DNA of 64,000 nucleotides from a virus: positions 38,311 through 102,310 of IMG/VR virus record IMGVR_UViG_3300008259_000014; one strand, given 5' to 3'. Within the stretch, counting starts at the first letter, position 1. Every line of letters begins with the position of its first letter. The notes beneath the pieces are model-generated. The model searched no databases. It was not told where the DNA came from and was given only the letters and a program-made list of their open reading frames with translations. Of the stretch, positions 1 to 64,000 are shown piece by piece. Position numbers and translations under genes: made by a program.

Positions 1-118
1 ATTCTCTCTGATAATAGGCTGGAATATATTCCATACTATCGCCATACTTCATCCAAAAGGCAAACCTTGAACCAAATCCATCTCTACAATCTGCATGATA
101 TATTAAAACTGGTTTCAT
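1..118 (-). CDS. DHH-like phosphoesterase, N-terminal part only
   Basis: The gene starts at the ATG complementary to 116-118 and runs off the left edge, so only about 39 residues are visible. They begin MKPVLIYHADCRDGFGSRF, which resembles the N-terminal YHxDCxDGFGAA motif of DHH-superfamily phosphoesterase-like proteins often found in phages; in that family the aspartates bind metal. Its start overlaps the stop of the PurA-fragment gene by ATGA, so the two are translationally coupled. The activity cannot be judged from this fragment; assignment rests on the one motif. Confidence 0.5.
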   Translation of the reverse strand, partial: MKPVLIYHADCRDGFGSRFAFWMKYGDSMEYIPAYYQRE

Positions 119-447
119 GATATTGACTCTGGTGAGTGAGCAAAGTAAATATCCTCTACTAAATCACAATCATTTCTAATTATTAGTGTGATTGCTTTTT
201 TCATTTCTTCGATGGAGTCTGCCTGCATTAAAACTCCATTATATGTCATTTTTAGAAGATTTAAGCTTTCTAGAACGTCACACTTTGCTACTGCCAAATG
301 TGTTACCCCAGATTTATTTACAGCCTCGACAAGCTTATTCATATTCAGCCAATTAACTTTCCTTGCAATTCCGCTGGTTGCTTCACATATTTTACCTAAA
401 AAAAATCCATCCGGGCAGCCGGTATCAAAACTAATATCTAGCCTCAT
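115..447 (-). CDS. Stand-alone paralogue of the PurA C-terminal region
   Basis: About 110 residues that align with the last third of the adenylosuccinate synthetase encoded next door: ARKVNWLNMNKL here against RRKVNYLNLDRL there, then AKCDVLE against SKCDVLE, then a similar tail ending in VEDIYF against VEDFYY. The nucleotide-binding N-terminal parts are absent, and the TTGRRR arginines are replaced by TSGIAR. I chose the ATG at 447 because GGAGAG lies seven bases upstream; another in-frame ATG is at 462. It sits 3' of the purA-like gene in the same unit. It could be a relic of duplication, or a partner or regulator of the full enzyme; its function is unknown. Confidence 0.65.
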   Translation of the reverse strand: MRLDISFDTGCPDGFFLGKICEATSGIARKVNWLNMNKLVEAVNKSGVTHLAVAKCDVLESLNLLKMTYNGVLMQADSIEEMKKAITLIIRNDCDLVEDIYFAHSPESIS

Positions 448-496
448 AAAAACACTCTCCATTAAGTAATGGCAAATTATCTATATAAAAATTGAT

Positions 497-1603
497 TTAA
501 AGACTCAACCCCTCTACTACCTCTTTTGAGGAAGAATAATAGAAATCCTCAACATCAGGACACTCTATTGTGAGAATGTCGGAAATACAATCTTTCATCA
601 TTTTTAACGAATCAAATGATATTAAATTATTTTTATAATACATTTTATATATCTTTACTTCTTCCAAAACATCACACTTCGATATTATCAATTTATTTCC
701 GCCACCAGTTTTTAATGCAAAGATAAGACGATCTAGGTTAAGATAGTTTACCTTGCGGCGGCGACCAGTGGTAACACCATATTCTTGTCCAACTTCTCCA
801 ATCTTTTCCAAATCTGGATTATCAAAAAGTGTTTCTGGAAAATCAGGATCTTCACCAGAACGTGTCTCATAAATTTTAGCTACTGCATAAATGTTTTTTA
901 TTTTCTTTGGAGGAAAGCCAATAGAGCAAGCCGCATATGGAAGTGTCTCACTGGACGTGACATATGGATAATTTCCATAGTTTATATCAAGATAAAAACC
1001 CTGAGCACCCTCGCAAAGTATATTTCCATACAAATTTCCATCAAACAAGAAATCTCTCCAGGCCCTCTTTTTATCTCCAATCTTAAATGTCCGTTTATTG
1101 TCTATCCCGGCTATAGACTCAAATCTTACACCTGTTCTAGAATACTTTTCGCCGTAGGCTGGCGCAATGCCTCTTGAAGTTGTTCCTAGTTTCTTAGAAA
1201 GATTAGACTTATCAAAATCTATATGATTTTCAGACACAATGTGTGCCATTGGCGAAATTTTAACTAAGTCAATATTAAAACCGTTACTATCTAGATAGAT
1301 CAACTCACCCATTAGGGAGTCAAGATTAACAACGCATCCAGGTCCAATAAGAGACTTTATTCCATGAAAGACACCGGATGGAATCAAATGTGTCTTATAT
1401 TTTTCACCATTTACATAGACTGTGTGGCCAGCATTTGCCCCTCCACCCCATCTAGCTACAAAATCATAATACTTATTGCCAGATCCATCTTGTGATGCTT
1501 GAGGGTCTAATTGCGATGAAAGATAAGATGAAACCTTGCCTTTACTTTCATCTCCGTAGCTAGCACCATATACAATATCAACAGATACAACTTTGCCACT
1601 CAT
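497..1603 (-). CDS. purA: Adenylosuccinate synthetase-like (PurA)
   Basis: A 368-residue enzyme of the PurA family, which joins IMP and aspartate using GTP to give adenylosuccinate, the first step from IMP to AMP. Visible motifs: YGDESKGK near residues 16-23 (catalytic Asp present), NAGHT near 57-61 (catalytic His), TTSRGIAPAY in the middle, CEGAQG near 200, and TTGRRRK near 280. It is shorter than the usual 430 residues. The Asp is retained, unlike the Ser in phage PurZ enzymes that make the diaminopurine precursor, so normal adenine synthesis is favoured. The start has GGAGG upstream and overlaps the preceding stop by TAATG. A purB gene lies at 26.3-27.6 kb. Confidence 0.9.
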   Translation of the reverse strand: MSGKVVSVDIVYGASYGDESKGKVSSYLSSQLDPQASQDGSGNKYYDFVARWGGGANAGHTVYVNGEKYKTHLIPSGVFHGIKSLIGPGCVVNLDSLMGELIYLDSNGFNIDLVKISPMAHIVSENHIDFDKSNLSKKLGTTSRGIAPAYGEKYSRTGVRFESIAGIDNKRTFKIGDKKRAWRDFLFDGNLYGNILCEGAQGFYLDINYGNYPYVTSSETLPYAACSIGFPPKKIKNIYAVAKIYETRSGEDPDFPETLFDNPDLEKIGEVGQEYGVTTGRRRKVNYLNLDRLIFALKTGGGNKLIISKCDVLEEVKIYKMYYKNNLISFDSLKMMKDCISDILTIECPDVEDFYYSSSKEVVEGLSL

Positions 1604-2505
1604 TAATCCTCCAGAATTATTTTAAAACTTTCAATATTTATTTGCTTCTTTTTGTTATCATTAATTATAAAATGATATTTATATCCCTTTTCCTCACAGT
1701 ATTTTGTTGCCGAGGCAATTTTTGCCTCATTCTTTTCTTTATATTGTTCGTACCAATATGTACTTTTAATTTCAATTAATTTTATTTTACCATTAACATT
1801 AATTTTAAAGTCTATAAAATATCTGTGTGAATTCCCATTAAATTTATAATATAAAAAAGGACCATCTTCAATTTTTATATTGCTTTCTTCACAAAAAGAA
1901 ACAAAAAGCTTTTCGTAAGACCCTTGAACAAGTATCTTGTCGCCAAACTTTGTTTGGTAATATTCAGCCTTAGCCCTTCCGCCGCCATTTATTGCAGCGC
2001 GCTGAGCAATCTCCGGTTTAAACATTGGGTTTTCTACCCCATATTTTTCGATGTATGTCTTTCTTGCCTTGGATAAAGTTTCTTTCGACTGGCCTGGATG
2101 CTCAACGCCATGATTTTTTAGACATGTTTTTATCTTCTTATCTTTAGTCTCTTTTAGCTGCGAAGTATTCTCCACCCCATATTTTTCGAGCATTGTTTTT
2201 TTTGATTTTTGCTTTATATGATCAAGTTGAAAATTATTTGTTACACCATATTTTTTAAATAATTCATCATTCTTCATTTTGTTGGCACACTTTTTTGAAC
2301 AAGTCTTTGTGTAGCCAGAATCTAATTCTCTAAATCCTTTGAAGTTTGTTTCAGCTCCGCATATAATACACAGCCCATCTAATTCTTTTTTTAAATGTTC
2401 ATCATAATATTGTTTTAAGTTTTTATTATGTTTTAATTTTGTATGTGTTCCAAGATAATTCAACCTACAGCTAAAGCCACATTCAATGCATTCTATATTT
2501 CTCAT
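1603..2505 (-). CDS. Putative free-standing homing endonuclease
   Basis: A 300-residue protein with N-terminal zinc-finger-like pairs (CIEC, CIIC, and a CSKKC segment), then several copies of a KYGVEN-type repeat with Gln or Pro following (near residues 85-165), and a C-terminal segment FIDFKIN...IKLIEIKSTYW that looks like the D...ExK core of a PD-(D/E)xK nuclease. This arrangement is common in phage mobile endonucleases. It lies immediately before purA and overlaps its start codon by TAATG, so it probably inserted at the head of that unit. GAGG precedes the ATG. The exact nuclease family is an inference. Confidence 0.65.
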   Translation of the reverse strand: MRNIECIECGFSCRLNYLGTHTKLKHNKNLKQYYDEHLKKELDGLCIICGAETNFKGFRELDSGYTKTCSKKCANKMKNDELFKKYGVTNNFQLDHIKQKSKKTMLEKYGVENTSQLKETKDKKIKTCLKNHGVEHPGQSKETLSKARKTYIEKYGVENPMFKPEIAQRAAINGGGRAKAEYYQTKFGDKILVQGSYEKLFVSFCEESNIKIEDGPFLYYKFNGNSHRYFIDFKINVNGKIKLIEIKSTYWYEQYKEKNEAKIASATKYCEEKGYKYHFIINDNKKKQINIESFKIILED

Positions 2506-2521
2506 TATTACCTCAGTATAA

Positions 2522-2545
2522 TTATACCAAGGTAGCGACAGTCAT
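2522..2545 (-). CDS. Possible 7-residue leader peptide
   Basis: The mini-frame MTVATLV has GGAG five bases before its ATG and directly follows the T-tract of the hairpin at 2551-2590. It precedes the homing endonuclease and purA genes. It may be a leader peptide or a chance frame; there is no independent support. Confidence 0.2.
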   Translation of the reverse strand: MTVATLV

Positions 2546-2550
2546 ATAAT

Positions 2551-2598
2551 CTCCAAAAATTAAAGGCCACCGCGATGGTGGCCTTTAATCCGGCCACC
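2551..2598 (-). terminator. Terminator with alternative antiterminator (attenuator-like)
   Basis: On the minus strand a 12-bp perfect stem (2560-2571 with 2577-2588) is followed by TTTTT, a good intrinsic terminator that also ends the 2638-4095 gene. A further GGTGGCC segment (complement of 2592-2598) lies upstream and can pair with the same GGCCACC arm, giving a competing structure that would block the terminator. Confidence 0.75.
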
Positions 2599-2604
2599 TC
2601 TGCT

Positions 2605-2632
2605 ATGGTAACCAGGGATTAGACTGCTGCAA
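2605..2632 (-). promoter_or_regulatory. Promoter, TTGNNN-16-TANNAT family
   Basis: The minus strand reads TTGCAG, 16 bases, TACCAT; the spacer contains CTAATCCCTGGT, shared with the promoters at 55803-55830 and 24249-24276. Transcription would begin near 2598, right at the attenuator-like leader, and serve the homing endonuclease and purA genes. The -10 is weak. Confidence 0.45.
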
Positions 2633-2637
2633 CAAAA

Positions 2638-4095
2638 TTAAATAACGCCCTTCTTTTCGAGCTTATCTAGGCGGTTTTGCCTTGCAGAAGTTTTTCCCAT
2701 ATTTTTACTGGCCTGATCAATCTCCCCTCCCCTAGATTCTCTTCTGAATGGAAGTCTTTTTTGCCTTCTACTTTTATTCATAAATGTTTTAAAAGCCTCT
2801 GCTCTTGCTGAAGATACTCCAGCTCCAACAAGTCTATCTGCTAATCTGGCCACCTCTAGAGGTCCCAATGCAGCTCTAACTCTTCCGTCTCCTCTTCCTA
2901 TAGGTGCTACATTTTCACTTGCTCCGTCTTTTATGTAAAACTGTGGATTTCCTGAGTTTACAGAATCTATAGTTAAGAATATCTGATCTTTTCCAAATGT
3001 TCCTATTGATACTGCTGGCCTTCCGTTTACAGTTTCAGATACTAAGCCTCCAGTTGATGCTGGTGCTGGTGTTACTGGCGCTGCTGCTGGCGTTGGTGTT
3101 ACTGCGGCTGGTGCTACTGGAGTGTTTACTGCTGGAGTTGCTTCTTTAATTTCTTCAACTTCTCCATTGCTAATTTGATTATTTAGAATTCTTGCAAAAT
3201 TGTTCCAATTTCTGTAATTGCCTGGGGTTAACTTCTTTTCTATTTCATTATCTTTGCTTACAAAAACCTCATTATTGCTAATAATTCTATATTGGTATCC
3301 ATTTCTTTGATCTTTGTAAGTTTTACCAATATATCCTGCTACTATTAGAGTTGTGGCAGGTCTTACAACCGGACTTGTTTGTGCGGCGCGACTTGAGGTC
3401 ATTCTTTCTGCTAACTGATAACCATCATCTCCAGGATGTGCAATACTTTTAGGAACTCCGTCTATAGTTTCAGGAACCCTCATTGCATTCTGTTTCTCAA
3501 TATATCTTTCTTGCAATATACTTATATATTTTAAGTTTTCAATTATCTTATCAACGTTTCTGTATAAACCGTATATACCTTTATTGTCTGCTTCATTAAT
3601 AATTTTTATTGCAAAATTTTCAGCATTAAATGGTTTTTTTAAAAGTTCTTCAGTAGCAGTATTAACAAGATATTCTACAGATTTAGAAGGTAGACCACTA
3701 AGATCTCCTCCAGGGCCTGTTACATAATCCTCATTTAAGATTGTTCTTATATGAATTCCCACCTGTCTTTTGAGATCTTCATAGTCAGATATTTTCTCAT
3801 CTTCTTGCGCAACTTTTATCAAATTCTTATAACCAATTCCGCTCAATGCATGATTTAACTTAATTAATTCTTTTTTCATTTCATATCCTATCTTATAATT
3901 AAAAAATTTATTTGAAGCCAAAACAGCCTCGCCGGAATGGTCCAAATTTTCAAAACCATCCACTTCCATTGTATTAAATCCAGATTTATTAGCAGATTCA
4001 GCGTCTTCTTCTTTGAATTCACTAACTTCTACATTTTCAGAACCAGGCACATTTTGTGCTGGCATTGATAAAAGACCTGTTGCCAACTTTCTCAT
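2638..4095 (-). CDS. Unknown 485-residue protein with Pro/Ala linker
   Basis: The N-terminal half is helical and charged. A low-complexity Ala/Pro/Thr/Val linker spans roughly residues 310-345, and a basic C-terminus (about 430-485) is rich in Arg and Lys. No catalytic motif is recognised. It is the last gene of a run (6204 to 2638) whose other members carry domains seen in virion or assembly proteins of large phages, and its ATG overlaps the stop of the preceding gene by ATGA. An internal or structural virion protein is a reasonable but unproven guess. Confidence 0.6.
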   Translation of the reverse strand: MRKLATGLLSMPAQNVPGSENVEVSEFKEEDAESANKSGFNTMEVDGFENLDHSGEAVLASNKFFNYKIGYEMKKELIKLNHALSGIGYKNLIKVAQEDEKISDYEDLKRQVGIHIRTILNEDYVTGPGGDLSGLPSKSVEYLVNTATEELLKKPFNAENFAIKIINEADNKGIYGLYRNVDKIIENLKYISILQERYIEKQNAMRVPETIDGVPKSIAHPGDDGYQLAERMTSSRAAQTSPVVRPATTLIVAGYIGKTYKDQRNGYQYRIISNNEVFVSKDNEIEKKLTPGNYRNWNNFARILNNQISNGEVEEIKEATPAVNTPVAPAAVTPTPAAAPVTPAPASTGGLVSETVNGRPAVSIGTFGKDQIFLTIDSVNSGNPQFYIKDGASENVAPIGRGDGRVRAALGPLEVARLADRLVGAGVSSARAEAFKTFMNKSRRQKRLPFRRESRGGEIDQASKNMGKTSARQNRLDKLEKKGVI

Positions 4096-4622
4096 CTTTT
4101 TACTTTTCCATTTTTTTCATTAGAGAACTCGTTAGCCATTTTTCCCAATAAGCCTCTATAGTAAGCTAGCTTTACATCCTGTGGAAGCTGCGGAATAAAA
4201 GCCTTTTCTGCTGATTCTGCTCTGCCTTCTCCACCTGGAAAATCACCAGTAGATGGATTGAAGTCTTCAATGTGAGCATGCTCATGCATTAAAACTTGAG
4301 CAATTTGACCTAGCACTTGTGCAAATTGATCTTCTGATATATTCTGCGGCATATTTGGCAATACAAAATGAATCTTGTCAATTTTTCCGTTATCATTCTT
4401 ATCTGCACTTGAAACATAAGCTATTGATTCTGGCTTGTCAGATGGCTTTTGAGCATCAAAAACTATTTTATCAGCACTATTTAGAATAGTTTTTATTTCT
4501 GGCTTTAAATTCGTAATCTTTAAAAGCTCTCCCTTCATCTTCATCCAATAACTAGGAGGAGAACCCTTTGGAGGCTCATTTTGAAGCTGGGCAGTTTTAT
4601 GAATCTTAAAATTATATGACAT
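4092..4622 (-). CDS. Putative HExxH metallopeptidase-like protein
   Basis: A 176-residue protein with the motif LMHEHAHIEDF at about residues 111-121, matching the HExxH zinc site of zincin peptidases; a downstream Glu (GEGRAESAEKAF) could be the third ligand. The neighbours look virion-associated, so it may process a virion protein or be packaged. A second unrelated HExxH protein is encoded at 36306-37394. No signal peptide. Family not assigned. Confidence 0.55.
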   Translation of the reverse strand: MSYNFKIHKTAQLQNEPPKGSPPSYWMKMKGELLKITNLKPEIKTILNSADKIVFDAQKPSDKPESIAYVSSADKNDNGKIDKIHFVLPNMPQNISEDQFAQVLGQIAQVLMHEHAHIEDFNPSTGDFPGGEGRAESAEKAFIPQLPQDVKLAYYRGLLGKMANEFSNEKNGKVKR

Positions 4623-4648
4623 ATTTTTTGACCTACAAAATAGATTAT

Positions 4649-4660
4649 TTAATTAATAGA
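4649..4660 (-). promoter_or_regulatory. Recurrent 12-mer TCTATTAATTAA
   Basis: This AT-rich 12-mer lies directly after the stop of the 4661-5011 gene and about 27 bases before the next ATG. The identical 12-mer recurs at 6232-6243 and 21686-21697, each time between two minus-strand genes. It may be a -10-like promoter element of this phage; this is inference from repetition. Confidence 0.35.
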
Positions 4661-5011
4661 TCAATCTGTTTGTCTTGCAATCTTTAATAATTCTGCCAAA
4701 ATCTCTAGTCTTGACTTCTTTATTGTTGGAGCTCTTTTTGGCTTTCTTGCTCCACCGCCTGCTGACTGACTAGGCTTTGTTTTTTCTGCTTTTCTTTTCT
4801 TTCTTATTGAAGATTCTTCTTCCTTGCTAGAAAGCTCTCTTGTTGTAACTGGAGTTTCCTTAGTTACTCTCTTTGAAGGTCTGCATTTTGGATATGCGCC
4901 AGAATCAGCATCTGGTCTTCCGCACTCTTTATATTTTCCAGATTTATCCTTCTTAGATATATCAACCCACTTTTCAGAAAACCATCTGTCCAATTCTGCT
5001 TCTTTTATCAT
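4661..5011 (-). CDS. DUF5872-like small basic protein
   Basis: 116 residues. The N-terminus has RWFSEKWVDIS followed by KECGRPDADSGAYPKCRPS, resembling the DUF5872-type motif W-F-x-EKWVDIS...CGR...YPKCRP found in large-phage and giant-virus proteins. The rest is a Lys/Arg/Ser-rich tail. Its ATG overlaps the stop of the preceding gene. Conserved Cys residues suggest metal binding. Function unknown, context suggests a virion-associated role. Confidence 0.55.
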   Translation of the reverse strand: MIKEAELDRWFSEKWVDISKKDKSGKYKECGRPDADSGAYPKCRPSKRVTKETPVTTRELSSKEEESSIRKKRKAEKTKPSQSAGGGARKPKRAPTIKKSRLEILAELLKIARQTD

Positions 5012-6204
5012 ATTTTTTTCTTACCTCTCCATCCACCACCATGCTCTTTATACCACTTTAGAGCATATCCATTGGCATAAGCACTAGGATAAACGTCGTA
5101 CTTCCTCTTAGCCTCTGCTATAGCCCTTGACCACAAAGGTTTGTTTGTTGGAGTTCTTTTCTTTTTTTTAGCTGCAACTTTATTTAAGTCTTTTAGAGCT
5201 TTTCCTAATTTCTTTAATAACGTATTTAGCCTTTCATCAGAGTACTTTATATTTTTATCATTATCTAATTCTATTTTTCCAGAATTTACAAGATACTTGA
5301 CTGTGGCATCTATATTTTCTTTTATTTTTTCATTTAACTCTTTGACGCCAAGAATATCACATATGTCTTTATATGCAGACTCTGAAGAATATTTTAATGA
5401 ATAATCAGTCATTGGCAAGATAACAATAAATTGATTTACATTGTCTAAACTTAAAATAGAATAATCAAATCCTCTTTCTAATCTTTTCTGCATAAACAAT
5501 ACAACATCTTCTGCTGTCTTGAAATTTTTGTCACCTAATACTATATTCGTAAGGTTTTGAGATGTTTTTTCAAAATTACTTTTTATTGTTTCAAAGCTTT
5601 TAGTCAAGCTATCAACCTTTGCTTCATTAAGCCTTGTTGAATAACCTTTGATTCTTGCCTTTTCCAAATCTTGTTTAGCTTTGTCTAGAGCATCTTGTGC
5701 AGAAATAAACTCAGGCTTTAGCTTTAAAAACTCTTCAAAATATGGCTTTGCATTTGTACACCAAACAGGCAAAACTCTATATTCATTATCTAGTATAGTA
5801 GGAATTTTTTCTTGTACAGGCCTTGATTCAACTTCTGCTTTTTCCTGTTTCTTTTTGGGAGTTCCATCCCATTCATTAAATATTTCACTTGGAAGGCTGC
5901 CTCCAAAAATATCTCTCATGTAGGGGTAATAATCTAGAGCTTTAAAGGCTCTTTTCCATGACTGAACTTCATTTCTATTCTCTCCCTCCATAGAGGCGGA
6001 AAGAGTTATGAATATTGGCTTTCCTATAGTTTCAGGATCGGCACCCTTTACATTTAAATAAACTGGAGATCTTTTTTCGCCATACTCATTAATATATTTT
6101 GGAGGATGATATTTATAATGCTTCCCTCCATATACCTCTTCAAATCCGGCTCTAAGCATTAAGCGTACAAAATCTGAAGAGTCTCCAGCTAATTTATCGA
6201 ACAT
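5008..6204 (-). CDS. Unknown protein with YPSAYANG domain
   Basis: 398 residues. The N-terminus (FVRLMLRAGFEEVYGGKHYKY, split by position about 12-32) is faintly HicA-like. The centre is a long charged helical region (about 170-225, probable coiled coil). The C-terminus has KPLWSRAIAEAKRKYDVYPS followed by AYANGYALKWYKEHGG, a short domain widespread in large-phage and giant-virus proteins. It heads the 6204-2638 run of genes with GGAGATTAA before the ATG. Role unknown. Confidence 0.55.
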   Translation of the reverse strand: MFDKLAGDSSDFVRLMLRAGFEEVYGGKHYKYHPPKYINEYGEKRSPVYLNVKGADPETIGKPIFITLSASMEGENRNEVQSWKRAFKALDYYPYMRDIFGGSLPSEIFNEWDGTPKKKQEKAEVESRPVQEKIPTILDNEYRVLPVWCTNAKPYFEEFLKLKPEFISAQDALDKAKQDLEKARIKGYSTRLNEAKVDSLTKSFETIKSNFEKTSQNLTNIVLGDKNFKTAEDVVLFMQKRLERGFDYSILSLDNVNQFIVILPMTDYSLKYSSESAYKDICDILGVKELNEKIKENIDATVKYLVNSGKIELDNDKNIKYSDERLNTLLKKLGKALKDLNKVAAKKKKRTPTNKPLWSRAIAEAKRKYDVYPSAYANGYALKWYKEHGGGWRGKKKI

Positions 6205-6231
6205 TTAATCTCCTAAACTAAAACATAATTT

Positions 6232-6243
6232 TTAATTAATAGA
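6232..6243 (-). promoter_or_regulatory. Recurrent 12-mer TCTATTAATTAA
   Basis: Second exact copy of the 12-mer, located between the HAD phosphatase stop and the start of the 5008-6204 gene, about 28 bases from that ATG. Confidence 0.35.
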
Positions 6244-6245
6244 GA

Positions 6246-6626
6246 CTATATAATAACTTTTGTACAACGAATTTTTCTCTTTTCCGCTTCTTTTATTTCC
6301 AAATCATTATCATCATAATGATGATCTATTTTCAACTCTAGAAGCTTTGAATATTTCAAACCTCCTGTAAAGTGAAAATCATAAAAATAATTGAGCAACC
6401 CAGACTGACTTAAGAAAGATAATACAAAATTTCTATTTTCAGTAGTGTCTGGTCTTGCAGTAACTAAATAAACTTTGCCGTTAGCATAAGCAGACATAAT
6501 CTCCTCAACTATTTTTTTATTTAGTTTTCCAGTCATTGAAGATCTAATTGTATCATCAAAATCAAAAGATGTATTTAGTGATGAGGCAATTTTAAAAAGA
6601 TTATTTATTTTAATCGCTCTATTCAA
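6246..6626 (-). CDS. HAD-superfamily phosphatase
   Basis: About 126 residues. HAD motifs are in order: SFDFDDT (nucleophile Asp and general acid Asp), LVTARPD (motif II Thr), and HHYDDNDLE (acidic motif IV). I place the start at the TTG complementary to 624-626: GGAG lies five bases upstream, and the preceding stop is two bases away. An in-frame ATG at 6698 has no ribosome site and would overlap the kinase gene by about 70 bases. It is coupled to a P-loop kinase gene, so the two may act on the same substrate, as in 5'-kinase/3'-phosphatase end repair; this is inference. Confidence 0.75.
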   Translation of the reverse strand: MNRAIKINNLFKIASSLNTSFDFDDTIRSSMTGKLNKKIVEEIMSAYANGKVYLVTARPDTTENRNFVLSFLSQSGLLNYFYDFHFTGGLKYSKLLELKIDHHYDDNDLEIKEAEKRKIRCTKVII

Positions 6627-6627
6627 T

Positions 6628-7362
6628 TTAACTCCAGTTTGAAAATTTCTTAGATAATCTTTGAATTTCTTCATTTGAAAGATTTGGAATCTTATCATAA
6701 GAATTATAATAATAGTGAAAATTTTCCTTAAAGAAATTTTTAAATATTTGTTTGTTTTGAGAAACCTGTTGATATTTATTTATCAATCCTTTGTCCCCCT
6801 CGACGGGGATTGATCTGTCTCTTTTCATATTTCCTTCTAGTGCCATATCCAGACTACCATCTACATATAGCATCTTTACAGAATAACCTCTTTCCATAAA
6901 AAGGTTGGCAAGCTCAATTGTCTTTGCGGAATCAGACCCAGTTATATTTATTATCAAACCCTGCCCCTTTTCGGCAGTATTTTGGTGAGCCTTGTCAATT
7001 ACCCTAAAGACGTCTTCTCTAATTCTATACATTTTCTCTAATTGCTCTTCTGAGTACTCGTTCATTTTTAATGGCATTTTTTCTTTTCTTAAGAGATTCT
7101 GAAGAAAGAAATCAGAGTCATAACTTTTAAAACCAAGACCTCCCAGCACTAAGCTAGATATGGTGGACTTACCTATACCTGGAGGGCCAGCAGTTATTAC
7201 AAGCTTTTTTGCGGCATTAAAATTATAGCTTGCATTTTTATAGATAATATTATCTATAATTTTTGACTCACTAAAATGACTCATTGCTTTTAATAATGAG
7301 GAAAGCTGAGTTAAATAACTCAAATAACCGTTATTTACAATTGCCTCATCTAACTCTACCAT
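6628..7362 (-). CDS. P-loop kinase, zeta-toxin/PNK-like
   Basis: 244 residues. Walker A is GPPGIGKST at about 58-66, followed by YDSDFFLQ, a typical acceptor-site aspartate segment, and a later LYVDGS strand. The fold matches P-loop kinases of the zeta-toxin and polynucleotide-kinase type. The start is the ATG at 7362 with GGAGAGG four bases upstream; a TTG at 7398 is less likely. A HAD phosphatase follows immediately. Substrate is unknown: nucleic-acid 5' ends or a small molecule are both possible. Confidence 0.7.
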   Translation of the reverse strand: MVELDEAIVNNGYLSYLTQLSSLLKAMSHFSESKIIDNIIYKNASYNFNAAKKLVITAGPPGIGKSTISSLVLGGLGFKSYDSDFFLQNLLRKEKMPLKMNEYSEEQLEKMYRIREDVFRVIDKAHQNTAEKGQGLIINITGSDSAKTIELANLFMERGYSVKMLYVDGSLDMALEGNMKRDRSIPVEGDKGLINKYQQVSQNKQIFKNFFKENFHYYYNSYDKIPNLSNEEIQRLSKKFSNWS

Positions 7363-7465
7363 TGGTCCTCTCCAGAAATGTGCATCACCACGCTTCAATA
7401 TTTAGCCAGGAAAATTTTCTTGGCAATTTTTTATTTTTGTTGACAAGGTTGCCAAATACGCTTAG

Positions 7466-7494
7466 TATATATTTAAGCAGCCTAGGTTTGTAAA
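7466..7494 (-). promoter_or_regulatory. Sigma-70-like promoter
   Basis: The minus strand reads TTTACA, 17 bases, TATATA about 100 bases upstream of the kinase start. The 147-base spacer holds no gene. The opposite strand also contains a TTGACA near 7439, but no plus-strand gene follows it. Confidence 0.4.
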
Positions 7495-7509
7495 ATTCCA
7501 CCAAACGCA

Positions 7510-7704
7510 TCACCTTCTCTTGATGGAATTTACCCACTCCGGTAGCCTAAGTATTATCCTGCTTTCTAGCAGCCTTAGATTTCCGCCCTTCTTCCTGCCC
7601 TCGTTTAGTAGAGCTATGGCAAACGCTATAGTCCTGTTTAGTTCTTTTTTTGGTATTTTGTTTGCCTTTGCATTCAAGTGTATTAAACTTATTATATCTA
7701 TCAT
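7510..7704 (-). CDS. Small basic protein, unknown
   Basis: 64 residues, helical and rich in Lys, Arg, Leu and Ile. The ATG overlaps the upstream stop by ATGA, which supports its being a gene. No motif recognised. It is the last gene before the promoter-bearing spacer at 7362-7510. Confidence 0.55.
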   Translation of the reverse strand: MIDIISLIHLNAKANKIPKKELNRTIAFAIALLNEGRKKGGNLRLLESRIILRLPEWVNSIKRR

Positions 7705-8111
7705 GTATAAACAACCTTTCTAGGTCCTTTTTCAGGCTTTATCCAGTTTTTAGATATGGTAATTATATCTATTGTATTCTGCCTTATTACTGAGAAAAAC
7801 ATATTAAATGCTACAGCTCTTTTTCCGCGGCTTATTGTTCTTATTTCTATAAATTCTTTTTTAGAAGGGTCTTGCTTTGAAACAAACATATGCTTTACAT
7901 TTGCTGAAGAAGCTGCAAAGTCATTTGCAATGATATCGTTTAGTTCAAAATTTCTAGTGCGACTAAAATCATCTCGGCCATTTTGGCCTGCAAAATATTC
8001 TCTGTATTTCTTTCTAACAGTTGTAGAGATCCTTATTTGTTTTCCAGAAGCACCATCTATAATGGTAGAATCTTCAATTAGTGCTGTTTTTGTAATATAA
8101 TCATTGTTCAT
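7701..8111 (-). CDS. Unknown 136-residue protein
   Basis: No motif recognised; mixed alpha/beta composition with a basic C-terminus. The start is taken at ATG 8111 (MNNDYITK). A longer in-frame start at 8150 would lie inside the terminator hairpin and is rejected. Confidence 0.6.
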   Translation of the reverse strand: MNNDYITKTALIEDSTIIDGASGKQIRISTTVRKKYREYFAGQNGRDDFSRTRNFELNDIIANDFAASSANVKHMFVSKQDPSKKEFIEIRTISRGKRAVAFNMFFSVIRQNTIDIITISKNWIKPEKGPRKVVYT

Positions 8112-8130
8112 AAAGACTTGAGAAAATATT

Positions 8131-8162
8131 AGTAAAAAAAAAGGAGCCATATGGCTCCTTTA
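8131..8162 (-). terminator. Intrinsic terminator
   Basis: The minus strand reads AAGGAGCCATATGGCTCC and then nine Ts, directly after the 8166-8498 gene. The stem is perfect. Confidence 0.85.
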
Positions 8163-8165
8163 ATT

Positions 8166-8498
8166 TTATCCCTCTTCTTCCTCTTCCTCTTCGTTCATAC
8201 CATCCTCATAGTCAACATTGAGGGCAAGAAACTTGTAAAAGGATTCATTATCTTTTATAAAGAGATCTTTTTTATCTTTGGATAGCTTCTCGTATCCAAG
8301 AGATAGGTTTACAACCTTTTTATGATCAAGATAGCTTGAAATGGCGCTTGTTTTTACACCAATGATTGTATCATCTGGCATGATAATCAGGCTTTCTACA
8401 ACCGACTGATCTGCCTCCCAGTCATAGGCAGAATCCTTTAGAAATCTGCGAATATAATTCTTATGAATAGGTGATGTTAGCCATTTTACATTACTCAT
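8166..8498 (-). CDS. Unknown protein with acidic tail
   Basis: 110 residues ending in a run of glutamates. No recognised domain. Its start overlaps the preceding gene by eight bases and is followed by a strong terminator, so it ends the unit that begins at 9736. Confidence 0.6.
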   Translation of the reverse strand: MSNVKWLTSPIHKNYIRRFLKDSAYDWEADQSVVESLIIMPDDTIIGVKTSAISSYLDHKKVVNLSLGYEKLSKDKKDLFIKDNESFYKFLALNVDYEDGMNEEEEEEEG

Positions 8499-9495
8499 TG
8501 TACATTCTCCGCTTTAGTGTTTCTTTAGCTCTGTAAGATGAGAAGCTGACAAATCTCCAAATTGAGTCATCTGGAGCAAGCCTTGCTATTACATCTTGTA
8601 CATTCTCATGTCGTACATCCTGAAAGGTACTAAGTATTTCTTCTGTATTTTTATACAGAGAATAAATCTCAGGTGTGAAAAAAGTCTCAACTGCAATCAT
8701 GCAAGCTTGTGAGCTTTGCTCTGATCTAATCTTTCTAGCAGTCTTTTTATTCAAAAGTCCATGCTTAATAAAAACCGAGTATGCCTGACCGCGAGCAAAT
8801 GGAGTCTTATGCTTAAATTCATCAAAGCAAATCTTTTTCATTGCAAAAGCAACATAATCTTTTGGAAGCAATTTTATTATTCTTTCAATATTTGAAAAGT
8901 TAATAGGTGCAAACCTTTCGCTTGAAATACGAATTATATAAGTCCATATAGATATTGATAAAATCCTTTTTAAATCAAAAGATTCAGGATTATTTTCTAT
9001 TGATTTTAGTAGCAAGTTATTTTCATTGCTAATAAAATCAAGTGCAGTGTCACGATCTCCTGCTAGAAGATTGTTTAGATCAGCCTCTACAATACTCTTT
9101 AGAGAAGGTAAATTATCTACATTAATTTTATACACATTAATAATATTATTAAACCATTCTCTTTGTATGCAAAAAATATCTTTATATTTATTAAATAATT
9201 TTTCGTCACTTACAATGGCATTAATATCGCTTTTTATATTTTTGTCGTTTAAATAGCCCCAGCTAAAAGATTTTATTAGGCCAACTTTTGCAATATATTC
9301 AAACATGTCATTTGTGCTCTCAAGAATCTCATAATATGTTTTGCAACCAAAAATATGCTTTACTTCTCTAGAGCTGTCATACAGCGGCTTTGGATAAGAG
9401 TCTTCAAAAGATACTACTTCACCATCATCTTCATCTTCATCAGATGAGTCATTGCTTACTGAAACCTTTGCTGCCATGGTTAAATTTTTAATCAT
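8491..9495 (-). CDS. Unknown 334-residue protein
   Basis: An acidic N-terminal stretch (Asp/Glu/Ser, about residues 15-26) is followed by a mostly helical protein. No catalytic motif. It overlaps both neighbours by eight bases, indicating tight coupling in a three-gene unit. AAGGG precedes the ATG. Confidence 0.6.
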   Translation of the reverse strand: MIKNLTMAAKVSVSNDSSDEDEDDGEVVSFEDSYPKPLYDSSREVKHIFGCKTYYEILESTNDMFEYIAKVGLIKSFSWGYLNDKNIKSDINAIVSDEKLFNKYKDIFCIQREWFNNIINVYKINVDNLPSLKSIVEADLNNLLAGDRDTALDFISNENNLLLKSIENNPESFDLKRILSISIWTYIIRISSERFAPINFSNIERIIKLLPKDYVAFAMKKICFDEFKHKTPFARGQAYSVFIKHGLLNKKTARKIRSEQSSQACMIAVETFFTPEIYSLYKNTEEILSTFQDVRHENVQDVIARLAPDDSIWRFVSFSSYRAKETLKRRMYNE

Positions 9496-9736
9496 TAAAA
9501 GTACCCTTATTTTTCTTTAGTTCTGCTAATTCATAAATTAAAGAAAGATTATTATCAATAATTGTAATTTTTGTGGTAGGGTCAAGCTCAGACCAATATA
9601 TTATAATGTCTTCTACAGGAAGACTACAGAATTCTTTGTGAATCCTTTTTTCTTTTTCACTGTAAGATACTGAAAGGTTTCTTACTCCAGCTCCTACTAT
9701 ATATTTAAGACAATTTTCTTTTACTGAATCTTCCAT
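9488..9736 (-). CDS. Small unknown protein
   Basis: 82 residues starting MEDSVKENCL at ATG 9736 with GGAG six bases upstream. The ribosome site directly follows the T-tract of the groEL terminator. No domain recognised. Confidence 0.6.
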   Translation of the reverse strand: MEDSVKENCLKYIVGAGVRNLSVSYSEKEKRIHKEFCSLPVEDIIIYWSELDPTTKITIIDNNLSLIYELAELKKNKGTFND

Positions 9737-9745
9737 GTTTATCTC

Positions 9746-9781
9746 CAAAAAAAAATGGACGGCGAAATATCAACCGTCCAT
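9746..9781 (-). terminator. Intrinsic terminator after groEL
   Basis: On the minus strand a 7-bp stem (TGGACGG with CCGTCCA) is followed by nine Ts, about 30 bases after the groEL stop. Confidence 0.8.
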
Positions 9782-9811
9782 AAATTCCCACAGCCCTCGA
9801 TCAGGTTTTTT

Positions 9812-11419
9812 TTAATCCTTGGTTTGTTCCTTTTCAAAAATTGTAACTTCCGTTGTCAACAGCGTTCCGCAGGCGGAAGCAGCGTTTTGCAACGCAGATC
9901 TTACAACCTTTAATGGATCAATTACCCCAAGAGATACCATATCATCTGAAAATACATTGTTTAATGCATCATAGCCGCAATGAACATTTCCACTTTCAAT
10001 TATCTTTTCCATGACTAAAAATGGATTCTCAACACCTGCATTTTTCATTATCTGCAAGAATGGAGCCTTGATTGCCTTCTCCATTATATCAAAACCGACA
10101 GCCTCTTCGGGAGATAGCTTAGAAGCCATTTTAACCTCTTTTAGGCGCTGTACGCAGTGAAGCAGGGCAGATCCACCACCAGATACGATTCCCTCGTCTA
10201 TTGCCGCCCTGACGGCATTAATAGCGTCTTCTACTCTATCCTTTCGCTCCTTCATTTCAGCTTCGGAAACTCCACCAACCTTGACGACTGCTATTGCGCC
10301 AGTTAATGCTGATAGCCTCATCCTTAAGCTTGCTAGCTGAAAGTCAATCATAGATGGGTCTTGTAATTGGCTTTTCAAGGCATCAACTCTTTGAGCTACT
10401 GACTCTGCTGAGCCACCACCGTCTATAATTGTTGTATTATTCTTTGTAACAATAACTTTTCTTGCCGTTCCAAGTGCAGACTTATCTGCATCTCTTAATA
10501 GATCAACCTCCTCTTGGGTAAAGAATGTTGCTCCGCAAAGAACTGCTATATCAGATAGCATGTCCCTTCTTATATCTCCAAATCCAGGTGCTTTTATAGC
10601 ACAACAATGCAAAGAACCTTTGGCCCTATTGACAACTAGGGTTTGAAATGCCTCACCATCTACGTCTTTAGCAATAATTAAAATTTGCTTTCCAGACTCA
10701 GAGACTGATTGCAGTATTTTTAAAATATCTTTTGAGCTTGAAATTTTTCCATCATATACCAGAATATATGGTTTATCAAACTCTACAGTCATTTTTTCAA
10801 AATTATTTATAAAGTTTGGAGTTAGATACCCTCTATCAATATCTACGCCATCTGAGTATACAATTCTTGTCTCAGATCCAGTTGCATCTTCTACTGTTAT
10901 AGTTCCATTGTTTCCAACTGTTGAGACTACCTCTCCAACAAGAGAGCCTAAGTCTACATCGTTATTTGCAGATATGATCGCAACATTTTTAATCTCATCG
11001 TCATTAGAAACCTTACTTCTAATTGAGGAAAGCTTTTCTACTACTGCGGCAGTAGCCTTATCTATTCCTCTTTTGATTAAAACTGGATTGTGACCTGCCG
11101 CAACAAGCTTAGCTCCCTCGTTGTATATTGCTTGGGCCAAAACAGTTGCAGTGGTAGTTCCATCTCCAGCGGTTGCATTTGTAGCAGATGCTACAGCCTT
11201 AATTAGCTGGGCTCCCATATTTTTTACCTTGTCATCTAAATCTATAGCTCTTGCAACTGTTACACCATCTTTTGTAATTAAAGGTGGTCCGTATTTTCTC
11301 TCTATTGCGGCGTGTCTACCCTTTGGTCCAAGAGTTGCTTTGACTGCATTTGCTAGTATATCAAGACCCTCTTGCAGTCCGTTTCTTGCCTCTGCGGCAA
11401 ACTTTACATCTTTACTCAT
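9812..11419 (-). CDS. groEL: Chaperonin GroEL
   Basis: 535 residues with collinear similarity to GroEL/Cpn60, the ATP-driven folding chamber. Visible: KDGVTVARAI and AGDGTTTATV of the ATP site (catalytic Asp), the hinge and apical segments, and VEDAINAVRAAIDEGIVSGG with the ATP-hydrolysing Asp region. The C-terminus ends LLTTEVTIFEKEQTKD without the Gly-Gly-Met tail of bacterial GroEL. No groES is present in this window, so the chamber may work without a co-chaperonin, as reported for some phage chaperonins, or use one encoded elsewhere. AAAGGAG precedes the ATG. Confidence 0.97.
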   Translation of the reverse strand: MSKDVKFAAEARNGLQEGLDILANAVKATLGPKGRHAAIERKYGPPLITKDGVTVARAIDLDDKVKNMGAQLIKAVASATNATAGDGTTTATVLAQAIYNEGAKLVAAGHNPVLIKRGIDKATAAVVEKLSSIRSKVSNDDEIKNVAIISANNDVDLGSLVGEVVSTVGNNGTITVEDATGSETRIVYSDGVDIDRGYLTPNFINNFEKMTVEFDKPYILVYDGKISSSKDILKILQSVSESGKQILIIAKDVDGEAFQTLVVNRAKGSLHCCAIKAPGFGDIRRDMLSDIAVLCGATFFTQEEVDLLRDADKSALGTARKVIVTKNNTTIIDGGGSAESVAQRVDALKSQLQDPSMIDFQLASLRMRLSALTGAIAVVKVGGVSEAEMKERKDRVEDAINAVRAAIDEGIVSGGGSALLHCVQRLKEVKMASKLSPEEAVGFDIMEKAIKAPFLQIMKNAGVENPFLVMEKIIESGNVHCGYDALNNVFSDDMVSLGVIDPLKVVRSALQNAASACGTLLTTEVTIFEKEQTKD

Positions 11420-11438
11420 AAATTCTCCTTTATATATT

Positions 11439-11633
11439 TTATAAACAAACTTCTGATGTATCTAGATTTGTTCCATCATCTATGCAAATTCCAGTATCCA
11501 ATGGTGGATTATAGCAACATGATTCTGATGTATTTATCTCACTATTACCACCAAAATTACAAGTGCTAAAAATTGAAAGTATTAACAATACTATCATAAC
11601 ATCTCTTATAAATTTTGATACAAACTCATCCAT
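11439..11633 (-). CDS. Small membrane-anchored protein
   Basis: 64 residues. One hydrophobic segment (VMIVLLILSIFSTC, about residues 12-25) is followed by an acidic, Cys-containing tail, fitting an N-terminal membrane anchor with the rest outside. The residues before the first Cys do not form a standard lipobox. The start is ATG 11633 with AAGGAG. It sits just before groEL. Confidence 0.55.
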   Translation of the reverse strand: MDEFVSKFIRDVMIVLLILSIFSTCNFGGNSEINTSESCCYNPPLDTGICIDDGTNLDTSEVCL

Positions 11634-11674
11634 AATAACTCCTTTTTCTAGACAATTATACCATATAGCCAAAA

Positions 11675-11705
11675 CTAAAAAAGGAGGGATTTAGATCCCT
11701 CCTTT
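11675..11705 (-). terminator. Intrinsic terminator
   Basis: The minus strand has AAGGAGGGA, a 6-base loop, TCCCTCCTT and then a short T-tract, following the 11737-12063 gene. Confidence 0.8.
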
Positions 11706-11736
11706 GAATAATTCTATATTTTACTTAGCATCAGAA

Positions 11737-12063
11737 TCATTCTGATTCGCTCAACTCTAGCTTATCTTTCTCTTCCTTTTCCTTCTTTAGATCTTCTGCT
11801 CTTTGCATTCTTTTTAGCCTACCATTTGCTCTCTCAGCAGCAAAAACAATTTCATCTTCCGACAGAGGAAGAGCTAGAAAATAAAACAAAGACCTTGCGC
11901 CGTCATACATATTACCCTCCAGCGCCTGAATCTCCTTCTTAAGTCTATTTATGGTAAGTAAATCATTAAGTACGCCCACTGCGGCCTCAATCATTTCCTT
12001 GTCAACACACTCATCGACTGTATCTCTAAACTTGTTTAGCTCTATTGCGCTCTTGATTTCCAT
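11737..12063 (-). CDS. Unknown helical protein
   Basis: 108 residues, nearly all helical, with a strongly charged C-terminus rich in Glu and Lys (about 85-108). No motif recognised. It follows the nucleotidyltransferase-fold gene and precedes a terminator. Confidence 0.6.
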   Translation of the reverse strand: MEIKSAIELNKFRDTVDECVDKEMIEAAVGVLNDLLTINRLKKEIQALEGNMYDGARSLFYFLALPLSEDEIVFAAERANGRLKRMQRAEDLKKEKEEKDKLELSESE

Positions 12064-12096
12064 CTTGTACTCTCTTGATTTGTGGTTAATGAAAAA

Positions 12097-13197
12097 TTAT
12101 TTTTTTATTTTAAATCTTTTAAATGGTAGACTTTCAAATGTCTCTTCCACTAGAGAACTGGAAAAGTTTAAGGGTTTTTTATCTATAAAGCAATTAACAT
12201 TTTTTCTATCTAAGAAAAGTTGTAAAACGTTTTTGTAATTATCATTATTTAAAAGAAACAATATAAATGATTTATCAATATTTTCAAGATCTAAAAGTTT
12301 TAAAACCCTATCATGTGCTGTAAAGCTTCTTACAAATGCATTTAGATTTCTCTTATCAAGATAGTGCGTATCAGTTGTTGGTTCTGCAGTCCCAAATTTA
12401 ATAGTCGCAGGGGTTAGTGCTGTTAAATTTGTTATTGATGGCACTAGTATAGATAGTGGTTCATCTATAGTCTTGGAAACCTCTAGGTGATCTATACATT
12501 TCGTTAATGAACCCACCATATAATCGCACACAGCCTTTGTAGGCTCAAGATTGTATCTTGATTGATATTTTAAGTATCTAATGCAATTGTATGCAAGGCT
12601 GCCGGGATGTCCATCTAATCTTGAATTGAAATTTTCGGAGAAAGATAATTTTAAGTTGCTAAAATCATCTACAGCAGACTGGTGAACATATAATATGTTA
12701 TTATTCCAGGCAACTTTGCAAATATTCAAATCAAATTCATTAATAAGATTTTCTACAGATGTAACCTTATTTCTCATAACCTGAATGGTTTCCTTTTCGG
12801 ATTCTGAGGCTACAAGGAAGGTTGTTGCAAACTTACTCTTCTTTATGCAAGAAATAAGCATTTCTCTAGTATCTTGAGTGGTTGTTATATCAATAATATC
12901 ATCTTTATTAGATAACCTCATTACATCAAGTAATGCATATCTAGTTGTAGATTTTGCACCATCAACTAACCATACATCAATATCTCCGTATTTTATTCTT
13001 TTATTCTTGCCAAGACTTTTAAGTAGCATATTAAGATGCAAGTCATAGTTTGCATCTTTAATCATAAAGTATTCTACAAATACAGAAAGAGGAAATCCAC
13101 CGGCTACTACAATCCCCGGATCTATTAATTCTTTAGGGAGAAGATGTGTAATAAGTTTATTTACAAAATCATTTTCAATTTTTAGGACCTGACTCAT
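12097..13197 (-). CDS. Nucleotidyltransferase-fold protein
   Basis: 366 residues. GIVVAGGFPLS near residue 33 and YGDIDVWLVD near 72-81 form the GG...DxD pattern of the polymerase-beta-type nucleotidyltransferase fold. The rest matches nothing I recognise. The start is ATG 13197 with GGAG nine bases upstream. Its start codon overlaps that of the divergent 13196-14203 gene. It could modify RNA, protein or a small molecule; the substrate is unknown. Confidence 0.55.
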   Translation of the reverse strand: MSQVLKIENDFVNKLITHLLPKELIDPGIVVAGGFPLSVFVEYFMIKDANYDLHLNMLLKSLGKNKRIKYGDIDVWLVDGAKSTTRYALLDVMRLSNKDDIIDITTTQDTREMLISCIKKSKFATTFLVASESEKETIQVMRNKVTSVENLINEFDLNICKVAWNNNILYVHQSAVDDFSNLKLSFSENFNSRLDGHPGSLAYNCIRYLKYQSRYNLEPTKAVCDYMVGSLTKCIDHLEVSKTIDEPLSILVPSITNLTALTPATIKFGTAEPTTDTHYLDKRNLNAFVRSFTAHDRVLKLLDLENIDKSFILFLLNNDNYKNVLQLFLDRKNVNCFIDKKPLNFSSSLVEETFESLPFKRFKIKK

Positions 13198-14203
13198 GAG
13201 AACTAACTCCAAGCATTATTTGTCGAGAAAAAATGCAATAGCCTATATTGCATCCTCCAGTGGTATTATAATCAGGAGGGCCAACGTCGGCAACACATTA
13301 ACTGATGGGGAAAAGAAAAAATGGCAGAGCCTGTTAGAGGCCTGCGATAAGCCCGCTTATAGCGTTGTGCCTTTGGACAAACTTGGAGAAGAGATAAATA
13401 ATAGTATTGCAAGCGGAATCAAAAAAATCTATAACTCTCTTAAAGAGATTACAGGCTCTATAATAGATCCAGAAAACTCTTACCAAGCAAGAACTGCAAA
13501 AGTAAATAAAATAAAGGCATTCTACAATATATCAAAATATAGTGGCAGAAAAGAAGATCTGCAAAAGGAAGCTATATCATTTGGAGATATATTTGGCAAA
13601 GGTATGATGGGAATAGGTATTATTACAGATTTAATACTATTTGGTAAAAATCTTTACGAGACATATGAAAATGGAAAAAAATTATTATACTCATTACCAT
13701 TGCAAAAATGGGGAATAGATAATGCTGCAATCCCACTTCCAAATTTTGTAAAGGAAAATGGAAAAAAATTAGAAACACTTATAAATCAAAACAAAGAATC
13801 ACCAGAAGCATTGTCAGAGCTTTTAGAAATCTCAAAAACCTTGAAGGCATATAGTAGTGATTTTATAGGAATGCTTGCAAATACTATTTACTTATTTCTA
13901 GATGTTGTAGACCTGGCAGTTGCAGCAGGATCTGCAATGGTTTTAAAGCCATTGACAGGCTGGGTAAATTTGCTATTAGCACTACCTATAATAGGGTATG
14001 AGATAGCAAATGAAACTATCGTAGAGGAAAGTTTTGGCAGCCCAATTGATCTTATCAAAGATATATGCGGCAATCATTTATATCAAGAGAGCAAATCTGA
14101 GGAATATTCAGAAACACAAACCAATAAATCAGAACGCTATATAACCATAGAAGATATTGAAAGACTGAGAGCAGATAGGGCGCTTAAGACAATGGTAAAC
14201 TAA
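13196..14203 (+). CDS. Unknown protein with hydrophobic segments
   Basis: 335 residues on the plus strand. Hydrophobic stretches occur near 140-155 and 225-275, the latter long enough for two membrane passes. The ends are charged. AGGA lies eight bases before the ATG. The start codon shares bases with the divergent 13197 gene, so any promoter must lie within that gene. A bidirectional terminator follows. The other plus-strand genes in this window are lysins and a virion-like protein, so late expression is likely. Confidence 0.6.
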   Translation: MRTNSKHYLSRKNAIAYIASSSGIIIRRANVGNTLTDGEKKKWQSLLEACDKPAYSVVPLDKLGEEINNSIASGIKKIYNSLKEITGSIIDPENSYQARTAKVNKIKAFYNISKYSGRKEDLQKEAISFGDIFGKGMMGIGIITDLILFGKNLYETYENGKKLLYSLPLQKWGIDNAAIPLPNFVKENGKKLETLINQNKESPEALSELLEISKTLKAYSSDFIGMLANTIYLFLDVVDLAVAAGSAMVLKPLTGWVNLLLALPIIGYEIANETIVEESFGSPIDLIKDICGNHLYQESKSEEYSETQTNKSERYITIEDIERLRADRALKTMVN

Positions 14204-14231
14204 AAAAGGCGGGTATATACCCGCCTTTTTA
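14202..14231. terminator. Bidirectional terminator
   Basis: A GGCGGG/CCCGCC stem with A-tract and T-tract on either side lies between converging genes (13196-14203 plus, 14232-14645 minus). Confidence 0.85.
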
Positions 14232-14645
14232 TTATGAAACTTTTATAGAGACTTTTGCAGATTTTTCGGCCTTGACTTTTCTTGGAATTTTAACAGAGAG
14301 AAGTCCATCCTCTACTGAGGCAGTTGCTGATGCAAGGTCCAGCAAAGATTCAGTAAGTAGCAATCTAGAGGCAACAGGCTTTGCATCCACTCCCTTGTGT
14401 GGGCTAGCCTTTACGACTAAATAACTATTTTGAAATGAAACATCTACATTGTTTTTGTTACAGCCTGGAACATCAAGTGATGCAATAAAGATTCCATCAA
14501 CCTCTTTATATCTAAAGAGATTGGTTGAAAAAGAATCAACCAAATCTTTAAATGCTTTATCATTTTCAAGGGATTTCGAGACACCTTCAAGAATATCTTG
14601 AAAATTTCCTTGGTATGTATAGAATTTATCAAAATGTTTGTACAT
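14232..14645 (-). CDS. Small heat-shock protein, Hsp20 family
   Basis: 137 residues with an alpha-crystallin domain: FIASLDVPGCNKNNVDVSF, YLVVKAS, and GLLSVKIPRK near the end (the conserved G-x-L-x-V/I-x-I/P motif). Such proteins hold unfolded proteins in oligomers. AAAAAGGAG precedes the ATG. With groEL, clpP and a sigma-32-like gene in the same window, it belongs to a heat-shock-like set. Confidence 0.85.
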   Translation of the reverse strand: MYKHFDKFYTYQGNFQDILEGVSKSLENDKAFKDLVDSFSTNLFRYKEVDGIFIASLDVPGCNKNNVDVSFQNSYLVVKASPHKGVDAKPVASRLLLTESLLDLASATASVEDGLLSVKIPRKVKAEKSAKVSIKVS

Positions 14646-14706
14646 TACTACTCCTTTTTGTTTTATATTTAGACACTAATTAATCACATAAATAAAAATT
14701 AAGCAT

Positions 14707-15459
14707 CTATTTGCTATTAGCTTCTAGATACAAACTAATTATATTATGGAAAAAGTTATGAACTTTTGAGATTTCAACTATCTGCTTGTTAACTAAAACT
14801 GCCGGACAATCTATTGTGTTTATAACGCGCTTTGTACTAAATGGCGAAAAGTCTAATTCTAGTAGCGGAAGCTTGTCATGAGAAAGTACTGCCCCAATGT
14901 ATATAGGGTTACTATATATTCCCTTCATTATCTCCATAAGACCTATTACATTGTCAAATGTATTTATATGCGTTTGCGATAATACACAGATTTCTGCTGC
15001 TAGCACAACTTCATCTGGATGACTGGAAACTTTTTCCAACTTAAAACTATGTATATCTATACAAGATTCGACTGCAAAATTTATCATATCATGAAATTCC
15101 TGTTCATAATTAAATAAACTGTCAATATCATAATTGATACGTAATGTTAATTGCGCCCCAATTGAAAGACTTCCTAGAGCATTTGAATTATCAGCAATAA
15201 GCTTTTTTAAGTCACTTCTAGCGGATAAGACTCCATCTGACTCAACTACTGACAGTGCAATAAAGTTATTAGCATTAGAGCCAGATTTTTTTATAACACT
15301 AAAAGGAATCAAGATTTTTTGATTATTAAATGTACCAAAAAATACACTCTTAAGCTTATTATAAACTTGTTTTGTAGTTAGATCAGTACCTCGCAATACA
15401 ACGCCTACTTTGGATCTGTCATCTATTGATAGATACTCAACAATTCTATAATCACTCAT
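14707..15459 (-). CDS. Unknown 250-residue protein
   Basis: Mixed alpha/beta protein with no recognised motif. It overlaps the preceding exonuclease gene by eight bases, so the two are co-translated. Function unknown. Confidence 0.6.
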   Translation of the reverse strand: MSDYRIVEYLSIDDRSKVGVVLRGTDLTTKQVYNKLKSVFFGTFNNQKILIPFSVIKKSGSNANNFIALSVVESDGVLSARSDLKKLIADNSNALGSLSIGAQLTLRINYDIDSLFNYEQEFHDMINFAVESCIDIHSFKLEKVSSHPDEVVLAAEICVLSQTHINTFDNVIGLMEIMKGIYSNPIYIGAVLSHDKLPLLELDFSPFSTKRVINTIDCPAVLVNKQIVEISKVHNFFHNIISLYLEANSK

Positions 15460-16285
15460 CTTTTATATTTTCCAAGGTGTTTATAAATGAATTAAAGTAT
15501 TTTTCATTTATCATTGATTTTAAATTTAATGATTCAAATAGATTGAAAATTTTATCGGAATCAAGAATACCATTGTAAAATAATATAGTATCTTTCTCTT
15601 CTTTTAAATCTGCAAACTTTACAAGATTATATGAATGATCGTACTCCTGCTTAAATACTGGATTTTTAAGCTTTGCATTCAAAATTGACTTGTCTTTAAG
15701 CATTTTTACAGCTCCAACTTTTCCAACTCCCTTTACACCAGGTATATTATCTGTCTTGTCACCAACAAGAGCCTTATAGCTAGTATAGTCAACATCCATT
15801 CTTTGCCTATAAGCTTTCTCTATTGGATTCCAAAGAGAGACCTTATCGGATAAATCAAGAGTTTGAATAAAGTCAGTATCCGAAGAAATAATGACTTTTT
15901 CTCCGTAAAGAGTTGTTGCCAGGTAATTAAGTATGTCGTCACACTCATGATCTGGGTGATATACAGTAATAAATGGAAAGAATTCTTTTACTGAATCAAT
16001 TATTATTCTTTTTTGTTTGTGAAAGCTTTGCCAATATTCTAATTCTTCTTTAGTTGGATCTACAAGCTTTCTATTACCCTTATACTCAGAGTCCATCTCA
16101 AGCCTTTTCTTTGGCTTTCCGTCAAGAATAAAGTAAACTCTTTCTGGGGAAAAGGTATCTAGTATTGGCTTTAAAGATTTAAAAAAGTTATATACAATCT
16201 GATTTTCGCCATCTGCTAGGCCGCCGCCCCAATTAAATCTGGAGCGATGAATTAAATTATAGCTATCTACTAGTATTTTTGTCAT
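15452..16285 (-). CDS. 5'-3' exonuclease / flap endonuclease
   Basis: 277 residues of the FEN/5'-exonuclease family (as in T4 RNase H and T5 exonuclease), which removes RNA primers and 5' flaps. Visible: ILVDSYNLIHR at the start, ERVYFILDGKPKKR, HECDDILNYLA (metal-binding Asp cluster), VIISSDTDFIQ, GDKTDNIPGVKGVGKVGA (metal-binding Asp plus the helix-hairpin-helix DNA-binding motif). Acts in lagging-strand maturation or repair of phage DNA. Confidence 0.9.
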   Translation of the reverse strand: MTKILVDSYNLIHRSRFNWGGGLADGENQIVYNFFKSLKPILDTFSPERVYFILDGKPKKRLEMDSEYKGNRKLVDPTKEELEYWQSFHKQKRIIIDSVKEFFPFITVYHPDHECDDILNYLATTLYGEKVIISSDTDFIQTLDLSDKVSLWNPIEKAYRQRMDVDYTSYKALVGDKTDNIPGVKGVGKVGAVKMLKDKSILNAKLKNPVFKQEYDHSYNLVKFADLKEEKDTILFYNGILDSDKIFNLFESLNLKSMINEKYFNSFINTLENIKDE

Positions 16286-16947
16286 TTAAAATAAAGAACC
16301 TTATTTTTTGAGCCATTAATTGTCGATGCATTTCCATGGACTTTAAACATTACTACTATATCTTTTGTTTTAGAATCAACCCTGCATAAGGTACAGTCAT
16401 TACATGATATATCCTTCTTGCCTGGAACACCATGTCTAGCTGGGCATATAACTGCTTTTTTACCAGCCAGCATTGTTGATTTTGGAACATTGCCATCTGC
16501 AATAATTGTAGCGGCCCAACCCATATTTGAAGCCTCTTTTAAGTCATCTATATCATTACATGATGCTCTAAAATAATTTTTTAGAGGCTGGGAGCTTTTC
16601 TCCCTCCAGGTATGAGTATACCCAACATTTATAAGTCCGGCATTTTTAACTTCTTCACATTCTTTTATCGTCATATCAACATCGTCAACAACATCTCCGG
16701 CAACCCTATGCCTTGCAATCTTTGCAGTCTTAGCCCTAGATGTTAAAGCCTGCTTTAAAGACTTTGGCTGCAAGACTCCATTGGATATCTTTCTGCCTAA
16801 ATTTCTAAGGTAGAATAAGCCCCACGCATAACAGCCTCCAGTTTTCAACTGACATGAATCTGGACATGATTCCAATGGAGAGTAGCTTGCTAAAACTTCA
16901 CCTATTTTCTTATCACTTGACTTTGATACCCAATGTACTTTTCTCAT
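16282..16947 (-). CDS. Cys-rich phage protein, DUF7227/GP88-like
   Basis: 221 residues with CPDSCQLKTGGCYAWG near 28-43, a VAGDVVDDVD segment, and a C-terminal cluster CPARHGVPGKK...CNDCTLC. The Cys pattern and the GGCYAxG element resemble the DUF7227/GP88 group of phage proteins, some of which are related to DNA 7-deazaguanine insertion enzymes. Metal binding is likely; the link to DNA modification is only a possibility, and no deazaguanine synthesis genes are visible here. GGAGG precedes the ATG. Confidence 0.45.
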   Translation of the reverse strand: MRKVHWVSKSSDKKIGEVLASYSPLESCPDSCQLKTGGCYAWGLFYLRNLGRKISNGVLQPKSLKQALTSRAKTAKIARHRVAGDVVDDVDMTIKECEEVKNAGLINVGYTHTWREKSSQPLKNYFRASCNDIDDLKEASNMGWAATIIADGNVPKSTMLAGKKAVICPARHGVPGKKDISCNDCTLCRVDSKTKDIVVMFKVHGNASTINGSKNKVLYFK

Positions 16948-16959
16948 TAAACCTCCATT

Positions 16960-17003
16960 AATATTAAGGCAGGCGTAGTTTTTTCTACGCCTGCCTTAAT
17001 ATT
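16960..17003 (-). terminator. Long hairpin after 17015 gene
   Basis: A perfect 19-bp stem (16960-16978 with 16985-17003) with a 6-base loop. It lacks a clear T-tract on the minus strand, so it may end transcription weakly or protect an mRNA end. Confidence 0.6.
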
Positions 17004-17014
17004 GTTTGTGTTTT

Positions 17015-17263
17015 TTACTCTGCTGAATCTACATCTTCGCTCAAAGCCTCATTTAGGAAGGCTCTCAAAGCTCTGGCTTCGCGGATGTTCATTCTTACGG
17101 TTGGATCAACAATTCTCCAGTCTTCAGACTTCATAGTGATAGTGAGGTTGTTGCTACCAGCAGCCTTTGCAGGATTGCCGTTAACAATAGAGAATTGAGC
17201 GCCCTTGGTTGACTTGGTCTTAGAAACAATTTTTGCTTGAGTGGTTTGTACAGTGTTTGACAT
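17015..17263 (-). CDS. Small unknown protein
   Basis: 82 residues, Thr/Ser/Ala-rich N-terminus and acidic C-terminus. TAAGGAGATAAAA precedes the ATG, a strong ribosome site that suggests high expression. No domain recognised. Confidence 0.6.
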   Translation of the reverse strand: MSNTVQTTQAKIVSKTKSTKGAQFSIVNGNPAKAAGSNNLTITMKSEDWRIVDPTVRMNIREARALRAFLNEALSEDVDSAE

Positions 17264-17273
17264 TTTTATCTCC

Positions 17274-17615
17274 TTAGTGGTTGTTTTTTAGCAATTCGGG
17301 ATCTAGTCCCCAGTGATCTTTAATAACGCCTAGCCGCTTTAGGCTTCTGAAGTTAATTTTTGCGGCAGTACCCTCTTCCTTGTCTTCAATCTTCTTAGTA
17401 GTATCCTCTCTTGAACCTAATAGACCTGGAACTGTTGCAAGTATTTCTGCAACCTTAATTCCATGCTCTGCACTTATTACGGCTAAGTGACCTAGCAGCA
17501 TTATTGCTAGCACATCTGTTTTTTGCATACCATTTAAATTTGCATCTTTGAGAACTTTAGACAATGATTCTATTAGCTCAATATATTCCTTCTCAGAAAG
17601 GATATTTTTTGACAT
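17274..17615 (-). CDS. Unknown helical protein
   Basis: 113 residues. Hydrophobic helices (VLAIMLLGHLAVI) followed by a charged region. Its ATG overlaps the preceding stop by TAATG. No motif recognised. Confidence 0.55.
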   Translation of the reverse strand: MSKNILSEKEYIELIESLSKVLKDANLNGMQKTDVLAIMLLGHLAVISAEHGIKVAEILATVPGLLGSREDTTKKIEDKEEGTAAKINFRSLKRLGVIKDHWGLDPELLKNNH

Positions 17616-17848
17616 TACCAGTCCAAATATACAATACTGTTTATTCCGACTGTTTTTCTTGCACCAGAGTCAGCTCGATAAGTTACTGTAAGGTAATTTT
17701 GGTCTGAAGAAACTACATTACCCCACTCTCTTTTACCATAGACTTGCGCAGCCATTCTTGAGCCTGGTGTAAAGTCTACGATATTAAAGCAGAAGTGCTC
17801 ATCCCAACCGTTTGGTAGTTCATCTTCCCATCTATCTTGTGAATCCAT
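17615..17848 (-). CDS. Small unknown protein
   Basis: 77 residues starting MDSQDRWEDELP, predicted mostly beta strands and rich in Trp. ATG 17848 is preferred over a TTG twelve bases earlier; GGTGA is the likely ribosome site. No domain recognised. Confidence 0.55.
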   Translation of the reverse strand: MDSQDRWEDELPNGWDEHFCFNIVDFTPGSRMAAQVYGKREWGNVVSSDQNYLTVTYRADSGARKTVGINSIVYLDW

Positions 17849-17880
17849 TTTAATCACCAATTTTTATTTGTTAATTCGCT

Positions 17881-17953
17881 CGTGGACCCCGTCCACGACT
17901 ATAGTATAGTCGGGCATTTCTAGGCGGCAATATTTTTTTTTGCCGCCTAGAAA
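17881..17953 (-). terminator. Cluster of three hairpins
   Basis: Three consecutive perfect hairpins: 17917-17930 with 17940-17953 (14 bp, overlapping the uvsE stop), 17898-17912 (GACTATAGTATAGTC) and 17881-17897 (CGTGGAC/GTCCACG). The first probably ends the uvsE transcript; the others form the leader of the 17615-17848 gene. TATACT within the middle one could be a -10. Confidence 0.55.
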
Positions 17954-18891
17954 GATTCCATTCTTGCGGGCAAAATTAGCTTTGTGTAGTTGATCAAAGC
18001 TAGCTCTTTTTCTTTTGCTTCGATCATACAGTCGAATTCATAATCATAGGTATTAATTAGACCTGTGATATAATCAGAATGAGCTTGTGGTTTTGATCCA
18101 TCATTATAATGATCACATCTGGATTCACTATAATGAGTGGCAGGGGTTATAGATCCCCATGTACTAAGAGATAGCTCTAAAGCATCTTTTTCGCTTAGAC
18201 CTCCGCTGCAAAATTTATGATGATGGTAATCAAATACAATTGGAATTCCAGATCTTGAATATATATCTTTATATAGCTCTATAGCAGAATAAAGACCTTC
18301 TTTATCATCATTTTCCACTGTTAATCTTTTTTTAACACTATCTGATAATCTATCAAAATTTGTTAAAAACGTATTTAACGCTACAGCTTTGTCATCATAA
18401 GCTGCGCCAACATGTATATTAATTTTATTATAAGGAGTCTGTGATAGACCAATTAAATCAAAGATCTTTCCATGATTTTCAAGATCCTTAATAGTGTTTA
18501 ATACTACACTTTCAGATGGAGACGATAGCTTATTAAATGGACCAGGATGTGATGTAAGCCTTTGTCCATATGAATTAGCTAAATTTCCGGCCAACTTTAG
18601 ATTAGCAGAGATTTCCTCTATATCTGGCATATCATCTATCTCATAGTGTGAAGCCCATGGAAATATGTCAGAGCTTAATCTGTAAAATTTAATATTATTA
18701 ATTTGATTCCATTTTATAATTTTAACCAAGTCTTCACAATTTTGCAAAGCTAACTTGGAGGCATATTTAATACCCTTCTCATCGAAGGTCTTTTTTATCA
18801 TAGTCCTATTTGTAGTAACTTTGTTTTTGGCCGGAACATTATTAGACAGGGTCATATTTATACAGGCATATCCATATCTATTTTTTTGCAT
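17947..18891 (-). CDS. uvsE: UV damage endonuclease UvsE/UVDE
   Basis: 314 residues of the UVDE family, a TIM-barrel metal enzyme that nicks 5' of UV photoproducts. Visible: YGYACIN at the start, FYRLSSDIFPWASHYE, RLTSHPGPF, NIHVGAAYDDK, VENDD, IPIVFDYHHHKF, and a late THYSES segment; the His, Glu and Asp residues match the metal ligands of the family. Length is normal. AGAGGAATAA precedes the ATG. It would repair phage DNA without relying on the host. Confidence 0.92.
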   Translation of the reverse strand: MQKNRYGYACINMTLSNNVPAKNKVTTNRTMIKKTFDEKGIKYASKLALQNCEDLVKIIKWNQINNIKFYRLSSDIFPWASHYEIDDMPDIEEISANLKLAGNLANSYGQRLTSHPGPFNKLSSPSESVVLNTIKDLENHGKIFDLIGLSQTPYNKINIHVGAAYDDKAVALNTFLTNFDRLSDSVKKRLTVENDDKEGLYSAIELYKDIYSRSGIPIVFDYHHHKFCSGGLSEKDALELSLSTWGSITPATHYSESRCDHYNDGSKPQAHSDYITGLINTYDYEFDCMIEAKEKELALINYTKLILPARMESF

Positions 18892-19305
18892 TTATTCCTC
18901 TAATTTTATTTTTTCAACTTCAATATTGGACAATTCCAATATATTCAATCCTTCCTCTGAATATAATTCATTATAAATAACTTTATTTATATTTGCATTA
19001 ATAATTGCTTTGGCACACATTTCGCATGGCGAATGTGTGACATACATTATTTTTTTATGATTTGATCCATAATCTAGCTTTATTAGAGCATTAACTTCCG
19101 CATGAATAAATCCTGATTCACCAGGATACATAGATGCTCTTTTATTTTTACCGCCTTTTTCATCGCCATTATATCCAAGAGCCAAAACTCTTGTATTATC
19201 CTCTGAAACTATTATGCATCCAACTTTTGTTTTTTCATCAGAAGATCTTAATGAAACAAGATTTGCCATATTTATCCATAATGTATTCCAAGATATTCTA
19301 TTCAC
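18892..19305 (-). CDS. dCMP deaminase-like enzyme
   Basis: 137 residues of the zinc cytidine/deoxycytidylate deaminase family. GFIHAEVNALI carries the HAE zinc/catalytic motif and THSPCEMCAKAI carries PCxxC. The length fits dCMP deaminase, which makes dUMP for thymidylate synthesis. It overlaps the RNA-ligase stop by ATGA and abuts uvsE. A second deaminase-like protein is encoded at 33679-34059. Confidence 0.85.
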   Translation of the reverse strand: MNRISWNTLWINMANLVSLRSSDEKTKVGCIIVSEDNTRVLALGYNGDEKGGKNKRASMYPGESGFIHAEVNALIKLDYGSNHKKIMYVTHSPCEMCAKAIINANINKVIYNELYSEEGLNILELSNIEVEKIKLEE

Positions 19306-20378
19306 TTTAAGAAACCATTTCTATATACTTTTATATATTTTTCATTTGAAATTTTTTCATTTCCAGAAAAGGCGTCACTAAGCATCCATCTTAAATCTGG
19401 ATTATCAATAGCAACTTCTTTTCTACTCTTTCCTGTTTTAACTATAGATAATAAAAAGTTATAAGAGTTATCCCATTTTGATGCTTGTTTGTTAAATTCA
19501 AATGAGATATCTGTTATCTTTTGAATAACTTCTGGGTAAAACTCATCAGGAATAAAAAACTTTTTAAAATCAATTAAACCAGATATTTCGTAATCTTGCC
19601 AAATATCATGTATGTAATGATCAGAGTTTAAACTAGATATTGCTTTTGAAAGCTCAAAATACTTTAATGATTTTATTTTTAATTTAAATCCATCATCTAA
19701 GGTTACAACTATTCCTTCAAAATTGGGGTCATTATTTGCTTTTATAATTGCATAGATATCTTTTGGAGTTTTTACCAAGTATGTATTTGGCCTCTTGCAT
19801 CCGAGCAAATCTGCTAGTAGATCAGATCCTGATTGGCTTAGTTCTAAGCCAGACCCTATATTTATAGATGATAAAAGTATAAGATTGTCTTCTTTATGCC
19901 TTCTACATACTATTCGATTTGAAGGTCCCACTAGCTCAAATAGCATTGTATTGTTTTTTACAAAATTCTTGTCAGCAAAAAGATCATGCCTATCGTTCCA
20001 TATTTCTTTTGCCATCTTTGCCTGGCTAGATTCAAAAGATCCTCTTGTTGAAAAATGAACATCTCCATCTATAACAAATGAAATTATTAATGATCCATCT
20101 TCTTTTTCCTGAGCAAAGGATACCTTTCTTTCCATAAAAGAAGAGTCAACTTCTTCAATATTAAAAAACTTTGTAAAAGGAATTGCTATACACTTTTTGT
20201 TGTGAAAGACAATGCCTCTTGCCCATATATTTACATTATTCCATTTTTTATCATAAGTAACAGAATCTAAGTAATTAAACCCAACCAAATTAGGTATGGT
20301 TGGGTGAGAAAACATAACAATATTCTTCCTTTCGACTTCTATCAAGAAGTCTTCATAAGAGGGTATTTTATTTGACAT
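19302..20378 (-). CDS. rnlA: RNA ligase, T4 Rnl1-like
   Basis: 358 residues of the ATP-dependent nucleotidyltransferase ligases. EKEDGSLI (about 111-118) is motif I with the lysine that takes AMP, FSTRGSF is motif Ia, LFELVGPSNRIV is motif III, FEGIVVTL is motif IV, and LKIKS is motif V. Order and length match T4 RNA ligase 1, which rejoins tRNA cleaved by host anticodon nucleases; the nearby kinase (6628-7362) and HAD phosphatase could supply end healing. AAAGGAATAAA precedes the ATG. Confidence 0.88.
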   Translation of the reverse strand: MSNKIPSYEDFLIEVERKNIVMFSHPTIPNLVGFNYLDSVTYDKKWNNVNIWARGIVFHNKKCIAIPFTKFFNIEEVDSSFMERKVSFAQEKEDGSLIISFVIDGDVHFSTRGSFESSQAKMAKEIWNDRHDLFADKNFVKNNTMLFELVGPSNRIVCRRHKEDNLILLSSINIGSGLELSQSGSDLLADLLGCKRPNTYLVKTPKDIYAIIKANNDPNFEGIVVTLDDGFKLKIKSLKYFELSKAISSLNSDHYIHDIWQDYEISGLIDFKKFFIPDEFYPEVIQKITDISFEFNKQASKWDNSYNFLLSIVKTGKSRKEVAIDNPDLRWMLSDAFSGNEKISNEKYIKVYRNGFLK

Positions 20379-20379
20379 T

Positions 20380-21672
20380 TTATTCCTTTGAGTTATACTT
20401 ATTTATAAGATATCTCATATATTTTTCTCTATAATATCCGCCATATCCCATTAAGTGCATTGTCATATCTCTTTCCTTCCAGTTTACAGGATGGGAATTA
20501 AATACTGACTCAGGCAGTCTTAGGTAATCTCTATTCTCAGTTCCAAACTCTTTGCATCTATTTATTAGCATTGTTTGATCGCCTCCAAAGGCGTATACTG
20601 AGCTTTTATCTCCGGCAATTATTATATCAGAACACACTTGATTTAAGAGCTTCTTTGAAAAATCTGATTTTTTAAATATCATAAAGCCTGAATTAAAAAA
20701 ATGCTCTAATGATGGATCTTTACATACAATAAAGCTATGATCAAAATTTTTTGCTATATTTACTATAGATTTTTCTGGGTTTGTAAAGACAATATCAGAA
20801 TCAACCCATATAACAGTTTCATATTTTTTAAGTACTTCGTTTATTGCAAAAGTCTTTGACCAGTTCCCAGGCTGATTACTTAGTATTGCAAAGTTGTAAA
20901 TTTTATAAGATATTTTATGATGATCACAATAAAATTTTATTGACTCTGCAGAAAGCCTTCCTTGTGTTTTTATATTTTCTGTATACAGAGAAACAATACA
21001 CGTATCAGATCCGTAGTCTTTTTCTAGTTCAATATCCTTTGTATCAATAGATACAGGAACTTCCATATTTACATATCTAGACTCATGACTAAGATCATCG
21101 TCTCCATATGAAGCTAAAAAGAACTCTTTCATTGGAGCTATAGAACTATTAAAATAAAATAAATCACGAATAGTAAAAATTGAATATTTTATTTTTGTTG
21201 CATTTAATAGGTTTATAACGCCTTGAGAATAAGCCTGCATATCTCTTGAATTTTTCGCAGCGCATAACTCAAATGTTGTTATGGAGTTATCTATGCTTAA
21301 AATTTTTCTTAGCAGTACTTTATTTTGATCATTGTTTCTTATTGCAAGAAAATGAAGATTTAATATTTTTGAATCTTTACTTGGAGCGGATAGCACTATA
21401 TCACTTCCGCAATATGTAATATTACTAATATCGTAATCAAGGTTATTTATAGCTGTATATGGTCCGCATACAATTACCCATTCAGCTTTTGAACTGAATA
21501 AAGTAGAATATAGTGTTCCAAGCATTATTGGAATATAATCAGAATTGGAAGCTGGATAGTCAAGCTCCTGCTGAATCAATGATATATTATTTTTCTTGCA
21601 GTAGACTTTGTAAGTCTCCAGGCTTCTTTTGAAATCTTTATGATAAATGGTTATTAATTCTATATTTTGCAT
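20380..21672 (-). CDS. Glycosyltransferase, GT34 (GMA12/MNN10)-like
   Basis: 430 residues. The C-terminal half is a GT-A fold: ETVIWVDSDIVF carries the DxD metal motif (about 285), FFNSGFMIFKKSDFS, GGDQTMLI and MHLMGYGG follow in the order seen in galactosyl/mannosyltransferases of the GMA12 type. The N-terminal half looks like a degenerate copy of the same fold (WVICGPY in place of the DxD). It may glycosylate phage DNA, a virion protein or a host glycan. Confidence 0.7.
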   Translation of the reverse strand: MQNIELITIYHKDFKRSLETYKVYCKKNNISLIQQELDYPASNSDYIPIMLGTLYSTLFSSKAEWVIVCGPYTAINNLDYDISNITYCGSDIVLSAPSKDSKILNLHFLAIRNNDQNKVLLRKILSIDNSITTFELCAAKNSRDMQAYSQGVINLLNATKIKYSIFTIRDLFYFNSSIAPMKEFFLASYGDDDLSHESRYVNMEVPVSIDTKDIELEKDYGSDTCIVSLYTENIKTQGRLSAESIKFYCDHHKISYKIYNFAILSNQPGNWSKTFAINEVLKKYETVIWVDSDIVFTNPEKSIVNIAKNFDHSFIVCKDPSLEHFFNSGFMIFKKSDFSKKLLNQVCSDIIIAGDKSSVYAFGGDQTMLINRCKEFGTENRDYLRLPESVFNSHPVNWKERDMTMHLMGYGGYYREKYMRYLINKYNSKE

Positions 21673-21685
21673 AACATATAAAATA

Positions 21686-21697
21686 TTAATTAATAGA
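21686..21697 (-). promoter_or_regulatory. Recurrent 12-mer TCTATTAATTAA
   Basis: Third exact copy of the 12-mer. Here it overlaps the last codons and stop of the 21686-22597 gene and lies about 14 bases before the glycosyltransferase ATG. Confidence 0.3.
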
Positions 21698-22597
21698 CGC
21701 TAAATCATCTTCTGTATATAAGAATCCTGACGTGTAATCTCCCCTAGTATGTAAGAATAATTTAATATCTTCATGCTTAAACAAGCCAAAAAAAGCTTTG
21801 TTTATATGTTTTTCCATATAAATAAATGGAATTATTACTGAGAAGAATTCAACCTCTTTGAGTGCATCATAGAATTCTCTCATAGCTTTGGAAAACTCAT
21901 AACACTCCTTATGTTTTTTTACATTTCCTACTTTTATATCTTCCTGCACAAATTTGTATCCATCAATCGCATAACACTCAGAGTTTCTTGAGTGCCATGG
22001 CTCATATACATCCTTTATATCAATACCAGTAGCAACAACCCAATATTCTGGATTTTCACGATCTGGAATCTCTCTTGGTGATTGTATATCATATTCAAAA
22101 TAATAATTTTCCACACCTATAGTATATTTTTCAAATTTTAATGTTTTACCATCTTTATTTAAGATATTAATAATATCGCCTTTTTTGCCCTCTCTCTTCA
22201 TCAGATCTTTAACATTTTTGTTTTTTTCTGAAAAATTTGCTTTAGATTTTTTAAAATTGGCAAGAGCATCTAAGGCAGCCTTAAAAATTACACCTTTTTC
22301 AGTAAAAAGATTTTCTGTTTTATTGTCTTTTACTGCAAGTAATATTTCTTCATGATTTTTTGCCATATCATATATATCTTTATATTTAGAGTATTTTATA
22401 AAAAAGTTTTTATATTTTCCCAAAATATATGTATAAGACCTAAGCTTAATTTTTATATTAACCTTTAGTAATTTATTTTTTAAATCTACATCTTCAAGTT
22501 CCCAAATATAAGAATCAAAGATTTCTGGTGCTAGAGTTTTTTCACCTGAAAAATCATCATCAATAACGTATGAGATTGCTTTGCTATCTGTCATCAT
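21686..22597 (-). CDS. Duplicated module, large protein B
   Basis: 303 residues, paralogous with the 22950-23864 product: the C-termini align as FFGLFKHEDIKLFLH...YTEDDLAS against YFALFKHKDYKFYVH...YTEDEISS, and both carry a helical charged middle. No known motif. It overlaps its small Cys-rich partner by ATGA. The repeated small-then-large order indicates duplication of a two-gene cassette. Confidence 0.65.
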   Translation of the reverse strand: MMTDSKAISYVIDDDFSGEKTLAPEIFDSYIWELEDVDLKNKLLKVNIKIKLRSYTYILGKYKNFFIKYSKYKDIYDMAKNHEEILLAVKDNKTENLFTEKGVIFKAALDALANFKKSKANFSEKNKNVKDLMKREGKKGDIINILNKDGKTLKFEKYTIGVENYYFEYDIQSPREIPDRENPEYWVVATGIDIKDVYEPWHSRNSECYAIDGYKFVQEDIKVGNVKKHKECYEFSKAMREFYDALKEVEFFSVIIPFIYMEKHINKAFFGLFKHEDIKLFLHTRGDYTSGFLYTEDDLASIN

Positions 22598-22956
22598 AGC
22601 CCCTTTTTATCAAGGTAGGTATTTTCCCATTTTTTGCACAGCTTTTCTTTTTCCGTGCTTGCAACATATTCCCTCTCCCAATCAGAATCTTCCAGATTAA
22701 GAAGAATATCGTACTCTACCTCTTTGAGGTAGTTCTCGACAGAATCTACGTATTTTACAGCTTGAACTGTTAGACATTTTTGACATCTAGCTAATAATAA
22801 CTTTTGCAAAGGCTCAACTACAGCTCCATCCTCGTCAACTTTTACAAAAACCCTGCAGTTAGTTCGGCAAATTGAAACAGAAGATGGATGCAGTAACCTT
22901 GTACATTTACTGCATTTATATGTATCATTGTATGCTATACTATTTTTCACTAACAT
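22594..22956 (-). CDS. Duplicated module, small zinc-ribbon protein B
   Basis: 120 residues with CSKC, CRTNC and CQKC pairs in the first half, consistent with zinc binding. Paralogous with the 23866-24216 product: both share HP[AS][SV], LLARC-KCLTVQAV against LAIACLSCGQAQVV, a SVENYLKE/SIQEYLEK helix, and W-x-(R/K)EY(V/L)AS near the end. Overlaps the large genes on both sides. Function unknown. Confidence 0.65.
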   Translation of the reverse strand: MLVKNSIAYNDTYKCSKCTRLLHPSSVSICRTNCRVFVKVDEDGAVVEPLQKLLLARCQKCLTVQAVKYVDSVENYLKEVEYDILLNLEDSDWEREYVASTEKEKLCKKWENTYLDKKGL

Positions 22957-23864
22957 GAAGAAATTTCATCCTCGGTGTAAATTGATCCCCATCCACCCTT
23001 CGTAGACATATGAACGTAAAATTTATAATCTTTATGCTTAAATAGTGCAAAATAATTATTTTTTGGAACCATTCTTGAATAAATAATTATAAGAAAACGA
23101 GAGAAAAACTCTAAATCACTTGTTAAATCATTAAATTCTCTAGAAATTTTGATGAACTCATCACACTCTTCATAGAAGTCTATTCTATTAGAATCAAATG
23201 AAACTTCACCGTAACCCATAACAGAGTAATTTTTATTCTTAATAAAGAATGAACTATTTACAGATTCTATGTTTGAGGATACTCTATATTTTGATGAATT
23301 ATCTACTTTTGAATTTGGAATAATTGCTCTTCCAAATTCATTTTCTGATATCCACAATGTATCAAAACATATAAGAGCATTTTTAATAATATCCCCATTA
23401 TAGTGTTTATATTCTGGAGCAAAATGAATTAGCTTTTGCCTAGAGGATTGTGCAATAAGTTTTTTAACTTTTTCTTCTGATTTTTTAAAAATCTCATATT
23501 CAATATTTCTTTTCTCAATCTTTTTATTGATCAAATCAAATATTGCATCTTTTCCACCAAAAACTGTGTCTAATTCATTAGACACCATCTTTTCCATAAA
23601 AGAATCAAAATTTTCGATTAGATCATGAAAACTTTTATATTTGCAAAGTTCAAAAAAAGTATCCGGTGATGTATTTACTATATCAATCATAGCTTTAGAA
23701 ACATCAAATATATCTATATTTAGAGTTTCAAAATGCGAAAGAAGATCAGATCTGTATTTATAAAAATAGGCATTAATAAATTCTGATTTTATCTTTAATT
23801 GTTTTTTACCATATCGACTATTTTCTATAAATAGATTTGGATCAATATTTTGAGAATTTTTCAT
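22950..23864 (-). CDS. Duplicated module, large protein A
   Basis: 304 residues, paralogue of the 21686-22597 product, with the conserved C-terminal FALFKHKDYKFYVH...GSIYTEDEISS. It starts one base after the small gene of its pair ends, so the two are co-translated. No enzymatic motif is seen. Confidence 0.65.
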   Translation of the reverse strand: MKNSQNIDPNLFIENSRYGKKQLKIKSEFINAYFYKYRSDLLSHFETLNIDIFDVSKAMIDIVNTSPDTFFELCKYKSFHDLIENFDSFMEKMVSNELDTVFGGKDAIFDLINKKIEKRNIEYEIFKKSEEKVKKLIAQSSRQKLIHFAPEYKHYNGDIIKNALICFDTLWISENEFGRAIIPNSKVDNSSKYRVSSNIESVNSSFFIKNKNYSVMGYGEVSFDSNRIDFYEECDEFIKISREFNDLTSDLEFFSRFLIIIYSRMVPKNNYFALFKHKDYKFYVHMSTKGGWGSIYTEDEISSC

Positions 23865-23865
23865 T

Positions 23866-24216
23866 TTATTTCTGGTCTATTATTGTTTTGATAAATTTTT
23901 CCTTATCTACTGATGCAAGGTATTCTTTATGCCATCCATCAATATCTAAATAAAAAGTAATTATACTTTCTGCTTTCTCAAGATATTCTTGAATTGAGGA
24001 ATAGTATTCTACTACTTGAGCTTGTCCGCAAGACAAACAGGCTATAGCGAGCTTCTTTTCTATTGGAAATGAGACATGCCCTTGCTCTGTGCTCTTTAGC
24101 AAAATCCTCCTATCCCTATTGCTAGGAGAGAATACGGCTGGATGAATAACTACATCGCAGAATTTGTTAATACATCGTATTGTGTCGTTCAGCGGAGCTT
24201 GCTCTATTTTGCTCAT
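23866..24216 (-). CDS. Duplicated module, small zinc-ribbon protein A
   Basis: 116 residues with Cys pairs (CINKFC and CLSC), paralogue of the 22594-22956 product. First gene of the four-gene module, with its own promoter at 24249-24276 and AGGAA before the ATG. Function unknown; zinc binding is inferred. Confidence 0.65.
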   Translation of the reverse strand: MSKIEQAPLNDTIRCINKFCDVVIHPAVFSPSNRDRRILLKSTEQGHVSFPIEKKLAIACLSCGQAQVVEYYSSIQEYLEKAESIITFYLDIDGWHKEYLASVDKEKFIKTIIDQK

Positions 24217-24248
24217 TTCCTATGTTCGCCCTTTATTGGTTCGCGGTC

Positions 24249-24276
24249 ATTTTAACCAGGTGATTACTGGTGTCAA
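24249..24276 (-). promoter_or_regulatory. Sigma-70-like promoter with operator-like dyad
   Basis: The minus strand reads TTGACA, 16 bases, TAAAAT. The spacer holds ACCAG and CTGGT arms forming a dyad, and shares TAATC and CCTGGTTA with two other promoters (2605-2632, 55803-55830). It drives the duplicated module and lies just after the AAA ATPase terminator. Confidence 0.65.
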
Positions 24277-24314
24277 TAAAATAAAACAGCCAGTAGTAAA
24301 AAACTACTGGCTGG
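24275..24314 (-). terminator. Terminator after the AAA ATPase gene
   Basis: A perfect 10-bp stem (24287-24296 with 24304-24313) followed on the minus strand by TTTTATTTTATT. Confidence 0.75.
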
Positions 24315-24336
24315 ATAAATAGCGCAAATATAGCCG

Positions 24337-25617
24337 CTAGTAATAGCCGACACCTGCTTTGTTTGCCTTTACCTGCTTTCCAAGATTTGACAACATTTCA
24401 TTTGCAGATTCCATTATATCATCATCTCTAATTAAAGAGATATCTTCTGCATAATTTGATTTTGAAAATGCTTTGTTTGCTGCATTTAAAAAGATACCTT
24501 TCACAAAGGCCATAGAGTGGCCTATTACCATTTTTGCAACCTTTTTTGTGCAATCTTCAGTAACAGAATCATTGTTGCAGAGCTTGATTAAATACTCAGA
24601 AATTGTATCTTCAGTTGGACAATCAAATGGTATTCTCATATCAAATCTTCCAGGCCTTAGTAAGACTTCTGGATCTAATTTTTTCGGATCATTTGCTGTT
24701 GCAATTAATATAGAATTTGTTCTTTGTGTTACGCCGTCAAGACAGTTTAATATTGCAGACAGAGAAACTTGTGTTTTAAAACTCTCTTCCTTTGAAAAGT
24801 ATCTGTCAATATCTTCTAGCAATAGAATTCTTATATTTTTTGCTGTCGTGATATTTTTATCAATCCTTGGTGGAGCACTTTCTTCAAAAGAAATTGGAAT
24901 TTCTGGAACAGCATATGAGTATGGAGGCTTTCTTGTCTCCAAATCTCCTAGCATCCATCTAGAAAATTCATTATCTGGATCTTCATATTTTCCAGAAAAT
25001 GAAAATGATTCTACAGGTCTATTGTAGTACTTTGATATAGCTCTAATTACAGAAGTCTTTCCATTTCCTGGTGGACCATAAAGTAAATATGATCTAGCAT
25101 AGGGAAGATCTCTAAGTGTGAACCAGTTTTTTGACCTTGAAAAAAACAACACATCTTTCCTCATGGATTCTGTTTTTTCATTCCAAATAACAGAATTCAG
25201 GTTGCTCTCATCAAGAATTGGTTTTTCTTTTATTTTAATAGCATTGATAAAGTTATCAAATAAAGAAATATTATTCTTGTCTATAACAAAACCATAGTAT
25301 GCAGAGTATACAATGCAATTAGTTTTTGGAATTTTGTAAGTATTATTACATTTTCTTTTTACAAAACTGCCGTCCTTAGAGATAGAAATAACATTGTCAG
25401 GAAGATACTCTTCCATATTTGAAACAATTTCTGATCTTAAATTAAATGAATAATCATAGATATCTTTTATAATTTCAATAATAACTAAATCATCAAAGTT
25501 AGAATTAGAGAATATTTTTTCTACATAAGATCTATCCTGCCTTAGCTGATCTACGGCATTTGCATCCATTATATTACTAACTATTGAATAGTTATATTTT
25601 GTAGCAATATTTAGCAT
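24337..25617 (-). CDS. AAA+ ATPase, BCS1-like
   Basis: 426 residues. The AAA module has Walker A GPPGNGKTS (about 182-190), Walker B ILLLEDIDRYF, sensor-1 ILIATANDP, the arginine-finger segment LLRPGRFDMRIPF, and a C-terminal lid. This matches the BCS1/FtsH-like clade. The N-terminal 170 residues probably bind substrate. Phage BCS1-like ATPases occur in many large phages; the client is unknown. GGAG precedes the ATG. Confidence 0.85.
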   Translation of the reverse strand: MLNIATKYNYSIVSNIMDANAVDQLRQDRSYVEKIFSNSNFDDLVIIEIIKDIYDYSFNLRSEIVSNMEEYLPDNVISISKDGSFVKRKCNNTYKIPKTNCIVYSAYYGFVIDKNNISLFDNFINAIKIKEKPILDESNLNSVIWNEKTESMRKDVLFFSRSKNWFTLRDLPYARSYLLYGPPGNGKTSVIRAISKYYNRPVESFSFSGKYEDPDNEFSRWMLGDLETRKPPYSYAVPEIPISFEESAPPRIDKNITTAKNIRILLLEDIDRYFSKEESFKTQVSLSAILNCLDGVTQRTNSILIATANDPKKLDPEVLLRPGRFDMRIPFDCPTEDTISEYLIKLCNNDSVTEDCTKKVAKMVIGHSMAFVKGIFLNAANKAFSKSNYAEDISLIRDDDIMESANEMLSNLGKQVKANKAGVGYY

Positions 25618-25618
25618 C

Positions 25619-25912
25619 TCATGACTCCTTTAATATACCAAGCGCTTTTGTTTGAGCTGAAAATTTATAGTCACAATATTTATTATTACAGTCTTTATAT
25701 TTTGGTACATATTTTTCAGCTTCCTCTTTTGTCTTAAATAATTTGCATACAGTCCACCCAACTTTCGATGATTCTCTTCCATATGAGGCCCACCTAAATG
25801 GGTCGCTTTCTGATTGCGGATCTTCCGAATAATCATTTCCAACTATATCTGTATTATTTTCAACTTTAAATAAGGATAGAGTATTTGTCGGGGATTTTAA
25901 AACATATATCAT
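25619..25912 (-). CDS. Unknown small protein
   Basis: 97 residues with a WTVCKLFKTKEEAEKY segment typical of small phage proteins, but no assignable domain. It overlaps its neighbour by ATGA and precedes the AAA ATPase gene. Confidence 0.55.
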   Translation of the reverse strand: MIYVLKSPTNTLSLFKVENNTDIVGNDYSEDPQSESDPFRWASYGRESSKVGWTVCKLFKTKEEAEKYVPKYKDCNNKYCDYKFSAQTKALGILKES

Positions 25913-26298
25913 TTTACACCATTAGCACTCAATTTATCTTGAACCTCTAAGTAAAGTTTATATAAATGAACAAATTTATCTTGAGACAATAAAAATTCTA
26001 CATTCTCTATTTTTATAAGTTCTGCATTAATCTCTTCCATCTTTCCATATAGAAAATACTTTCCCCGCGTTAAATTTGAATAAAGTTTGTAATAGACCCT
26101 AATTTGCTTATTTGTTACTTTATAACCAGTTAAAACTCCAGTTGCTAAATATTTATGCCTAATACCAGCAATAGTTACAAAGCAGTCACCAATGTCTATT
26201 TCTCTTCCAAAGAAATCTTTTAATAAGAAATTAGCTTTTTTCGTTGAAAAATCCTCTATTAGATCTTCGTCGAGTTCGTCATCAATATCTAGACTCAT
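25909..26298 (-). CDS. Unknown 129-residue protein
   Basis: Acidic N-terminus (DIDDELDEDLIEDF) then a beta-rich region (FFGREIDIGDCFVTIAGIR...) and a helical end. No recognised motif. GGAGATTAA precedes the ATG. Confidence 0.55.
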   Translation of the reverse strand: MSLDIDDELDEDLIEDFSTKKANFLLKDFFGREIDIGDCFVTIAGIRHKYLATGVLTGYKVTNKQIRVYYKLYSNLTRGKYFLYGKMEEINAELIKIENVEFLLSQDKFVHLYKLYLEVQDKLSANGVK

Positions 26299-26318
26299 TT
26301 AATCTCCATATTATTTTA

Positions 26319-27635
26319 TTAAATATTTGTATAGCTAGATGGATTAATAAACAATCCATATAACTTTAATTTTGCAGAATTAGAAAGTCTGCTATTTTCG
26401 CTGCAAATTTTTTCCAAAAAATCTTTCAAATGAGACTCTCTGAAATCTTGACTCCTAAAGACTTCTTTTACCATTTCATAGGCATCATGCTGACCTTCTG
26501 CTTTTAAACAGATCTGAATAGCTTCGGCAATAATTGATGGATTATCTCTAATGTCTTTTTCAATCGCAATTAAATTTGCGCTTACTTTTGACAAGCCCTT
26601 CTTTAAGGAAGAAAAGGCAACCAAAGAGTGGCCGAATGGAATACCTACATTTCTCATTACAGTTGTGTCTGTAAGATCTCTTTGCATTCTTGATATTTGC
26701 AGCTTTCTACTCATAAACTCAAAAATAGAATTTGCAAATTCCAAATTACCCTCTGCATTCTCAAAATTTATTGGATTTATCTTCTGAGGCATTGTTGAAG
26801 ATCCAATTTCATTTTTTAAAGTCTCCATTTTCAAATATCCATAAGAATTATACATCCACATATCTCTTGAGAAATCTATAAGGATATTATTTATGTTGGC
26901 ACATATAGAGAACATTAATGCAAGCCAGTCATTACCGTCCACTTGTGTGGTAAGCTTGTGTCTTTGTATTTTATACATACCTACAAAGGTATCCATAAAA
27001 CTATCCCAATCTTCATCAGGATATGCAAAATAGTGCGCCGATAGGTTTCCTACCGCTCCTCCAAATTTTGCATAAATTTTATTATCAGAAAGAATTTTCA
27101 ACTGATTATCAAGCCTGTATGAATAAACTAGAAGTTCTTTCTTAAAAGATGTAACTACGGCTGGCTGTCCATGTGTTCTTGCCATCATAGGCAGGTCAAA
27201 CTTTTCATTTGCAATTTTTTCAATTAGATTTTTTAATGATTTAATTTCATTAATATAGCTTGGAATAAAACTTTCCATTGTAATGGATGTGGCAAGGCTG
27301 TTAATATCTTGGCTTGTTAAGCCAAAATGCAATAGAAATAAATACTTCTCATCTACAGCTTTACTAAGCTTTTCCTTTAGAGCATACTCTATGGCCTTAA
27401 TATCGTGATTCGTTTCCTTCTCAATTTTCTTTGCCAAAAGAACATCTGATTCTTCTATTTTTAAATCACAAATGACATCATTATCATACTTTATGTTAAA
27501 TTTATTAAGCAATGAAATAAAATAATCAAGCTCAATTTGTAACTTTAGATAAGTTAAGGATTCATCTGTAAAGAATGATTTTATCCACTTTGTATCTTCT
27601 GAGTATCTAGAATCTAATGGAGACAATGTATTCAT
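26319..27635 (-). CDS. purB: Adenylosuccinate lyase
   Basis: 438 residues of the fumarase/aspartase superfamily. The signature SSTMPQKINPINFENAEGN with catalytic Ser is clear; MARTHGQPAV carries the catalytic His, and HFGLTSQDIN is the N-terminal conserved region. It turns adenylosuccinate into AMP and fumarate (also SAICAR to AICAR in the host pathway). Normal length for PurB. Together with the purA-like gene at 497-1603 the phage encodes the entire IMP-to-AMP branch, although the two genes lie 25 kb apart. AGAGGATTGAT precedes the ATG. Confidence 0.93.
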   Translation of the reverse strand: MNTLSPLDSRYSEDTKWIKSFFTDESLTYLKLQIELDYFISLLNKFNIKYDNDVICDLKIEESDVLLAKKIEKETNHDIKAIEYALKEKLSKAVDEKYLFLLHFGLTSQDINSLATSITMESFIPSYINEIKSLKNLIEKIANEKFDLPMMARTHGQPAVVTSFKKELLVYSYRLDNQLKILSDNKIYAKFGGAVGNLSAHYFAYPDEDWDSFMDTFVGMYKIQRHKLTTQVDGNDWLALMFSICANINNILIDFSRDMWMYNSYGYLKMETLKNEIGSSTMPQKINPINFENAEGNLEFANSIFEFMSRKLQISRMQRDLTDTTVMRNVGIPFGHSLVAFSSLKKGLSKVSANLIAIEKDIRDNPSIIAEAIQICLKAEGQHDAYEMVKEVFRSQDFRESHLKDFLEKICSENSRLSNSAKLKLYGLFINPSSYTNI

Positions 27636-27636
27636 A

Positions 27637-27984
27637 TCAATCCTCTTTTTTAAATTTTGTCCTCCATATTTTTATATCTTCTAATATGGAGGTATTTTCT
27701 CGCCTATAATTACCTAAATGTCCAAAAAATAAATGACAATTTACGCCATATTTTTTAGACTCACATAGTGCTACAAGATTTGATAAATCCAATTCTAAAG
27801 ATGGATCTAAGTGAAAAGGCTTTATATGATGAACTTCTAGGCTATCTTTTCCGCCGCAAAATGCGCAAGTTGGATTTTCTTCCAGAAAAGACTTCCTTAC
27901 TGCTGGCCACTTACTTGATCTTTTATGCTTCCAGTCGTATTTATTATCAATTAATGATTCTTTTATTTTTTTTACAATAGCCAT
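27637..27984 (-). CDS. HNH endonuclease
   Basis: 115 residues. CAFCGG, LEVHHIKPF, DLSNLVALC and a last Cys form a zinc-supported HNH domain. Probably a free-standing homing endonuclease next to purB, or a packaging-type nicking enzyme. The start lacks an obvious ribosome site. Confidence 0.8.
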   Translation of the reverse strand: MAIVKKIKESLIDNKYDWKHKRSSKWPAVRKSFLEENPTCAFCGGKDSLEVHHIKPFHLDPSLELDLSNLVALCESKKYGVNCHLFFGHLGNYRRENTSILEDIKIWRTKFKKED

Positions 27985-28034
27985 ACTTAGGGCATTATAA
28001 TTAATATATTGCTACTAATATTATAAAGTTAACT

Positions 28035-28730
28035 ATGGATTCAGAAAAAAAAGAAACAATAAATAAGATTTTATCTATATTTGAGACAGGCAGAGTGCCA
28101 ACTACAGCGGCATATTCAACATGCTCGATACTTAGTGATGGGGCCGGCATTTCATATGGAAAACATCAATCAACTGATAAGTCTGGCACACTTGATCTTA
28201 TCTTTAACGCGTATTGCAAAGCTGGAGGAAAATACTCAGAACAGCTAAAGCCATACTCTACATACATTAGAGATAGCGCCTCTGCAAAATATAGCTCAAC
28301 AAAATCATCACCAGACTGGTGCAAAAAGCTAATAGAGCTTTTAAAGCTTGCTGGAACTGACCCTGTTATGCAACAGATTCAAGATGACATATTCGATTCT
28401 CATTACTGGAATCCTGCATTTGAACATTACAAAAAATGCGGACTACAAACAGCAATAGGTATGCTTGTACTTTACGATACAAGCATACATAGTGGAAGCG
28501 GAAATGTAAATATAATAAGAGGTAAATTCCCAGAAGTCCCACCTTCAATGGGTGGGAGTGAGCAAGCATGGATTAAAGCCTATGTTGCTGCAAGAAAGAA
28601 ATGGCTATTATCATCTCCAAATCCACTTGTTAGAAAAACAATATATAGAATGGAAGAATTTGAAAAGATAATGGCAAACAATAATTGGGATCTTACATCT
28701 CCGTTCTATGTTAGAGGTATAAAAATATAG
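28035..28730 (+). CDS. Chitosanase-like (GH46-like) lysin
   Basis: 231 residues. ISYGKHQSTDKSGTLDLI, LVLYDTSIHSG and AYVAARKKWLLSS resemble the chitosanase-type glycoside hydrolases used as lysins by several phages. The likely role is to cut the glycan chains of peptidoglycan. No signal peptide, so it would need a holin or be in the virion. It is a single plus-strand gene flanked by minus-strand genes. TATAATTAAT lies about 25-35 bases upstream. Confidence 0.65.
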   Translation: MDSEKKETINKILSIFETGRVPTTAAYSTCSILSDGAGISYGKHQSTDKSGTLDLIFNAYCKAGGKYSEQLKPYSTYIRDSASAKYSSTKSSPDWCKKLIELLKLAGTDPVMQQIQDDIFDSHYWNPAFEHYKKCGLQTAIGMLVLYDTSIHSGSGNVNIIRGKFPEVPPSMGGSEQAWIKAYVAARKKWLLSSPNPLVRKTIYRMEEFEKIMANNNWDLTSPFYVRGIKI

Positions 28731-28737
28731 CCGTCTG

Positions 28738-28814
28738 CAAACTGACGCTGTTCTGCTTTGCTTGCAATAAAAAAGGGGAAACAGCAAAAAACCTTTACCG
28801 GCTAATTTTATTAT
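28738..28814. other. Possible weak stem between lysin and clpP
   Basis: TAGCCG at 28738-28743 can pair with CGGCTA at 28809-28814 across the spacer between converging genes; GCTGTT and AACAGC inside can form a second arm. There is no strong T-tract, so a terminator function is uncertain. Confidence 0.25.
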
Positions 28815-29476
28815 ACTATAATGTCTGCAATTCCTAGCTTAACAGCCTCTTCTGCTGATAAATAAATATTTACTTTTTTATTTATCATTGACTTAAGCTT
28901 CTTTTCGGTCATGCTTGTTTCAGCAGACAATGCCCTAATATAGGCGCTCTGCATGAATTTGATCTCTTCCATTTCATTCTCAATATCATGGATTGATCCC
29001 TGACTTCCAGCCATAACAGAGTGAATCATTACTCTGCAATTAGCTCCAATCTTTCTTTTACCTTTTGTTCCACTTGCCAATAGCAGAACACCTGCTGACA
29101 TAACTTTTCCTAATCCAAAAGTTACAATATCACACTTCTCTCTAACAACTCGCATTACATCGTAAAGGGCAAACATATCATCTGCATTTCCGCCAGGGGT
29201 AGAAACCAACATTTCGATTGGCCTGATTTTTCTATCAGCTTCTGGTAGCTCTACAGTATCTTTTTCTGCGTTTAATGCTGAGGGCTCCGACATATCAATT
29301 AAGGCACCAATTAGTTGCGATACCTTACCCTCCTCAATCTCTCCATATAGACCAAGAAGTCTAAGCTCCTCATCTCTTGGCAGAATTACTCCGCCGCCAG
29401 AATCTGGTGATGAATCTTCATCACCCTCTTCGTCATGGCCATGATCATCAACTTTTACACCTTTCTTTAATTTCAT
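28811..29476 (-). CDS. clpP: ClpP-like serine protease
   Basis: 221 residues of the ClpP family. GKVMSAGVLLLASG holds the catalytic Ser, CRVMIHSV the His, and the closing SAEEAVKLGIADIIV is typical. The position of the third catalytic residue (Asp in ERDRFLSA of E. coli) reads VNIYLSA here, an Asn. STPGGNADD is the conserved oxyanion-side loop. The N-terminal 30 residues are charged and unlike a host ClpP. It may process capsid proteins or act with a host Clp ATPase. GGAGTAAAG precedes the ATG. Confidence 0.85.
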   Translation of the reverse strand: MKLKKGVKVDDHGHDEEGDEDSSPDSGGGVILPRDEELRLLGLYGEIEEGKVSQLIGALIDMSEPSALNAEKDTVELPEADRKIRPIEMLVSTPGGNADDMFALYDVMRVVREKCDIVTFGLGKVMSAGVLLLASGTKGKRKIGANCRVMIHSVMAGSQGSIHDIENEMEEIKFMQSAYIRALSAETSMTEKKLKSMINKKVNIYLSAEEAVKLGIADIIV

Positions 29477-29487
29477 CTTTACTCCAA

Positions 29488-30042
29488 TTATTTTTGATCT
29501 TTGCTGGCAACCATCTCTATATATCTATCTAGATACCATCTAGCTTTCTTTAAATCTTCTAACTCTGAGTTTTTCTTTCCTGCTCTTAAAATATACTTAA
29601 GAACGTTTCCAATATGGAAAGAAAGATTTAGTGCTTCAATAATTTTTATTACTTCATATGGATTACTTGCACCACCGTAATGATCTGGATGGTTTACCAT
29701 CTCAGATTTTGTTTCCTTAACCTCAATTTTCAAACCTACATTGCTAGACAAATCTGCCTCCAGTTTTAACATCTCGTTAAAGTTTTCTTTTTCGTACCCG
29801 TACATTATAAACCTGGATAACATGAAGTCAACAAAAAATAACTCGTAGCTCACAAATGCTAGTTTATTAGCACTATTCGAGGCAATTGTAAACAAATCAA
29901 TTGATAAAACTCTTGAAAGAAAAATATCATCTACTTCTTTTGTCAAGAAGATAGTTCCATTTCCCTCATCATCAAAATACCTTGAACTTTGGTAATCTCC
30001 TTCTATCAGGAATGGGTGAATTCCTTTTTTTATTTTATACAT
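29488..30042 (-). CDS. DUF3310-containing protein
   Basis: 184 residues. The C-terminus has VNHPDHYGGASNPYEVIKII, HIGNVLKYILRAGKK and KARWYLDRYIE, which is the DUF3310 domain of phage proteins, of unknown function. The N-terminal 110 residues match nothing I recognise. It overlaps the preceding gene by eight bases. Confidence 0.8.
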   Translation of the reverse strand: MYKIKKGIHPFLIEGDYQSSRYFDDEGNGTIFLTKEVDDIFLSRVLSIDLFTIASNSANKLAFVSYELFFVDFMLSRFIMYGYEKENFNEMLKLEADLSSNVGLKIEVKETKSEMVNHPDHYGGASNPYEVIKIIEALNLSFHIGNVLKYILRAGKKNSELEDLKKARWYLDRYIEMVASKDQK

Positions 30043-30400
30043 CTTTTGTATGCCTTAAGACTACACTTGCTATATTCCTTAGAACATCTGAATCATTTTC
30101 AGATCCTCCAGAGGCTTTGCTAAAAGCTTCCTCAAAAGTATCACCATCTTCGATATCCAGATATTGAGATCCTAAAGCTTTTAAGTCTTCTGACTTTTCA
30201 ATATTTGATCCTAAAACTAGCAATATCTCATCTGCACTAATAGCCGGCATTATTTCAGCCAGCTTACTATAAACGACTTCGTAATTAGCCAAATCTATCT
30301 GATCAGATTCTGACTGTGAGATTTTTATAATCCTGTTTATGCTATATTCTGCATTTGTATTTTTAAGTGCAGCTTTTAGTTTTATTAATTCTTTAATCAT
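30035..30400 (-). CDS. Unknown acidic helical protein
   Basis: 121 residues, acidic, mostly helical. Follows the sigma-factor gene by 24 bases. No motif recognised. Confidence 0.55.
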   Translation of the reverse strand: MIKELIKLKAALKNTNAEYSINRIIKISQSESDQIDLANYEVVYSKLAEIMPAISADEILLVLGSNIEKSEDLKALGSQYLDIEDGDTFEEAFSKASGGSENDSDVLRNIASVVLRHTKDV

Positions 30401-30424
30401 AATAGGCTTATAAAAATTAGTATA

Positions 30425-31276
30425 TCAATACTCTCTTACTTCAAACTCTCTGCCTAGAAATTTCTTAAGACGATCAAGAGCTCTAATTTCAAGCTTTCTA
30501 ACCCATTCTCTTGACATGTGAAGTCTTTTTCCAAGACTTCTCAAAGTCTCTGGCTCACCAGATAGATATCTTGCCTTTATAATTTCCTTCTCATCTTCCG
30601 GCAAAGCCTCGATGCCATCGAAAAGAAGAGTCATGTACTCATCTTCCGATGAGATCTTGAACATTGATTCTATGCTTTTTGCATCATCAGAGATTGTATC
30701 TTGAAGCTTCGTAGTCTTCTCCCCATCTCCTTGTAGGACAGGCTTATCAAGCTCTACACTATAACCGTGTAGAGCTATCATCATCTGATCTACTTCTTCT
30801 ACTTTCACACCTACAATTTCTGCGATCTTCTCATTTAGAGATCTTCCATCTAAGCCCATCGACTCTGCTTGCGCCTTTGCCTTTGCCATATTTGCAAACA
30901 AAGCCCTGCTGCCAGTGGTAGATCCAAGCTTAATGATAGATTTGTTTGACATAACAAACTTCTTTATATAAGCATTTATCCACCACCCCGCATAGGTTAT
31001 GAACACTGCGTCTAGCTTTTGACTGTCAAACTTGGCAGCAGCTTGCAATAGACCCGCAAGACCTTCCTGTAGGAGGTCTTCATACATTATATTAGGATTA
31101 GAGAGGCTTGCTTTTTTAGCCTGAGAAACTACTAGCCTCATATTAGATAGAATTAGCTTGTCTAGATACTTTTTATCTCCTGTTTCTTTCCACTTTTCAA
31201 ATAGATTAAATTGATCTTCGTGTGATAAAACCTTGTAGTTCTTACAAGCATTATCAACGAGGTCATACGTGCTCAT
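30425..31276 (-). CDS. Sigma-70 family factor, RpoH-like
   Basis: 283 residues. Region 2 is clear: LILSNMRLVVSQAKK, YEDLLQEGLAGLLQAAAKFD and ITYAGWWINAYIKKFVMSN; region 4 ends with TLRSLGKRLHMSREWVRKLE followed by IRALDRLKK, a helix-turn-helix. Length and layout match sigma-32 (RpoH) rather than the T4 gp55 type. It would direct RNA polymerase to a subset of phage promoters; which of the repeated promoter types it reads is not known. Its ATG overlaps the small acidic gene before it. Confidence 0.9.
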   Translation of the reverse strand: MSTYDLVDNACKNYKVLSHEDQFNLFEKWKETGDKKYLDKLILSNMRLVVSQAKKASLSNPNIMYEDLLQEGLAGLLQAAAKFDSQKLDAVFITYAGWWINAYIKKFVMSNKSIIKLGSTTGSRALFANMAKAKAQAESMGLDGRSLNEKIAEIVGVKVEEVDQMMIALHGYSVELDKPVLQGDGEKTTKLQDTISDDAKSIESMFKISSEDEYMTLLFDGIEALPEDEKEIIKARYLSGEPETLRSLGKRLHMSREWVRKLEIRALDRLKKFLGREFEVREY

Positions 31277-31500
31277 TTAATTCTATCTCCACTCTTCTTA
31301 ATTGAATTATCAATCTTAATTCTTTGCTTATCGAATGTTACAGAATCCTGCATGTCATCCCATTCATCGCCAAAATCTTCATCATCTTCCATCAAGGAAT
31401 CATTAATATACATGTCTTCCTCGTTTGGATGGAACTTACTTGAACCCTTTTTTGTGGGCACAGTATTCATTGAAGATCTCGAATATGACTTATTTCGCAT
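31273..31500 (-). CDS. Small acidic protein before sigma gene
   Basis: 75 residues: basic N-terminus, Asp/Glu-rich middle (about 28-50), basic end. Coupled to the sigma gene by ATGA. It could be a partner of the sigma factor, but nothing shows this apart from position. Confidence 0.5.
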   Translation of the reverse strand: MRNKSYSRSSMNTVPTKKGSSKFHPNEEDMYINDSLMEDDEDFGDEWDDMQDSVTFDKQRIKIDNSIKKSGDRIK

Positions 31501-31503
31501 TAC

Positions 31504-31710
31504 TTAACTTTTCTCCCTAATAAATGTTATTGTTATTGTATTATCTGAATTAATTAACTTTGGACCAACTTTTGTCTTATATTTATCAACAGGATACTGC
31601 TTTAAAAATGTTTTTTTAAAGTCATCAATTTGATATTGATATCCTGTGACACAAGTAATTACTTGTGTCTTGCTTTGCTCAATCCAATTTATTCTAAAAC
31701 TATCTGACAT
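31504..31710 (-). CDS. Small unknown protein
   Basis: 68 residues, predicted beta-rich (TQVITCVTGYQYQI, NTITITFI). No motif. Lies three bases before the next gene. Confidence 0.5.
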   Translation of the reverse strand: MSDSFRINWIEQSKTQVITCVTGYQYQIDDFKKTFLKQYPVDKYKTKVGPKLINSDNTITITFIREKS

Positions 31711-31719
31711 TTAAACCTC

Positions 31720-31908
31720 CTAAGTCTTTTGCAAAGTTCTTGAGGAGTCTAAAATCTTAGACCATAAACCATCCCAGGTTTTGTCTTCCAGACATAATGA
31801 TTTTTTATGAAGAATAGCTATAAAAATATCGCTAACCTCATCTTCAAAGACTTCCCACTCTAAATTTGCAAATCTTCTAACTGATAAAAACTTTATATTT
31901 GTAGTCAT
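31720..31908 (-). CDS. Small unknown protein
   Basis: 62 residues starting MTTNIKFLSVRRFANLEWEV. ATG 31908 has GGAG five bases upstream; a longer in-frame start at 31980 would run through the large hairpin at 31921-31960 and is rejected. Confidence 0.5.
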   Translation of the reverse strand: MTTNIKFLSVRRFANLEWEVFEDEVSDIFIAILHKKSLCLEDKTWDGLWSKILDSSRTLQKT

Positions 31909-31920
31909 AGCATCTCCATA

Positions 31921-31960
31921 CATAGGTAGCGCACACGCGCATGTGTGTATGCTACCTATG
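31921..31960 (-). promoter_or_regulatory. 40-base near-perfect hairpin in leader
   Basis: CATAGGTAGC at 31921-31930 pairs perfectly with GCTACCTATG at 31951-31960, and the interior CACAC/GTGTG arms extend the stem. It lies directly before the ribosome site of the 31720-31908 gene and after the stop of the 31991-32443 gene. No T-tract, so a translational or mRNA-stability role is more likely than termination. Confidence 0.6.
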
Positions 31961-31990
31961 CAGACGGTGTAATTCAACAAATATAAAGTT

Positions 31991-32443
31991 TTATGTTTGC
32001 TGTTTAAAAATTATCTTTTTAAGAGGACGCTCACCATGTCCAAGCCAACCATAAAATGGCATATCTTGAAGATAATCTTGTAATGTTGGAATCTTTCCCA
32101 TGTCTTGGATGATATGTTCTTCTGCAATTGTACGCACAGATATGGAAACATCATCTGAATTTCTAATTACAGTTCCAGATTTATTTCTAGCTAAACTAAG
32201 AATATCTGCAACCTCATCTTCTGTCCATCCCCACTTTTCTTTTAGTGAGTCAAGCTTTACATGATCTACTCCAAATACTTTTTCTGCAATAAATGGACCA
32301 AGAGTATTATGCAGAATGGCTCTATGCCTAGTGTCAGCATAGGCAATCTTTGACATATCAAGAAATTCATGAATTTCTTGATAATCAGAGGGTTTTCCGC
32401 CATGCTCTCTTGCTGATACAGATGCGTGAATAAATCCTTTCAT
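31991..32443 (-). CDS. DUF6915-like protein
   Basis: 150 residues. HASVSAREHGGKPSDYQEIH, DTRHRAILHNTLGPFIAEKVFG, SVRTIAEEHIIQDMGKIPTL and LQDYLQDM match a conserved phage and bacterial family (DUF6915-like) with several invariant His residues. Function unknown. Confidence 0.6.
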   Translation of the reverse strand: MKGFIHASVSAREHGGKPSDYQEIHEFLDMSKIAYADTRHRAILHNTLGPFIAEKVFGVDHVKLDSLKEKWGWTEDEVADILSLARNKSGTVIRNSDDVSISVRTIAEEHIIQDMGKIPTLQDYLQDMPFYGWLGHGERPLKKIIFKQQT

Positions 32444-32446
32444 TTT

Positions 32447-32872
32447 TCAAGCAACCAAGACAACTTCTGTAACTTCAAAAAGCTTAAAATCTGCCTGGTC
32501 TGCAAATTCAATATAAAAATCATCTGGTGCATCTACAACTGTGTTTTTTCCAATAGTAGTAGGATACATAATGTCATTATATCCTTCTTTAAATTCTATA
32601 TTATAGATATTTTTACACTTAGCAATCCAAAGAGGGTCCAAATCAAAACATTCATTTCCGCCATATGTCATATGAGATTCTACATAACCTAATGAGTCCT
32701 TCTCAAATCTTTCTCTCATTGCTGCGGCTGTCTTTTTCTGTGCCGAAATAATGGCTAAATCATAATCCGTATAAGCTTCAGTGGCAGCTCCTCCACCACT
32801 GCCACTTCTATAGTAGTATTCGTCATTATATTCCCATCCAAGCTCATTAATTATATACATCTTTGCTTTCAT
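32447..32872 (-). CDS. Tandem paralogue 2, unknown
   Basis: 141 residues, paralogous with its neighbour: both begin MYII/MYLI...ELGWEY(N/D)D-YY, have W-A(K)C-(N/T)KYNI(E/K)F, and end with DDFYIEF...FEVTEVVLVA or a close match. Its ATG overlaps the neighbour's stop by ATGA. Function unknown. Confidence 0.6.
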   Translation of the reverse strand: MKAKMYIINELGWEYNDEYYYRSGSGGGAATEAYTDYDLAIISAQKKTAAAMRERFEKDSLGYVESHMTYGGNECFDLDPLWIAKCKNIYNIEFKEGYNDIMYPTTIGKNTVVDAPDDFYIEFADQADFKLFEVTEVVLVA

Positions 32873-33273
32873 GCCACCACCTCAATTTCAACGATTTCAT
32901 AAAATCTAATATCACATTGATCAATAAACTCAAGATAAAAAGAATCAGGAGTTAATTCAGCTACCGAGTCTTTTCTTCCAACTGTATAAGGAATGTGCTC
33001 TTCTGTAAATTTAATGTTATATTTTGTTTCGCACTCAGCAGCCCAATCCTCATCAAGAATTGGGCGATCATAGTTAGCTGTAAAATTTGAAACAAAACTA
33101 GCAGACGATTGCAATAATCCGCTTCTTACATGCTTTACAGTCAATCTTTCAAGACCCATCTCTGCCAACTCAAGCATAGTATAGATCTCTACTGGAATAG
33201 TACTATCTGTTTTAAAATAGTAGTTATCATCATATTCCCAGCCTAACTCCACAATTAGATACATACTTCCCAT
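32869..33273 (-). CDS. Tandem paralogue 1, unknown
   Basis: 134 residues. Paralogue of the 32447-32872 product, with the shared ELGWEYDDNYYF start and DSFYLEF...YEIVEIEVVA end. No motif of known function. Confidence 0.6.
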   Translation of the reverse strand: MGSMYLIVELGWEYDDNYYFKTDSTIPVEIYTMLELAEMGLERLTVKHVRSGLLQSSASFVSNFTANYDRPILDEDWAAECETKYNIKFTEEHIPYTVGRKDSVAELTPDSFYLEFIDQCDIRFYEIVEIEVVA

Positions 33274-33280
33274 AAAACCT

Positions 33281-33700
33281 CTACATTATTACTGGTGTTT
33301 TGAAAATTTTAAAAAAATCTGGCATAAATTTATTTGCAAAAGCATTAAGAAATTTTCTACTTGGAATATCTATTTTTTTATCATTATAAGCTTCTACCAA
33401 TAGATCGTAGGCATCAGACACTATAAAGCTTCCACAGTGAAATTCTTTTAGAATAAAATCATATTTTTCTTTGGAATTATTTTGCAAAAGAAAATAATCA
33501 AATTCTATTAGAGAAGAATAGTCCATATATTCTTGTGTATCACACAAATATTTCATTTCAGAATTGTCGAAATCAGATTTTAGAGCCTCATATATTAGCT
33601 CGTCAGCAACTTGCCTTGCAACATCTTCATCTGAAAAGATCCCAATGGGACACCCTACACCATAAACTGGATTCGTTATCACATACGCATAAGCTCCCAT
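33281..33700 (-). CDS. Unknown 139-residue protein
   Basis: Starts MGAYAYVITNPVYG at ATG 33700, inside the 3' end of the deaminase-like gene (22-base overlap), with GGATGG upstream; a TTG twelve bases earlier is an alternative. Predicted alpha/beta, no recognised motif. Confidence 0.55.
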   Translation of the reverse strand: MGAYAYVITNPVYGVGCPIGIFSDEDVARQVADELIYEALKSDFDNSEMKYLCDTQEYMDYSSLIEFDYFLLQNNSKEKYDFILKEFHCGSFIVSDAYDLLVEAYNDKKIDIPSRKFLNAFANKFMPDFFKIFKTPVIM

Positions 33701-34059
33701 TTTCCATCCCAATTTGTATAATACACTTTTTTAATGCCATACTTTTTAATAAAGTGCTGGCAGTATTTGCATGGGCGAGCCATAGTAGGCTTTCCGCCAT
33801 GTGCGGTAAATCTGGCGACATAAATCTCAGTCACCTTCTCACCCTTTAGAGCCCTTATCAAATCCATTTCGGCGTGCATGTGATAGCCCGTGGAGCCATC
33901 ACTATACTTTCTTCCAAACTTTGCGGAGCACTTCTCGGAATTAACGCCGTAAATGTATGACTTTCCCTTTCTTGCCCAGGCCGCAAGATGAAAGACATGA
34001 TTATTCTTAAGAGCTAGATTGACTGCCTGGTTAGGATAGTACACAGTCCATACGGACAC
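33679..34059 (-). CDS. Cytidine/dCMP deaminase-like protein
   Basis: 126 residues. YHMHAEMDLI has the HAE motif and RPCKYCQHFI the PCxxC zinc ligands of the deaminase superfamily. It differs clearly from the dCMP deaminase at 18892-19305, so it may act on another nucleoside or nucleic-acid base. The start is GTG 34059 after GGGGAA; a leader hairpin (GGTGGGC/GCCCACC) lies just upstream of the ribosome site, downstream of the promoter at 34092-34119. Confidence 0.75.
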   Translation of the reverse strand: MSVWTVYYPNQAVNLALKNNHVFHLAAWARKGKSYIYGVNSEKCSAKFGRKYSDGSTGYHMHAEMDLIRALKGEKVTEIYVARFTAHGGKPTMARPCKYCQHFIKKYGIKKVYYTNWDGKWELMRM

Positions 34060-34063
34060 TTCC

Positions 34064-34119
34064 CCTTTTGGTGGGCCTTCTTGCCCACCAACCTATAATC
34101 GGAATAAAACCCGGATCAC
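34064..34119 (-). promoter_or_regulatory. Promoter GTGATCC-15-TATAGG plus leader hairpin
   Basis: The minus strand has an A-tract, GTGATCC (113-119 of this kilobase block, 34113-34119), 15 bases, then TATAGG (34092-34097). The leader forms a 7-bp GGTGGGC/GCCCACC hairpin. Same layout as the promoters near 41.1, 47.0, 50.3 and 56.9 kb. Confidence 0.6.
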
Positions 34120-34126
34120 CTTTTTT

Positions 34127-34414
34127 TTAATCCTCGATAATCTGGATTGTAAGGTCGTCCACTCCGGCAATCACTCTGTGCCATGAATTCTTTGGAATAA
34201 AAAACTCCATACCAACAGTCATCTTTATTGGCATAGAATTATCCATTTGATAGAACCAATTAGTTCCGCTTAAAACTTTTATTACTCGATCTTTTTCATC
34301 CCTATGCCACTTCAGCTCATCTAGTGGGACATGCCTAGAAAAAGATCGAGTAATTACATTGTTATTAGTACTTTGATGGTACGGCCTACCATCTTCCTTC
34401 AAAGGATAGTCCAA
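34127..34414 (-). CDS. Cupin-like protein
   Basis: 95 residues. LKWHRDEKDRVIKVLSG and GMEFFIPKNSWHRVIAG give the two cupin motifs with His/Glu/His-type metal ligands. Such small cupins are common in phages; the substrate is unknown. The start is TTG 34414 with AAGGAG four bases upstream, overlapping the preceding gene. Confidence 0.7.
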   Translation of the reverse strand: MDYPLKEDGRPYHQSTNNNVITRSFSRHVPLDELKWHRDEKDRVIKVLSGTNWFYQMDNSMPIKMTVGMEFFIPKNSWHRVIAGVDDLTIQIIED

Positions 34415-35042
34415 GCTGCTCCTTGTATCTGTGTATATTACAAGCCCAGTATCTTGCTTTTGTCTTTGGTCCAGGGCTATCGCAATTATGTCTTGCTAAA
34501 AATGATTTTCTTCTTTCTGGAGAATTTCCTTTAATTGAAAGGTTTGGATCACCAAATGTTACAGTTTTTACGTTTCCAGTAGATGGATCTTTTACATGAA
34601 CAATAAACTTCTTTCTTCCATAGCCTGGATCTCCCTTGTGGACCCTTCTTGGGCTATTTAGCTTGTGCTTCTTTTTTTCTGCGGCGGTCTTATTCATAAA
34701 ACTTTCTTCGTACAGCTCTAGTGGTATTGGCAGATCCAATGGTACCAAATTGCCATCGACCTCGGCAAATTTTCCTATATCATTTTTTAAAAACCATGCG
34801 TCGTTCTCGGAAACCGAGAGAGAACCTTCCTTCCAAAGACCCCTTGACTCATTAAATAGGTTGTAGAAGGCTTTTGAATAAATCCTGAAAATATTGTTGC
34901 CAAGTGGGATGCCAAGATTTATATGATATTGTAGCTCAGGTGAACACGGTACGGCGGATGCAATCTTTGGTGGTAAATTATCTAAACTTGTAGCTACTTT
35001 TAATATTCCAACAATAGCTTTGCTTCTTTTTACTGATTCCAT
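34386..35042 (-). CDS. Conserved large-phage protein, probably virion
   Basis: 218 residues. The C-terminus (KKFIVHVKDP, then TFGDPNLSIKGNSPERRKSF, ARHNCDSPGPKTKARYWAC) is a conserved element seen in proteins of large phages and giant viruses, with an invariant Arg/His/Cys pattern. The N-terminus is not recognised. Function unknown; structural or head-associated is a guess. Confidence 0.6.
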   Translation of the reverse strand: MESVKRSKAIVGILKVATSLDNLPPKIASAVPCSPELQYHINLGIPLGNNIFRIYSKAFYNLFNESRGLWKEGSLSVSENDAWFLKNDIGKFAEVDGNLVPLDLPIPLELYEESFMNKTAAEKKKHKLNSPRRVHKGDPGYGRKKFIVHVKDPSTGNVKTVTFGDPNLSIKGNSPERRKSFLARHNCDSPGPKTKARYWACNIHRYKEQLGLSFEGRW

Positions 35043-35043
35043 C

Positions 35044-35844
35044 TTATTCTCCTAATATTGTCTTTCTATATTGATTAAAATTAGCAGTTGTCCATCTCAC
35101 TGCTTCTTTAAATGTTGTAAACTTTTTAATATCAAAATTTCCAATTTTAATATAATCATCCCACTTGCTTTTTATTAATGGTATAATGTCTCTTGCTGTA
35201 TTTCCAATAAAGATAACTTGCTCCTCGTTATCTCCGTAGTGCGTAACTAATATTCCGTTTGCTTTAAATAACACTGCCTCTTCGCCGTATTTTTTACCAG
35301 TAAGGTTTTTTGTGTCTGTTGCCAAAAATGCAAAATTATAACCTTCTCCACTAGACCTTGCTGATTCTGATTCAAATCTCGTGTAAGCAATTCTAGAGGG
35401 ATCTGGGGCGCCATATTTGAAGCCCTCTTCTGCAATGCTGTTTGCATAATCAGTAAAGTGAACTAACCACTCATCTTTTACTATTCTGTTGAATGATAGA
35501 ACAGTCCATGGGGGAAGATCAGTGGATTGCATTTTTTCCCAATAATGTGATTTATAATATTCTTTGTAATACTCTTTATAATCACCTATTTCAATGTCCC
35601 AGTAATCGTTATCAATATCACTTTGATTTAAATAATCATTATTTTTTAGCCATTTAAAAAAAATAAAAATGTCTGCATTTGCAACATCTTCGCCACGAGT
35701 ATAGTCTTGGTCTTCTGATCTGCTATCTTCAATAAGATTTTTTACAATAACCATATCATTTGTTAAATATGATTTTTTTAAAATCATAGCTTCTTTTTTA
35801 AAAGAATTTTTAATTAAAAAATTAAATAATAATTTAAGCTTCAT
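35044..35844 (-). CDS. ADP-ribosyltransferase-like protein
   Basis: 266 residues. WLVHFTDYANSIAEEGFKYG followed by a Tyr/Phe region, FAFLATDT, and NEEQVIFIG resembles the H-(F/Y)-[EQ] arrangement of ADP-ribosyltransferase folds (H near residue 150; acidic EEQ late). The first 100 residues are a basic then acidic region. Start ATG 35844 follows the preceding stop by one base. Could modify host proteins using NAD+, or bind nucleotide only. Needs a structural comparison to confirm. Confidence 0.4.
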   Translation of the reverse strand: MKLKLLFNFLIKNSFKKEAMILKKSYLTNDMVIVKNLIEDSRSEDQDYTRGEDVANADIFIFFKWLKNNDYLNQSDIDNDYWDIEIGDYKEYYKEYYKSHYWEKMQSTDLPPWTVLSFNRIVKDEWLVHFTDYANSIAEEGFKYGAPDPSRIAYTRFESESARSSGEGYNFAFLATDTKNLTGKKYGEEAVLFKANGILVTHYGDNEEQVIFIGNTARDIIPLIKSKWDDYIKIGNFDIKKFTTFKEAVRWTTANFNQYRKTILGE

Positions 35845-35845
35845 A

Positions 35846-36313
35846 TTAAAACCATCTAACCTTTTCAAATTGCCACATACCATTAAAAAAGTTTTCAATA
35901 GTATCTATATCTGATTGATCTATTTTTCCATTGCTAGCAACTATAAGTTTGTCGTTACCAACGGGAGGCGCCTTGTCTGCTTTTTCATTCCAAATCTTTT
36001 TATCATCTTTTATCTTAACTATTCCAATGATATTTAAATTCTTCGTATCTCTATTGGATGGCGGCAAGATAATATCCCAGCCCATGTTATCTGCTGGATT
36101 TATCCATTCAGAAAGCTCTCCATAGTCAAATGGCAGCTCTCTTTTTTTATCTCCAAATCCTTTTTTAGATCCCATTGGGCTATCTAGAAAAACATCTGGT
36201 GTTTTATTTTCCTTTAAAAGCTTTGCAACTTCTTTATATGTTTTTACAGCTTTTGCTTTTTCTTTTGCCAATTTAAAAAATCTCCTTAATTGATTAAGTC
36301 TATTGTTATTCAT
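35846..36313 (-). CDS. Inorganic pyrophosphatase-like protein
   Basis: 155 residues. ELPFDYGELSEWINPADNMG, then WDIILPPSN, IIGIVKIKDDKK and GNDKLIVASNG parallel the strand order and Asp/Lys positions of family I pyrophosphatases, though several canonical Asp residues are not clear. A distant relative that binds phosphates is the safest reading. Precedes the ART-like gene and overlaps the metallopeptidase-like gene by eight bases. Confidence 0.45.
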   Translation of the reverse strand: MNNNRLNQLRRFFKLAKEKAKAVKTYKEVAKLLKENKTPDVFLDSPMGSKKGFGDKKRELPFDYGELSEWINPADNMGWDIILPPSNRDTKNLNIIGIVKIKDDKKIWNEKADKAPPVGNDKLIVASNGKIDQSDIDTIENFFNGMWQFEKVRWF

Positions 36314-37394
36314 CTTGAAGTAATCCAGGGTTTTCTTCTATGAATAGGCTTGAATAATATCCTATGCATTCTTCATAAACTTCATTAAATTTTTGTTCAA
36401 TTTCTGGCATTGAGTTATCAACATCTTTCAGGAACTTTATAAGTGCTTTTTCTTTTTCATTTGTTAGAAATGACTCATTATTTTTAAAGCTAAAAGTTTT
36501 CCATAATTTTTTTGCAGTAGGAATTAATGATACTGCATTGGTATCAAATGCCTCATTAATTATAGCTTTTGCAAAAGTTAGCTTATCTTCAATAAGTAGA
36601 TCTTTATCTCTATCGCCTTCTTTAGACTCTGCCTCTATTAAATCTATCATAGAGTCTCTACTATCTGGACTGAGAGGCATTTCAATTCCATATCTTGATT
36701 TTAAGATATAATCCAATTGCTCCCAATCAACTGTTTTTTTCCCAGAAAAATCTTTATTATACACACTGTCGATAGAGCTTACAAGTACTTCTTCAATTAT
36801 ATCTAAGAAGTTATAGTCACCCATAATAAATCCTTTTTCAGTAAATTTTTTATATGCAACAGGGTGTGTTATTGCGTGATGCATTTCATGCAGCAAATCT
36901 TGCATAAATCTTGTTACGTTTGCACCATCTTCATAATAACTTTCCCAGTCAGCTCTTCCAAAAATTTTACTTATGCTTACGCTTGTCCATTCTATTATTT
37001 CTGGAAACTCAGAAAAGTTAATATTAAAAATATTTAAAATAAAAGGAACATAAAATTTATATATAAAGTCATCTCTAAAATAATGTGCTATATCATATGT
37101 TTTCCTTTCTGAAAAATCATATACCATTTTTTTTAGCTTATTATTTGATATAGATTTTGAAATATTGTAATTATTTAATATGTGATTAAGAAATTTGTTT
37201 CCAAAGATCCTAGACGGATTGCCATCAAAATCTCTTGGAAATGCTTGCTTCATTCTTTTATTAATATTATTGATAATATCATAAGTATTCTTGGTAAGAT
37301 TTTCTTGCCTCACCATTCTATGGACTTCTTTGGCTTCTTTTAAAAATAAATTTTTATTCAAAAAAATTTCTAATTCCTGTAATCTTGTTTGCAT
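36306..37394 (-). CDS. Putative HExxH metallopeptidase
   Basis: 362 residues. LLHEMHHAITHP near 175-186 is a zinc-binding HExxH motif, with EEVLVSS about 30 residues later as a candidate third ligand. The rest is helical. No signal peptide. It lies beside the M23 lysin gene but on the opposite strand. May process virion or host proteins. Confidence 0.55.
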   Translation of the reverse strand: MQTRLQELEIFLNKNLFLKEAKEVHRMVRQENLTKNTYDIINNINKRMKQAFPRDFDGNPSRIFGNKFLNHILNNYNISKSISNNKLKKMVYDFSERKTYDIAHYFRDDFIYKFYVPFILNIFNINFSEFPEIIEWTSVSISKIFGRADWESYYEDGANVTRFMQDLLHEMHHAITHPVAYKKFTEKGFIMGDYNFLDIIEEVLVSSIDSVYNKDFSGKKTVDWEQLDYILKSRYGIEMPLSPDSRDSMIDLIEAESKEGDRDKDLLIEDKLTFAKAIINEAFDTNAVSLIPTAKKLWKTFSFKNNESFLTNEKEKALIKFLKDVDNSMPEIEQKFNEVYEECIGYYSSLFIEENPGLLQDE

Positions 37395-37421
37395 AAAAAA
37401 CCTCGTGCTTTCTGAAAATTA

Positions 37422-37465
37422 ACAAATCCAAAGTTTTTGCACGGCGGCGGCTAAGTTGAATTTGT
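37422..37465 (+). ncRNA. Structured leader motif, copy A
   Basis: An outer stem ACAAAT/ATTTGT (37422-37427 with 37460-37465) encloses CAAAGTTTTTG and CACGGC...CTAAGTT. The same inner sequence recurs on the minus strand at 57010-57043 inside a different outer stem (GCGGG/CCCGC). Each copy is upstream of a gene on the same strand, here the M23 lysin. Probably a cis-acting RNA; function unknown. Confidence 0.45.
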
Positions 37466-37551
37466 CATTCATAGTAATATCTTTTCAATATTATTGTAAT
37501 ACAAAACGCATATTTATTAATAGTTGCCATATTATATATTAGGATTATAAA

Positions 37552-38904
37552 ATGAAAAAAGCATTAAACTTGTTAAAAAATGCATTAAAAAAGATTGCAA
37601 AAAAAGAAGCAGTAAATGAAGTTGAAGACCTTATTAATGATTTTTTAAACGAAGCAGATATATCAGAGTTGATAAGCTCCAATAATGCTGACTGGGCAGA
37701 TGGAGAACAAGCTCCATCTTACTTAAGAAAAAAAGCAAATATGATCTTAGTCATTAATGACTGGGAAGATCTAGAAGATAAATTTGGACAAAATGGCGTA
37801 GAGTTAAAAAAACTTTGGGAGATTTTTGCACAATCTGATTCTAGCGGCGAATATAGCAAAGATGTCAGTTCATTTATTAAATTTTATAGAAATAAAGAAA
37901 ATGCATCTGGAAATAACAGCGCTATGTATGACAGTTTAAAACTATTAATGAAAAAACCAGAAGTTGCAAAAGAAGAACCGAAGAGTATCGAAGAAAAAGA
38001 AATGATTACTGAAGTTGGTCACCAGCCTAGCGTCCCTTACTCTTATAGCGAAGGGTCAAGCGAAGACATGTATGCCAAAATATTAGAAGGTATATCTGCT
38101 CCAGTAACTAAAAATAATATTGATTTTATGAAAGCGTGGAGAAGAGCAGAGGGAGGTAGAGCCTCATTTAATCCATTTAATACAACTCAAAAATGGAGCA
38201 ATAGTACTAACTATAACTCTGTAGGCGTTAAAAACTACGCAACAAGAGAAGACGGAATTGGTGCCACAGTAAAGACTCTTTTAAATGGAAGGTATAACGA
38301 TATAGTTAATTCGCTACAGAGGGATAACCCTCCTCATACTACCGCTGAATCAAAAAGCCTATATACTTGGGGGACCGGAGGAGGCGTTTTAAGAGTTCTT
38401 GGTCGCAGAGGCACTGTCATGGGCGAGGGATCTATTCCAAAGCCTTCAAAGGGCATCCTAGGGCTTGCAAAGCATATCCTAGGAGGTCGTGGCATAGACT
38501 GGTTTCCCAATGGCTATTCTAATGGGCCAGCGAACCACAAATCAAGATCTAGAGGCAATTGGCAATCAGATAATGCATGGGATCTTGGCGCTCCAGAAGG
38601 CACTCCAGTTTACTCAATTACAAGCGGAACAGTTACAAAGGTAAAACAAGCAACACCATCTAAAGATGGGAAGGTTTACGGAATAAGTGTAACAGTAGAT
38701 GGTGGCAAAGTCTATCCAAATGTATTTTACACACATCTTGGAAGCTCATCGGTTTCTATAGGTGACAAGATTGAATTTGGACAGCTAATAGGAACAATTG
38801 GAGCCTCTTCTGATCCAAAAATGCCAAGGCATGTTCACATAGGCTTGGATTCAGGACATATAAGTAGTCTTGTTTCAGAATCAGGAGAGATAAAAATGGC
38901 ATAA
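37552..38904 (+). CDS. M23 peptidase lysin with transglycosylase-like region
   Basis: 450 residues. The C-terminus is an M23 endopeptidase: DNAWDLGAPEGTPVYSITSG, YGISVTVDGG, FYTHLGS, and RHVHIGL with the HxH zinc motif. The middle (WRRAEGGRASFNPFNTTQKW, then ATREDGIGATVKTL) looks like a glycan-cutting domain. The N-terminus is a charged helix. Such proteins cut peptidoglycan during entry or lysis. Single plus-strand gene, bounded by a strong bidirectional terminator. Confidence 0.8.
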   Translation: MKKALNLLKNALKKIAKKEAVNEVEDLINDFLNEADISELISSNNADWADGEQAPSYLRKKANMILVINDWEDLEDKFGQNGVELKKLWEIFAQSDSSGEYSKDVSSFIKFYRNKENASGNNSAMYDSLKLLMKKPEVAKEEPKSIEEKEMITEVGHQPSVPYSYSEGSSEDMYAKILEGISAPVTKNNIDFMKAWRRAEGGRASFNPFNTTQKWSNSTNYNSVGVKNYATREDGIGATVKTLLNGRYNDIVNSLQRDNPPHTTAESKSLYTWGTGGGVLRVLGRRGTVMGEGSIPKPSKGILGLAKHILGGRGIDWFPNGYSNGPANHKSRSRGNWQSDNAWDLGAPEGTPVYSITSGTVTKVKQATPSKDGKVYGISVTVDGGKVYPNVFYTHLGSSSVSIGDKIEFGQLIGTIGASSDPKMPRHVHIGLDSGHISSLVSESGEIKMA

Positions 38905-38937
38905 AAAAAGGGAGATGCAAAAGCATCTCCCTTTTTA
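38903..38937. terminator. Bidirectional terminator
   Basis: GGGAGATGC/GCATCTCCC stem with A- and T-tracts on both sides between converging genes. Confidence 0.9.
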
Positions 38938-39870
38938 TCATTCAGATTGCCAAGGACCATCCCAAGAATAGATAGGCTCTGCAATTTTTTCGTGTCTTTC
39001 TTCAATTAGATCTCTTACTGCTTTTGCCCTAGGATTGACTGAATCAGGTTTATCCTGTGCAAAAGATAGGTTTGAATCATTTGGATAAAAGAATGCGTCA
39101 AACCCCATTCCATCGCCTCCCTTTTCCTTAATCATGCCTTCAGTCATTCCATGATAAATAAAAACTTTACCATTCAGCAGAATACCAATATAAACATGAA
39201 ACTGCGCTTTCTTTCCAATATATGGAGTTAGATTATTCTTAAGCCACTTAACATTAGCTCCAACATCTTCTCCGTCAATATCCAGAGAGGTATCCTCTAC
39301 TAGGACAGATTCGCCACAGAAGGTGGCCTTATACCTGATGATAGTTTCCTTGTCTGCGTCAGGCTCTACCACATCAATTTTGGTTCGCTCAAGTCCAGTA
39401 AGTCCAAACTTTACAAACTCGGCAAGCTTTTCATCATTAGAGGTATTAATCTTCATATTATCCTTGTTCTGTTGAGTTGCAATGGTTGCAGCATTTTGCA
39501 TGAAAGTAGAAAAAGAGACAAAATTATTTTGAACAGTAATGATATGATTAAAATGATTTAGGACATAATCTTTAACCCAATCGCGTGTTACATAATTTGT
39601 AACTTGAGCATATCGTACAACGCCCCTTGATGATGGCTGTGCGCAAAGACTAGTTCCAGAAATAATATTATTAATCATGTAATCAATACATTCATCATGA
39701 GTCGATCCCTTAACAGGAATTCCATAGCAGGCCCAAGAATAATACCAAATCCAAGATTGTGGATTTGTATTTGAATATTTACTTTTAGCACTTTTTATAT
39801 CTGCGATAATCTGATTAGCCTGAGCTGGATGGTCCGTAATGGCATTGTGATATGAAATATCTCTTCTCAT
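38938..39870 (-). CDS. Ham1/ITPase-like protein with N-terminal extension
   Basis: 310 residues. The C-terminus (YIGILLNGKVFIYHGMTEGM, GGDGMGFDAFFYPNDS, LSFAQDKPDSVNPRAKAVRD) follows the RdgB/Ham1 order: product-strand, G-x-GFGYD-like loop and SHR-like N-P-R-A region. This family removes ITP, dITP and XTP. The first 140 residues are an extension of unknown role. Fits with the purA/purB genes. The catalytic Glu/Asp region near the middle is only partly recognisable. Confidence 0.6.
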   Translation of the reverse strand: MRRDISYHNAITDHPAQANQIIADIKSAKSKYSNTNPQSWIWYYSWACYGIPVKGSTHDECIDYMINNIISGTSLCAQPSSRGVVRYAQVTNYVTRDWVKDYVLNHFNHIITVQNNFVSFSTFMQNAATIATQQNKDNMKINTSNDEKLAEFVKFGLTGLERTKIDVVEPDADKETIIRYKATFCGESVLVEDTSLDIDGEDVGANVKWLKNNLTPYIGKKAQFHVYIGILLNGKVFIYHGMTEGMIKEKGGDGMGFDAFFYPNDSNLSFAQDKPDSVNPRAKAVRDLIEERHEKIAEPIYSWDGPWQSE

Positions 39871-40028
39871 TATATCTCACTAATTAAATTTTGAGGCTGC
39901 TGTATTGGTTCAATGCCAAAATAATTGCAGAGAAAAATAAATGCAAAAAGTGTAATTGCTGCAACTATTGTATAAAATATATACAGATTTCTATTTTTTT
40001 GATTGTAGATCAAAATACTTCCAAACAA
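39870..40028 (-). CDS. Possible small membrane protein
   Basis: About 52 codons from TTG 40028: one strongly hydrophobic segment (IFYTIVAAITLFAFIFLCNYF) flanked by Lys/Arg and a short polar tail. The stop overlaps the downstream ATG as TAATG, which supports translation, but no good ribosome site is visible and the frame begins right after a terminator. Too short to be sure. Confidence 0.35.
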   Translation of the reverse strand: MFGSILIYNQKNRNLYIFYTIVAAITLFAFIFLCNYFGIEPIQQPQNLISEI

Positions 40029-40058
40029 AAAAGGAGATACCAAAGTATCTCCTTTTTA
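40025..40058 (-). terminator. Intrinsic terminator
   Basis: AAGGAGATAC/GTATCTCCTT stem with T-tract on the minus strand, following the lipoprotein gene at 40063. Confidence 0.85.
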
Positions 40059-40062
40059 TTTA

Positions 40063-40461
40063 TCACTGAGCGATGGTAGGTAGTGGATAGGGAACTGAAG
40101 TAGTTGGCTGACACATCTTATCAGACATTGCATCCTCAGTTGTCTGGAAGTGCTTTGAGTCAATGCAGCCTTTGCCAGCAGACCAAGTGGAGCACTTAAT
40201 TGTTACCTTGGTCTTGGAGTCTAGATCTACAAGTTCCATGGTAGCCCATCCGTCACCCTGTGGACACTCAGGAGTTTGGCTTGAGTCACCACGAGCCATG
40301 ATGTCATATGTGCTAAACATGGTATTGGAGGCTCGCCATAGCTTTGCATTATACAAAGCATTGTCACGGGCAGTTTTAAGAGCCATATCTAGCTCTTGTG
40401 GACCTACAACTGGAGTGCTGCCACAGGCAACTAGAGCAACTAGAAGAGATAGAGTGCGCAT
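40063..40461 (-). CDS. Predicted lipoprotein
   Basis: 132 residues starting MRTLSLLVALVACGS: a short hydrophobic signal and a lipobox LVAC at 10-13, so a lipid-anchored envelope protein is likely. Several later Cys residues could form disulfides. Could be a superinfection-exclusion or host-surface factor; function unknown. AAGGAATAAATAA precedes the ATG. Confidence 0.65.
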   Translation of the reverse strand: MRTLSLLVALVACGSTPVVGPQELDMALKTARDNALYNAKLWRASNTMFSTYDIMARGDSSQTPECPQGDGWATMELVDLDSKTKVTIKCSTWSAGKGCIDSKHFQTTEDAMSDKMCQPTTSVPYPLPTIAQ

Positions 40462-40489
40462 TTATTTATTCCTTATTTTTTATTTCTTA

Positions 40490-40900
40490 TCAGCTCTGGG
40501 AGTCGGTGAGGCTGACATAAATACCAGTCTCATCGCAAAGAGAAAGCTCGATATCATTGTCAGCGATTGCGCGAGTTCCTTCTGGCTGATTGCGACCATA
40601 GAATGAGCGAATCTGAGTCTGAGCATTGTTAACTAGAGTGCGAACAGCCTCAGTAACAACAACTCCAAACTTCTGATCTTCTGGGGACCAGCTTACAGTC
40701 TCAGTAAGAGGTCGTCGGTTAAGCCGACCGGAAGCAATCTCTCGACCAAGAGAGCGGTCAAAGCGATCATTATTGTGGCAGAAGCTAACACCATACTTGA
40801 TAGTAATCTCGCCATTAGACGACTCAGTTGCGCGGTAAGCTACAACGGCGGGATTACGGCGACGTGGTACTTGGACAAAGACAAAGCGAGTATCGTTCAT
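40490..40900 (-). CDS. Unknown 136-residue protein
   Basis: Starts MNDTRFVFVQVPRRRNP with AGAGGAA eight bases upstream of ATG 40900. An in-frame start at 41023, also with AGGA upstream, would add a hydrophobic 41-residue N-terminus resembling a membrane anchor. The coding DNA is richer in G+C than the neighbours. No motif recognised. It is the first gene after the promoter at 41057-41084. Confidence 0.55.
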   Translation of the reverse strand: MNDTRFVFVQVPRRRNPAVVAYRATESSNGEITIKYGVSFCHNNDRFDRSLGREIASGRLNRRPLTETVSWSPEDQKFGVVVTEAVRTLVNNAQTQIRSFYGRNQPEGTRAIADNDIELSLCDETGIYVSLTDSQS

Positions 40901-41040
40901 TTTAACATTCCTCTTAGTTACTACGTTTTGGGCAGATTCCAACACAATTGCTGGAATCTTATTAGTTGAAAACAAGCTAAGAATACAGTAATAAATGTAT
41001 TCAAGCTGAAACATTAGCATCATTTATTTTCCTGTTCCGG

Positions 41041-41084
41041 TTTCTACCGGCACCCTATTATACGGGGAAAATTTTTCGGATCAC
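41041..41084 (-). promoter_or_regulatory. Promoter GTGATCC-15-TATAAT plus leader hairpin
   Basis: A-tract, GTGATCC (41078-41084), 15 bases, TATAAT (41057-41062), then a CCGGT/ACCGG hairpin before the ribosome site of the 40490 gene. Confidence 0.65.
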
Positions 41085-41105
41085 ATTTTTTCTTATGCAG
41101 CTTAG

Positions 41106-41594
41106 CTAGGGAGTTTTGGTTCCAAAGGCGGCCATCATAACCTCCTTATTAATCTTATCTGATTCAATACGGTGAATTCTCTTTCTTAGCTCAGAAGAGG
41201 AGAAGTCATGCCTTCTTGAATTGTAAACAACTTCAATCATTCTTTCTTCACAGATATGCTTTCCTGTAAACTCTTTTCCAATATACTCATCGCCAAGAAA
41301 TCTCTTGTGTATTGGAAGAATTTGAAGCAAATCTTGTAAATCTTTCTCAGAAGAGTAGACGATAATTTCATCAATCCACTTGCAAGACTTTAGCTGAATT
41401 TGTCGCTCAACTATTGATTGCACTGGTGAATTTTTATTATCTCTATCTATAGACGGATCTACTTGAAGTCCAACAATCAAGTAATCGCATTGTAGTTTGC
41501 ACTCTTCTAACATTAATACATGCCCAGCATGTAGAAGGTCAAATGTTGAGCATGTAAACCCAACAACTCCAATATCATTTATTGGTCTTAACAT
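41106..41594 (-). CDS. Cytidylyltransferase-like nucleotidyltransferase
   Basis: 162 residues starting MLRPINDIGVVGFTCSTFDL. GFTCSTFDLLHAGHVLML is the CTP-binding motif of TagD-type glycerol-3-phosphate cytidylyltransferases (HxGH), and the C-terminal SSSELRKRIHR corresponds to the ISTS-type motif. GGGAG precedes ATG 41594. May make a CDP-activated precursor for modification of phage or host surface molecules; substrate unknown. Confidence 0.75.
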   Translation of the reverse strand: MLRPINDIGVVGFTCSTFDLLHAGHVLMLEECKLQCDYLIVGLQVDPSIDRDNKNSPVQSIVERQIQLKSCKWIDEIIVYSSEKDLQDLLQILPIHKRFLGDEYIGKEFTGKHICEERMIEVVYNSRRHDFSSSELRKRIHRIESDKINKEVMMAAFGTKTP

Positions 41595-41820
41595 ATTTTT
41601 CTCCCGATGATTCTTTTTTCTTATCAGCATCATCCCATGTATGTTTACAATAAGGGCATTTGCTAATATTTATTGTATCATTATTATACTGATCATAATA
41701 ATTGATTATAGTTTTTCCAGAATAAAGCCCATCATAAATAGATGGGGAGTAAGCAAATGGGCGTGGCTTTGGTGACACGTTTCCACCACACTTTGGACAA
41801 TATTCTTTTTCAGACTTCAT
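41575..41820 (-). CDS. Zinc-ribbon protein
   Basis: 81 residues with CPKCGG and CPYC pairs separated by about 45 residues: a zinc ribbon. ATG 41820 has GAGGGG upstream. It overlaps the cytidylyltransferase start by 20 bases. Function unknown. Confidence 0.6.
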   Translation of the reverse strand: MKSEKEYCPKCGGNVSPKPRPFAYSPSIYDGLYSGKTIINYYDQYNNDTINISKCPYCKHTWDDADKKKESSGEKYVKTNK

Positions 41821-41858
41821 CAAGACCCCTCTTATAAGTATAATTAATTGGAGAATAT

Positions 41859-42692
41859 ATGGCAACAAATTATTATTCAGATGACCTTACAATTCAGGCT
41901 GGCAAGGAAACAAACAAGAAAACTATAAAAATAAAATCAAAATTTGCAGTAACTAGTTATGACGGAGCATCTGAATATATTAAAGTTGATGAATTAGGAA
42001 ATGTAGAAATATCTGGAACTACAACAACTATATTATCTGAGGATGGAAAAGTTTCCCATTCTGATCATTTAGAGGTTGCAGTTCCAGCGCCATTGCTTGA
42101 GCCTCCCTCTGGAGAAAGCATTCTTACTGCAAAGTATGCAGGAACCACTGTTTTATCTATAAGAGGAAAGACAGAAGGTGTTGGAGGAAGATATGCTGAA
42201 ACAAAGCTAGCAGTAAAGGGATCCAAAATTTATCATGCTGTAACATACAGGCCAAATCTTGAATCCTTAGGTGTTGACTTTGGAGTAGACCCTGTAACTG
42301 GTGTTGACTGCATTAAGGTTCTTGGGGCTGCACTTACTGGTTATGTTTATTTGCCAATAGAAGCTCCAAGTGGCTGCATACCAACAAGTTTATATTTTTC
42401 ATGCGCAACATCTCCAACTAGAACTGTTGATATATCTGGAGAAATAGTAAAAGTTGTAGAAAATAAAACAACTGGGCAGATAACCACTTCTCTTGCAGTA
42501 CCAATTACAGAGACTGCTGCTGGACCAGGAAATATCTTTATTGAAAAGGACTTCTCTCAACTTCCAGACTATGAAGCCTACAGGAATTATGATGAAAATA
42601 ATATTGAAATATCATTCTACCTAAAGCTAAATTTTCATCCTTCACACCCAAACTCATTCTTTATTAGATACTGGAAAGTTTCTTGGGTTTAG
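41859..42692 (+). CDS. Probable virion protein
   Basis: 277 residues on the plus strand: beta-rich, Thr/Gly/Ser-rich repeating strands, typical of tail-fibre or decoration proteins. No recognised domain. GGAG precedes the ATG and TATAATTAAT lies about 15-25 bases upstream, as for the chitosanase-like gene. The 3' end overlaps the minus-strand 42664 gene. Confidence 0.55.
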   Translation: MATNYYSDDLTIQAGKETNKKTIKIKSKFAVTSYDGASEYIKVDELGNVEISGTTTTILSEDGKVSHSDHLEVAVPAPLLEPPSGESILTAKYAGTTVLSIRGKTEGVGGRYAETKLAVKGSKIYHAVTYRPNLESLGVDFGVDPVTGVDCIKVLGAALTGYVYLPIEAPSGCIPTSLYFSCATSPTRTVDISGEIVKVVENKTTGQITTSLAVPITETAAGPGNIFIEKDFSQLPDYEAYRNYDENNIEISFYLKLNFHPSHPNSFFIRYWKVSWV

Positions 42693-42903
42693 AAGAATTT
42701 CTCTCAATGATGAACTCGCCTGGCAATACAATTTCGTGTCTACCAGGCATTATTGCAACCATCATAAAATTTACATTATCATCAAAATGAGGAAATTTGG
42801 CTTTGGCAGCAGAGAAGGCCTTAACTCTTTCGTGAGGGCCTTCAAAAGTAGCTGCTTCAAATGTACAAGATTTGAGATTTAAAATTAAAATTGTATAAAG
42901 CAT
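42664..42903 (-). CDS. Small unknown protein
   Basis: 79 residues; AAAGGTAATATA precedes the ATG. Its last 29 bases overlap the converging virion-like gene. No motif. Confidence 0.5.
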   Translation of the reverse strand: MLYTILILNLKSCTFEAATFEGPHERVKAFSAAKAKFPHFDDNVNFMMVAIMPGRHEIVLPGEFIIERNSSKPKKLSSI

Positions 42904-42907
42904 TATA

Positions 42908-43111
42908 TTACCTTTGAGCGCACAAAATTATATATCCATTTGAGGAGTATCCACGAATCTCTTTTTCGCCAGGCCCGCAAGGACTAGTTGCTGGAAGCTG
43001 AAAGAGTAGTGCGCAAAAGATCAAAAGAAATACAATAGCAAAGAATACTACAATTGGATTAGCAGCCTTTTGGCTTGGCACATAAAAGTTATTCATTCCA
43101 AATCTATCCAT
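42908..43111 (-). CDS. Small membrane protein
   Basis: 67 residues with one clear membrane segment (IVVFFAIVFLLIFCALLF, about 20-37) and two Cys in the tail. GAGGTTTAAA precedes the ATG. Function unknown. Confidence 0.6.
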   Translation of the reverse strand: MDRFGMNNFYVPSQKAANPIVVFFAIVFLLIFCALLFQLPATSPCGPGEKEIRGYSSNGYIILCAQR

Positions 43112-43112
43112 T

Positions 43113-43769
43113 TTAAACCTCTACAATGTTATAATAAGTTGCTGCATTTGAAAAAGTGATATCTCCAAGAACGGTCTTGCGACCTCCTGAATTATGTACA
43201 TGGCCAAATAAATGAGCCTGAACATTGCAAAGCCTCCACTGTATTGCATTGGAAAGCTGTCTTATTCCATAATCAGAGCCATAGTTGCCTGCGGATAGAA
43301 TTCCGCGACCGGGTGCGTGAGTTACTACGACATTTGGATCTTTTGCAATGAGGTTGTCTACAATTTGATCAAATGACTCATTGTAAACTTCTCCAGCCCA
43401 CTCTCCACGAATATAGGGAATTTCTCTAAAGCCTGCAAATCTTACAAAATCAATAGTGACCGATCCATGGCAAAGATTATGAGAAGTGCAGCCGTCTTCC
43501 TTTAGCCTAAAACTTAGATCAATGTAATCGTGGTTTCCAGGCACAACAATTGCGGGGCGACCCGAAAGAAGATTTCTAAGCTTCTCTGGAAGAGATGTTT
43601 GTCGCAACCAATCATCTTGAAAACGATTTTCGATCGCAGAATCTCCGCGAGTCGAGTTTGGAAAAAAATCTCCAGAGTCAACCCAGATATCAAAATCTAC
43701 CGCATCAAGAACTTCTAGAAGCAAAGGGTAGTTTCCATGAAGATCGGACGTATGAAGAATTTTTGTCAT
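43113..43769 (-). CDS. Metallophosphoesterase
   Basis: 218 residues of the calcineurin-like phosphoesterase family: TSDLHGN (DxH), VDSGDFF (GDxx), VPGNHDYID (GNHD), VVTHAPG and LFGHVHNSGG (GHxH) give all five metal-binding blocks. Could act on nucleotides, nucleic acid or phosphoproteins. Shares the minus-strand unit with membrane and HNH genes. Confidence 0.9.
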   Translation of the reverse strand: MTKILHTSDLHGNYPLLLEVLDAVDFDIWVDSGDFFPNSTRGDSAIENRFQDDWLRQTSLPEKLRNLLSGRPAIVVPGNHDYIDLSFRLKEDGCTSHNLCHGSVTIDFVRFAGFREIPYIRGEWAGEVYNESFDQIVDNLIAKDPNVVVTHAPGRGILSAGNYGSDYGIRQLSNAIQWRLCNVQAHLFGHVHNSGGRKTVLGDITFSNAATYYNIVEV

Positions 43770-43789
43770 TTATCTTTCCAAGGAATTTA

Positions 43790-44146
43790 TTAAGCTATCA
43801 CACATACTGGATTGCGCAGCTTTGTTGTCTCAGCTTTTCTGCTAGGGTCTGTCGGAATAAAGCGAACGGGAAAATTATTTTCAATCAGACTTCTTGCATA
43901 GTCTTCGCCAAGAATAATATCTGGAAATTTATCGAGGAATCCCTTCTGAGCGTTGCATGGTCTACAGCATATCGTCAAATTGTGAGGCTTTGAGCTTCCA
44001 CCTTTGGAACGTGGCATAATGTGATCAGCACTTGACTCATCATATGTCAAGGGTTGATCACAATAAGTGCAGTTAATAATTTCTAAGTTAGAAAATACCG
44101 CTTTTCTAAACTCTTTTGTCATTCTTCTTACGCTACCGCAAGCCAT
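43790..44146 (-). CDS. HNH endonuclease
   Basis: 118 residues. CTYCDQPL, SADHIMPRSKGGSSKPHNL and CCRPCNAQKG form a zinc HNH domain. GAGGTAAAA precedes the ATG. Likely a free-standing homing nuclease. Confidence 0.85.
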   Translation of the reverse strand: MACGSVRRMTKEFRKAVFSNLEIINCTYCDQPLTYDESSADHIMPRSKGGSSKPHNLTICCRPCNAQKGFLDKFPDIILGEDYARSLIENNFPVRFIPTDPSRKAETTKLRNPVCVIA

Positions 44147-44199
44147 TTTTACCTCAAAATATTTTTATTGAAACAATAAAACTATAGCTATTTATAGAC

Positions 44200-44514
44200 T
44201 TAGATTAGTTTTTTAAAACCCTCTCTGTAAGCGGCCATTGCCTCATCGGGTGTCAAAGTCGGAATTACCTCGACAATAATACCTTTGACGTTGGAAACCC
44301 AAATAGTGTAGTTTTGAAACTCCCACAGGTAGTGGCGAAACTCACCTGTGAATGTTCTGGTTTGTGGACCAAGACGTGATTTAACCCATTCTACAAGATT
44401 TTTTGGAGCAGTTTGATAAGCGGCATTTGCAATATCCATCATCTCTTGCAATTCATCAGATGAATTGCAAAGATTGCTCACAGGAGTTGTTTCCCTAAGA
44501 GTTGCCTTACCCAT
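44200..44514 (-). CDS. Unknown small protein
   Basis: 104 residues, alpha/beta, no motif recognised. AAAGGAG precedes the ATG. Confidence 0.55.
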   Translation of the reverse strand: MGKATLRETTPVSNLCNSSDELQEMMDIANAAYQTAPKNLVEWVKSRLGPQTRTFTGEFRHYLWEFQNYTIWVSNVKGIIVEVIPTLTPDEAMAAYREGFKKLI

Positions 44515-44531
44515 ATTAACTACTCCTTTAT

Positions 44532-45338
44532 TTATTTTTGCAAATAAGCTTCTCTTTTTTCAGCAGATAAAGCTTCCAGCCACTTTTCCTTTAGCTTATA
44601 CTCTACTCCATCTAAATACCATTCTTCGATTTTACAGCGCCATTCAATGGCTGGACCGTCATCTCTGTGAAGCTTTCCATATTTATACCAAAATTTTGTT
44701 CCATCGCTGTTCTCACAAGCAGGTCCGTCCAATCTATGCCATTTTCCATCTAGAAGCCATGATTCCTTTCCATTCTCAATGATAGCAGGTCCATTCTCTC
44801 TATGTAGCTTGCCACGGAAATACCATTCATAATCACCATTTCCATATTCTACTGCGGGACCATCTACCCTATGTCGTATACCATCAATATACCACTCTTT
44901 ACTTCCATTTAACCACTCTTTTGTTTCATTTGACCACTTTAGACATTCAGTAGCCGGGCCGTCCACTCTATGAAGCTTTCCTTTTACAAACCAGAGTTTG
45001 TTGCCATTAAAAAATTCTATAGCCGGACCATCTATTCTGTGGCACTTTCCATCCTGAAACCAATATTTCACATCGCTAGAGTCAATGGCAGGGCCTCCAA
45101 CTCTATGAAGTTGTCCATGTATATACCAAGCTGTTGCACCATCTTCATATTCAATGGCAGGGCCATCCTCTCTATGCAACTTTCCTTCTTTGCACCAAAA
45201 GAGGCTTCCTGAAGAATCTTGAGTCATTCCATCTGGATAAGATGGAAAGGCCCCATTATAATAAATCATTCTTGACACTTTCATCCTACCATCTGGATAG
45301 GATGGAAAGGCCCCATTGGTATATGCAGTGTTAGACAT
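44532..45338 (-). CDS. Repeat protein with LHRxDGPA units
   Basis: 268 residues built from about eight repeats of roughly 20-25 residues of the form W-(Y/F)-x-x-G-K-(L/C/W)HR-x-(D/G/N)GPA (at about residues 55-240). A second, N-terminal tandem repeat YNGAFPSYPDG is visible twice, with a matching direct nucleotide repeat at 45236-45256 and 45296-45316. Such repeat proteins are common in large phages and giant viruses; a binding role is likely but unproven. Confidence 0.65.
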   Translation of the reverse strand: MSNTAYTNGAFPSYPDGRMKVSRMIYYNGAFPSYPDGMTQDSSGSLFWCKEGKLHREDGPAIEYEDGATAWYIHGQLHRVGGPAIDSSDVKYWFQDGKCHRIDGPAIEFFNGNKLWFVKGKLHRVDGPATECLKWSNETKEWLNGSKEWYIDGIRHRVDGPAVEYGNGDYEWYFRGKLHRENGPAIIENGKESWLLDGKWHRLDGPACENSDGTKFWYKYGKLHRDDGPAIEWRCKIEEWYLDGVEYKLKEKWLEALSAEKREAYLQK

Positions 45339-45360
45339 TTTCGCCCTATATAAAGGAGAC

Positions 45361-46899
45361 TTAGCGACTATGAATATCAGAAATAGTCTTGGTGATAAGA
45401 CTCTTCATCTCATCAGAGATGACATCAGCCTTGGCTGGCAGAGAGGTCCACTCACGATTGAGTCGGTCACGCATCTGCTGGAAAGTCTCAGGAATCCAGG
45501 TAGTAATGCCTCGATCATAGACAGTCTCAAGCATATTGAATTCAATGCGCTTATCATGCCATCCAACACCGGTCATTGGAAAGACGGTGGGAACTCCACC
45601 AACCTTATTAACCTGCATATTGCCAGGAAGAGAAACCTTACCAGAGTCAGTCTTAGGAGCCTTCATGATAGCACGCTCCTGACCAGAGACAGTAATGCTG
45701 CAAACCTTGATAGCAGCCTTGAGGGTGTCACGAGTCTGAGACTGAAGGAGTCCTCCACCCATACCGAAAGCAACATTCTGAGCCGACCAGCCATGCTGAA
45801 TGACGGCTTCGAGAATCTCCTTGACCTTGGCAAGATCAAGACCGTCTCCCTGGATTACAGCAGCGCCAGTGATAACCCTATAACCCTTGCTATTAGTAAC
45901 ATACCCAAAGGCATTAGCAAGTCCAGCAAGACCGGTAAGAACCGCATCAGTAGGATCGCCACTATCAGGGCGAAGAACAAAGAGAATACCCTTTGCCTTT
46001 GCTTCATCAACAATCTGAGGCACAATATTCCAAACAAAGTTGGTGTAGTCGTAGCTGTCTGCAACTACAGAGAGAATCTGTCCAGTGGGAGTATTTGCAA
46101 TGAGATGACGAACGGCAGTCAGCTCATCGTCATGAGTGGTCATGACAGAGTGCTCAGAGGCAATAACAGACTCGCCAATGCCAACGCCGTTATTCCACTT
46201 GGTAGCAAGCCAGCCAGCAGTCATGGTATCAGTTCCCTCGAAAGAGAGTAGATGACCCATACCAGTGGTCATAGCAGTCTCGGCAGAGGAGACGCCACGG
46301 CTACCAAAGTCATGGAAGCGGGAAGCAAGAAGAAAGTCGCAATCAGAATCAACAGTCTTGTCAAAGGCATCGCGAATAGACTGCCAGACGTGACGAGACT
46401 TAGTTGCAGTGACGCTAGGCGACCAGATGCGCATAAGCGAAGTCTCAAGCCAAGTAGTCAGCTTGGCAAACTTACCAGAGCCAGTAATGGTAAAGACAGG
46501 AACGCCAGGATAAACTACAGTTCCGTCGCGAAGTGCCTTGACAGTAAAAGGAAGATAACCATTGTGATTATCAACAATATCCTGCCAAAGATCCTTGGGC
46601 CAATTGATTCGAGACTTGGCAACACCATGCTGGGAAAGATAGCTCTCAGCCTCATCAATATCGGCCTGAGTAAAGCGACGGCTCAAGATAGTCTCAATGG
46701 CATAGCGAAGACCGAAGACCACAATACGATGATCATCGTTATTGAGAGGGCCGCGGAAAGTAAAGTAAGCAGTCATGCTATCCACATCTTCGCGATACTG
46801 GAAGTGATGAGTAGCCTTGTAGGTGTCAGTGTCAAGGATGGCGGGAACCTCGCTAGAGGTGAGGCGGCGAATAGGAAACTGAGCATTAGTGAACGACAT
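45361..46899 (-). CDS. nadV: Nicotinamide phosphoribosyltransferase
   Basis: 512 residues of the NAMPT family, which makes NMN from nicotinamide and PRPP. DTDTYKATHHFQY starts the core; SRFHDFGSRGVSS, ASEHSVMTTH (catalytic His), VLRPDSGDP (catalytic Asp) and GMGGGLLQ (phosphoribosyl binding) follow. The length is normal. Its G+C content and codon use are visibly higher than the neighbours, suggesting separate transfer. It shares a conserved leader with the nadM gene at 48438-49466; together they rebuild NAD+. Confidence 0.95.
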   Translation of the reverse strand: MSFTNAQFPIRRLTSSEVPAILDTDTYKATHHFQYREDVDSMTAYFTFRGPLNNDDHRIVVFGLRYAIETILSRRFTQADIDEAESYLSQHGVAKSRINWPKDLWQDIVDNHNGYLPFTVKALRDGTVVYPGVPVFTITGSGKFAKLTTWLETSLMRIWSPSVTATKSRHVWQSIRDAFDKTVDSDCDFLLASRFHDFGSRGVSSAETAMTTGMGHLLSFEGTDTMTAGWLATKWNNGVGIGESVIASEHSVMTTHDDELTAVRHLIANTPTGQILSVVADSYDYTNFVWNIVPQIVDEAKAKGILFVLRPDSGDPTDAVLTGLAGLANAFGYVTNSKGYRVITGAAVIQGDGLDLAKVKEILEAVIQHGWSAQNVAFGMGGGLLQSQTRDTLKAAIKVCSITVSGQERAIMKAPKTDSGKVSLPGNMQVNKVGGVPTVFPMTGVGWHDKRIEFNMLETVYDRGITTWIPETFQQMRDRLNREWTSLPAKADVISDEMKSLITKTISDIHSR

Positions 46900-46915
46900 G
46901 ATTATCTCCTTTGGA

Positions 46916-46962
46916 ATTACCAGTTTTTACGCGGCTGGCCCTCGGCAATAATACAGTATTGC
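46916..46962 (-). promoter_or_regulatory. Conserved structured leader of nadV
   Basis: A 29-base block (46916-46944) is identical to one before nadM (49481-49509). Read on the minus strand it has CCAG/CTGG arms around an 11-base loop, preceded by a GCAATA/TATTGC hairpin (46945-46962) and followed by CC and the GGAG ribosome site. The corresponding hairpin before nadM has a different sequence (CAGCA/TGCTG) but also a 6-base loop. A TGG/CCA pairing could compete with the CTGG arm near the ribosome site. Looks like a shared cis-regulatory RNA. Confidence 0.65.
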
Positions 46963-46987
46963 TCTGTTTGTAAAACCCTTAGCGTTC

Positions 46988-47042
46988 CTTACTGTGCGGC
47001 AACCGCCGCACCATAATATAAACGGAAGGGTTCCTGGATCAC
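46988..47042 (-). promoter_or_regulatory. Promoter GTGATCC-15-TATATT and leader hairpin
   Basis: GTGATCC (47036-47042), 15 bases, TATATT (47015-47020), then a GTGCGGC/GCCGCAC leader hairpin with loop GGTT. Heads the nadV transcript; the 191-base spacer between 46899 and 47091 holds this promoter and the shared leader and no gene. Confidence 0.65.
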
Positions 47043-47090
47043 GATTTTTATTATAGCTCTAACTTGGCGCAGAATTACGCCCTTAGACCG

Positions 47091-47531
47091 TCAAGAATGG
47101 CGAGGAAACTTCCGCTCTTTGATTCCAAGGCTGATGAGATATTCTCTCATTTCTTTTGGAGTCATATCGAACTCAAAGTGACCTTCCATATTATTTATAC
47201 CAAGAAATTTTTCATCTTTTGAAATAAGATGTACTTGTCTAAAAGTATCATCAATGCATTTGTTTTTATAAAAAAAATCTTCTTCACATATCCAGGCATA
47301 ACTAAGATTGGGGTATATTTGAACGCCTGATGATTCATACCACTCTTCGTCTTGCATGTATTCCATAGAAAAGCATATATGGCCATTCTTTAGGTTGGAG
47401 CACTTATTAACTACAAGTCTTGCCCAAGGAAGGGCAATATCATCTCTCCATCCATGACCAGTTTCAGAATCTCTATCTTCTATAAAAATATAATTTTTTG
47501 AAGTAACTACATTATCCATTTGTCCACTCAT
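47091..47531 (-). CDS. Unknown 146-residue protein
   Basis: Trp, Asp and aromatic-rich, alpha/beta; no recognised motif. An internal ATG four residues in is a possible start because the outer one lacks a clear ribosome site. Confidence 0.55.
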   Translation of the reverse strand: MSGQMDNVVTSKNYIFIEDRDSETGHGWRDDIALPWARLVVNKCSNLKNGHICFSMEYMQDEEWYESSGVQIYPNLSYAWICEEDFFYKNKCIDDTFRQVHLISKDEKFLGINNMEGHFEFDMTPKEMREYLISLGIKERKFPRHS

Positions 47532-47542
47532 AAATAGTATAA

Positions 47543-47860
47543 CTAGTCTTCTTCAATTGGTATAAGATACTTGGTATCTCCCGAATCACTGATATACATT
47601 GGATATGAGTCGCCTACTTTTTCGTTTACAACCTGATAATAATTGAACAAATCAGACCCCTCTTCGGAGTATGGAGAATACCATCTATCTCCACAGCATG
47701 GGCAGTCTATACCCATTGATACTCCTCCAAAGTATACTCCAAAATATATTTGGGCTGCGGAGTCTGCTTTTTCTATATTTTCTGCCTCTATAAATATTCT
47801 TGTATACTCTCCTTTGAATTCACCAAAAGAGTTATTTTGACTGTAACAGTAGATGGGCAT
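47543..47860 (-). CDS. Small Cys-containing phage protein
   Basis: 105 residues with CPCCGDRW near the middle, a zinc-like motif seen in many T4-like and large-phage proteins, and an N-terminal segment FIEAENIEKADSAA. GGAGAGATA precedes the ATG, which overlaps the upstream stop by TAATG. Function unknown. Confidence 0.6.
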   Translation of the reverse strand: MPIYCYSQNNSFGEFKGEYTRIFIEAENIEKADSAAQIYFGVYFGGVSMGIDCPCCGDRWYSPYSEEGSDLFNYYQVVNEKVGDSYPMYISDSGDTKYLIPIEED

Positions 47861-48108
47861 TATCTCTCCATTATATTAAATTTTATCCATAAGGACCCCC
47901 CCATAGATAGGACTGATACAGATAAGCTATCCGAATCAGACTTGAATTTTAAATCTTTAATCCTACTCATATTAAGAACCCATATCGTAGATTTATCTAC
48001 ATTCTTGATTGCCTCATATCTAAATATGACATGATCATTCTCAATCATGATTATGACAACATCACCATAGAATTCATGTATAGCCCAGCAGCCAGGATAC
48101 AAAGACAT
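47860..48108 (-). CDS. Small unknown protein
   Basis: 82 residues, beta-rich, no motif. Coupled to the 47543 gene by TAATG. Confidence 0.5.
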   Translation of the reverse strand: MSLYPGCWAIHEFYGDVVIIMIENDHVIFRYEAIKNVDKSTIWVLNMSRIKDLKFKSDSDSLSVSVLSMGGSLWIKFNIMER

Positions 48109-48110
48109 TA

Positions 48111-48422
48111 TTATGTAGGCTCAATTTCTTTGGGAGTAATCATTACTTCGATAAACTTTTCATTGTAAAAAATCTTGCAAACAAATACATTGCATTCAGT
48201 TTCAGAATTAATAGAGTCATCTTCGGAAGTAAGAGTGCTGTAAGCCAAATCGCTAATGGCATTGATATTGTAAATAGAATTTTCTAGATATTTATCTGCG
48301 GAAATAAGCATACAAGGCTCGTTGTCAAGCCTCCAGCTTTCCTTTTGAGAATACCAGTAAAGTTCAGGCTTAATTACAATAAAACGACCAATGCAGGATT
48401 TAAGTCTTTCTTCGCTATTCAT
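48111..48422 (-). CDS. Small unknown protein
   Basis: 103 residues with two Cys (NEPCML, ETECNV); no recognised domain. AGGATTAAT precedes the ATG. Follows nadM by 15 bases. Confidence 0.5.
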   Translation of the reverse strand: MNSEERLKSCIGRFIVIKPELYWYSQKESWRLDNEPCMLISADKYLENSIYNINAISDLAYSTLTSEDDSINSETECNVFVCKIFYNEKFIEVMITPKEIEPT

Positions 48423-48437
48423 ATTAATCCTAGATTG

Positions 48438-49466
48438 TTACTTGCAAAAGCTAATGCAATCTTTTGCAATATGGAAATGATCTTCCATAAATAGCTTTGC
48501 ATTCATTGCATCAGTAAGCATGGAAATTGGAAGCCATGCAACACCGGCTGCATCGTCAGCGGCAGTAACATCAATTTCATACTTATCAGGAATCATCCAT
48601 GCAAAAGCATGGGTAATAGTTCTGCCGCGAGTAGAGCGATTAGGATGATCAAACACCTTTGAACTCTTAAGCCACTCTTCCATCATTGGAAGCTTGGCTC
48701 CAGAATTAGGATTTCTAACTGTAAACAGAGTTTCCTCTCTGAGCTCACGAAGTGCAGATTCCTTAATAAACTCACCACTCTCAATGAAGCCTCCAGGCAT
48801 AGCATAAAGGCCCTTACCAGGCATACCCTTTCTAATTACTGCAAGAAAGCTGCTTCTATGTACTACAACAGAATCGACAGTCACAAAGATGGGAGGAAAC
48901 GGAGACTTGCTCCAGGCCTGCTTATAACGCTTGATATAAGCCCACTCCTCAAAAAGGTGATTAGCAGTAGTCTTAAAAAATCTCATGGTAATGTCATACG
49001 ACTTGCTAGAAAAAGCCCAGTGAAGAGAGGTATTCTTACCTTCAAAGATTGCCTCACGAACCATGGTTGCATTGATGGTATGACCTTTTTCATCAGTATA
49101 CTGAGGGCAGTCCACAACCTCAATATCATCACCAAAGATTTTTAGATAGTAAGTGCTTTCATCCTTATTAGAGCCTACAATGCAGGAGTTCTTGCAGTCG
49201 CTAATAATCTCTTTAATCTGACTAACCCAAAGCCTATCATCATATGGATAATCGCAAATTGGTATGACAGTTACATTTGGAAACTCAGATTTAATAATCT
49301 CTGCACGCTCTTCAAAAGTAAGAGGATTCTTGATAGAGCGAGCTACGTTTGCCGAGCCAACAAGAATTGTAACTTCCTTTCCAAGCTTTAGAGCAGACTG
49401 GATAAGGAAAGCGTGTCCAATATGGAAGGGCTGAAAGCGACCAATAACAAAAGCCTTATTCTTCAT
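48438..49466 (-). CDS. nadM: NMN adenylyltransferase fused to Nudix hydrolase
   Basis: 342 residues. The N-terminal half is an NMN adenylyltransferase (FVIGRFQPFHIGHAFLI with the GxFxxxHxGH-like motif; PLTFEERAEII), which joins NMN and ATP to give NAD+. The C-terminal half is a Nudix hydrolase with GGFIESGEFIKESALRELRE followed by ET, the complete Nudix box. The same fusion occurs in bacterial NadM-Nudix enzymes and in phage KVP40. With nadV it completes a two-step NAD+ salvage route. Confidence 0.95.
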   Translation of the reverse strand: MKNKAFVIGRFQPFHIGHAFLIQSALKLGKEVTILVGSANVARSIKNPLTFEERAEIIKSEFPNVTVIPICDYPYDDRLWVSQIKEIISDCKNSCIVGSNKDESTYYLKIFGDDIEVVDCPQYTDEKGHTINATMVREAIFEGKNTSLHWAFSSKSYDITMRFFKTTANHLFEEWAYIKRYKQAWSKSPFPPIFVTVDSVVVHRSSFLAVIRKGMPGKGLYAMPGGFIESGEFIKESALRELREETLFTVRNPNSGAKLPMMEEWLKSSKVFDHPNRSTRGRTITHAFAWMIPDKYEIDVTAADDAAGVAWLPISMLTDAMNAKLFMEDHFHIAKDCISFCK

Positions 49467-49480
49467 AATATCTCCTTGGT

Positions 49481-49526
49481 ATTACCAGTTTTTACGCGGC
49501 TGGCCCTCGACAGCAAGAAAGTGCTG
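49481..49526 (-). promoter_or_regulatory. Conserved structured leader of nadM
   Basis: The 29-base block (49481-49509) is identical to the nadV leader. On the minus strand the preceding hairpin is CAGCA/TGCTG (49511-49515 with 49522-49526) with a 6-base loop, different in sequence from the nadV hairpin but equivalent in form. TGGT and ACCA can pair next to GGAG. Confidence 0.65.
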
Positions 49527-49539
49527 CTCTTTTAACTAA

Positions 49540-49818
49540 CTACTCAAGTGTAATGATTTTTTCTTGAACCAAGGAGCTTATTGCAGCTTCCTTTGCTTCC
49601 TTGAGGTTTTTACAGATGCCGGTATCAAGATAACCGCCATCAAAGCTGTAACTTTGCCAATAGTATATTTCATTGTAACTTGGAGAGGTGACAATAGTTG
49701 CAACATAATAGTTGCTGCAAAAAGAGCCACGAATCCTTAATGTAAACCAGGTTTGACCTGTAGTCACATCCTCTTTTTGTACCCAGAAAAGCTCCGGGTC
49801 TGGAAGAATGAGCTTCAT
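49540..49818 (-). CDS. Small unknown protein
   Basis: 92 residues, Trp/Tyr-rich and predicted beta strands (TWFTLRIRG, YYVATIVTS). The C-terminus LVQEKIITLE is helical. No motif recognised. Located between nadM and the next gene. Confidence 0.5.
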   Translation of the reverse strand: MKLILPDPELFWVQKEDVTTGQTWFTLRIRGSFCSNYYVATIVTSPSYNEIYYWQSYSFDGGYLDTGICKNLKEAKEAAISSLVQEKIITLE

Positions 49819-49835
49819 AGCTTTTTATCCATTCA

Positions 49836-50141
49836 TTATTTTATAGGACCGTAGATGTAGACGACCTCTTTGCCGCGTGGCCATTTCTTGGTACGGTCAA
49901 ATACTCGTTTATCAAGTGTAACCTTTTGCTCTGGATACTCAAGAAGGAGCCTGCTAATAATTTTTCGAGCCTTCTTAAGGGTCTTTGCATGGACCGTATT
50001 TGTGATGCTATAAATTAGCATACCCTCATCATTCCTGGGAATGTCGTACCAATTAACAAATTTGTTTAGATGCCTAACCCACCACAATGATTGTGTTTTA
50101 TGATAAGTAGTAATCCTATAACGAACGTGACTCCTACGCAT
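49836..50141 (-). CDS. Unknown basic protein
   Basis: 101 residues, strongly basic, with a helical LKKARKIISRLLLEY segment. GAGGTAAAA precedes the ATG. First gene after the promoter at 50248-50275, whose transcript should continue through nadM. Confidence 0.55.
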   Translation of the reverse strand: MRRSHVRYRITTYHKTQSLWWVRHLNKFVNWYDIPRNDEGMLIYSITNTVHAKTLKKARKIISRLLLEYPEQKVTLDKRVFDRTKKWPRGKEVVYIYGPIK

Positions 50142-50159
50142 TTTTACCTCATTTTATAG

Positions 50160-50275
50160 CTGTAGCTGATAATCTACCTCTTGATAATGGTATTATCAAT
50201 AATGGACTTTTTAATGGCCGCCATGTATGCTCGGCCGCCAACGGTTAAATATATCCCGGCTAAATCCTGGATCAC
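50160..50275 (-). promoter_or_regulatory. Promoter GTGATCC-15-TATATT and hairpin leader
   Basis: A-tract, GTGATCC (50269-50275), 15 bases, TATATT (50248-50253). The leader contains a perfect TTGATAAT/ATTATCAA hairpin (50181-50199) just before GAGG. A 16-codon frame in the leader (MAAIKK..., 50174-50224) has no clear ribosome site. No other gene lies in the 195-base spacer. Confidence 0.6.
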
Positions 50276-50335
50276 GATTTTTCTTAATCTGCTAAGATGG
50301 GCAAGATTGTCGCTAAACTGCCGCCCTATAATTAT

Positions 50336-50968
50336 TTAATAAAATCTAGATATATCAATATATTTAGCATTAACTTTTATAGCATCATCTTCAAGATAAA
50401 AATATCCAAAATGATTTGCATAAGGCTCGCAAATGTCCTCTATGTGAATTTTTATAAAACTCTCAATACACAATGGCAGTTGTATCTCTAAATTAACAGC
50501 ATCATATGCTTGGATGGCAGAGCTATATGCCTCTTGATTTTCTCTTCTGCTATGCAGCAGGCTATCATAATATGTATTTTTAGCCTTAAAGTCTTCAAAT
50601 AAATTGAAGACTTTTTCATCTATATAATTATTATCATACAAGTATTTAATTGAAACAATCCTTGATTTGCTCAAGGGTGGATCATACAAATTATCGTCTG
50701 AATCGCTATAAACTTTTGCAGCAACAATTTCATTAGTATCTAGAATCTGATAAATATATCCGTTTTCAGAAAGATATGTAGATCCAGATATAAATCTATA
50801 TTCTGTTGTGCAAGGATCTCCATCATTGAAGTCTGGGGTATAGGTATTAAACATTATTTTATTGCCTTTAATATTGGCAAGTAACTCTTTAAAGTCTTTA
50901 GTCCACTTATTTTTATTGTTGCCCCAATTTTCTTGGATTTTTTGTTCAAATTCTTTGCTTACAATCAT
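50336..50968 (-). CDS. Paralogue family member C, unknown
   Basis: 210 residues, one of three paralogues (with 51462-52070 and 52109-52729). Shared elements: W-x-D-(F/L)-(K/E)-x-(L/I)-L-x-(N/S)-(I/L)-K, then FNTYTPDFNDGDPC, ISGSTYL, GYIYQILD. Nucleotide similarity to the 52109 gene is high around the TPDFNDGDPC codons, pointing to recent duplication or gene conversion. No known domain. Confidence 0.65.
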   Translation of the reverse strand: MIVSKEFEQKIQENWGNNKNKWTKDFKELLANIKGNKIMFNTYTPDFNDGDPCTTEYRFISGSTYLSENGYIYQILDTNEIVAAKVYSDSDDNLYDPPLSKSRIVSIKYLYDNNYIDEKVFNLFEDFKAKNTYYDSLLHSRRENQEAYSSAIQAYDAVNLEIQLPLCIESFIKIHIEDICEPYANHFGYFYLEDDAIKVNAKYIDISRFY

Positions 50969-50983
50969 TTCAGTCCTTTTAAA

Positions 50984-51460
50984 TTATAAATTTTTAATAT
51001 AAGAGACTGGCATAGATTTTTCTATGAAATCTCTTTTGGCTAAACCACACTGACTAACTCTAAGAAGCATTCTCTTGCCTGATTTAGTTACAGGCATTGC
51101 TTTATGCAGAAAGCTTCCATTAAACTGCCATATATTTCCAGGGTTCATAATATCATTTTCAGTTTTAGTTCCACTAGAACCATGAATATAGAGTCTGTGG
51201 ATCTCATCTTCTTTTCCCATGCCGTCAAGATGAAGCCTTCCGTGTCCAAAGCAAAAACCTTTTTCTAAGTTTTGAACCCTAAAAGTTATAAGAGGATTAG
51301 ATATATCTTTAATCATTGCTAACAAAAGAGAATGTAAATTCTTATCCATATGCATCTTGGCAAATTCTAAAGATGAGTATTTAAAATATATCTCTTTAAT
51401 TATATTAAGATTTATATCTATATCATTTATATTTAAAAGTTTTGATGTGATATTTTCCAT
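50984..51460 (-). CDS. 2OG-Fe(II) oxygenase-like protein
   Basis: 158 residues. HGRLHLDGMGKEDEIHRLYI has an HxD pair and FNGSFLHKAMPVTKSGKRML followed by LRVS has the distal His and an Arg at the right spacing for the HxD...H...R pattern of 2-oxoglutarate oxygenases (double-stranded beta-helix). Lies between two paralogues of the unknown family. It may hydroxylate a protein, nucleic acid or small molecule; substrate unknown. Confidence 0.5.
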   Translation of the reverse strand: MENITSKLLNINDIDINLNIIKEIYFKYSSLEFAKMHMDKNLHSLLLAMIKDISNPLITFRVQNLEKGFCFGHGRLHLDGMGKEDEIHRLYIHGSSGTKTENDIMNPGNIWQFNGSFLHKAMPVTKSGKRMLLRVSQCGLAKRDFIEKSMPVSYIKNL

Positions 51461-51461
51461 G

Positions 51462-52070
51462 TTAAAATGGGGCCATATATTTCGCTTTAATTTTTATAGA
51501 ATTATCATAATATATGTATCCAAAATGATTTGGATAATTGCAAACAACATCATTTATATGAATTGATATAAAATTATGAACGCTTTTTGGCAGGCCAATC
51601 TTTTCATTAATTTTTTTTCTTAATAAAGAAACCTGATCTCTATATCCTGTGTAAAAATCAGATTCTGTATAATTAAATAATAGAATATCATAATCTTTTA
51701 TAAGCTCATATAACTCTTTATCTATATAAGTGTTTAAAAGCTTATCGATTGAAACGTGCTTTGTAAGATCAAACAAAATATTTGGTGACCAATGCTTTTG
51801 TAATTCTAAAGCTTTTGCTGAGGCCACTTCACCATTATCCAGTATCTGATAAATATATCCATTGCTTTTATCAAAGAACGTAGATCCAGATATAAACTCA
51901 ACGTTTATTGGACATGGATCGCCTTCACTAATTGGCGGTGTATAAGTTTTAAACATAATCTTACCGCCCTTTATGTTGGCAAGAATTTTTTCAAAATCAT
52001 CATGCCATCTTTTATTATGGTCTGACCAAGTCTTATCTATTTCTTCTTCAATTTCCTTGCTTAATATCAT
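51462..52070 (-). CDS. Paralogue family member B, unknown
   Basis: 202 residues; shares KIMFKTYTPPISEGDPC, FISGSTFF and GYIYQILDNGEVASAKA with members A and C, plus the closing HFGYIYYD-(N/D)-x-IK(I/V)-(K/N)AKY. Two bases before the oxygenase-like gene. Function unknown. Confidence 0.65.
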   Translation of the reverse strand: MILSKEIEEEIDKTWSDHNKRWHDDFEKILANIKGGKIMFKTYTPPISEGDPCPINVEFISGSTFFDKSNGYIYQILDNGEVASAKALELQKHWSPNILFDLTKHVSIDKLLNTYIDKELYELIKDYDILLFNYTESDFYTGYRDQVSLLRKKINEKIGLPKSVHNFISIHINDVVCNYPNHFGYIYYDNSIKIKAKYMAPF

Positions 52071-52108
52071 TTATGATCTTTTGTTTTATTTGAATTTATT
52101 GCAAAGGA

Positions 52109-52729
52109 TTAGTAACTATCAATCCATTCAGATTGAATTTTAATCTCATCATCCTCATCAAGATAGATGAAGCCAAAGTTATTATTTCTATCCGAAATAA
52201 AATTTAGAATATTAATTTTTAGAAAATTCTCTATTTCTTCTGAAAAATTAAATGACTTACATAATAAATGTAATTTAATTGTATAGTCATCTCTAAAAGA
52301 TTTATAGTATGAAGATTTTTCATAATTCATACTTGATATTTCATATTCATTTATGGCTTCAAGTTGATTATTGCTTATCCATCCATTAGCTATAAAATCA
52401 TCAAGACTGATAACATCGCAAGATAAAAACATTGCTTCGCCAGATGAATAATCTTTCAATTGAAAGACCCTTGTGGCTATAAAAGTACCCGAATTCAAAA
52501 CAGCTTTGTAAGCATAGCCTGAATTTATATCTAGACATACAGGGCCAGATAAAATCTCCAAAGAGGTTGTGCATGGATCACCATCATTGAAGTCTGGGGT
52601 ATAAGTTTTAAATATTATTTTTTTATCTTTAAGGCTTTTTAATAGTTTTTTTAGATCATCATTCCAATCTTTATAAAAAGATTTCCACTCTGTTCCAATT
52701 CTAATTGCTGAATCGTTATCATCAAACAT
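52109..52729 (-). CDS. Paralogue family member A, unknown
   Basis: 206 residues; first gene of the unit, with GGAGAGGCCT before the ATG. Shares KKIIFKTYTPDFNDGDPC and FGFIYLDEDDEIKI with the other two. Most divergent in the middle. Function unknown. Confidence 0.65.
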   Translation of the reverse strand: MFDDNDSAIRIGTEWKSFYKDWNDDLKKLLKSLKDKKIIFKTYTPDFNDGDPCTTSLEILSGPVCLDINSGYAYKAVLNSGTFIATRVFQLKDYSSGEAMFLSCDVISLDDFIANGWISNNQLEAINEYEISSMNYEKSSYYKSFRDDYTIKLHLLCKSFNFSEEIENFLKINILNFISDRNNNFGFIYLDEDDEIKIQSEWIDSY

Positions 52730-52761
52730 AGGCCTCTCCTCATTGGTTAATATGTTTAAAA

Positions 52762-53076
52762 CTATTTATCATAACCCAAGCACTTTTTGCAGCAATTTCT
52801 ATACCAACAGATTGTAAAGAATCCAAATGACCTCATACAATGAGGTCCATCATACCAGAAGTGGTCTTCGCTCCAATTCCATTTGAGATGGAAAGCAATA
52901 GAATAAAGAGTTGTATGACTGCTGTTCCACTCTCCACCTAAATGGTATTGATGATAAAATCCAAAAACTCTTCCGTATTCATGTATTTGAAAAGTCCATC
53001 TAAAGGCACGGCAAGGAAAGCCTGGACGTGTTTCAAGCTCTTCTGGGAAAGGTATTACTATTTCATCTAATTCCAT
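52762..53076 (-). CDS. Small His/Cys/Trp-rich protein
   Basis: 104 residues very rich in aromatic, His and Cys residues (HCMRSFGFFTICWYRNCCKK), which could bind metal. AGGACTACC precedes the ATG. Last gene before the tRNA cluster. No family recognised. Confidence 0.55.
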   Translation of the reverse strand: MELDEIVIPFPEELETRPGFPCRAFRWTFQIHEYGRVFGFYHQYHLGGEWNSSHTTLYSIAFHLKWNWSEDHFWYDGPHCMRSFGFFTICWYRNCCKKCLGYDK

Positions 53077-53129
53077 GGTAGTCCTTTAAAAAAGAAAAAC
53101 TTCAAATAAAAGATATTTGAAGCTTTAAG

Positions 53130-53205
53130 TGGTGCCCAAAACCGGGTTCGAACCGATGACCTACTGCTTACAAGGCAGTTGCTCTACCAACTGAGCTATT
53201 CGGGC
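53130..53205 (-). tRNA. tRNA-Thr (anticodon UGU)
   Basis: Cloverleaf with encoded CCA. Acceptor GCCCGAA, anticodon loop CTTGTAA, T-arm GGTTCGAACC. Confidence 0.95.
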
Positions 53206-53322
53206 AATATTTTATTGTTGTAAATATGTTCTAAATATCATATTTATACCGCAAACAGAATTAAAAATTTGTAAATTTAATATAATCTGCGGAATAATTG
53301 ATACTAAGCTTTCTGAGTAAAG

Positions 53323-53359
53323 AAGCCCCTGGAATAATAAAAAATTCCAGGGGCTTTTT
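53323..53359 (+). terminator. Strong hairpin between tRNA genes
   Basis: A perfect 13-bp stem (53323-53335 with 53343-53355) has TTTTT after it in the plus direction and a weaker TTCTTT in the minus direction. The stretch 53205-53365 has no gene otherwise. It may divide two tRNA transcripts or stop antisense transcription. Confidence 0.6.
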
Positions 53360-53364
53360 GTAAG

Positions 53365-53456
53365 TGGCGGATAGTGAAGGACTCGAACCTCCGGACCCCT
53401 TTCAGGGCTCATCGCATTTCAAGTGCGCGCCGTTATGACCACTTCGGTAACTATCC
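53365..53456 (-). tRNA. tRNA-Ser (anticodon UGA)
   Basis: 92-nt class II tRNA with long variable arm (GAGCCC/GGGGTC), loop CTTGAAA, G discriminator and encoded CCA. Confidence 0.93.
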
Positions 53457-53468
53457 TAATATTTTAAA

Positions 53469-53544
53469 TGGTTGATAAGATAGGAATCGAACCTATAACC
53501 TACGGAGTCAGAGTCCGTCGCTCTGCCAGTTGAGCTACTCATCA
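53469..53544 (-). tRNA. tRNA-Gln (anticodon CUG)
   Basis: 76-nt cloverleaf, anticodon stem ACGGA/TCCGT, loop CTCTGAC, CCA encoded. Confidence 0.93.
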
Positions 53545-53594
53545 ATATAAATATATTATACTTAATACATTTATTAAAAACAAACTATTTTAAA

Positions 53595-53670
53595 TGGTAG
53601 TCGAAGAGGGGCTCGAACCCACGACCTAATCGGTGTAAACGATTTGCTCTCCCAGCTGAGCTATTCGACT
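53595..53670 (-). tRNA. tRNA-Val (anticodon UAC)
   Basis: 76-nt cloverleaf, stem AATCG/CGATT, loop TTTACAC, CCA encoded. Ends three bases from the 53674 gene's stop. Confidence 0.94.
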
Positions 53671-53673
53671 GTA

Positions 53674-53955
53674 TTAATCAAAATAATATTCATCGTATGG
53701 AATTCCTTTATTTGTTTTAAAGGATCTATAATGCTTTATTAAGAATGCTCTATTATTAATAGAATTAATATCTTTTTCAGTACCTTCATAAACTTTCTTT
53801 ATTGACCAAACCCTATCGTCTCCCTTTAGTTTTATATTGCTAAAATTGGAAATAGATTTTTGAATCCACAAAGACTGCGAGGCATTTCCAGATTCTATAT
53901 CTGCAAAAATATACTCTTCTGGAAAACTCATATTATCATTAAGAAATTCGTGCAT
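53674..53955 (-). CDS. Small unknown protein
   Basis: 93 residues, no motif. Overlaps the HAD nucleotidase gene by 17 bases and ends next to tRNA-Val. Confidence 0.5.
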   Translation of the reverse strand: MHEFLNDNMSFPEEYIFADIESGNASQSLWIQKSISNFSNIKLKGDDRVWSIKKVYEGTEKDINSINNRAFLIKHYRSFKTNKGIPYDEYYFD

Positions 53956-54589
53956 GATTCTTTATAGCCTCTATTGTTGCCATACTTTCACCTGGTACAT
54001 GAAGAATTCCAACACCTCCTGCCTTATTCCAGGCGTCAATTGTAGAAAATTTATCATCTATTAAAATATGTGGAACAAGATCGCCGTCAACAACAGATAA
54101 AGCGTATTTATATTTCATCCTGGCTGGAGTTATATAGACATTTTTTGGATTTGGCTTTAGCCATTTTCTTGCCCAGGCAGTCTTACCTTCTATTGCTGGA
54201 GTTCCGATAAATGAAACATTCTGATCAATTGGAGCAGTAAGCATATTTACAGGTATGCCTAGAGAATTTATAAATGGCCACAATTCATTAATTCCATCCT
54301 CTAGTGGGATAAGGCTAGAGAAAAATAGTCCAGGATTACAGCCTATAGCTGTAAAAAGAAGGTCTCTTGCTCTCTGAGAGTCCATCATAAATTTTTCATG
54401 GAGATACAATTCAGAGTTTATATTTTTATTGAAGAAATCAATATTTTCATTGACAATTTTTTCTACTTCGTAATTTATAAAAATCTTCTCCTCTCCTGCT
54501 ACAATTGACTTCATTAGTTTTTCTGCAGCAGGAAAGAAATCAGCTACAACTCCGTCCATATCACAAAAAATAGAAACTGGCTTTTTCAT
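53939..54589 (-). CDS. HAD phosphatase, 5'-nucleotidase-like
   Basis: 216 residues. FCDMDGVVADFF (DxDxV), NMLTAP (motif II), GKTAWARKWL (motif III Lys) and HILIDDKFSTI (motif IV) match the 5'(3')-deoxyribonucleotidase group of HAD enzymes. It would recycle or regulate nucleotides. AAGGAG precedes the ATG. Confidence 0.8.
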   Translation of the reverse strand: MKKPVSIFCDMDGVVADFFPAAEKLMKSIVAGEEKIFINYEVEKIVNENIDFFNKNINSELYLHEKFMMDSQRARDLLFTAIGCNPGLFFSSLIPLEDGINELWPFINSLGIPVNMLTAPIDQNVSFIGTPAIEGKTAWARKWLKPNPKNVYITPARMKYKYALSVVDGDLVPHILIDDKFSTIDAWNKAGGVGILHVPGESMATIEAIKNHARIS

Positions 54590-54599
54590 GAAAATCTCC

Positions 54600-54992
54600 T
54601 TACCAATGTTCGATTATTGTTCCGCTTTTTACAGCATAATCCATAAGCTGATCTTCTGTGGGCACAAACATCTCATTATCAAACAAATCTTTCAATCTAT
54701 TAGCCCTTCTTATTGCTTTTTCTTCTTTTTCTAATGGTCCATTTAATGATACAGCAGAATCATCAATTGAGCCAAATAATAACCTTGCGTAATAAAGGTC
54801 TTTTTGATAATCTTTAACAACACACAAGGTCGCATCGGAGCCTATCATTCCATAGTAAAACGATGCTGAATTTGGACCAACATAGAAGATTTTGGTATAT
54901 TGCGCATAAGCATCTTGCGTCGCTATCCATCTTGCCCTCTTGCTTATTTCAGAAAGCAAATCATAAGTAGGTATATTTGATAGATCTTCCAT
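54600..54992 (-). CDS. Unknown 130-residue protein
   Basis: Alpha/beta protein with no recognised motif. AAGGTGAAA precedes the ATG. Sits between HAD nucleotidase and tRNA-Ser. Confidence 0.55.
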   Translation of the reverse strand: MEDLSNIPTYDLLSEISKRARWIATQDAYAQYTKIFYVGPNSASFYYGMIGSDATLCVVKDYQKDLYYARLLFGSIDDSAVSLNGPLEKEEKAIRRANRLKDLFDNEMFVPTEDQLMDYAVKSGTIIEHW

Positions 54993-55016
54993 AGTTTCAC
55001 CTTTTTTATTTAAAAG

Positions 55017-55103
55017 CGGATGCGAGAGGAGTCGAACCTCTGGAACCTTTTACAGTTCGCAGCTTTAGCAAAGCTGAGCAATAGACCACTCTGCCACGCA
55101 TCC
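55017..55103 (-). tRNA. tRNA-Ser (anticodon GCU)
   Basis: 87-nt class II tRNA, stem CAGCT/AGCTG, loop TTGCTAA, G discriminator, CCA not encoded. Confidence 0.92.
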
Positions 55104-55109
55104 TAATAA

Positions 55110-55562
55110 TTATTTGCAGTTTGCATTATACCATTCTTCATCATCAGTCTCTCCGCACTTACAGGCTTTTTGATAACTCATATCATTAAAAGACTTAAGC
55201 TCTTCTTTTTTATGATGTGTAAGAGGGATTGGAAGTGAATAGTAAAAAGCCTCAGTAGCTTCTTCTATCAAGAGCTTTAACTCTTTCTTGTCTTCGCTGG
55301 ACAATGGTTCTTTTTCAGACTTCATAATAATATCTTTTATTAAGCCAATTTTATTTTTGGTCCAGCCAATATTAAGTCCTATGTGACCTTCCCACATCTT
55401 ATAAGACTCTTTTTTTTCTTCATCGCTAGAAGCCCACTCAATATTATCTAACACCAAATCATATATATTTTTTGACATCTCTTTAAACTGAGGCTTGCTT
55501 GGCTTTCTTGGCGCTCTTTTTGCTATCTTAGTTAGCTCTAAAATTCTGCTTGCTCTACTCAT
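55110..55562 (-). CDS. Unknown charged protein
   Basis: 150 residues beginning MSRASRILELTKIAKRAPRK; basic start, helical middle, then CKCGETDDEEWYNANCK with three Cys near the end. ATG 55562 has GGAG upstream. The N-terminal RILELTKIA resembles short targeting or processing peptides of virion proteins of large phages, but this is a guess. Confidence 0.5.
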   Translation of the reverse strand: MSRASRILELTKIAKRAPRKPSKPQFKEMSKNIYDLVLDNIEWASSDEEKKESYKMWEGHIGLNIGWTKNKIGLIKDIIMKSEKEPLSSEDKKELKLLIEEATEAFYYSLPIPLTHHKKEELKSFNDMSYQKACKCGETDDEEWYNANCK

Positions 55563-55607
55563 TAGAATCTCCAATAGAATCTTTTATATTAGCAAACAAA
55601 TATAAGA

Positions 55608-55679
55608 TAGGGGTACCTGGACTCGAACCAGGAAACAGAGGTTCAAAGCCTCCAGTGTTGCCAATTACACTATACCCCA
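55608..55679 (-). tRNA. tRNA-Gln (anticodon UUG)
   Basis: 72-nt cloverleaf, loop CTTTGAA, weak 1-72 pair as usual for Gln tRNA; CCA not encoded. Confidence 0.9.
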
Positions 55680-55705
55680 TCAACTTTCTTTTTATTATTT
55701 ATATA

Positions 55706-55779
55706 TGGCACCGCCCCAGAGAATCGAACTCCGATCAAGTGATTTGGAATCACCTATTCTACCATTGAACTAGAGCGGT
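55706..55779 (-). tRNA. tRNA-Trp (anticodon CCA)
   Basis: 74-nt cloverleaf, stem GGTGA/TCACT, loop TTCCAAA, G discriminator, CCA encoded. Confidence 0.93.
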
Positions 55780-55802
55780 ATATTTCGCCTCCTCGTGATA
55801 AT

Positions 55803-55830
55803 ATATTAACCAGGGATTAGTTGGCGGCAA
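55803..55830 (-). promoter_or_regulatory. Promoter, TTGNNN-16-TANNAT family
   Basis: The minus strand reads TTGCCG, 16 bases with CTAATCCCTGGT, TAATAT. An A-rich tract lies upstream. It would drive tRNA-Trp, tRNA-Gln and the genes beyond. Confidence 0.55.
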
Positions 55831-55874
55831 TAATTTTTTTATTTTTTTTCAAAGGCCGCATTATTTGGCCTAAT

Positions 55875-56840
55875 TTAAGCCAATGACTCAAGAATCTTGA
55901 TAAGATTATTATCACTTACATCTGCAAATGTAATGTGCTGACCAGGCTTTAAGCTATTGATAATTTTGCTTGATCCAATCTGGTTGCGCTTATAAGATTT
56001 AGGGTTAAAAATTGATGAGAACTGCTTTATATATTTATCATCGTGAGGTGCAGCCACCCTTTTGAAGGTGCACTCTGCAACTCTACGCTTAACAATCTCA
56101 TTAAGGCCGTAAAGATGGATAAGCTTGTTGGACTTAGATACATCAAAGTCAAAAGGAAGTACTGCGGTGTACCCCTCCCAGTTAGCAACAATGTGGTCTT
56201 TCTTTTCTGCACCTGTAATAATAATTTTTACCCAAAAACTTGTTCCAGGCTTCATATAACGATAACCACTATTCAGTGATTCTACAATCCAATGAACATA
56301 CATTGATCTATTTAGTTCAAACAAAAAGTAATAATTATCATTATATTTTATGATTTTAGACTTCTCTAAATTATCTTTATAATTGCTTTTTTCTTTTTGT
56401 GCTTTATAGTAATTAAGAATTCCTGTATTAGCATCAACCCAGAAAATACCGCTTCTATAGTTACGAGCACCAATGTTAATGCCCTTTGAGTTATAGAGAA
56501 TATCCCCTTCTTTTACGATATCTTTCTCAACCATATAATCAAGATGCTGATGCACGTGTATCTGCAAAGTTCCATCCTTTGGAAGAACTTTGCAAATCTC
56601 AGAATAAACATCATCCCAAAGCATTTTTTTATTGCTACACTTTCTTAAAAATCCTTTAATTGGAGATAGAAAGTCGTTTAGCTGCTTTGTCTTTTTACTT
56701 TTAAGCTCAAAAGCGATAGAGGCAACCTCGTCTTCTTCTGGCTTTTTACGAAGCCTCTTTCTTACAGATATCATTCCTTTTTCGTATTTACCGCCAGTTC
56801 TTGGCCTCTCACAGATAATCTTTTTTGCGTCCTCCCTCAC
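55875..56840 (-). CDS. Unknown 321-residue protein
   Basis: Basic N-terminus (RPRTGGKYEKGMISVRKRLR), then mixed alpha/beta; the 150-250 region is beta-rich. No motif recognised. The start is GTG 56840 with GAGGGG six bases upstream. It has its own promoter and a long structured leader, so it is probably regulated. Confidence 0.55.
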   Translation of the reverse strand: MREDAKKIICERPRTGGKYEKGMISVRKRLRKKPEEDEVASIAFELKSKKTKQLNDFLSPIKGFLRKCSNKKMLWDDVYSEICKVLPKDGTLQIHVHQHLDYMVEKDIVKEGDILYNSKGINIGARNYRSGIFWVDANTGILNYYKAQKEKSNYKDNLEKSKIIKYNDNYYFLFELNRSMYVHWIVESLNSGYRYMKPGTSFWVKIIITGAEKKDHIVANWEGYTAVLPFDFDVSKSNKLIHLYGLNEIVKRRVAECTFKRVAAPHDDKYIKQFSSIFNPKSYKRNQIGSSKIINSLKPGQHITFADVSDNNLIKILESLA

Positions 56841-56872
56841 AGCGTACCCCTCTATTTTTATATTATTAGACA

Positions 56873-56899
56873 GCTATAAGCCGTAGAAAAGTGGTATCA
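56873..56899 (-). promoter_or_regulatory. Promoter, GTGATCC-like
   Basis: A-tract then TGATACC (56893-56899), 14 bases, TATAGC (56873-56878). With one extra base in the first box and one fewer in the spacer, the distance matches the four GTGATCC-15 promoters. Confidence 0.45.
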
Positions 56900-57009
56900 T
56901 TTTTTTCTAATGTATTATTATTTAGCCGGCTAATAATATATATCCTTCTAAATTAGCTGACTAAGTTCAATATGTAGAAAATCAGAATGAAGTGTAAATC
57001 TTAAAAATT

Positions 57010-57043
57010 GCGGGAACTAAGCCGTGCAAAAACTTTGCCCCGC
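57010..57043 (-). ncRNA. Structured leader motif, copy B
   Basis: An outer stem GCGGG/CCCGC encloses a GCAAA-GTT-TTTGC hairpin and ACGGCTTAGTT. The inner sequence matches copy A (37422-37465, plus strand). The region 56900-57119 holds no gene; besides this it contains small hairpins (ATGCT/AGCAT, TAGAC/GTCTA, CATTG/CAATG followed by a T-tract that may end the 57120 gene). Confidence 0.45.
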
Positions 57044-57119
57044 TATCGAAAGGTAGATTATTAGACAGAAGTCTATTAAAAAATTACATTGGCAATGCTA
57101 GGTAAGCATCCCCAAACTA

Positions 57120-57695
57120 TTATTTCAGACTTTTAATTATTTCATTTAAATGAAAGAGAATTGGTATTCTGAAACTAATTGAGGGACCTGTAAAAAAGAA
57201 TGTATCATATTCAGGTCTTTTTGTTATAATTGCAGAAAAATCAGCTTCAAATCCATGAGAAATTAACTTTTCAGCATTGCTAATGCTATTATAAGAAATT
57301 TCATTATTACAAATTTCTCGCAACTCTTGAATTGCATCCAGCTCTTCTTTTTCAGCTGAATCATCAACCGCGTAAATAAAGAAATGCTTTGGGTTCTTAC
57401 TATCAAGATCCCATTTATAGACCTCTTCTACGTAACCAATTAAAAAGCTCCAGCTAGAGCATATGCTCTTAACATAGATACCGTTTGCAAGCTTCTCTGC
57501 GTAAAAATCAGCATCGCCAAACCAACTCTCACCCTCACAAAGTAAAGGATAGACTTTATAATATGCTTGAAACAAATCTTCAAGCAATTGACTAGTTGCT
57601 TTAGCCAGGAAGGCCCTTGTCTCTTCTGAGCTGTTTAGGTAATCTCTTGAGTAAAGCTTTTCAATCTGAATTGGTTTACTAAATTTTTCAATCAT
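57120..57695 (-). CDS. Unknown 191-residue protein
   Basis: Helical, aromatic-rich; no motif. GAGGTTTT precedes the ATG. Confidence 0.55.
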   Translation of the reverse strand: MIEKFSKPIQIEKLYSRDYLNSSEETRAFLAKATSQLLEDLFQAYYKVYPLLCEGESWFGDADFYAEKLANGIYVKSICSSWSFLIGYVEEVYKWDLDSKNPKHFFIYAVDDSAEKEELDAIQELREICNNEISYNSISNAEKLISHGFEADFSAIITKRPEYDTFFFTGPSISFRIPILFHLNEIIKSLK

Positions 57696-57711
57696 AAAAC
57701 CTCATTTATGT

Positions 57712-57900
57712 TTATCTACTTGGGTTTGCTCCGGCATCAGTAGCAAGATTCCAGCGATTCAATCTTTCTAGATTTTCTTTTTCTACAATGCAGGAGTTAC
57801 ACATATTGCAGGGAAGAAATCCAGCATGATTATAATAATTTGAATGCTTGTGATAAGAGCATTCGTATGCTTCATACTTCTTCTTTTTAGAAGACTTCAT
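57712..57900 (-). CDS. Small Cys/His-rich protein
   Basis: 62 residues with CSYHKH, CNMC and C-x7-type Cys positions that could bind zinc. Overlaps the next gene by 14 bases. Function unknown. Confidence 0.5.
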   Translation of the reverse strand: MKSSKKKKYEAYECSYHKHSNYYNHAGFLPCNMCNSCIVEKENLERLNRWNLATDAGANPSR

Positions 57901-58186
57901 AGTAGTCTGAATGTCTCACTCCCCACTTTTCCAATTCATTTTCAAGTTCATCTTCAGTCAGGATTGGACTGAAATAAACATAACATGCAGTTGTGCGACG
58001 CACACCAGTCCAATAACTATCGGTTCTTCCGATTTCTTTTAAAAACTGTTCGATTGCTTCGTATCGCTCATCTTCTAAAATGTCGACTCGTTTGTGATCC
58101 AAAACATCTGGAATAACAAGCCTGTCTTCAAGAATGGTCATTGGCTGAGCTGCCTTAACAAGTTGTCTGATTTTTTCGTAGTCCAT
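57887..58186 (-). CDS. Small unknown protein
   Basis: 99 residues starting MDYEKIRQLVKAAQ at ATG 58186 with AGGAG six bases upstream; a longer frame to 58219 is less likely. No motif. Confidence 0.55.
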   Translation of the reverse strand: MDYEKIRQLVKAAQPMTILEDRLVIPDVLDHKRVDILEDERYEAIEQFLKEIGRTDSYWTGVRRTTACYVYFSPILTEDELENELEKWGVRHSDYYEVF

Positions 58187-58187
58187 A

Positions 58188-58619
58188 TTAGACTCCTGGT
58201 TGTTGTGTTTTCTTTTCAAGCTCTAAAAGAATCTCATCTTGAATTGAGCATTTTAAAATGCCGTATTCTTTTCCTACGCTATCGGGCCAGCAATCTGATA
58301 TTTTTGGACCGTGACCCCACTTTTTAAATCTTTCGTTAAAAATATCAACAAATGCAAGAAATGCTTCTTCATAAGTTTTATGAATAGAAATAATTTCTGC
58401 ATCATAAACGTATGATCCGCTGCCTCCTAAAATAAAAACTTCTTTTGCGTCATCATCTATATGACTTGCTTCAATTTCTATAACTGGTCCGGTAGTTGCG
58501 TATCTATACTTTCTAAGAAGCGGAGCGTTCTCCTTGTCCCTTAAAAGGCCACAAAGCCTGTTAGTGTCGTCCCATCCAGTTGGAGCGCCACCCGAATAAA
58601 CTGCAAATATTTTTGACAT
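58188..58619 (-). CDS. Unknown 143-residue protein
   Basis: Starts MSKIFAVYSGGAPTGW; alpha/beta, no assigned domain. AAGGATAAAGT precedes the ATG. Its stop is one base from the next start. Confidence 0.55.
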   Translation of the reverse strand: MSKIFAVYSGGAPTGWDDTNRLCGLLRDKENAPLLRKYRYATTGPVIEIEASHIDDDAKEVFILGGSGSYVYDAEIISIHKTYEEAFLAFVDIFNERFKKWGHGPKISDCWPDSVGKEYGILKCSIQDEILLELEKKTQQPGV

Positions 58620-58636
58620 ACTTTATCCTTTTTATT

Positions 58637-59287
58637 TTAGATTGACTTGTTTTTTTGAGAACATAACGAAAGAACTCGTGAAGCTTCAGTCTTTGCTCCG
58701 TCCATAGGGATTTCATATAAGTTAATCAAATAACCGTCGTCAAGATTAACACGAATGATTAATCTTTCAGCGTTTAGAATTGTTATTAAATCTGATGAAT
58801 TAAGATAATACATTCCAGGTATTTCGATTTTAGTTGAAAGATTGGATGTCCATTTATCAAGAGTAAGTATTCCATCATCTTCAACTCTAGAAGTCCAAGA
58901 GGATATTAGTTTTGCTGAGCTGCCGCTAACTGCATACACTGTTATTACATCATCTTCATTTTTACTAGAAATCCTTGTTTCTCGTTTTAAAAGACCCACA
59001 TCTCTTTTAGAGAATAAGGTAATGATTATACCAGGCCCATTGGACGTTACATAGCAACTATACAAAAAACTAGAATATGCGACATCTTTATATATAAAAT
59101 CTCTTGTAATTGAATAGTATGAAGTCCCATCATTCGCAATCCCGTTTTTTAGCTCCCAGTAAGGCTGGGTTGGCTTCCATTCAGAGTCTTTGACTAGCGG
59201 TTGCGTAATTGAAGTTGAAGAATGATTATCATCTGCAATTGCGTTTGCAAATAGCAAGGACAGCGTCAGCAAAATAGACGAAAGCAT
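58637..59287 (-). CDS. Secreted protein with Sec signal peptide
   Basis: 216 residues. The N-terminus MLSSILLTLSLLFANAIADD is a hydrophobic signal with an AxA-type cleavage site near residue 18. The mature part is beta-rich with two Cys. It should act in the host envelope, for example on surface receptors or exclusion. AGGAGACTTT precedes the ATG. No family recognised. Confidence 0.65.
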   Translation of the reverse strand: MLSSILLTLSLLFANAIADDNHSSTSITQPLVKDSEWKPTQPYWELKNGIANDGTSYYSITRDFIYKDVAYSSFLYSCYVTSNGPGIIITLFSKRDVGLLKRETRISSKNEDDVITVYAVSGSSAKLISSWTSRVEDDGILTLDKWTSNLSTKIEIPGMYYLNSSDLITILNAERLIIRVNLDDGYLINLYEIPMDGAKTEASRVLSLCSQKNKSI

Positions 59288-59328
59288 AAAGTCTCCTATT
59301 TTTAATTATAGACAGCGTCAAATTAAAA

Positions 59329-59405
59329 TGGTACGAGTGGATGGATTTGAACCAACGACCCTCACGGTATCAGCGTGATGCTCTAACCAACTGAGCTACA
59401 CTCGT
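59329..59405 (-). tRNA. tRNA-Ile (anticodon GAU)
   Basis: 77-nt cloverleaf, stem TCACG/CGTGA, loop CTGATAC, CCA encoded. A degenerate copy lies at 61502-61575. Confidence 0.94.
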
Positions 59406-59410
59406 ATAAA

Positions 59411-59485
59411 TGGTGGGAACGAACGGACTTGAACCGATATCACCTGAGCTTCAGTCAGGGGCTCTACCAATTGAGCTACAATCCC
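59411..59485 (-). tRNA. tRNA-Phe (anticodon GAA)
   Basis: 75-nt cloverleaf, stem CCTGA/TCAGG, loop CTGAAGC, CCA encoded; one T-T mismatch in the acceptor stem. Confidence 0.92.
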
Positions 59486-59527
59486 ATAGATTCCGTTTTT
59501 TTTGGAACGGTTTTCAGAAACCCTAGA

Positions 59528-59602
59528 TGGTACACCTAACGGGAATCGAACCCGTCATTCCGGCGTGAGAGGCCAGCGTCTTAACCGATTGACCATAGGT
59601 GC
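59528..59602 (-). tRNA. tRNA-Glu (anticodon CUC)
   Basis: 75-nt cloverleaf, stem CTGGC/GCCGG, loop CTCTCAC, CCA encoded. Reads GAG. Confidence 0.92.
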
Positions 59603-59608
59603 AAGAAA

Positions 59609-60037
59609 CTATCCCATTATTCCATATCCACCAATATCTATCCCCTGCTCTTGTTCGCAAAACTCATAAGCAAGCTGTGGATTTCCGACTTTTGCAATTT
59701 TCAGCCAAAGATTTATATAGTCATCACTGAAAATATCTTCACCAAATCCATAATCACCCTCATCATAATCATCATCATCAAGATTAGGCACATGATCTGC
59801 TAGATCATCAAAACCCGTGTCAAAGAATTTTGACATTTTTTTAATCATGTCAGGGGGAAGCTGCCTACTATCATACTCTGAAAACTGATCTGCAAATCTT
59901 ATTCCAATAATTTCTTCGCCCTTTTTAAAAGCAGCCTCTAACTCTTTAGAGGTTAAATTACATGAGATCCTTACATTACTATGTATTCCGTGGCCATCAC
60001 CACCTGGATCCCCAACAGATAATACAACTACATTCAT
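59609..60037 (-). CDS. Unknown acidic protein
   Basis: 142 residues with an Asp-rich run (LDDDDYDEGDYGFGEDIF near 84-101) and a helical C-terminus. AGGAATTACAA precedes the ATG. Begins between two tRNA genes and ends seven bases from tRNA-Glu. Function unknown. Confidence 0.5.
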   Translation of the reverse strand: MNVVVLSVGDPGGDGHGIHSNVRISCNLTSKELEAAFKKGEEIIGIRFADQFSEYDSRQLPPDMIKKMSKFFDTGFDDLADHVPNLDDDDYDEGDYGFGEDIFSDDYINLWLKIAKVGNPQLAYEFCEQEQGIDIGGYGIMG

Positions 60038-60063
60038 TTGTAATTCCTATTTATTTGTAAAAA

Positions 60064-60139
60064 TGGAGCGAGAGATGGGACTCGAACCCACAACAGCAAC
60101 CTTGGAAGGGTTGAACTCTACCAATTGAGTTACTCTCGC
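60064..60139 (-). tRNA. tRNA-Gly (anticodon UCC)
   Basis: 76-nt cloverleaf, stem CAACC/GGTTG, loop CTTCCAA, CCA encoded. Overlaps the 3' end of the HNH gene by 10 bases. Confidence 0.94.
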
Positions 60140-60741
60140 ATTTTGTTAGTACTTTCTAAATTCTTTTCATAAAATTTTATCCACTTTCTTACTGCATTAT
60201 CTGAAACACCATATTTCCTTGCAACAGAGCAGTAGTTTCCCTCTTTCAATTCTAAAATCAAATCTTCATAAGTTGGTCTTTCAACTTTCCTTGCCCTTAT
60301 CTTTGAGCAGCTTACTGAGCACGTAGAAAGTTTATTATCTTTTTCAGAATTACATATGGGGCAGTATGTTTTTTCCTTTTCCTTTTCTTTTGTTAAAACT
60401 TTCTTGTTTTTATTTTCTAGTCTAGATGGAGGTATATATTCTGAGTTAAATTTTGGAATCTCAGATGGAATACTTACCACTCCTGCATGAAACTCTCTAT
60501 GACAATTAGCACAAAGAAGTATGCATTTTTTTGCTTCGTCTAGAATCTTACCCCAGCTAACTATAGAGCCTCTAGCTCCACCAAGACCAAACTCTTTTTC
60601 GGCTGGATTTATATGGTGAAATTCAAGTGCATCCATACATTTCAAATATTTACATATTGCACATTTACCACCAAATCCTTCCACCAATCTTTTCTTAGTA
60701 TTCTCTCTCCACTTTTTTACCCGTTCCGAACTCTTGGACAT
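60130..60741 (-). CDS. HNH homing endonuclease with C-terminal HTH
   Basis: 203 residues. CAICK, LEFHHINPAEKEFG, and ILLCANCHREFH form the HNH domain; CPICNS and CSVSC add a zinc finger; the C-terminus VARKYGVSDNAVRKWIKFYE is a helix-turn-helix also present in the 62818 protein. ATG 60741 has GGAG upstream. Free-standing, inserted among tRNA genes. Confidence 0.8.
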   Translation of the reverse strand: MSKSSERVKKWRENTKKRLVEGFGGKCAICKYLKCMDALEFHHINPAEKEFGLGGARGSIVSWGKILDEAKKCILLCANCHREFHAGVVSIPSEIPKFNSEYIPPSRLENKNKKVLTKEKEKEKTYCPICNSEKDNKLSTCSVSCSKIRARKVERPTYEDLILELKEGNYCSVARKYGVSDNAVRKWIKFYEKNLESTNKMRE

Positions 60742-60797
60742 ATTAACTCCATATGATAATACATCCTTATTAGTATATTTATACTTATATTTTGAAA

Positions 60798-60874
60798 TGG
60801 CGGCCACGGCAGGGTACGATCCTGCGACCTAACGATTAACAATCGTTCGCTACTACCAGCTGAGCTACATGGCC
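60798..60874 (-). tRNA. tRNA-Asn (anticodon GUU)
   Basis: 77-nt cloverleaf, stem AACGA/TCGTT, loop TTGTTAA, G discriminator, CCA encoded. Confidence 0.93.
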
Positions 60875-60886
60875 ATTTAAACTTTA

Positions 60887-61198
60887 TTATGTTAAACCTA
60901 ACTCTTTCAACTCTTTATTGCTAATAAGCTCTCCACCTTCTTTCCCCGGAAGTAGCCTGTAAGCATAATAGATTTTTTTATAACTAATATTTCTCATATG
61001 CTCTATTAGAGGAATACAATCAAAAATTCTCTCTGTATTCCCATTATCCATCTTTCCCTTCTCTATTCTCTTCCAATTCTTTATCAACTTTGCAGGATCA
61101 GCAGATTCTCCACTATCAAATTGATCCGTTACAATAGAGGGGTTGTTAATCACCATCTTTGTTATTTCTACCTTGCACATGACGCTAGATACGCTCAT
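60887..61198 (-). CDS. Small unknown protein
   Basis: 103 residues, alpha/beta with PAKLIKNWKRIEKGK in the middle. AAGGATTTAGA precedes the ATG. The 200 bases upstream (61199-61398) carry no gene, only small dyads such as GCTGG/CCAGC and GGAG/CTCC. Function unknown. Confidence 0.5.
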   Translation of the reverse strand: MSVSSVMCKVEITKMVINNPSIVTDQFDSGESADPAKLIKNWKRIEKGKMDNGNTERIFDCIPLIEHMRNISYKKIYYAYRLLPGKEGGELISNKELKELGLT

Positions 61199-61398
61199 TC
61201 TAAATCCTTTGGTTATATTGTTTTTTCTAACTATTGAAGCCAGATCTCTGACTTGAGCATGGATCTACGAGATTTGATATGAATTCCCACCCTCAACCCT
61301 ACTAATGGAGCATAGACTCCAAACTTTCTGACCGTGCTAGTGTAGGATGTCCCCGGTTGCGAGGGATGCTGGTTATCCAGCGGTTTGGATGGGAAAAG

Positions 61399-61487
61399 TG
61401 GTGGGATGGAGAGGATTCGAACCTCTGATGGTATTTCTACGTCGGATTAAAAGTCCGCTCCCTTCGGCCAACTCGGGACACCAACCC
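61399..61487 (-). tRNA. Class II tRNA with UUU anticodon
   Basis: 89-nt cloverleaf with long variable arm (GTA-GAAA-TAC), as in Leu and Ser tRNAs. The anticodon loop is CTTTTAA, giving UUU, which normally means Lys. The discriminator is A and CCA is encoded; the acceptor has one T-T mismatch. The identity is therefore ambiguous: a Leu- or Ser-type body with a Lys anticodon. Confidence 0.75.
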
Positions 61488-61501
61488 ATTATATAAAGTG
61501 A

Positions 61502-61575
61502 TATGAGTGACAAGACTTGAACTTGAAACCTTTGCGGTATCAGCGCGAGGCTCTAACCAATTGAGCTATATTCGT
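61502..61575 (-). pseudogene. Degenerate tRNA-Ile (GAU) copy
   Basis: Closely follows the sequence of tRNA-Ile at 59329-59405 through D-arm and anticodon loop CTGATAC, but the acceptor stem has three or more mismatches and no CCA is encoded. The T-arm CAAG/CTTG is kept. Probably a decaying duplicate. Confidence 0.65.
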
Positions 61576-61593
61576 ATGTTACTTTTAATATAG

Positions 61594-61670
61594 TGGCGGT
61601 GTTAACGGGACTTGAACCCGTGGCCTTCGGCGTGACAGGCCGACGTTCTAACCAACTGAACTATAACACC
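61594..61670 (-). tRNA. tRNA-Asp (anticodon GUC)
   Basis: 77-nt cloverleaf, stem TCGGC/GCCGA, loop CTGTCAC, G discriminator, CCA encoded. Confidence 0.95.
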
Positions 61671-61681
61671 GTTATACTAAC

Positions 61682-61756
61682 TGGTGGAGCGAATGGGACT
61701 TGAACCCATAAGAACGCCGTGCAAAGGCGCCAGTTTTCCAATTAGCTTATCACCCC
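61682..61756 (-). tRNA. tRNA-Ala (anticodon UGC)
   Basis: 75-nt cloverleaf, loop TTTGCAC, CCA encoded. Its 5' end overlaps the last 15 bases of the 61742 homing endonuclease gene. The D-arm is slightly unusual. Confidence 0.88.
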
Positions 61757-62551
61757 AGTTTTATATTTTTCATCCCAATTTTTTATTCTATCTAATAATT
61801 CTTCATAACTAATAATATTTTTCTTTCCTTTTGAAACATTTTCATTATGCTTAATCAATCTGCAATTTGCAGGATGTGCTATTATTAAAGGATCTATATT
61901 ATTCTCATAGCCATATATTACAGACACCATATGATCTCTAGACACTCCATCTAGATTGTTTCCTCTGTTTTTAGCTTTGTACCACCCAAGTTCATTTAAA
62001 ATTGAAAAGTCAAACTCATCAGGATATAAGTATACTGAAAATTTAAATGAACATTTTGATCTGTAATTTTTCTTTACATCAGATCCTTTTTTCGACTCTT
62101 TTAATTTTGTGAGACAATAGTTATCACAAGTCTTTCTTTTTAATTTTAAATTAATTATCTTCTTGCATACTATACACTTCTTCTTTTTAAGACCCCTTTC
62201 TTCTGCTGCTTTTTCTAATGAAGCGCTTATTTTTTGTTTTGTAGATTCTGATACACTCTCTCTTGTATTTGAACAAGATCTGCTGCAGAAATATGCTTTT
62301 TTTTCTGTAAATATATTTTTATGCTCAAATATTTCAAAAGATTTATTGCATATATTGCAGAAAACAACGTATTTCTCTATACATCCAAATAATTTAATCT
62401 TTCTATTAAATTTTGCATTAGAAATACTTTTTGATCCCTTATCACCATTGGTTATGTTTTTTACACACCATCTTACATGGTTTGAAAAAACCCTTCCCTC
62501 TTCGTTTTCAAATATTTTATTACAATATATACATAACCTATCTTTCTTCAT
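61742..62551 (-). CDS. Putative HNH-type homing endonuclease
   Basis: 269 residues. Zinc-finger pairs CIYC, CNIC and CSRSC occupy the first half; the C-terminus has VSRDHMVSVIYGYENNIDPL and IIAHPANCRLIKHNENVSKG, an HNH-like nuclease core. Inserted between tRNA-Ala and tRNA-Pro. The arrangement matches phage mobile endonucleases. Confidence 0.7.
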   Translation of the reverse strand: MKKDRLCIYCNKIFENEEGRVFSNHVRWCVKNITNGDKGSKSISNAKFNRKIKLFGCIEKYVVFCNICNKSFEIFEHKNIFTEKKAYFCSRSCSNTRESVSESTKQKISASLEKAAEERGLKKKKCIVCKKIINLKLKRKTCDNYCLTKLKESKKGSDVKKNYRSKCSFKFSVYLYPDEFDFSILNELGWYKAKNRGNNLDGVSRDHMVSVIYGYENNIDPLIIAHPANCRLIKHNENVSKGKKNIISYEELLDRIKNWDEKYKTGVIS

Positions 62552-62572
62552 CTACAATTCCCCAGAATTAAA

Positions 62573-62646
62573 TGGTCGAAGCAGCCAGATTTGAACTGGC
62601 ATCCACCTGTTTCCAAAACAGGGACTTTGCATTAAGCTACGCCTCG
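62573..62646 (-). tRNA. tRNA-Pro (anticodon UGG)
   Basis: 74-nt cloverleaf, stem CCTGT/ACAGG, loop TTTGGAA, CCA encoded. Confidence 0.92.
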
Positions 62647-62692
62647 ATTTATTTTTAGAAGCTTTTACGCTGAAAATTTCAAATAACTAAAA

Positions 62693-62769
62693 TGGTCCTC
62701 TTGCTGGGACTCGAACCCAGTTTTTTCCTGTGAAAGAGGAAGGTCCTAAACCGCGTAGACGACAAGAGG
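62693..62769 (-). tRNA. tRNA-Glu (anticodon UUC)
   Basis: 77-nt cloverleaf, stem TTCCT/AGGAA, loop CTTTCAC, CCA encoded. Second Glu tRNA of the cluster. Confidence 0.93.
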
Positions 62770-62817
62770 TTATTTATTAATAATACTTTAAAAAATATTA
62801 ATTATCAAATTTTATTG

Positions 62818-63513
62818 TTATTCATCACCATTTTTTTGGTAATTTTTAATCCACTTTCTAATTGCATTATCTGAAACACCATACTTTTTCCCAACTGCCA
62901 AGAAGCTCGATTCTTCAATTTCAAGCATTAAATCTGCAAACTTAGGCCTTGCAGCTTTTCTAGCCCTCTTATTTATCCTTGCCATATATTTTGAAGAACA
63001 CTCCATTGTACAAAATTTCTCATTTATACCGTGATACTGCTCGCTACATTCTTCACAAGTTTTGTATTTTCTTAATTTCTTTCCACCGTGAGTATCCAGT
63101 GTAGCATTGCAGTTTGGACAAAGCAACCTTAGATTTTCTAATCTGTTGTCATTGTTTACACCATTTATATGATCAAGGATGAGGTGCATTTCCTTTCCTC
63201 TCCATAATTTTCCCTGACCACACTCCTCACATTCTTCTTTTTTCATGCCAAGCTTTACAAGCTTTTCTTTTAAGTGGCCCCTATTAAATGTTGAATTCTC
63301 CACCATTACTTCGCTAAGCTCTCTTTTCTTTTTAAAGATTCTCTTCTTTTTCAGCAAGAGTTTTGATATATCAATTTCATTCTCTTTTGAAAACTTAATG
63401 AATACCTTGTAAGCATCACCGCTTTTGGCGTAGTCCATCTTTGTGAGAACTTCTGAAATTGATTCTGAACTATTTACGAACTCTATAATATTTTCTTTTG
63501 TAAATTCTTTCAT
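62818..63513 (-). CDS. HNH homing endonuclease with C-terminal HTH
   Basis: 231 residues starting MKEFTKENIIEF. CEECGQGK, LILDHINGVNNDNRLENLRL and LCPNC form the HNH core, CEEC and CTMEC an extra zinc finger, and VGKKYGVSDNAIRKWIKNYQ the C-terminal helix-turn-helix shared with the 60130 protein. ATG 63513 has GGGTGCAAA upstream. Confidence 0.85.
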   Translation of the reverse strand: MKEFTKENIIEFVNSSESISEVLTKMDYAKSGDAYKVFIKFSKENEIDISKLLLKKKRIFKKKRELSEVMVENSTFNRGHLKEKLVKLGMKKEECEECGQGKLWRGKEMHLILDHINGVNNDNRLENLRLLCPNCNATLDTHGGKKLRKYKTCEECSEQYHGINEKFCTMECSSKYMARINKRARKAARPKFADLMLEIEESSFLAVGKKYGVSDNAIRKWIKNYQKNGDE

Positions 63514-63576
63514 TTTGCACCCATATCTTATTATACCACAATAAAGAGTTGGGTGCAAATTATCAAAATTTATTTA

Positions 63577-63927
63577 TTATTTTTCGTAAATAGCCTTTAA
63601 TCTTTCCAATTCTCGAAGTTGAGACTGCTTGATCCTTTCTGCCTCTTTCTCTCTACTCTCTGTCATAGATTTGATTAGTAGAGTTTGTGCATCGGCATAG
63701 GCTTTTTCCATTAGAGTTTCGGTCTTTACAGAGTCGCTAATCTCAAAAATATCTATCAAGTCAAATTGATGGACATCATAGTCTTCAATGTCCTCATCAT
63801 AATATTGATCATTATTTTCATCATAAAAAATGTGATTAGCAATCATATTCGCAAGATCATCTAAAGATTCAATAATGTAATAACTGTTTTCTTCTCTATT
63901 CAAACTGTAGGTTACAATGTAGGCCAT
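63577..63927 (-). CDS. Unknown 116-residue protein
   Basis: Acidic first half rich in Asp and Tyr (about 35-56), then a long charged helix (EKEAERIKQSQLRELERLK) likely to form a coiled coil. No motif recognised. Confidence 0.55.
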   Translation of the reverse strand: MAYIVTYSLNREENSYYIIESLDDLANMIANHIFYDENNDQYYDEDIEDYDVHQFDLIDIFEISDSVKTETLMEKAYADAQTLLIKSMTESREKEAERIKQSQLRELERLKAIYEK

Positions 63928-63948
63928 GCTATTTCCATTATTTTAAAT

Positions 63949-64000
63949 TGGTGCCCAAGGAGAGACTCGAACTCTCACTCCCTAACGGGAACAGGATTCT
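63949..64000 (-). tRNA. Partial tRNA-Leu (anticodon NAG)
   Basis: The 3' part of a tRNA cut by the window edge: long variable arm (TCCCGTTAGGGA), T-arm GAGAGTTCGAGTCTCTC, A discriminator and encoded CCA. The anticodon loop is visible as AGAATCC at the edge, so positions 35-36 are AG; together with the long arm this fits Leu (CUN codons). The 5' half is missing. Confidence 0.7.

Follow-up and report, generated by a model that had tools for sequence, protein, structure and literature searches.

A structured leader shared by nadV and nadM of a phage, and a different two-hairpin leader class at these genes in bacteria and other phages

The two NAD-salvage genes of the virus studied here, nadV and nadM, are each preceded by a leader of common design, in which a hairpin of variable sequence stands directly 5' of an identical 29-nt block close to the ribosome-binding site. 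This shared structured leader, restricted in its record to the two NAD-salvage genes, is supported by the identity, the rarity and the placement of its two copies. Most other phages with NadM-Nudix/NadV possess one leader type common to both genes, unlike that of this virus and here termed R1, and the element described first stands apart from it, an orphan at the same pair of genes. The explanation that we favor, while giving it somewhat less than an even chance, is that a cis-acting RNA element, read by a small molecule, tunes the translation of nadV and nadM jointly.

The window, a stretch of 64,000 nucleotides, comprises bases 38311-102310 of a 102,310-base virus record with 35% GC. Its NadV and NadM-Nudix constitute a nicotinamide salvage route, with both genes on the minus strand, and correspond to the phage NAD+ reconstitution pathway of NadV and NadM described in a survey which mentions neither riboswitches nor untranslated regions (PMC9503650). 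The window NadM-Nudix shares 35-38% identity over ~97% with annotated phage NadM/Nudix proteins. A DNA-level relative of the NAD region is absent among 50,697 phage records, and scans of IMG/VR, whose records are possibly fragments, with a single NadV or NadM sequence gave no match; a scan with DnaE retrieved one 10-kb fragment of 82% identity. The features relevant to the two leaders, with gene starts as chosen by a script, are as follows.

45361..46899, minus strand: nadV, nicotinamide phosphoribosyltransferase, 512 aa (Pfam NAPRTase 1e-34, NAMPT_N 4e-14)
46906..46909, minus strand: GGAG Shine-Dalgarno of nadV (sequence)
46916..46944, minus strand: 29-nt block of the nadV leader, CGAGGGCCAGCCGCGTAAAAACTGGTAAT (sequence identity to the nadM copy)
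46920..46944, minus strand: possible H-type pseudoknot in the nadV block, with S1 46940-46944/46930-46934, S2 46935-46938/46920-46923 and A-rich loop 46924-46929 (geometry)
46945..46962, minus strand: nadV leader hairpin, 6 bp, 6-nt loop, GCAAUA-CUGUAU-UAUUGC (sequence)
46994..47011, minus strand: hairpin GTGCGG-CGGTTG-CCGCAC just 3' of the promoter-like element, where the nadV transcript probably begins (sequence)
47015..47049, minus strand: promoter-like element 5' of nadV, AAAAATCGTGATCCAGGA, 11 nt, TATATT (sequence recurrence)
48438..49466, minus strand: nadM-Nudix, NMN adenylyltransferase fused to Nudix, 342 aa (Pfam CTP_transf_like and NUDIX)
49472..49475, minus strand: GGAG Shine-Dalgarno of nadM (sequence)
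49481..49509, minus strand: 29-nt block of the nadM leader, CGAGGGCCAGCCGCGTAAAAACTGGTAAT (identical to the nadV copy)
49510..49527, minus strand: nadM leader hairpin, 6 bp, 6-nt loop, GCAGCA-CUUUCU-UGCUGU (sequence)

Beyond the NAD region, 18 tRNA genes (cmscan) are clustered at 53133-62769 (minus strand) of the window, among HNH-like and small ORFs, and a CyVA-1 RNA (RF02965, 59.2 bits) lies at 28728-28804 (minus strand), where a gene on the other strand (28035-28730) has its 3' end. Two GroEL-like genes, recognized by eye, occur in one phage record (window 9812-11419; L042:1083-2747, minus strand), which also carries IMP dehydrogenase, ClpP-like, sigma-70-like and DnaE genes. The short repeat GCCGTGCAAAAACTTT or a near-match is found in or near intergenic gaps at window 57021-57036 (plus strand) and 37430-37445 (minus strand), and at ~7922 and ~7971 (minus strand) of locus L043.

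An earlier note, made from the sequence of the window, had pointed to the 29-base identity before nadV and nadM and to its restriction to these genes, and both claims are borne out. Each copy is 12-16 nt away from its start codon, and the block directly precedes nadM as well as nadV in this one genome. For a 19-nt core of the block, 0.01 chance matches are expected per window at <=3 mismatches and two perfect copies were found, while the whole 102,310-bp record holds no third copy of the block even at 9 mismatches. The further statement that each block ends at the ribosome site is correct as to its position near that site and exact only to within 5-7 nt.

The two hairpins, which the note had described as different in sequence and alike in form with a 6-base loop, are indeed so built, and their loops differ (CUGUAU and CUUUCU) whereas the block is invariant. 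Between the copies, 6/6 stem pairs are kept through five substitutions, with changes of A-U to G-C and of U-A to C-G, in which both sides changed, and of G-C to G-U. Random substitution retains all six pairs with a probability of 0.006 (0.6% of trials). All five substitutions are transitions, and with transitions only this probability rises to 0.16, so that the covariation proposed in the note is real, with every pair kept, two double compensations and one G-U, but carries moderate weight as evidence. The folding energy of the window leaders is ordinary (z about 0.2-0.3).

The block itself can be drawn as an H-type pseudoknot, in which S1 would pair CG(A)GG with CC(G)CG and S2 would pair CCAG with CUGG, loop 1 being one G and loop 3 UAAAAA. 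This geometry, also found in 0.4% of shuffled sequences and 0.8% of windows matched for GC, is suggestive only, as an unvarying block offers no covariation. The alternative-pairing switch that had been proposed, CCAG/CTGG versus TGG/CCA, fared less well: both pairings are possible on paper, but the second helix has 3 bp at nadV and 4 bp at nadM, with no compensatory change, and a switch whose details are not conserved between the copies is not supported by the two sequences.

The block is probably transcribed. About 70 bases upstream of the nadV leader lies a recurrent motif, AAAAAnnnTGATCCAGG followed after ~11 nt by a TATA-like sequence, which looks like a promoter of this phage. Its 18-mer recurs exactly at window 50265-50282 (minus strand), degenerate copies occur at ~34109-34126, ~9794-9811 and ~41074-41091 (minus strand) and at ~14366 of L043, and several copies directly precede a hairpin. 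Given this placement of the motif, transcription would begin about 50 nt before the nadV leader and so include it. At nadM, the leader directly follows the stop codon of the preceding gene, with about 73 nt between the genes.

Relatives of the exact element were sought at several levels. In agreement with the note, which knew of no described riboswitch of this layout, Rfam 15 (cmscan, gathering and relaxed at E<=10, including nadA/NAD+-I if among its families) places no family at either leader and returned one chance match to a Shine-Dalgarno. A covariance model of the window leader pair, termed R2, scores 90.9 and 88.1 bits on its own two sites; over 80 loci and 26 whole phage records these were the only sites, all others, in loci and records not chosen by sequence pattern, reaching <=17.5 bits as expected by chance. 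The 10-kb fragment found with DnaE gave no R2 match. When IMG/VR was searched with the block as a DNA pattern, exact or degenerate, all matches were coincidental; nine further loci fetched by exact pattern reached <=21.6 bits, a score explained by the pattern itself, and show no visible leader. Homology to the leader of L181, whose NadV is the closest relative (52% identity), was likewise rejected, its alignment score ranking about sixth of 232 leaders, which is not significant. The note had proposed such a covariance-model search, and the lack of any homologous leader of the exact element is half of what it had named as speaking against its proposal. Since the exact element has no homologue, the block is without covariation support.

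The same two genes are differently equipped elsewhere, as seen in the sequences upstream of nadM and nadV in seven annotated phages and 80 IMG/VR loci. In R1, a first hairpin with a variable stem and a five-base loop A-N-W-G-A (AUAGA, AGAGA, AGUGA, AAAGA, ACAGA) is followed by a linker and a second hairpin, which holds the Shine-Dalgarno in its loop (GGAGN) and ends at the start codon. The alignment A4 comprises forty leaders, selected by hairpin 1 and not by hairpin 2. Standard pairs fill 91.7% of the pair cells, compared with 49.8% after shuffling and 31-48% with slid partners, and the covariation score is 0.974 against 0.20; hairpin 2, which stood outside the selection, is 91% paired. The R1 covariance model shows strong covariation.

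R1 leaders were noted across the locus sets L051-L130, L179-L257 and L261-L340, and the E-values of R1 and R2, both built in this analysis, are rough. Over 87 phage loci R1 made 124 matches, all on the gene strand, with most family members at 25-54 bits. At E<=0.01, 73/85 matches end at a predicted nadM or nadV start; the other 12 include four nadM/nadV starts that the script had overlooked, genes for PnuC (two) and NadA (one), a phrog_1843 gene on two near-identical contigs, and short ORFs. Whole phage records (35, 5.7 Mb) contained matches in 32 cases, 64 in total and typically two per genome. Eight matches beyond the fetched loci were inspected: four precede NadV genes that do not adjoin nadM, one a PnuC gene, one a NadA gene and one the gene of an unidentified 346-aa protein, while a weak match at CysS was judged to be chance. 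In 68 NadV loci from contigs outside the model, 27/29 matches at E<=0.01 lie at predicted nadV/nadM starts. The nadM and nadV genes carrying R1 are sometimes unlinked in the genome, and NadM-Nudix was present in 21/21 R1-bearing genomes tested, which keeps NadM a candidate as obligatory reader.

The loop of R1 differs between lineages, with one type within a genome. By eye, a hairpin and a Shine-Dalgarno hairpin with their own shared loops were also recognized in cultured phages that R1 misses, Cronobacter phage GAP32 (GAAGUA/GUUGUA) and Escherichia phage EJP2 (GCGAA/GCGGA), and other loop types in the IMG/VR loci L181 (AUAA), L076 (AGGUA) and L077 (AUGUA). In some R1 leaders (L088, L113, L124) both hairpins bear the same pentaloop (AUAGA/AUAGA, GUAGA/GUAGA), which suggests a two-site reader. 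Furthermore, R1 occurs 5' of genes of unknown function, encoding phrog_1843, the 346-aa protein, an HREDGPA-repeat protein and small ORFs just 5' of nadM; these (L052:2227-2912; L166, G011:73411-73460; L392, G053:73620-74020; L393, L394, L395) are candidate members of an NAD-controlled gene set. The repeat protein with an R1 leader, in L392, adjoins nadM, and a similar HREDGPA-repeat protein is encoded in the window directly 3' of nadV (44532-45338, minus strand).

R1 is not confined to phages. In 80 bacterial chromosomal NadV loci it made 65 matches at E<=1, all on the gene strand and at the nadV start or an upstream nadM position, a protein search having verified the bacterial nadM positions in the genomes of the NadM co-occurrence test only. 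The bacteria concerned include, among others, Stenotrophomonas, Lysobacter, Dyella, Thiothrix, Caulobacter, Asticcacaulis, Psychrobacter, Pseudoalteromonas and Campylobacterota. Across 18 whole bacterial genomes (about 78 Mb), 14/14 matches at E<=0.01 fall at nadV/nadM loci. When 76 leaders outside the model were aligned by their search fit to R1, 85.8% of cells were paired, compared with 54.9% shuffled and 27-46% slid. The frequent G-U pairs and the one-sided orientation speak for R1 being RNA rather than a DNA operator such as that of NrtR. No Rfam 15 family matches R1 in the R1-bearing loci scanned, and no description of a leader at nadV/nadM was found in the open-access papers searched.

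The window leaders are separate from R1, since the R1 model fails on them: unfiltered, it reaches at best 2.7 bits by nadV and 2.0 bits by nadM, in each case on the opposite strand. The A-N-W-G-A loop of hairpin 1 is absent from the window leaders, and so is the Shine-Dalgarno hairpin of R1, no such hairpin being conserved in both window copies. The leaders are alike in serving the same genes from the same place, in being common to both genes of a genome, and in placing a variable-stem hairpin 5' of a segment which ends at the Shine-Dalgarno. The analogy is thus one of position and gene set, not of homology, and is evidence that the window element may work like R1 without belonging to it. With a different structured leader of high specificity at the same genes elsewhere, it becomes much more likely that the window leader is a control element of NAD salvage.

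Among described systems, the NAD+-II riboswitches (pnuC motif) were first reported exclusively from Streptococcus, mostly at pnuC, which they control with the ribosome-binding site within their pseudoknot (PMC7749635, PMC10085692). They resemble the window leader, in its predicted pseudoknotted form, as short leaders at an NAD-pathway gene with an A-rich strand, a ribosome-binding site in or beside the fold and proposed translational control. The crystallized sequence (AGAGCGUUGCGUCC...CACGGCUCUUUAAAAACAAAAGGAG) is unlike both the window leader and R1, and the S. parasanguinis aptamer core (PMC10085692) is absent from the window leaders by direct reading. The NAD+-I riboswitch (nadA motif), with tandem domains and known from Acidobacteria only (PMC7749635), is likewise a leader of NAD genes; Rfam gave no match in the window or the scanned R1-bearing loci. 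The Guanidine-II riboswitch (mini-ykkC) consists of two small hairpins with conserved ACGR loops, the second at the Shine-Dalgarno. R1 has a similar two-hairpin layout, but with the loops A-N-W-G-A and GGAGN and at different genes, and the likeness is a lead only.

In the mechanism that we favor, the two window leaders would represent a single cis-acting RNA element, present once directly before each ribosome-binding site in the untranslated region and allowing the phage to set the translation of both steps from nicotinamide to NAD together. The most likely reader would be one of the pathway's small molecules (NMN, NAD+ or nicotinamide). It might bind the invariant block, which probably adopts a pseudoknot fold 3' of the variable-sequence hairpin; binding could then change access to the nearby GGAG, and both genes would be throttled or released. 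For R1, translational control is likely because the Shine-Dalgarno sits in a covarying hairpin; for the window element it is inferred from position, and the pseudoknot, the ligand and the direction of control are likewise inferences. The identical block at two NAD genes only, the paired hairpin changes and the location of the block 3' of a promoter-like motif argue for such a reading, as does, by analogy, the occurrence of R1, with its strong covariation and its Shine-Dalgarno hairpin, at nadM, nadV and some pnuC/nadA genes in phages and at nadV/nadM in bacteria. The NAD+-II riboswitches, which hold the ribosome-binding site in their pseudoknot at pnuC, likewise count in its favor. Against it stand the missing homologue of the exact element, the ordinary fold energy and the failure of the window leaders in the R1 search.

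A protein, either NadM, NadV or another phage regulator, could instead bind the shared leader and repress or activate both genes as an autogenous operator, in the manner of T4 gp43 or the MS2 coat protein. This is a serious possibility, if a less probable one: constant-loop, free-stem hairpins near a Shine-Dalgarno are typical of protein operators, the R1 loop is lineage-specific yet uniform within a genome, as from a co-evolving protein, and NadM-Nudix accompanies R1 in every genome tested. In the window, however, it is the hairpin loop that varies and the 29-nt block that stays constant, and an invariant metabolite fits better than a lineage-specific protein because the same RNA form recurs in distant phages and several bacterial phyla. 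That the leader is a constitutive module for translation or mRNA stability, with no sensing, seems unlikely. Phage transcripts often bear stabilizing hairpins, and this phage has hairpins after several promoter-like motifs, but a general enhancer would be expected at many genes, whereas the window leader is confined to two NAD genes, and R1 is no less selective for its genes.

A stretch of DNA repeated without change at two co-functional genes might also indicate a promoter or a DNA operator, for instance of a repressor like NrtR, which represses NAD genes in bacteria (PMC6800001). We regard this as very improbable, as the block ends so close to the start codons, the promoter-like motif that recurs in this phage stands apart from it, 5' of the nadV leader, and the hairpin stems vary with pairing kept, including G-U; R1, too, is rich in G-U pairs and matches in one orientation. 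The existence of two copies only, identical over 29 nt, would fit a recent duplication of one leader carried along functionless, but the divergence seen in the hairpin and the neighboring bases has spared the block, and pairing survives the changes in the hairpin, which makes this account scarcely credible.

Taken more broadly, R1 may be an undescribed switch for NAD supply. It would join two known NAD riboswitch classes, both of narrow distribution, and is specific enough to serve as a genome-wide marker of NAD-related genes. We put forward, tentatively and at less than even likelihood, that R1 governs NAD salvage in phages and many bacteria as an undescribed NAD-pathway RNA switch, and that the window phage has independently evolved a pseudoknot switch at the same genes. 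Bacteria commonly respond to viruses by depleting NAD, which phages rebuild via NadV and NadM. If the proposal is true, phages that counter NAD-depleting immunity by rebuilding NAD use RNA to read NAD status, and with both genes under shared RNA control, the phage would time its counter-measure by NAD sensing or feedback.
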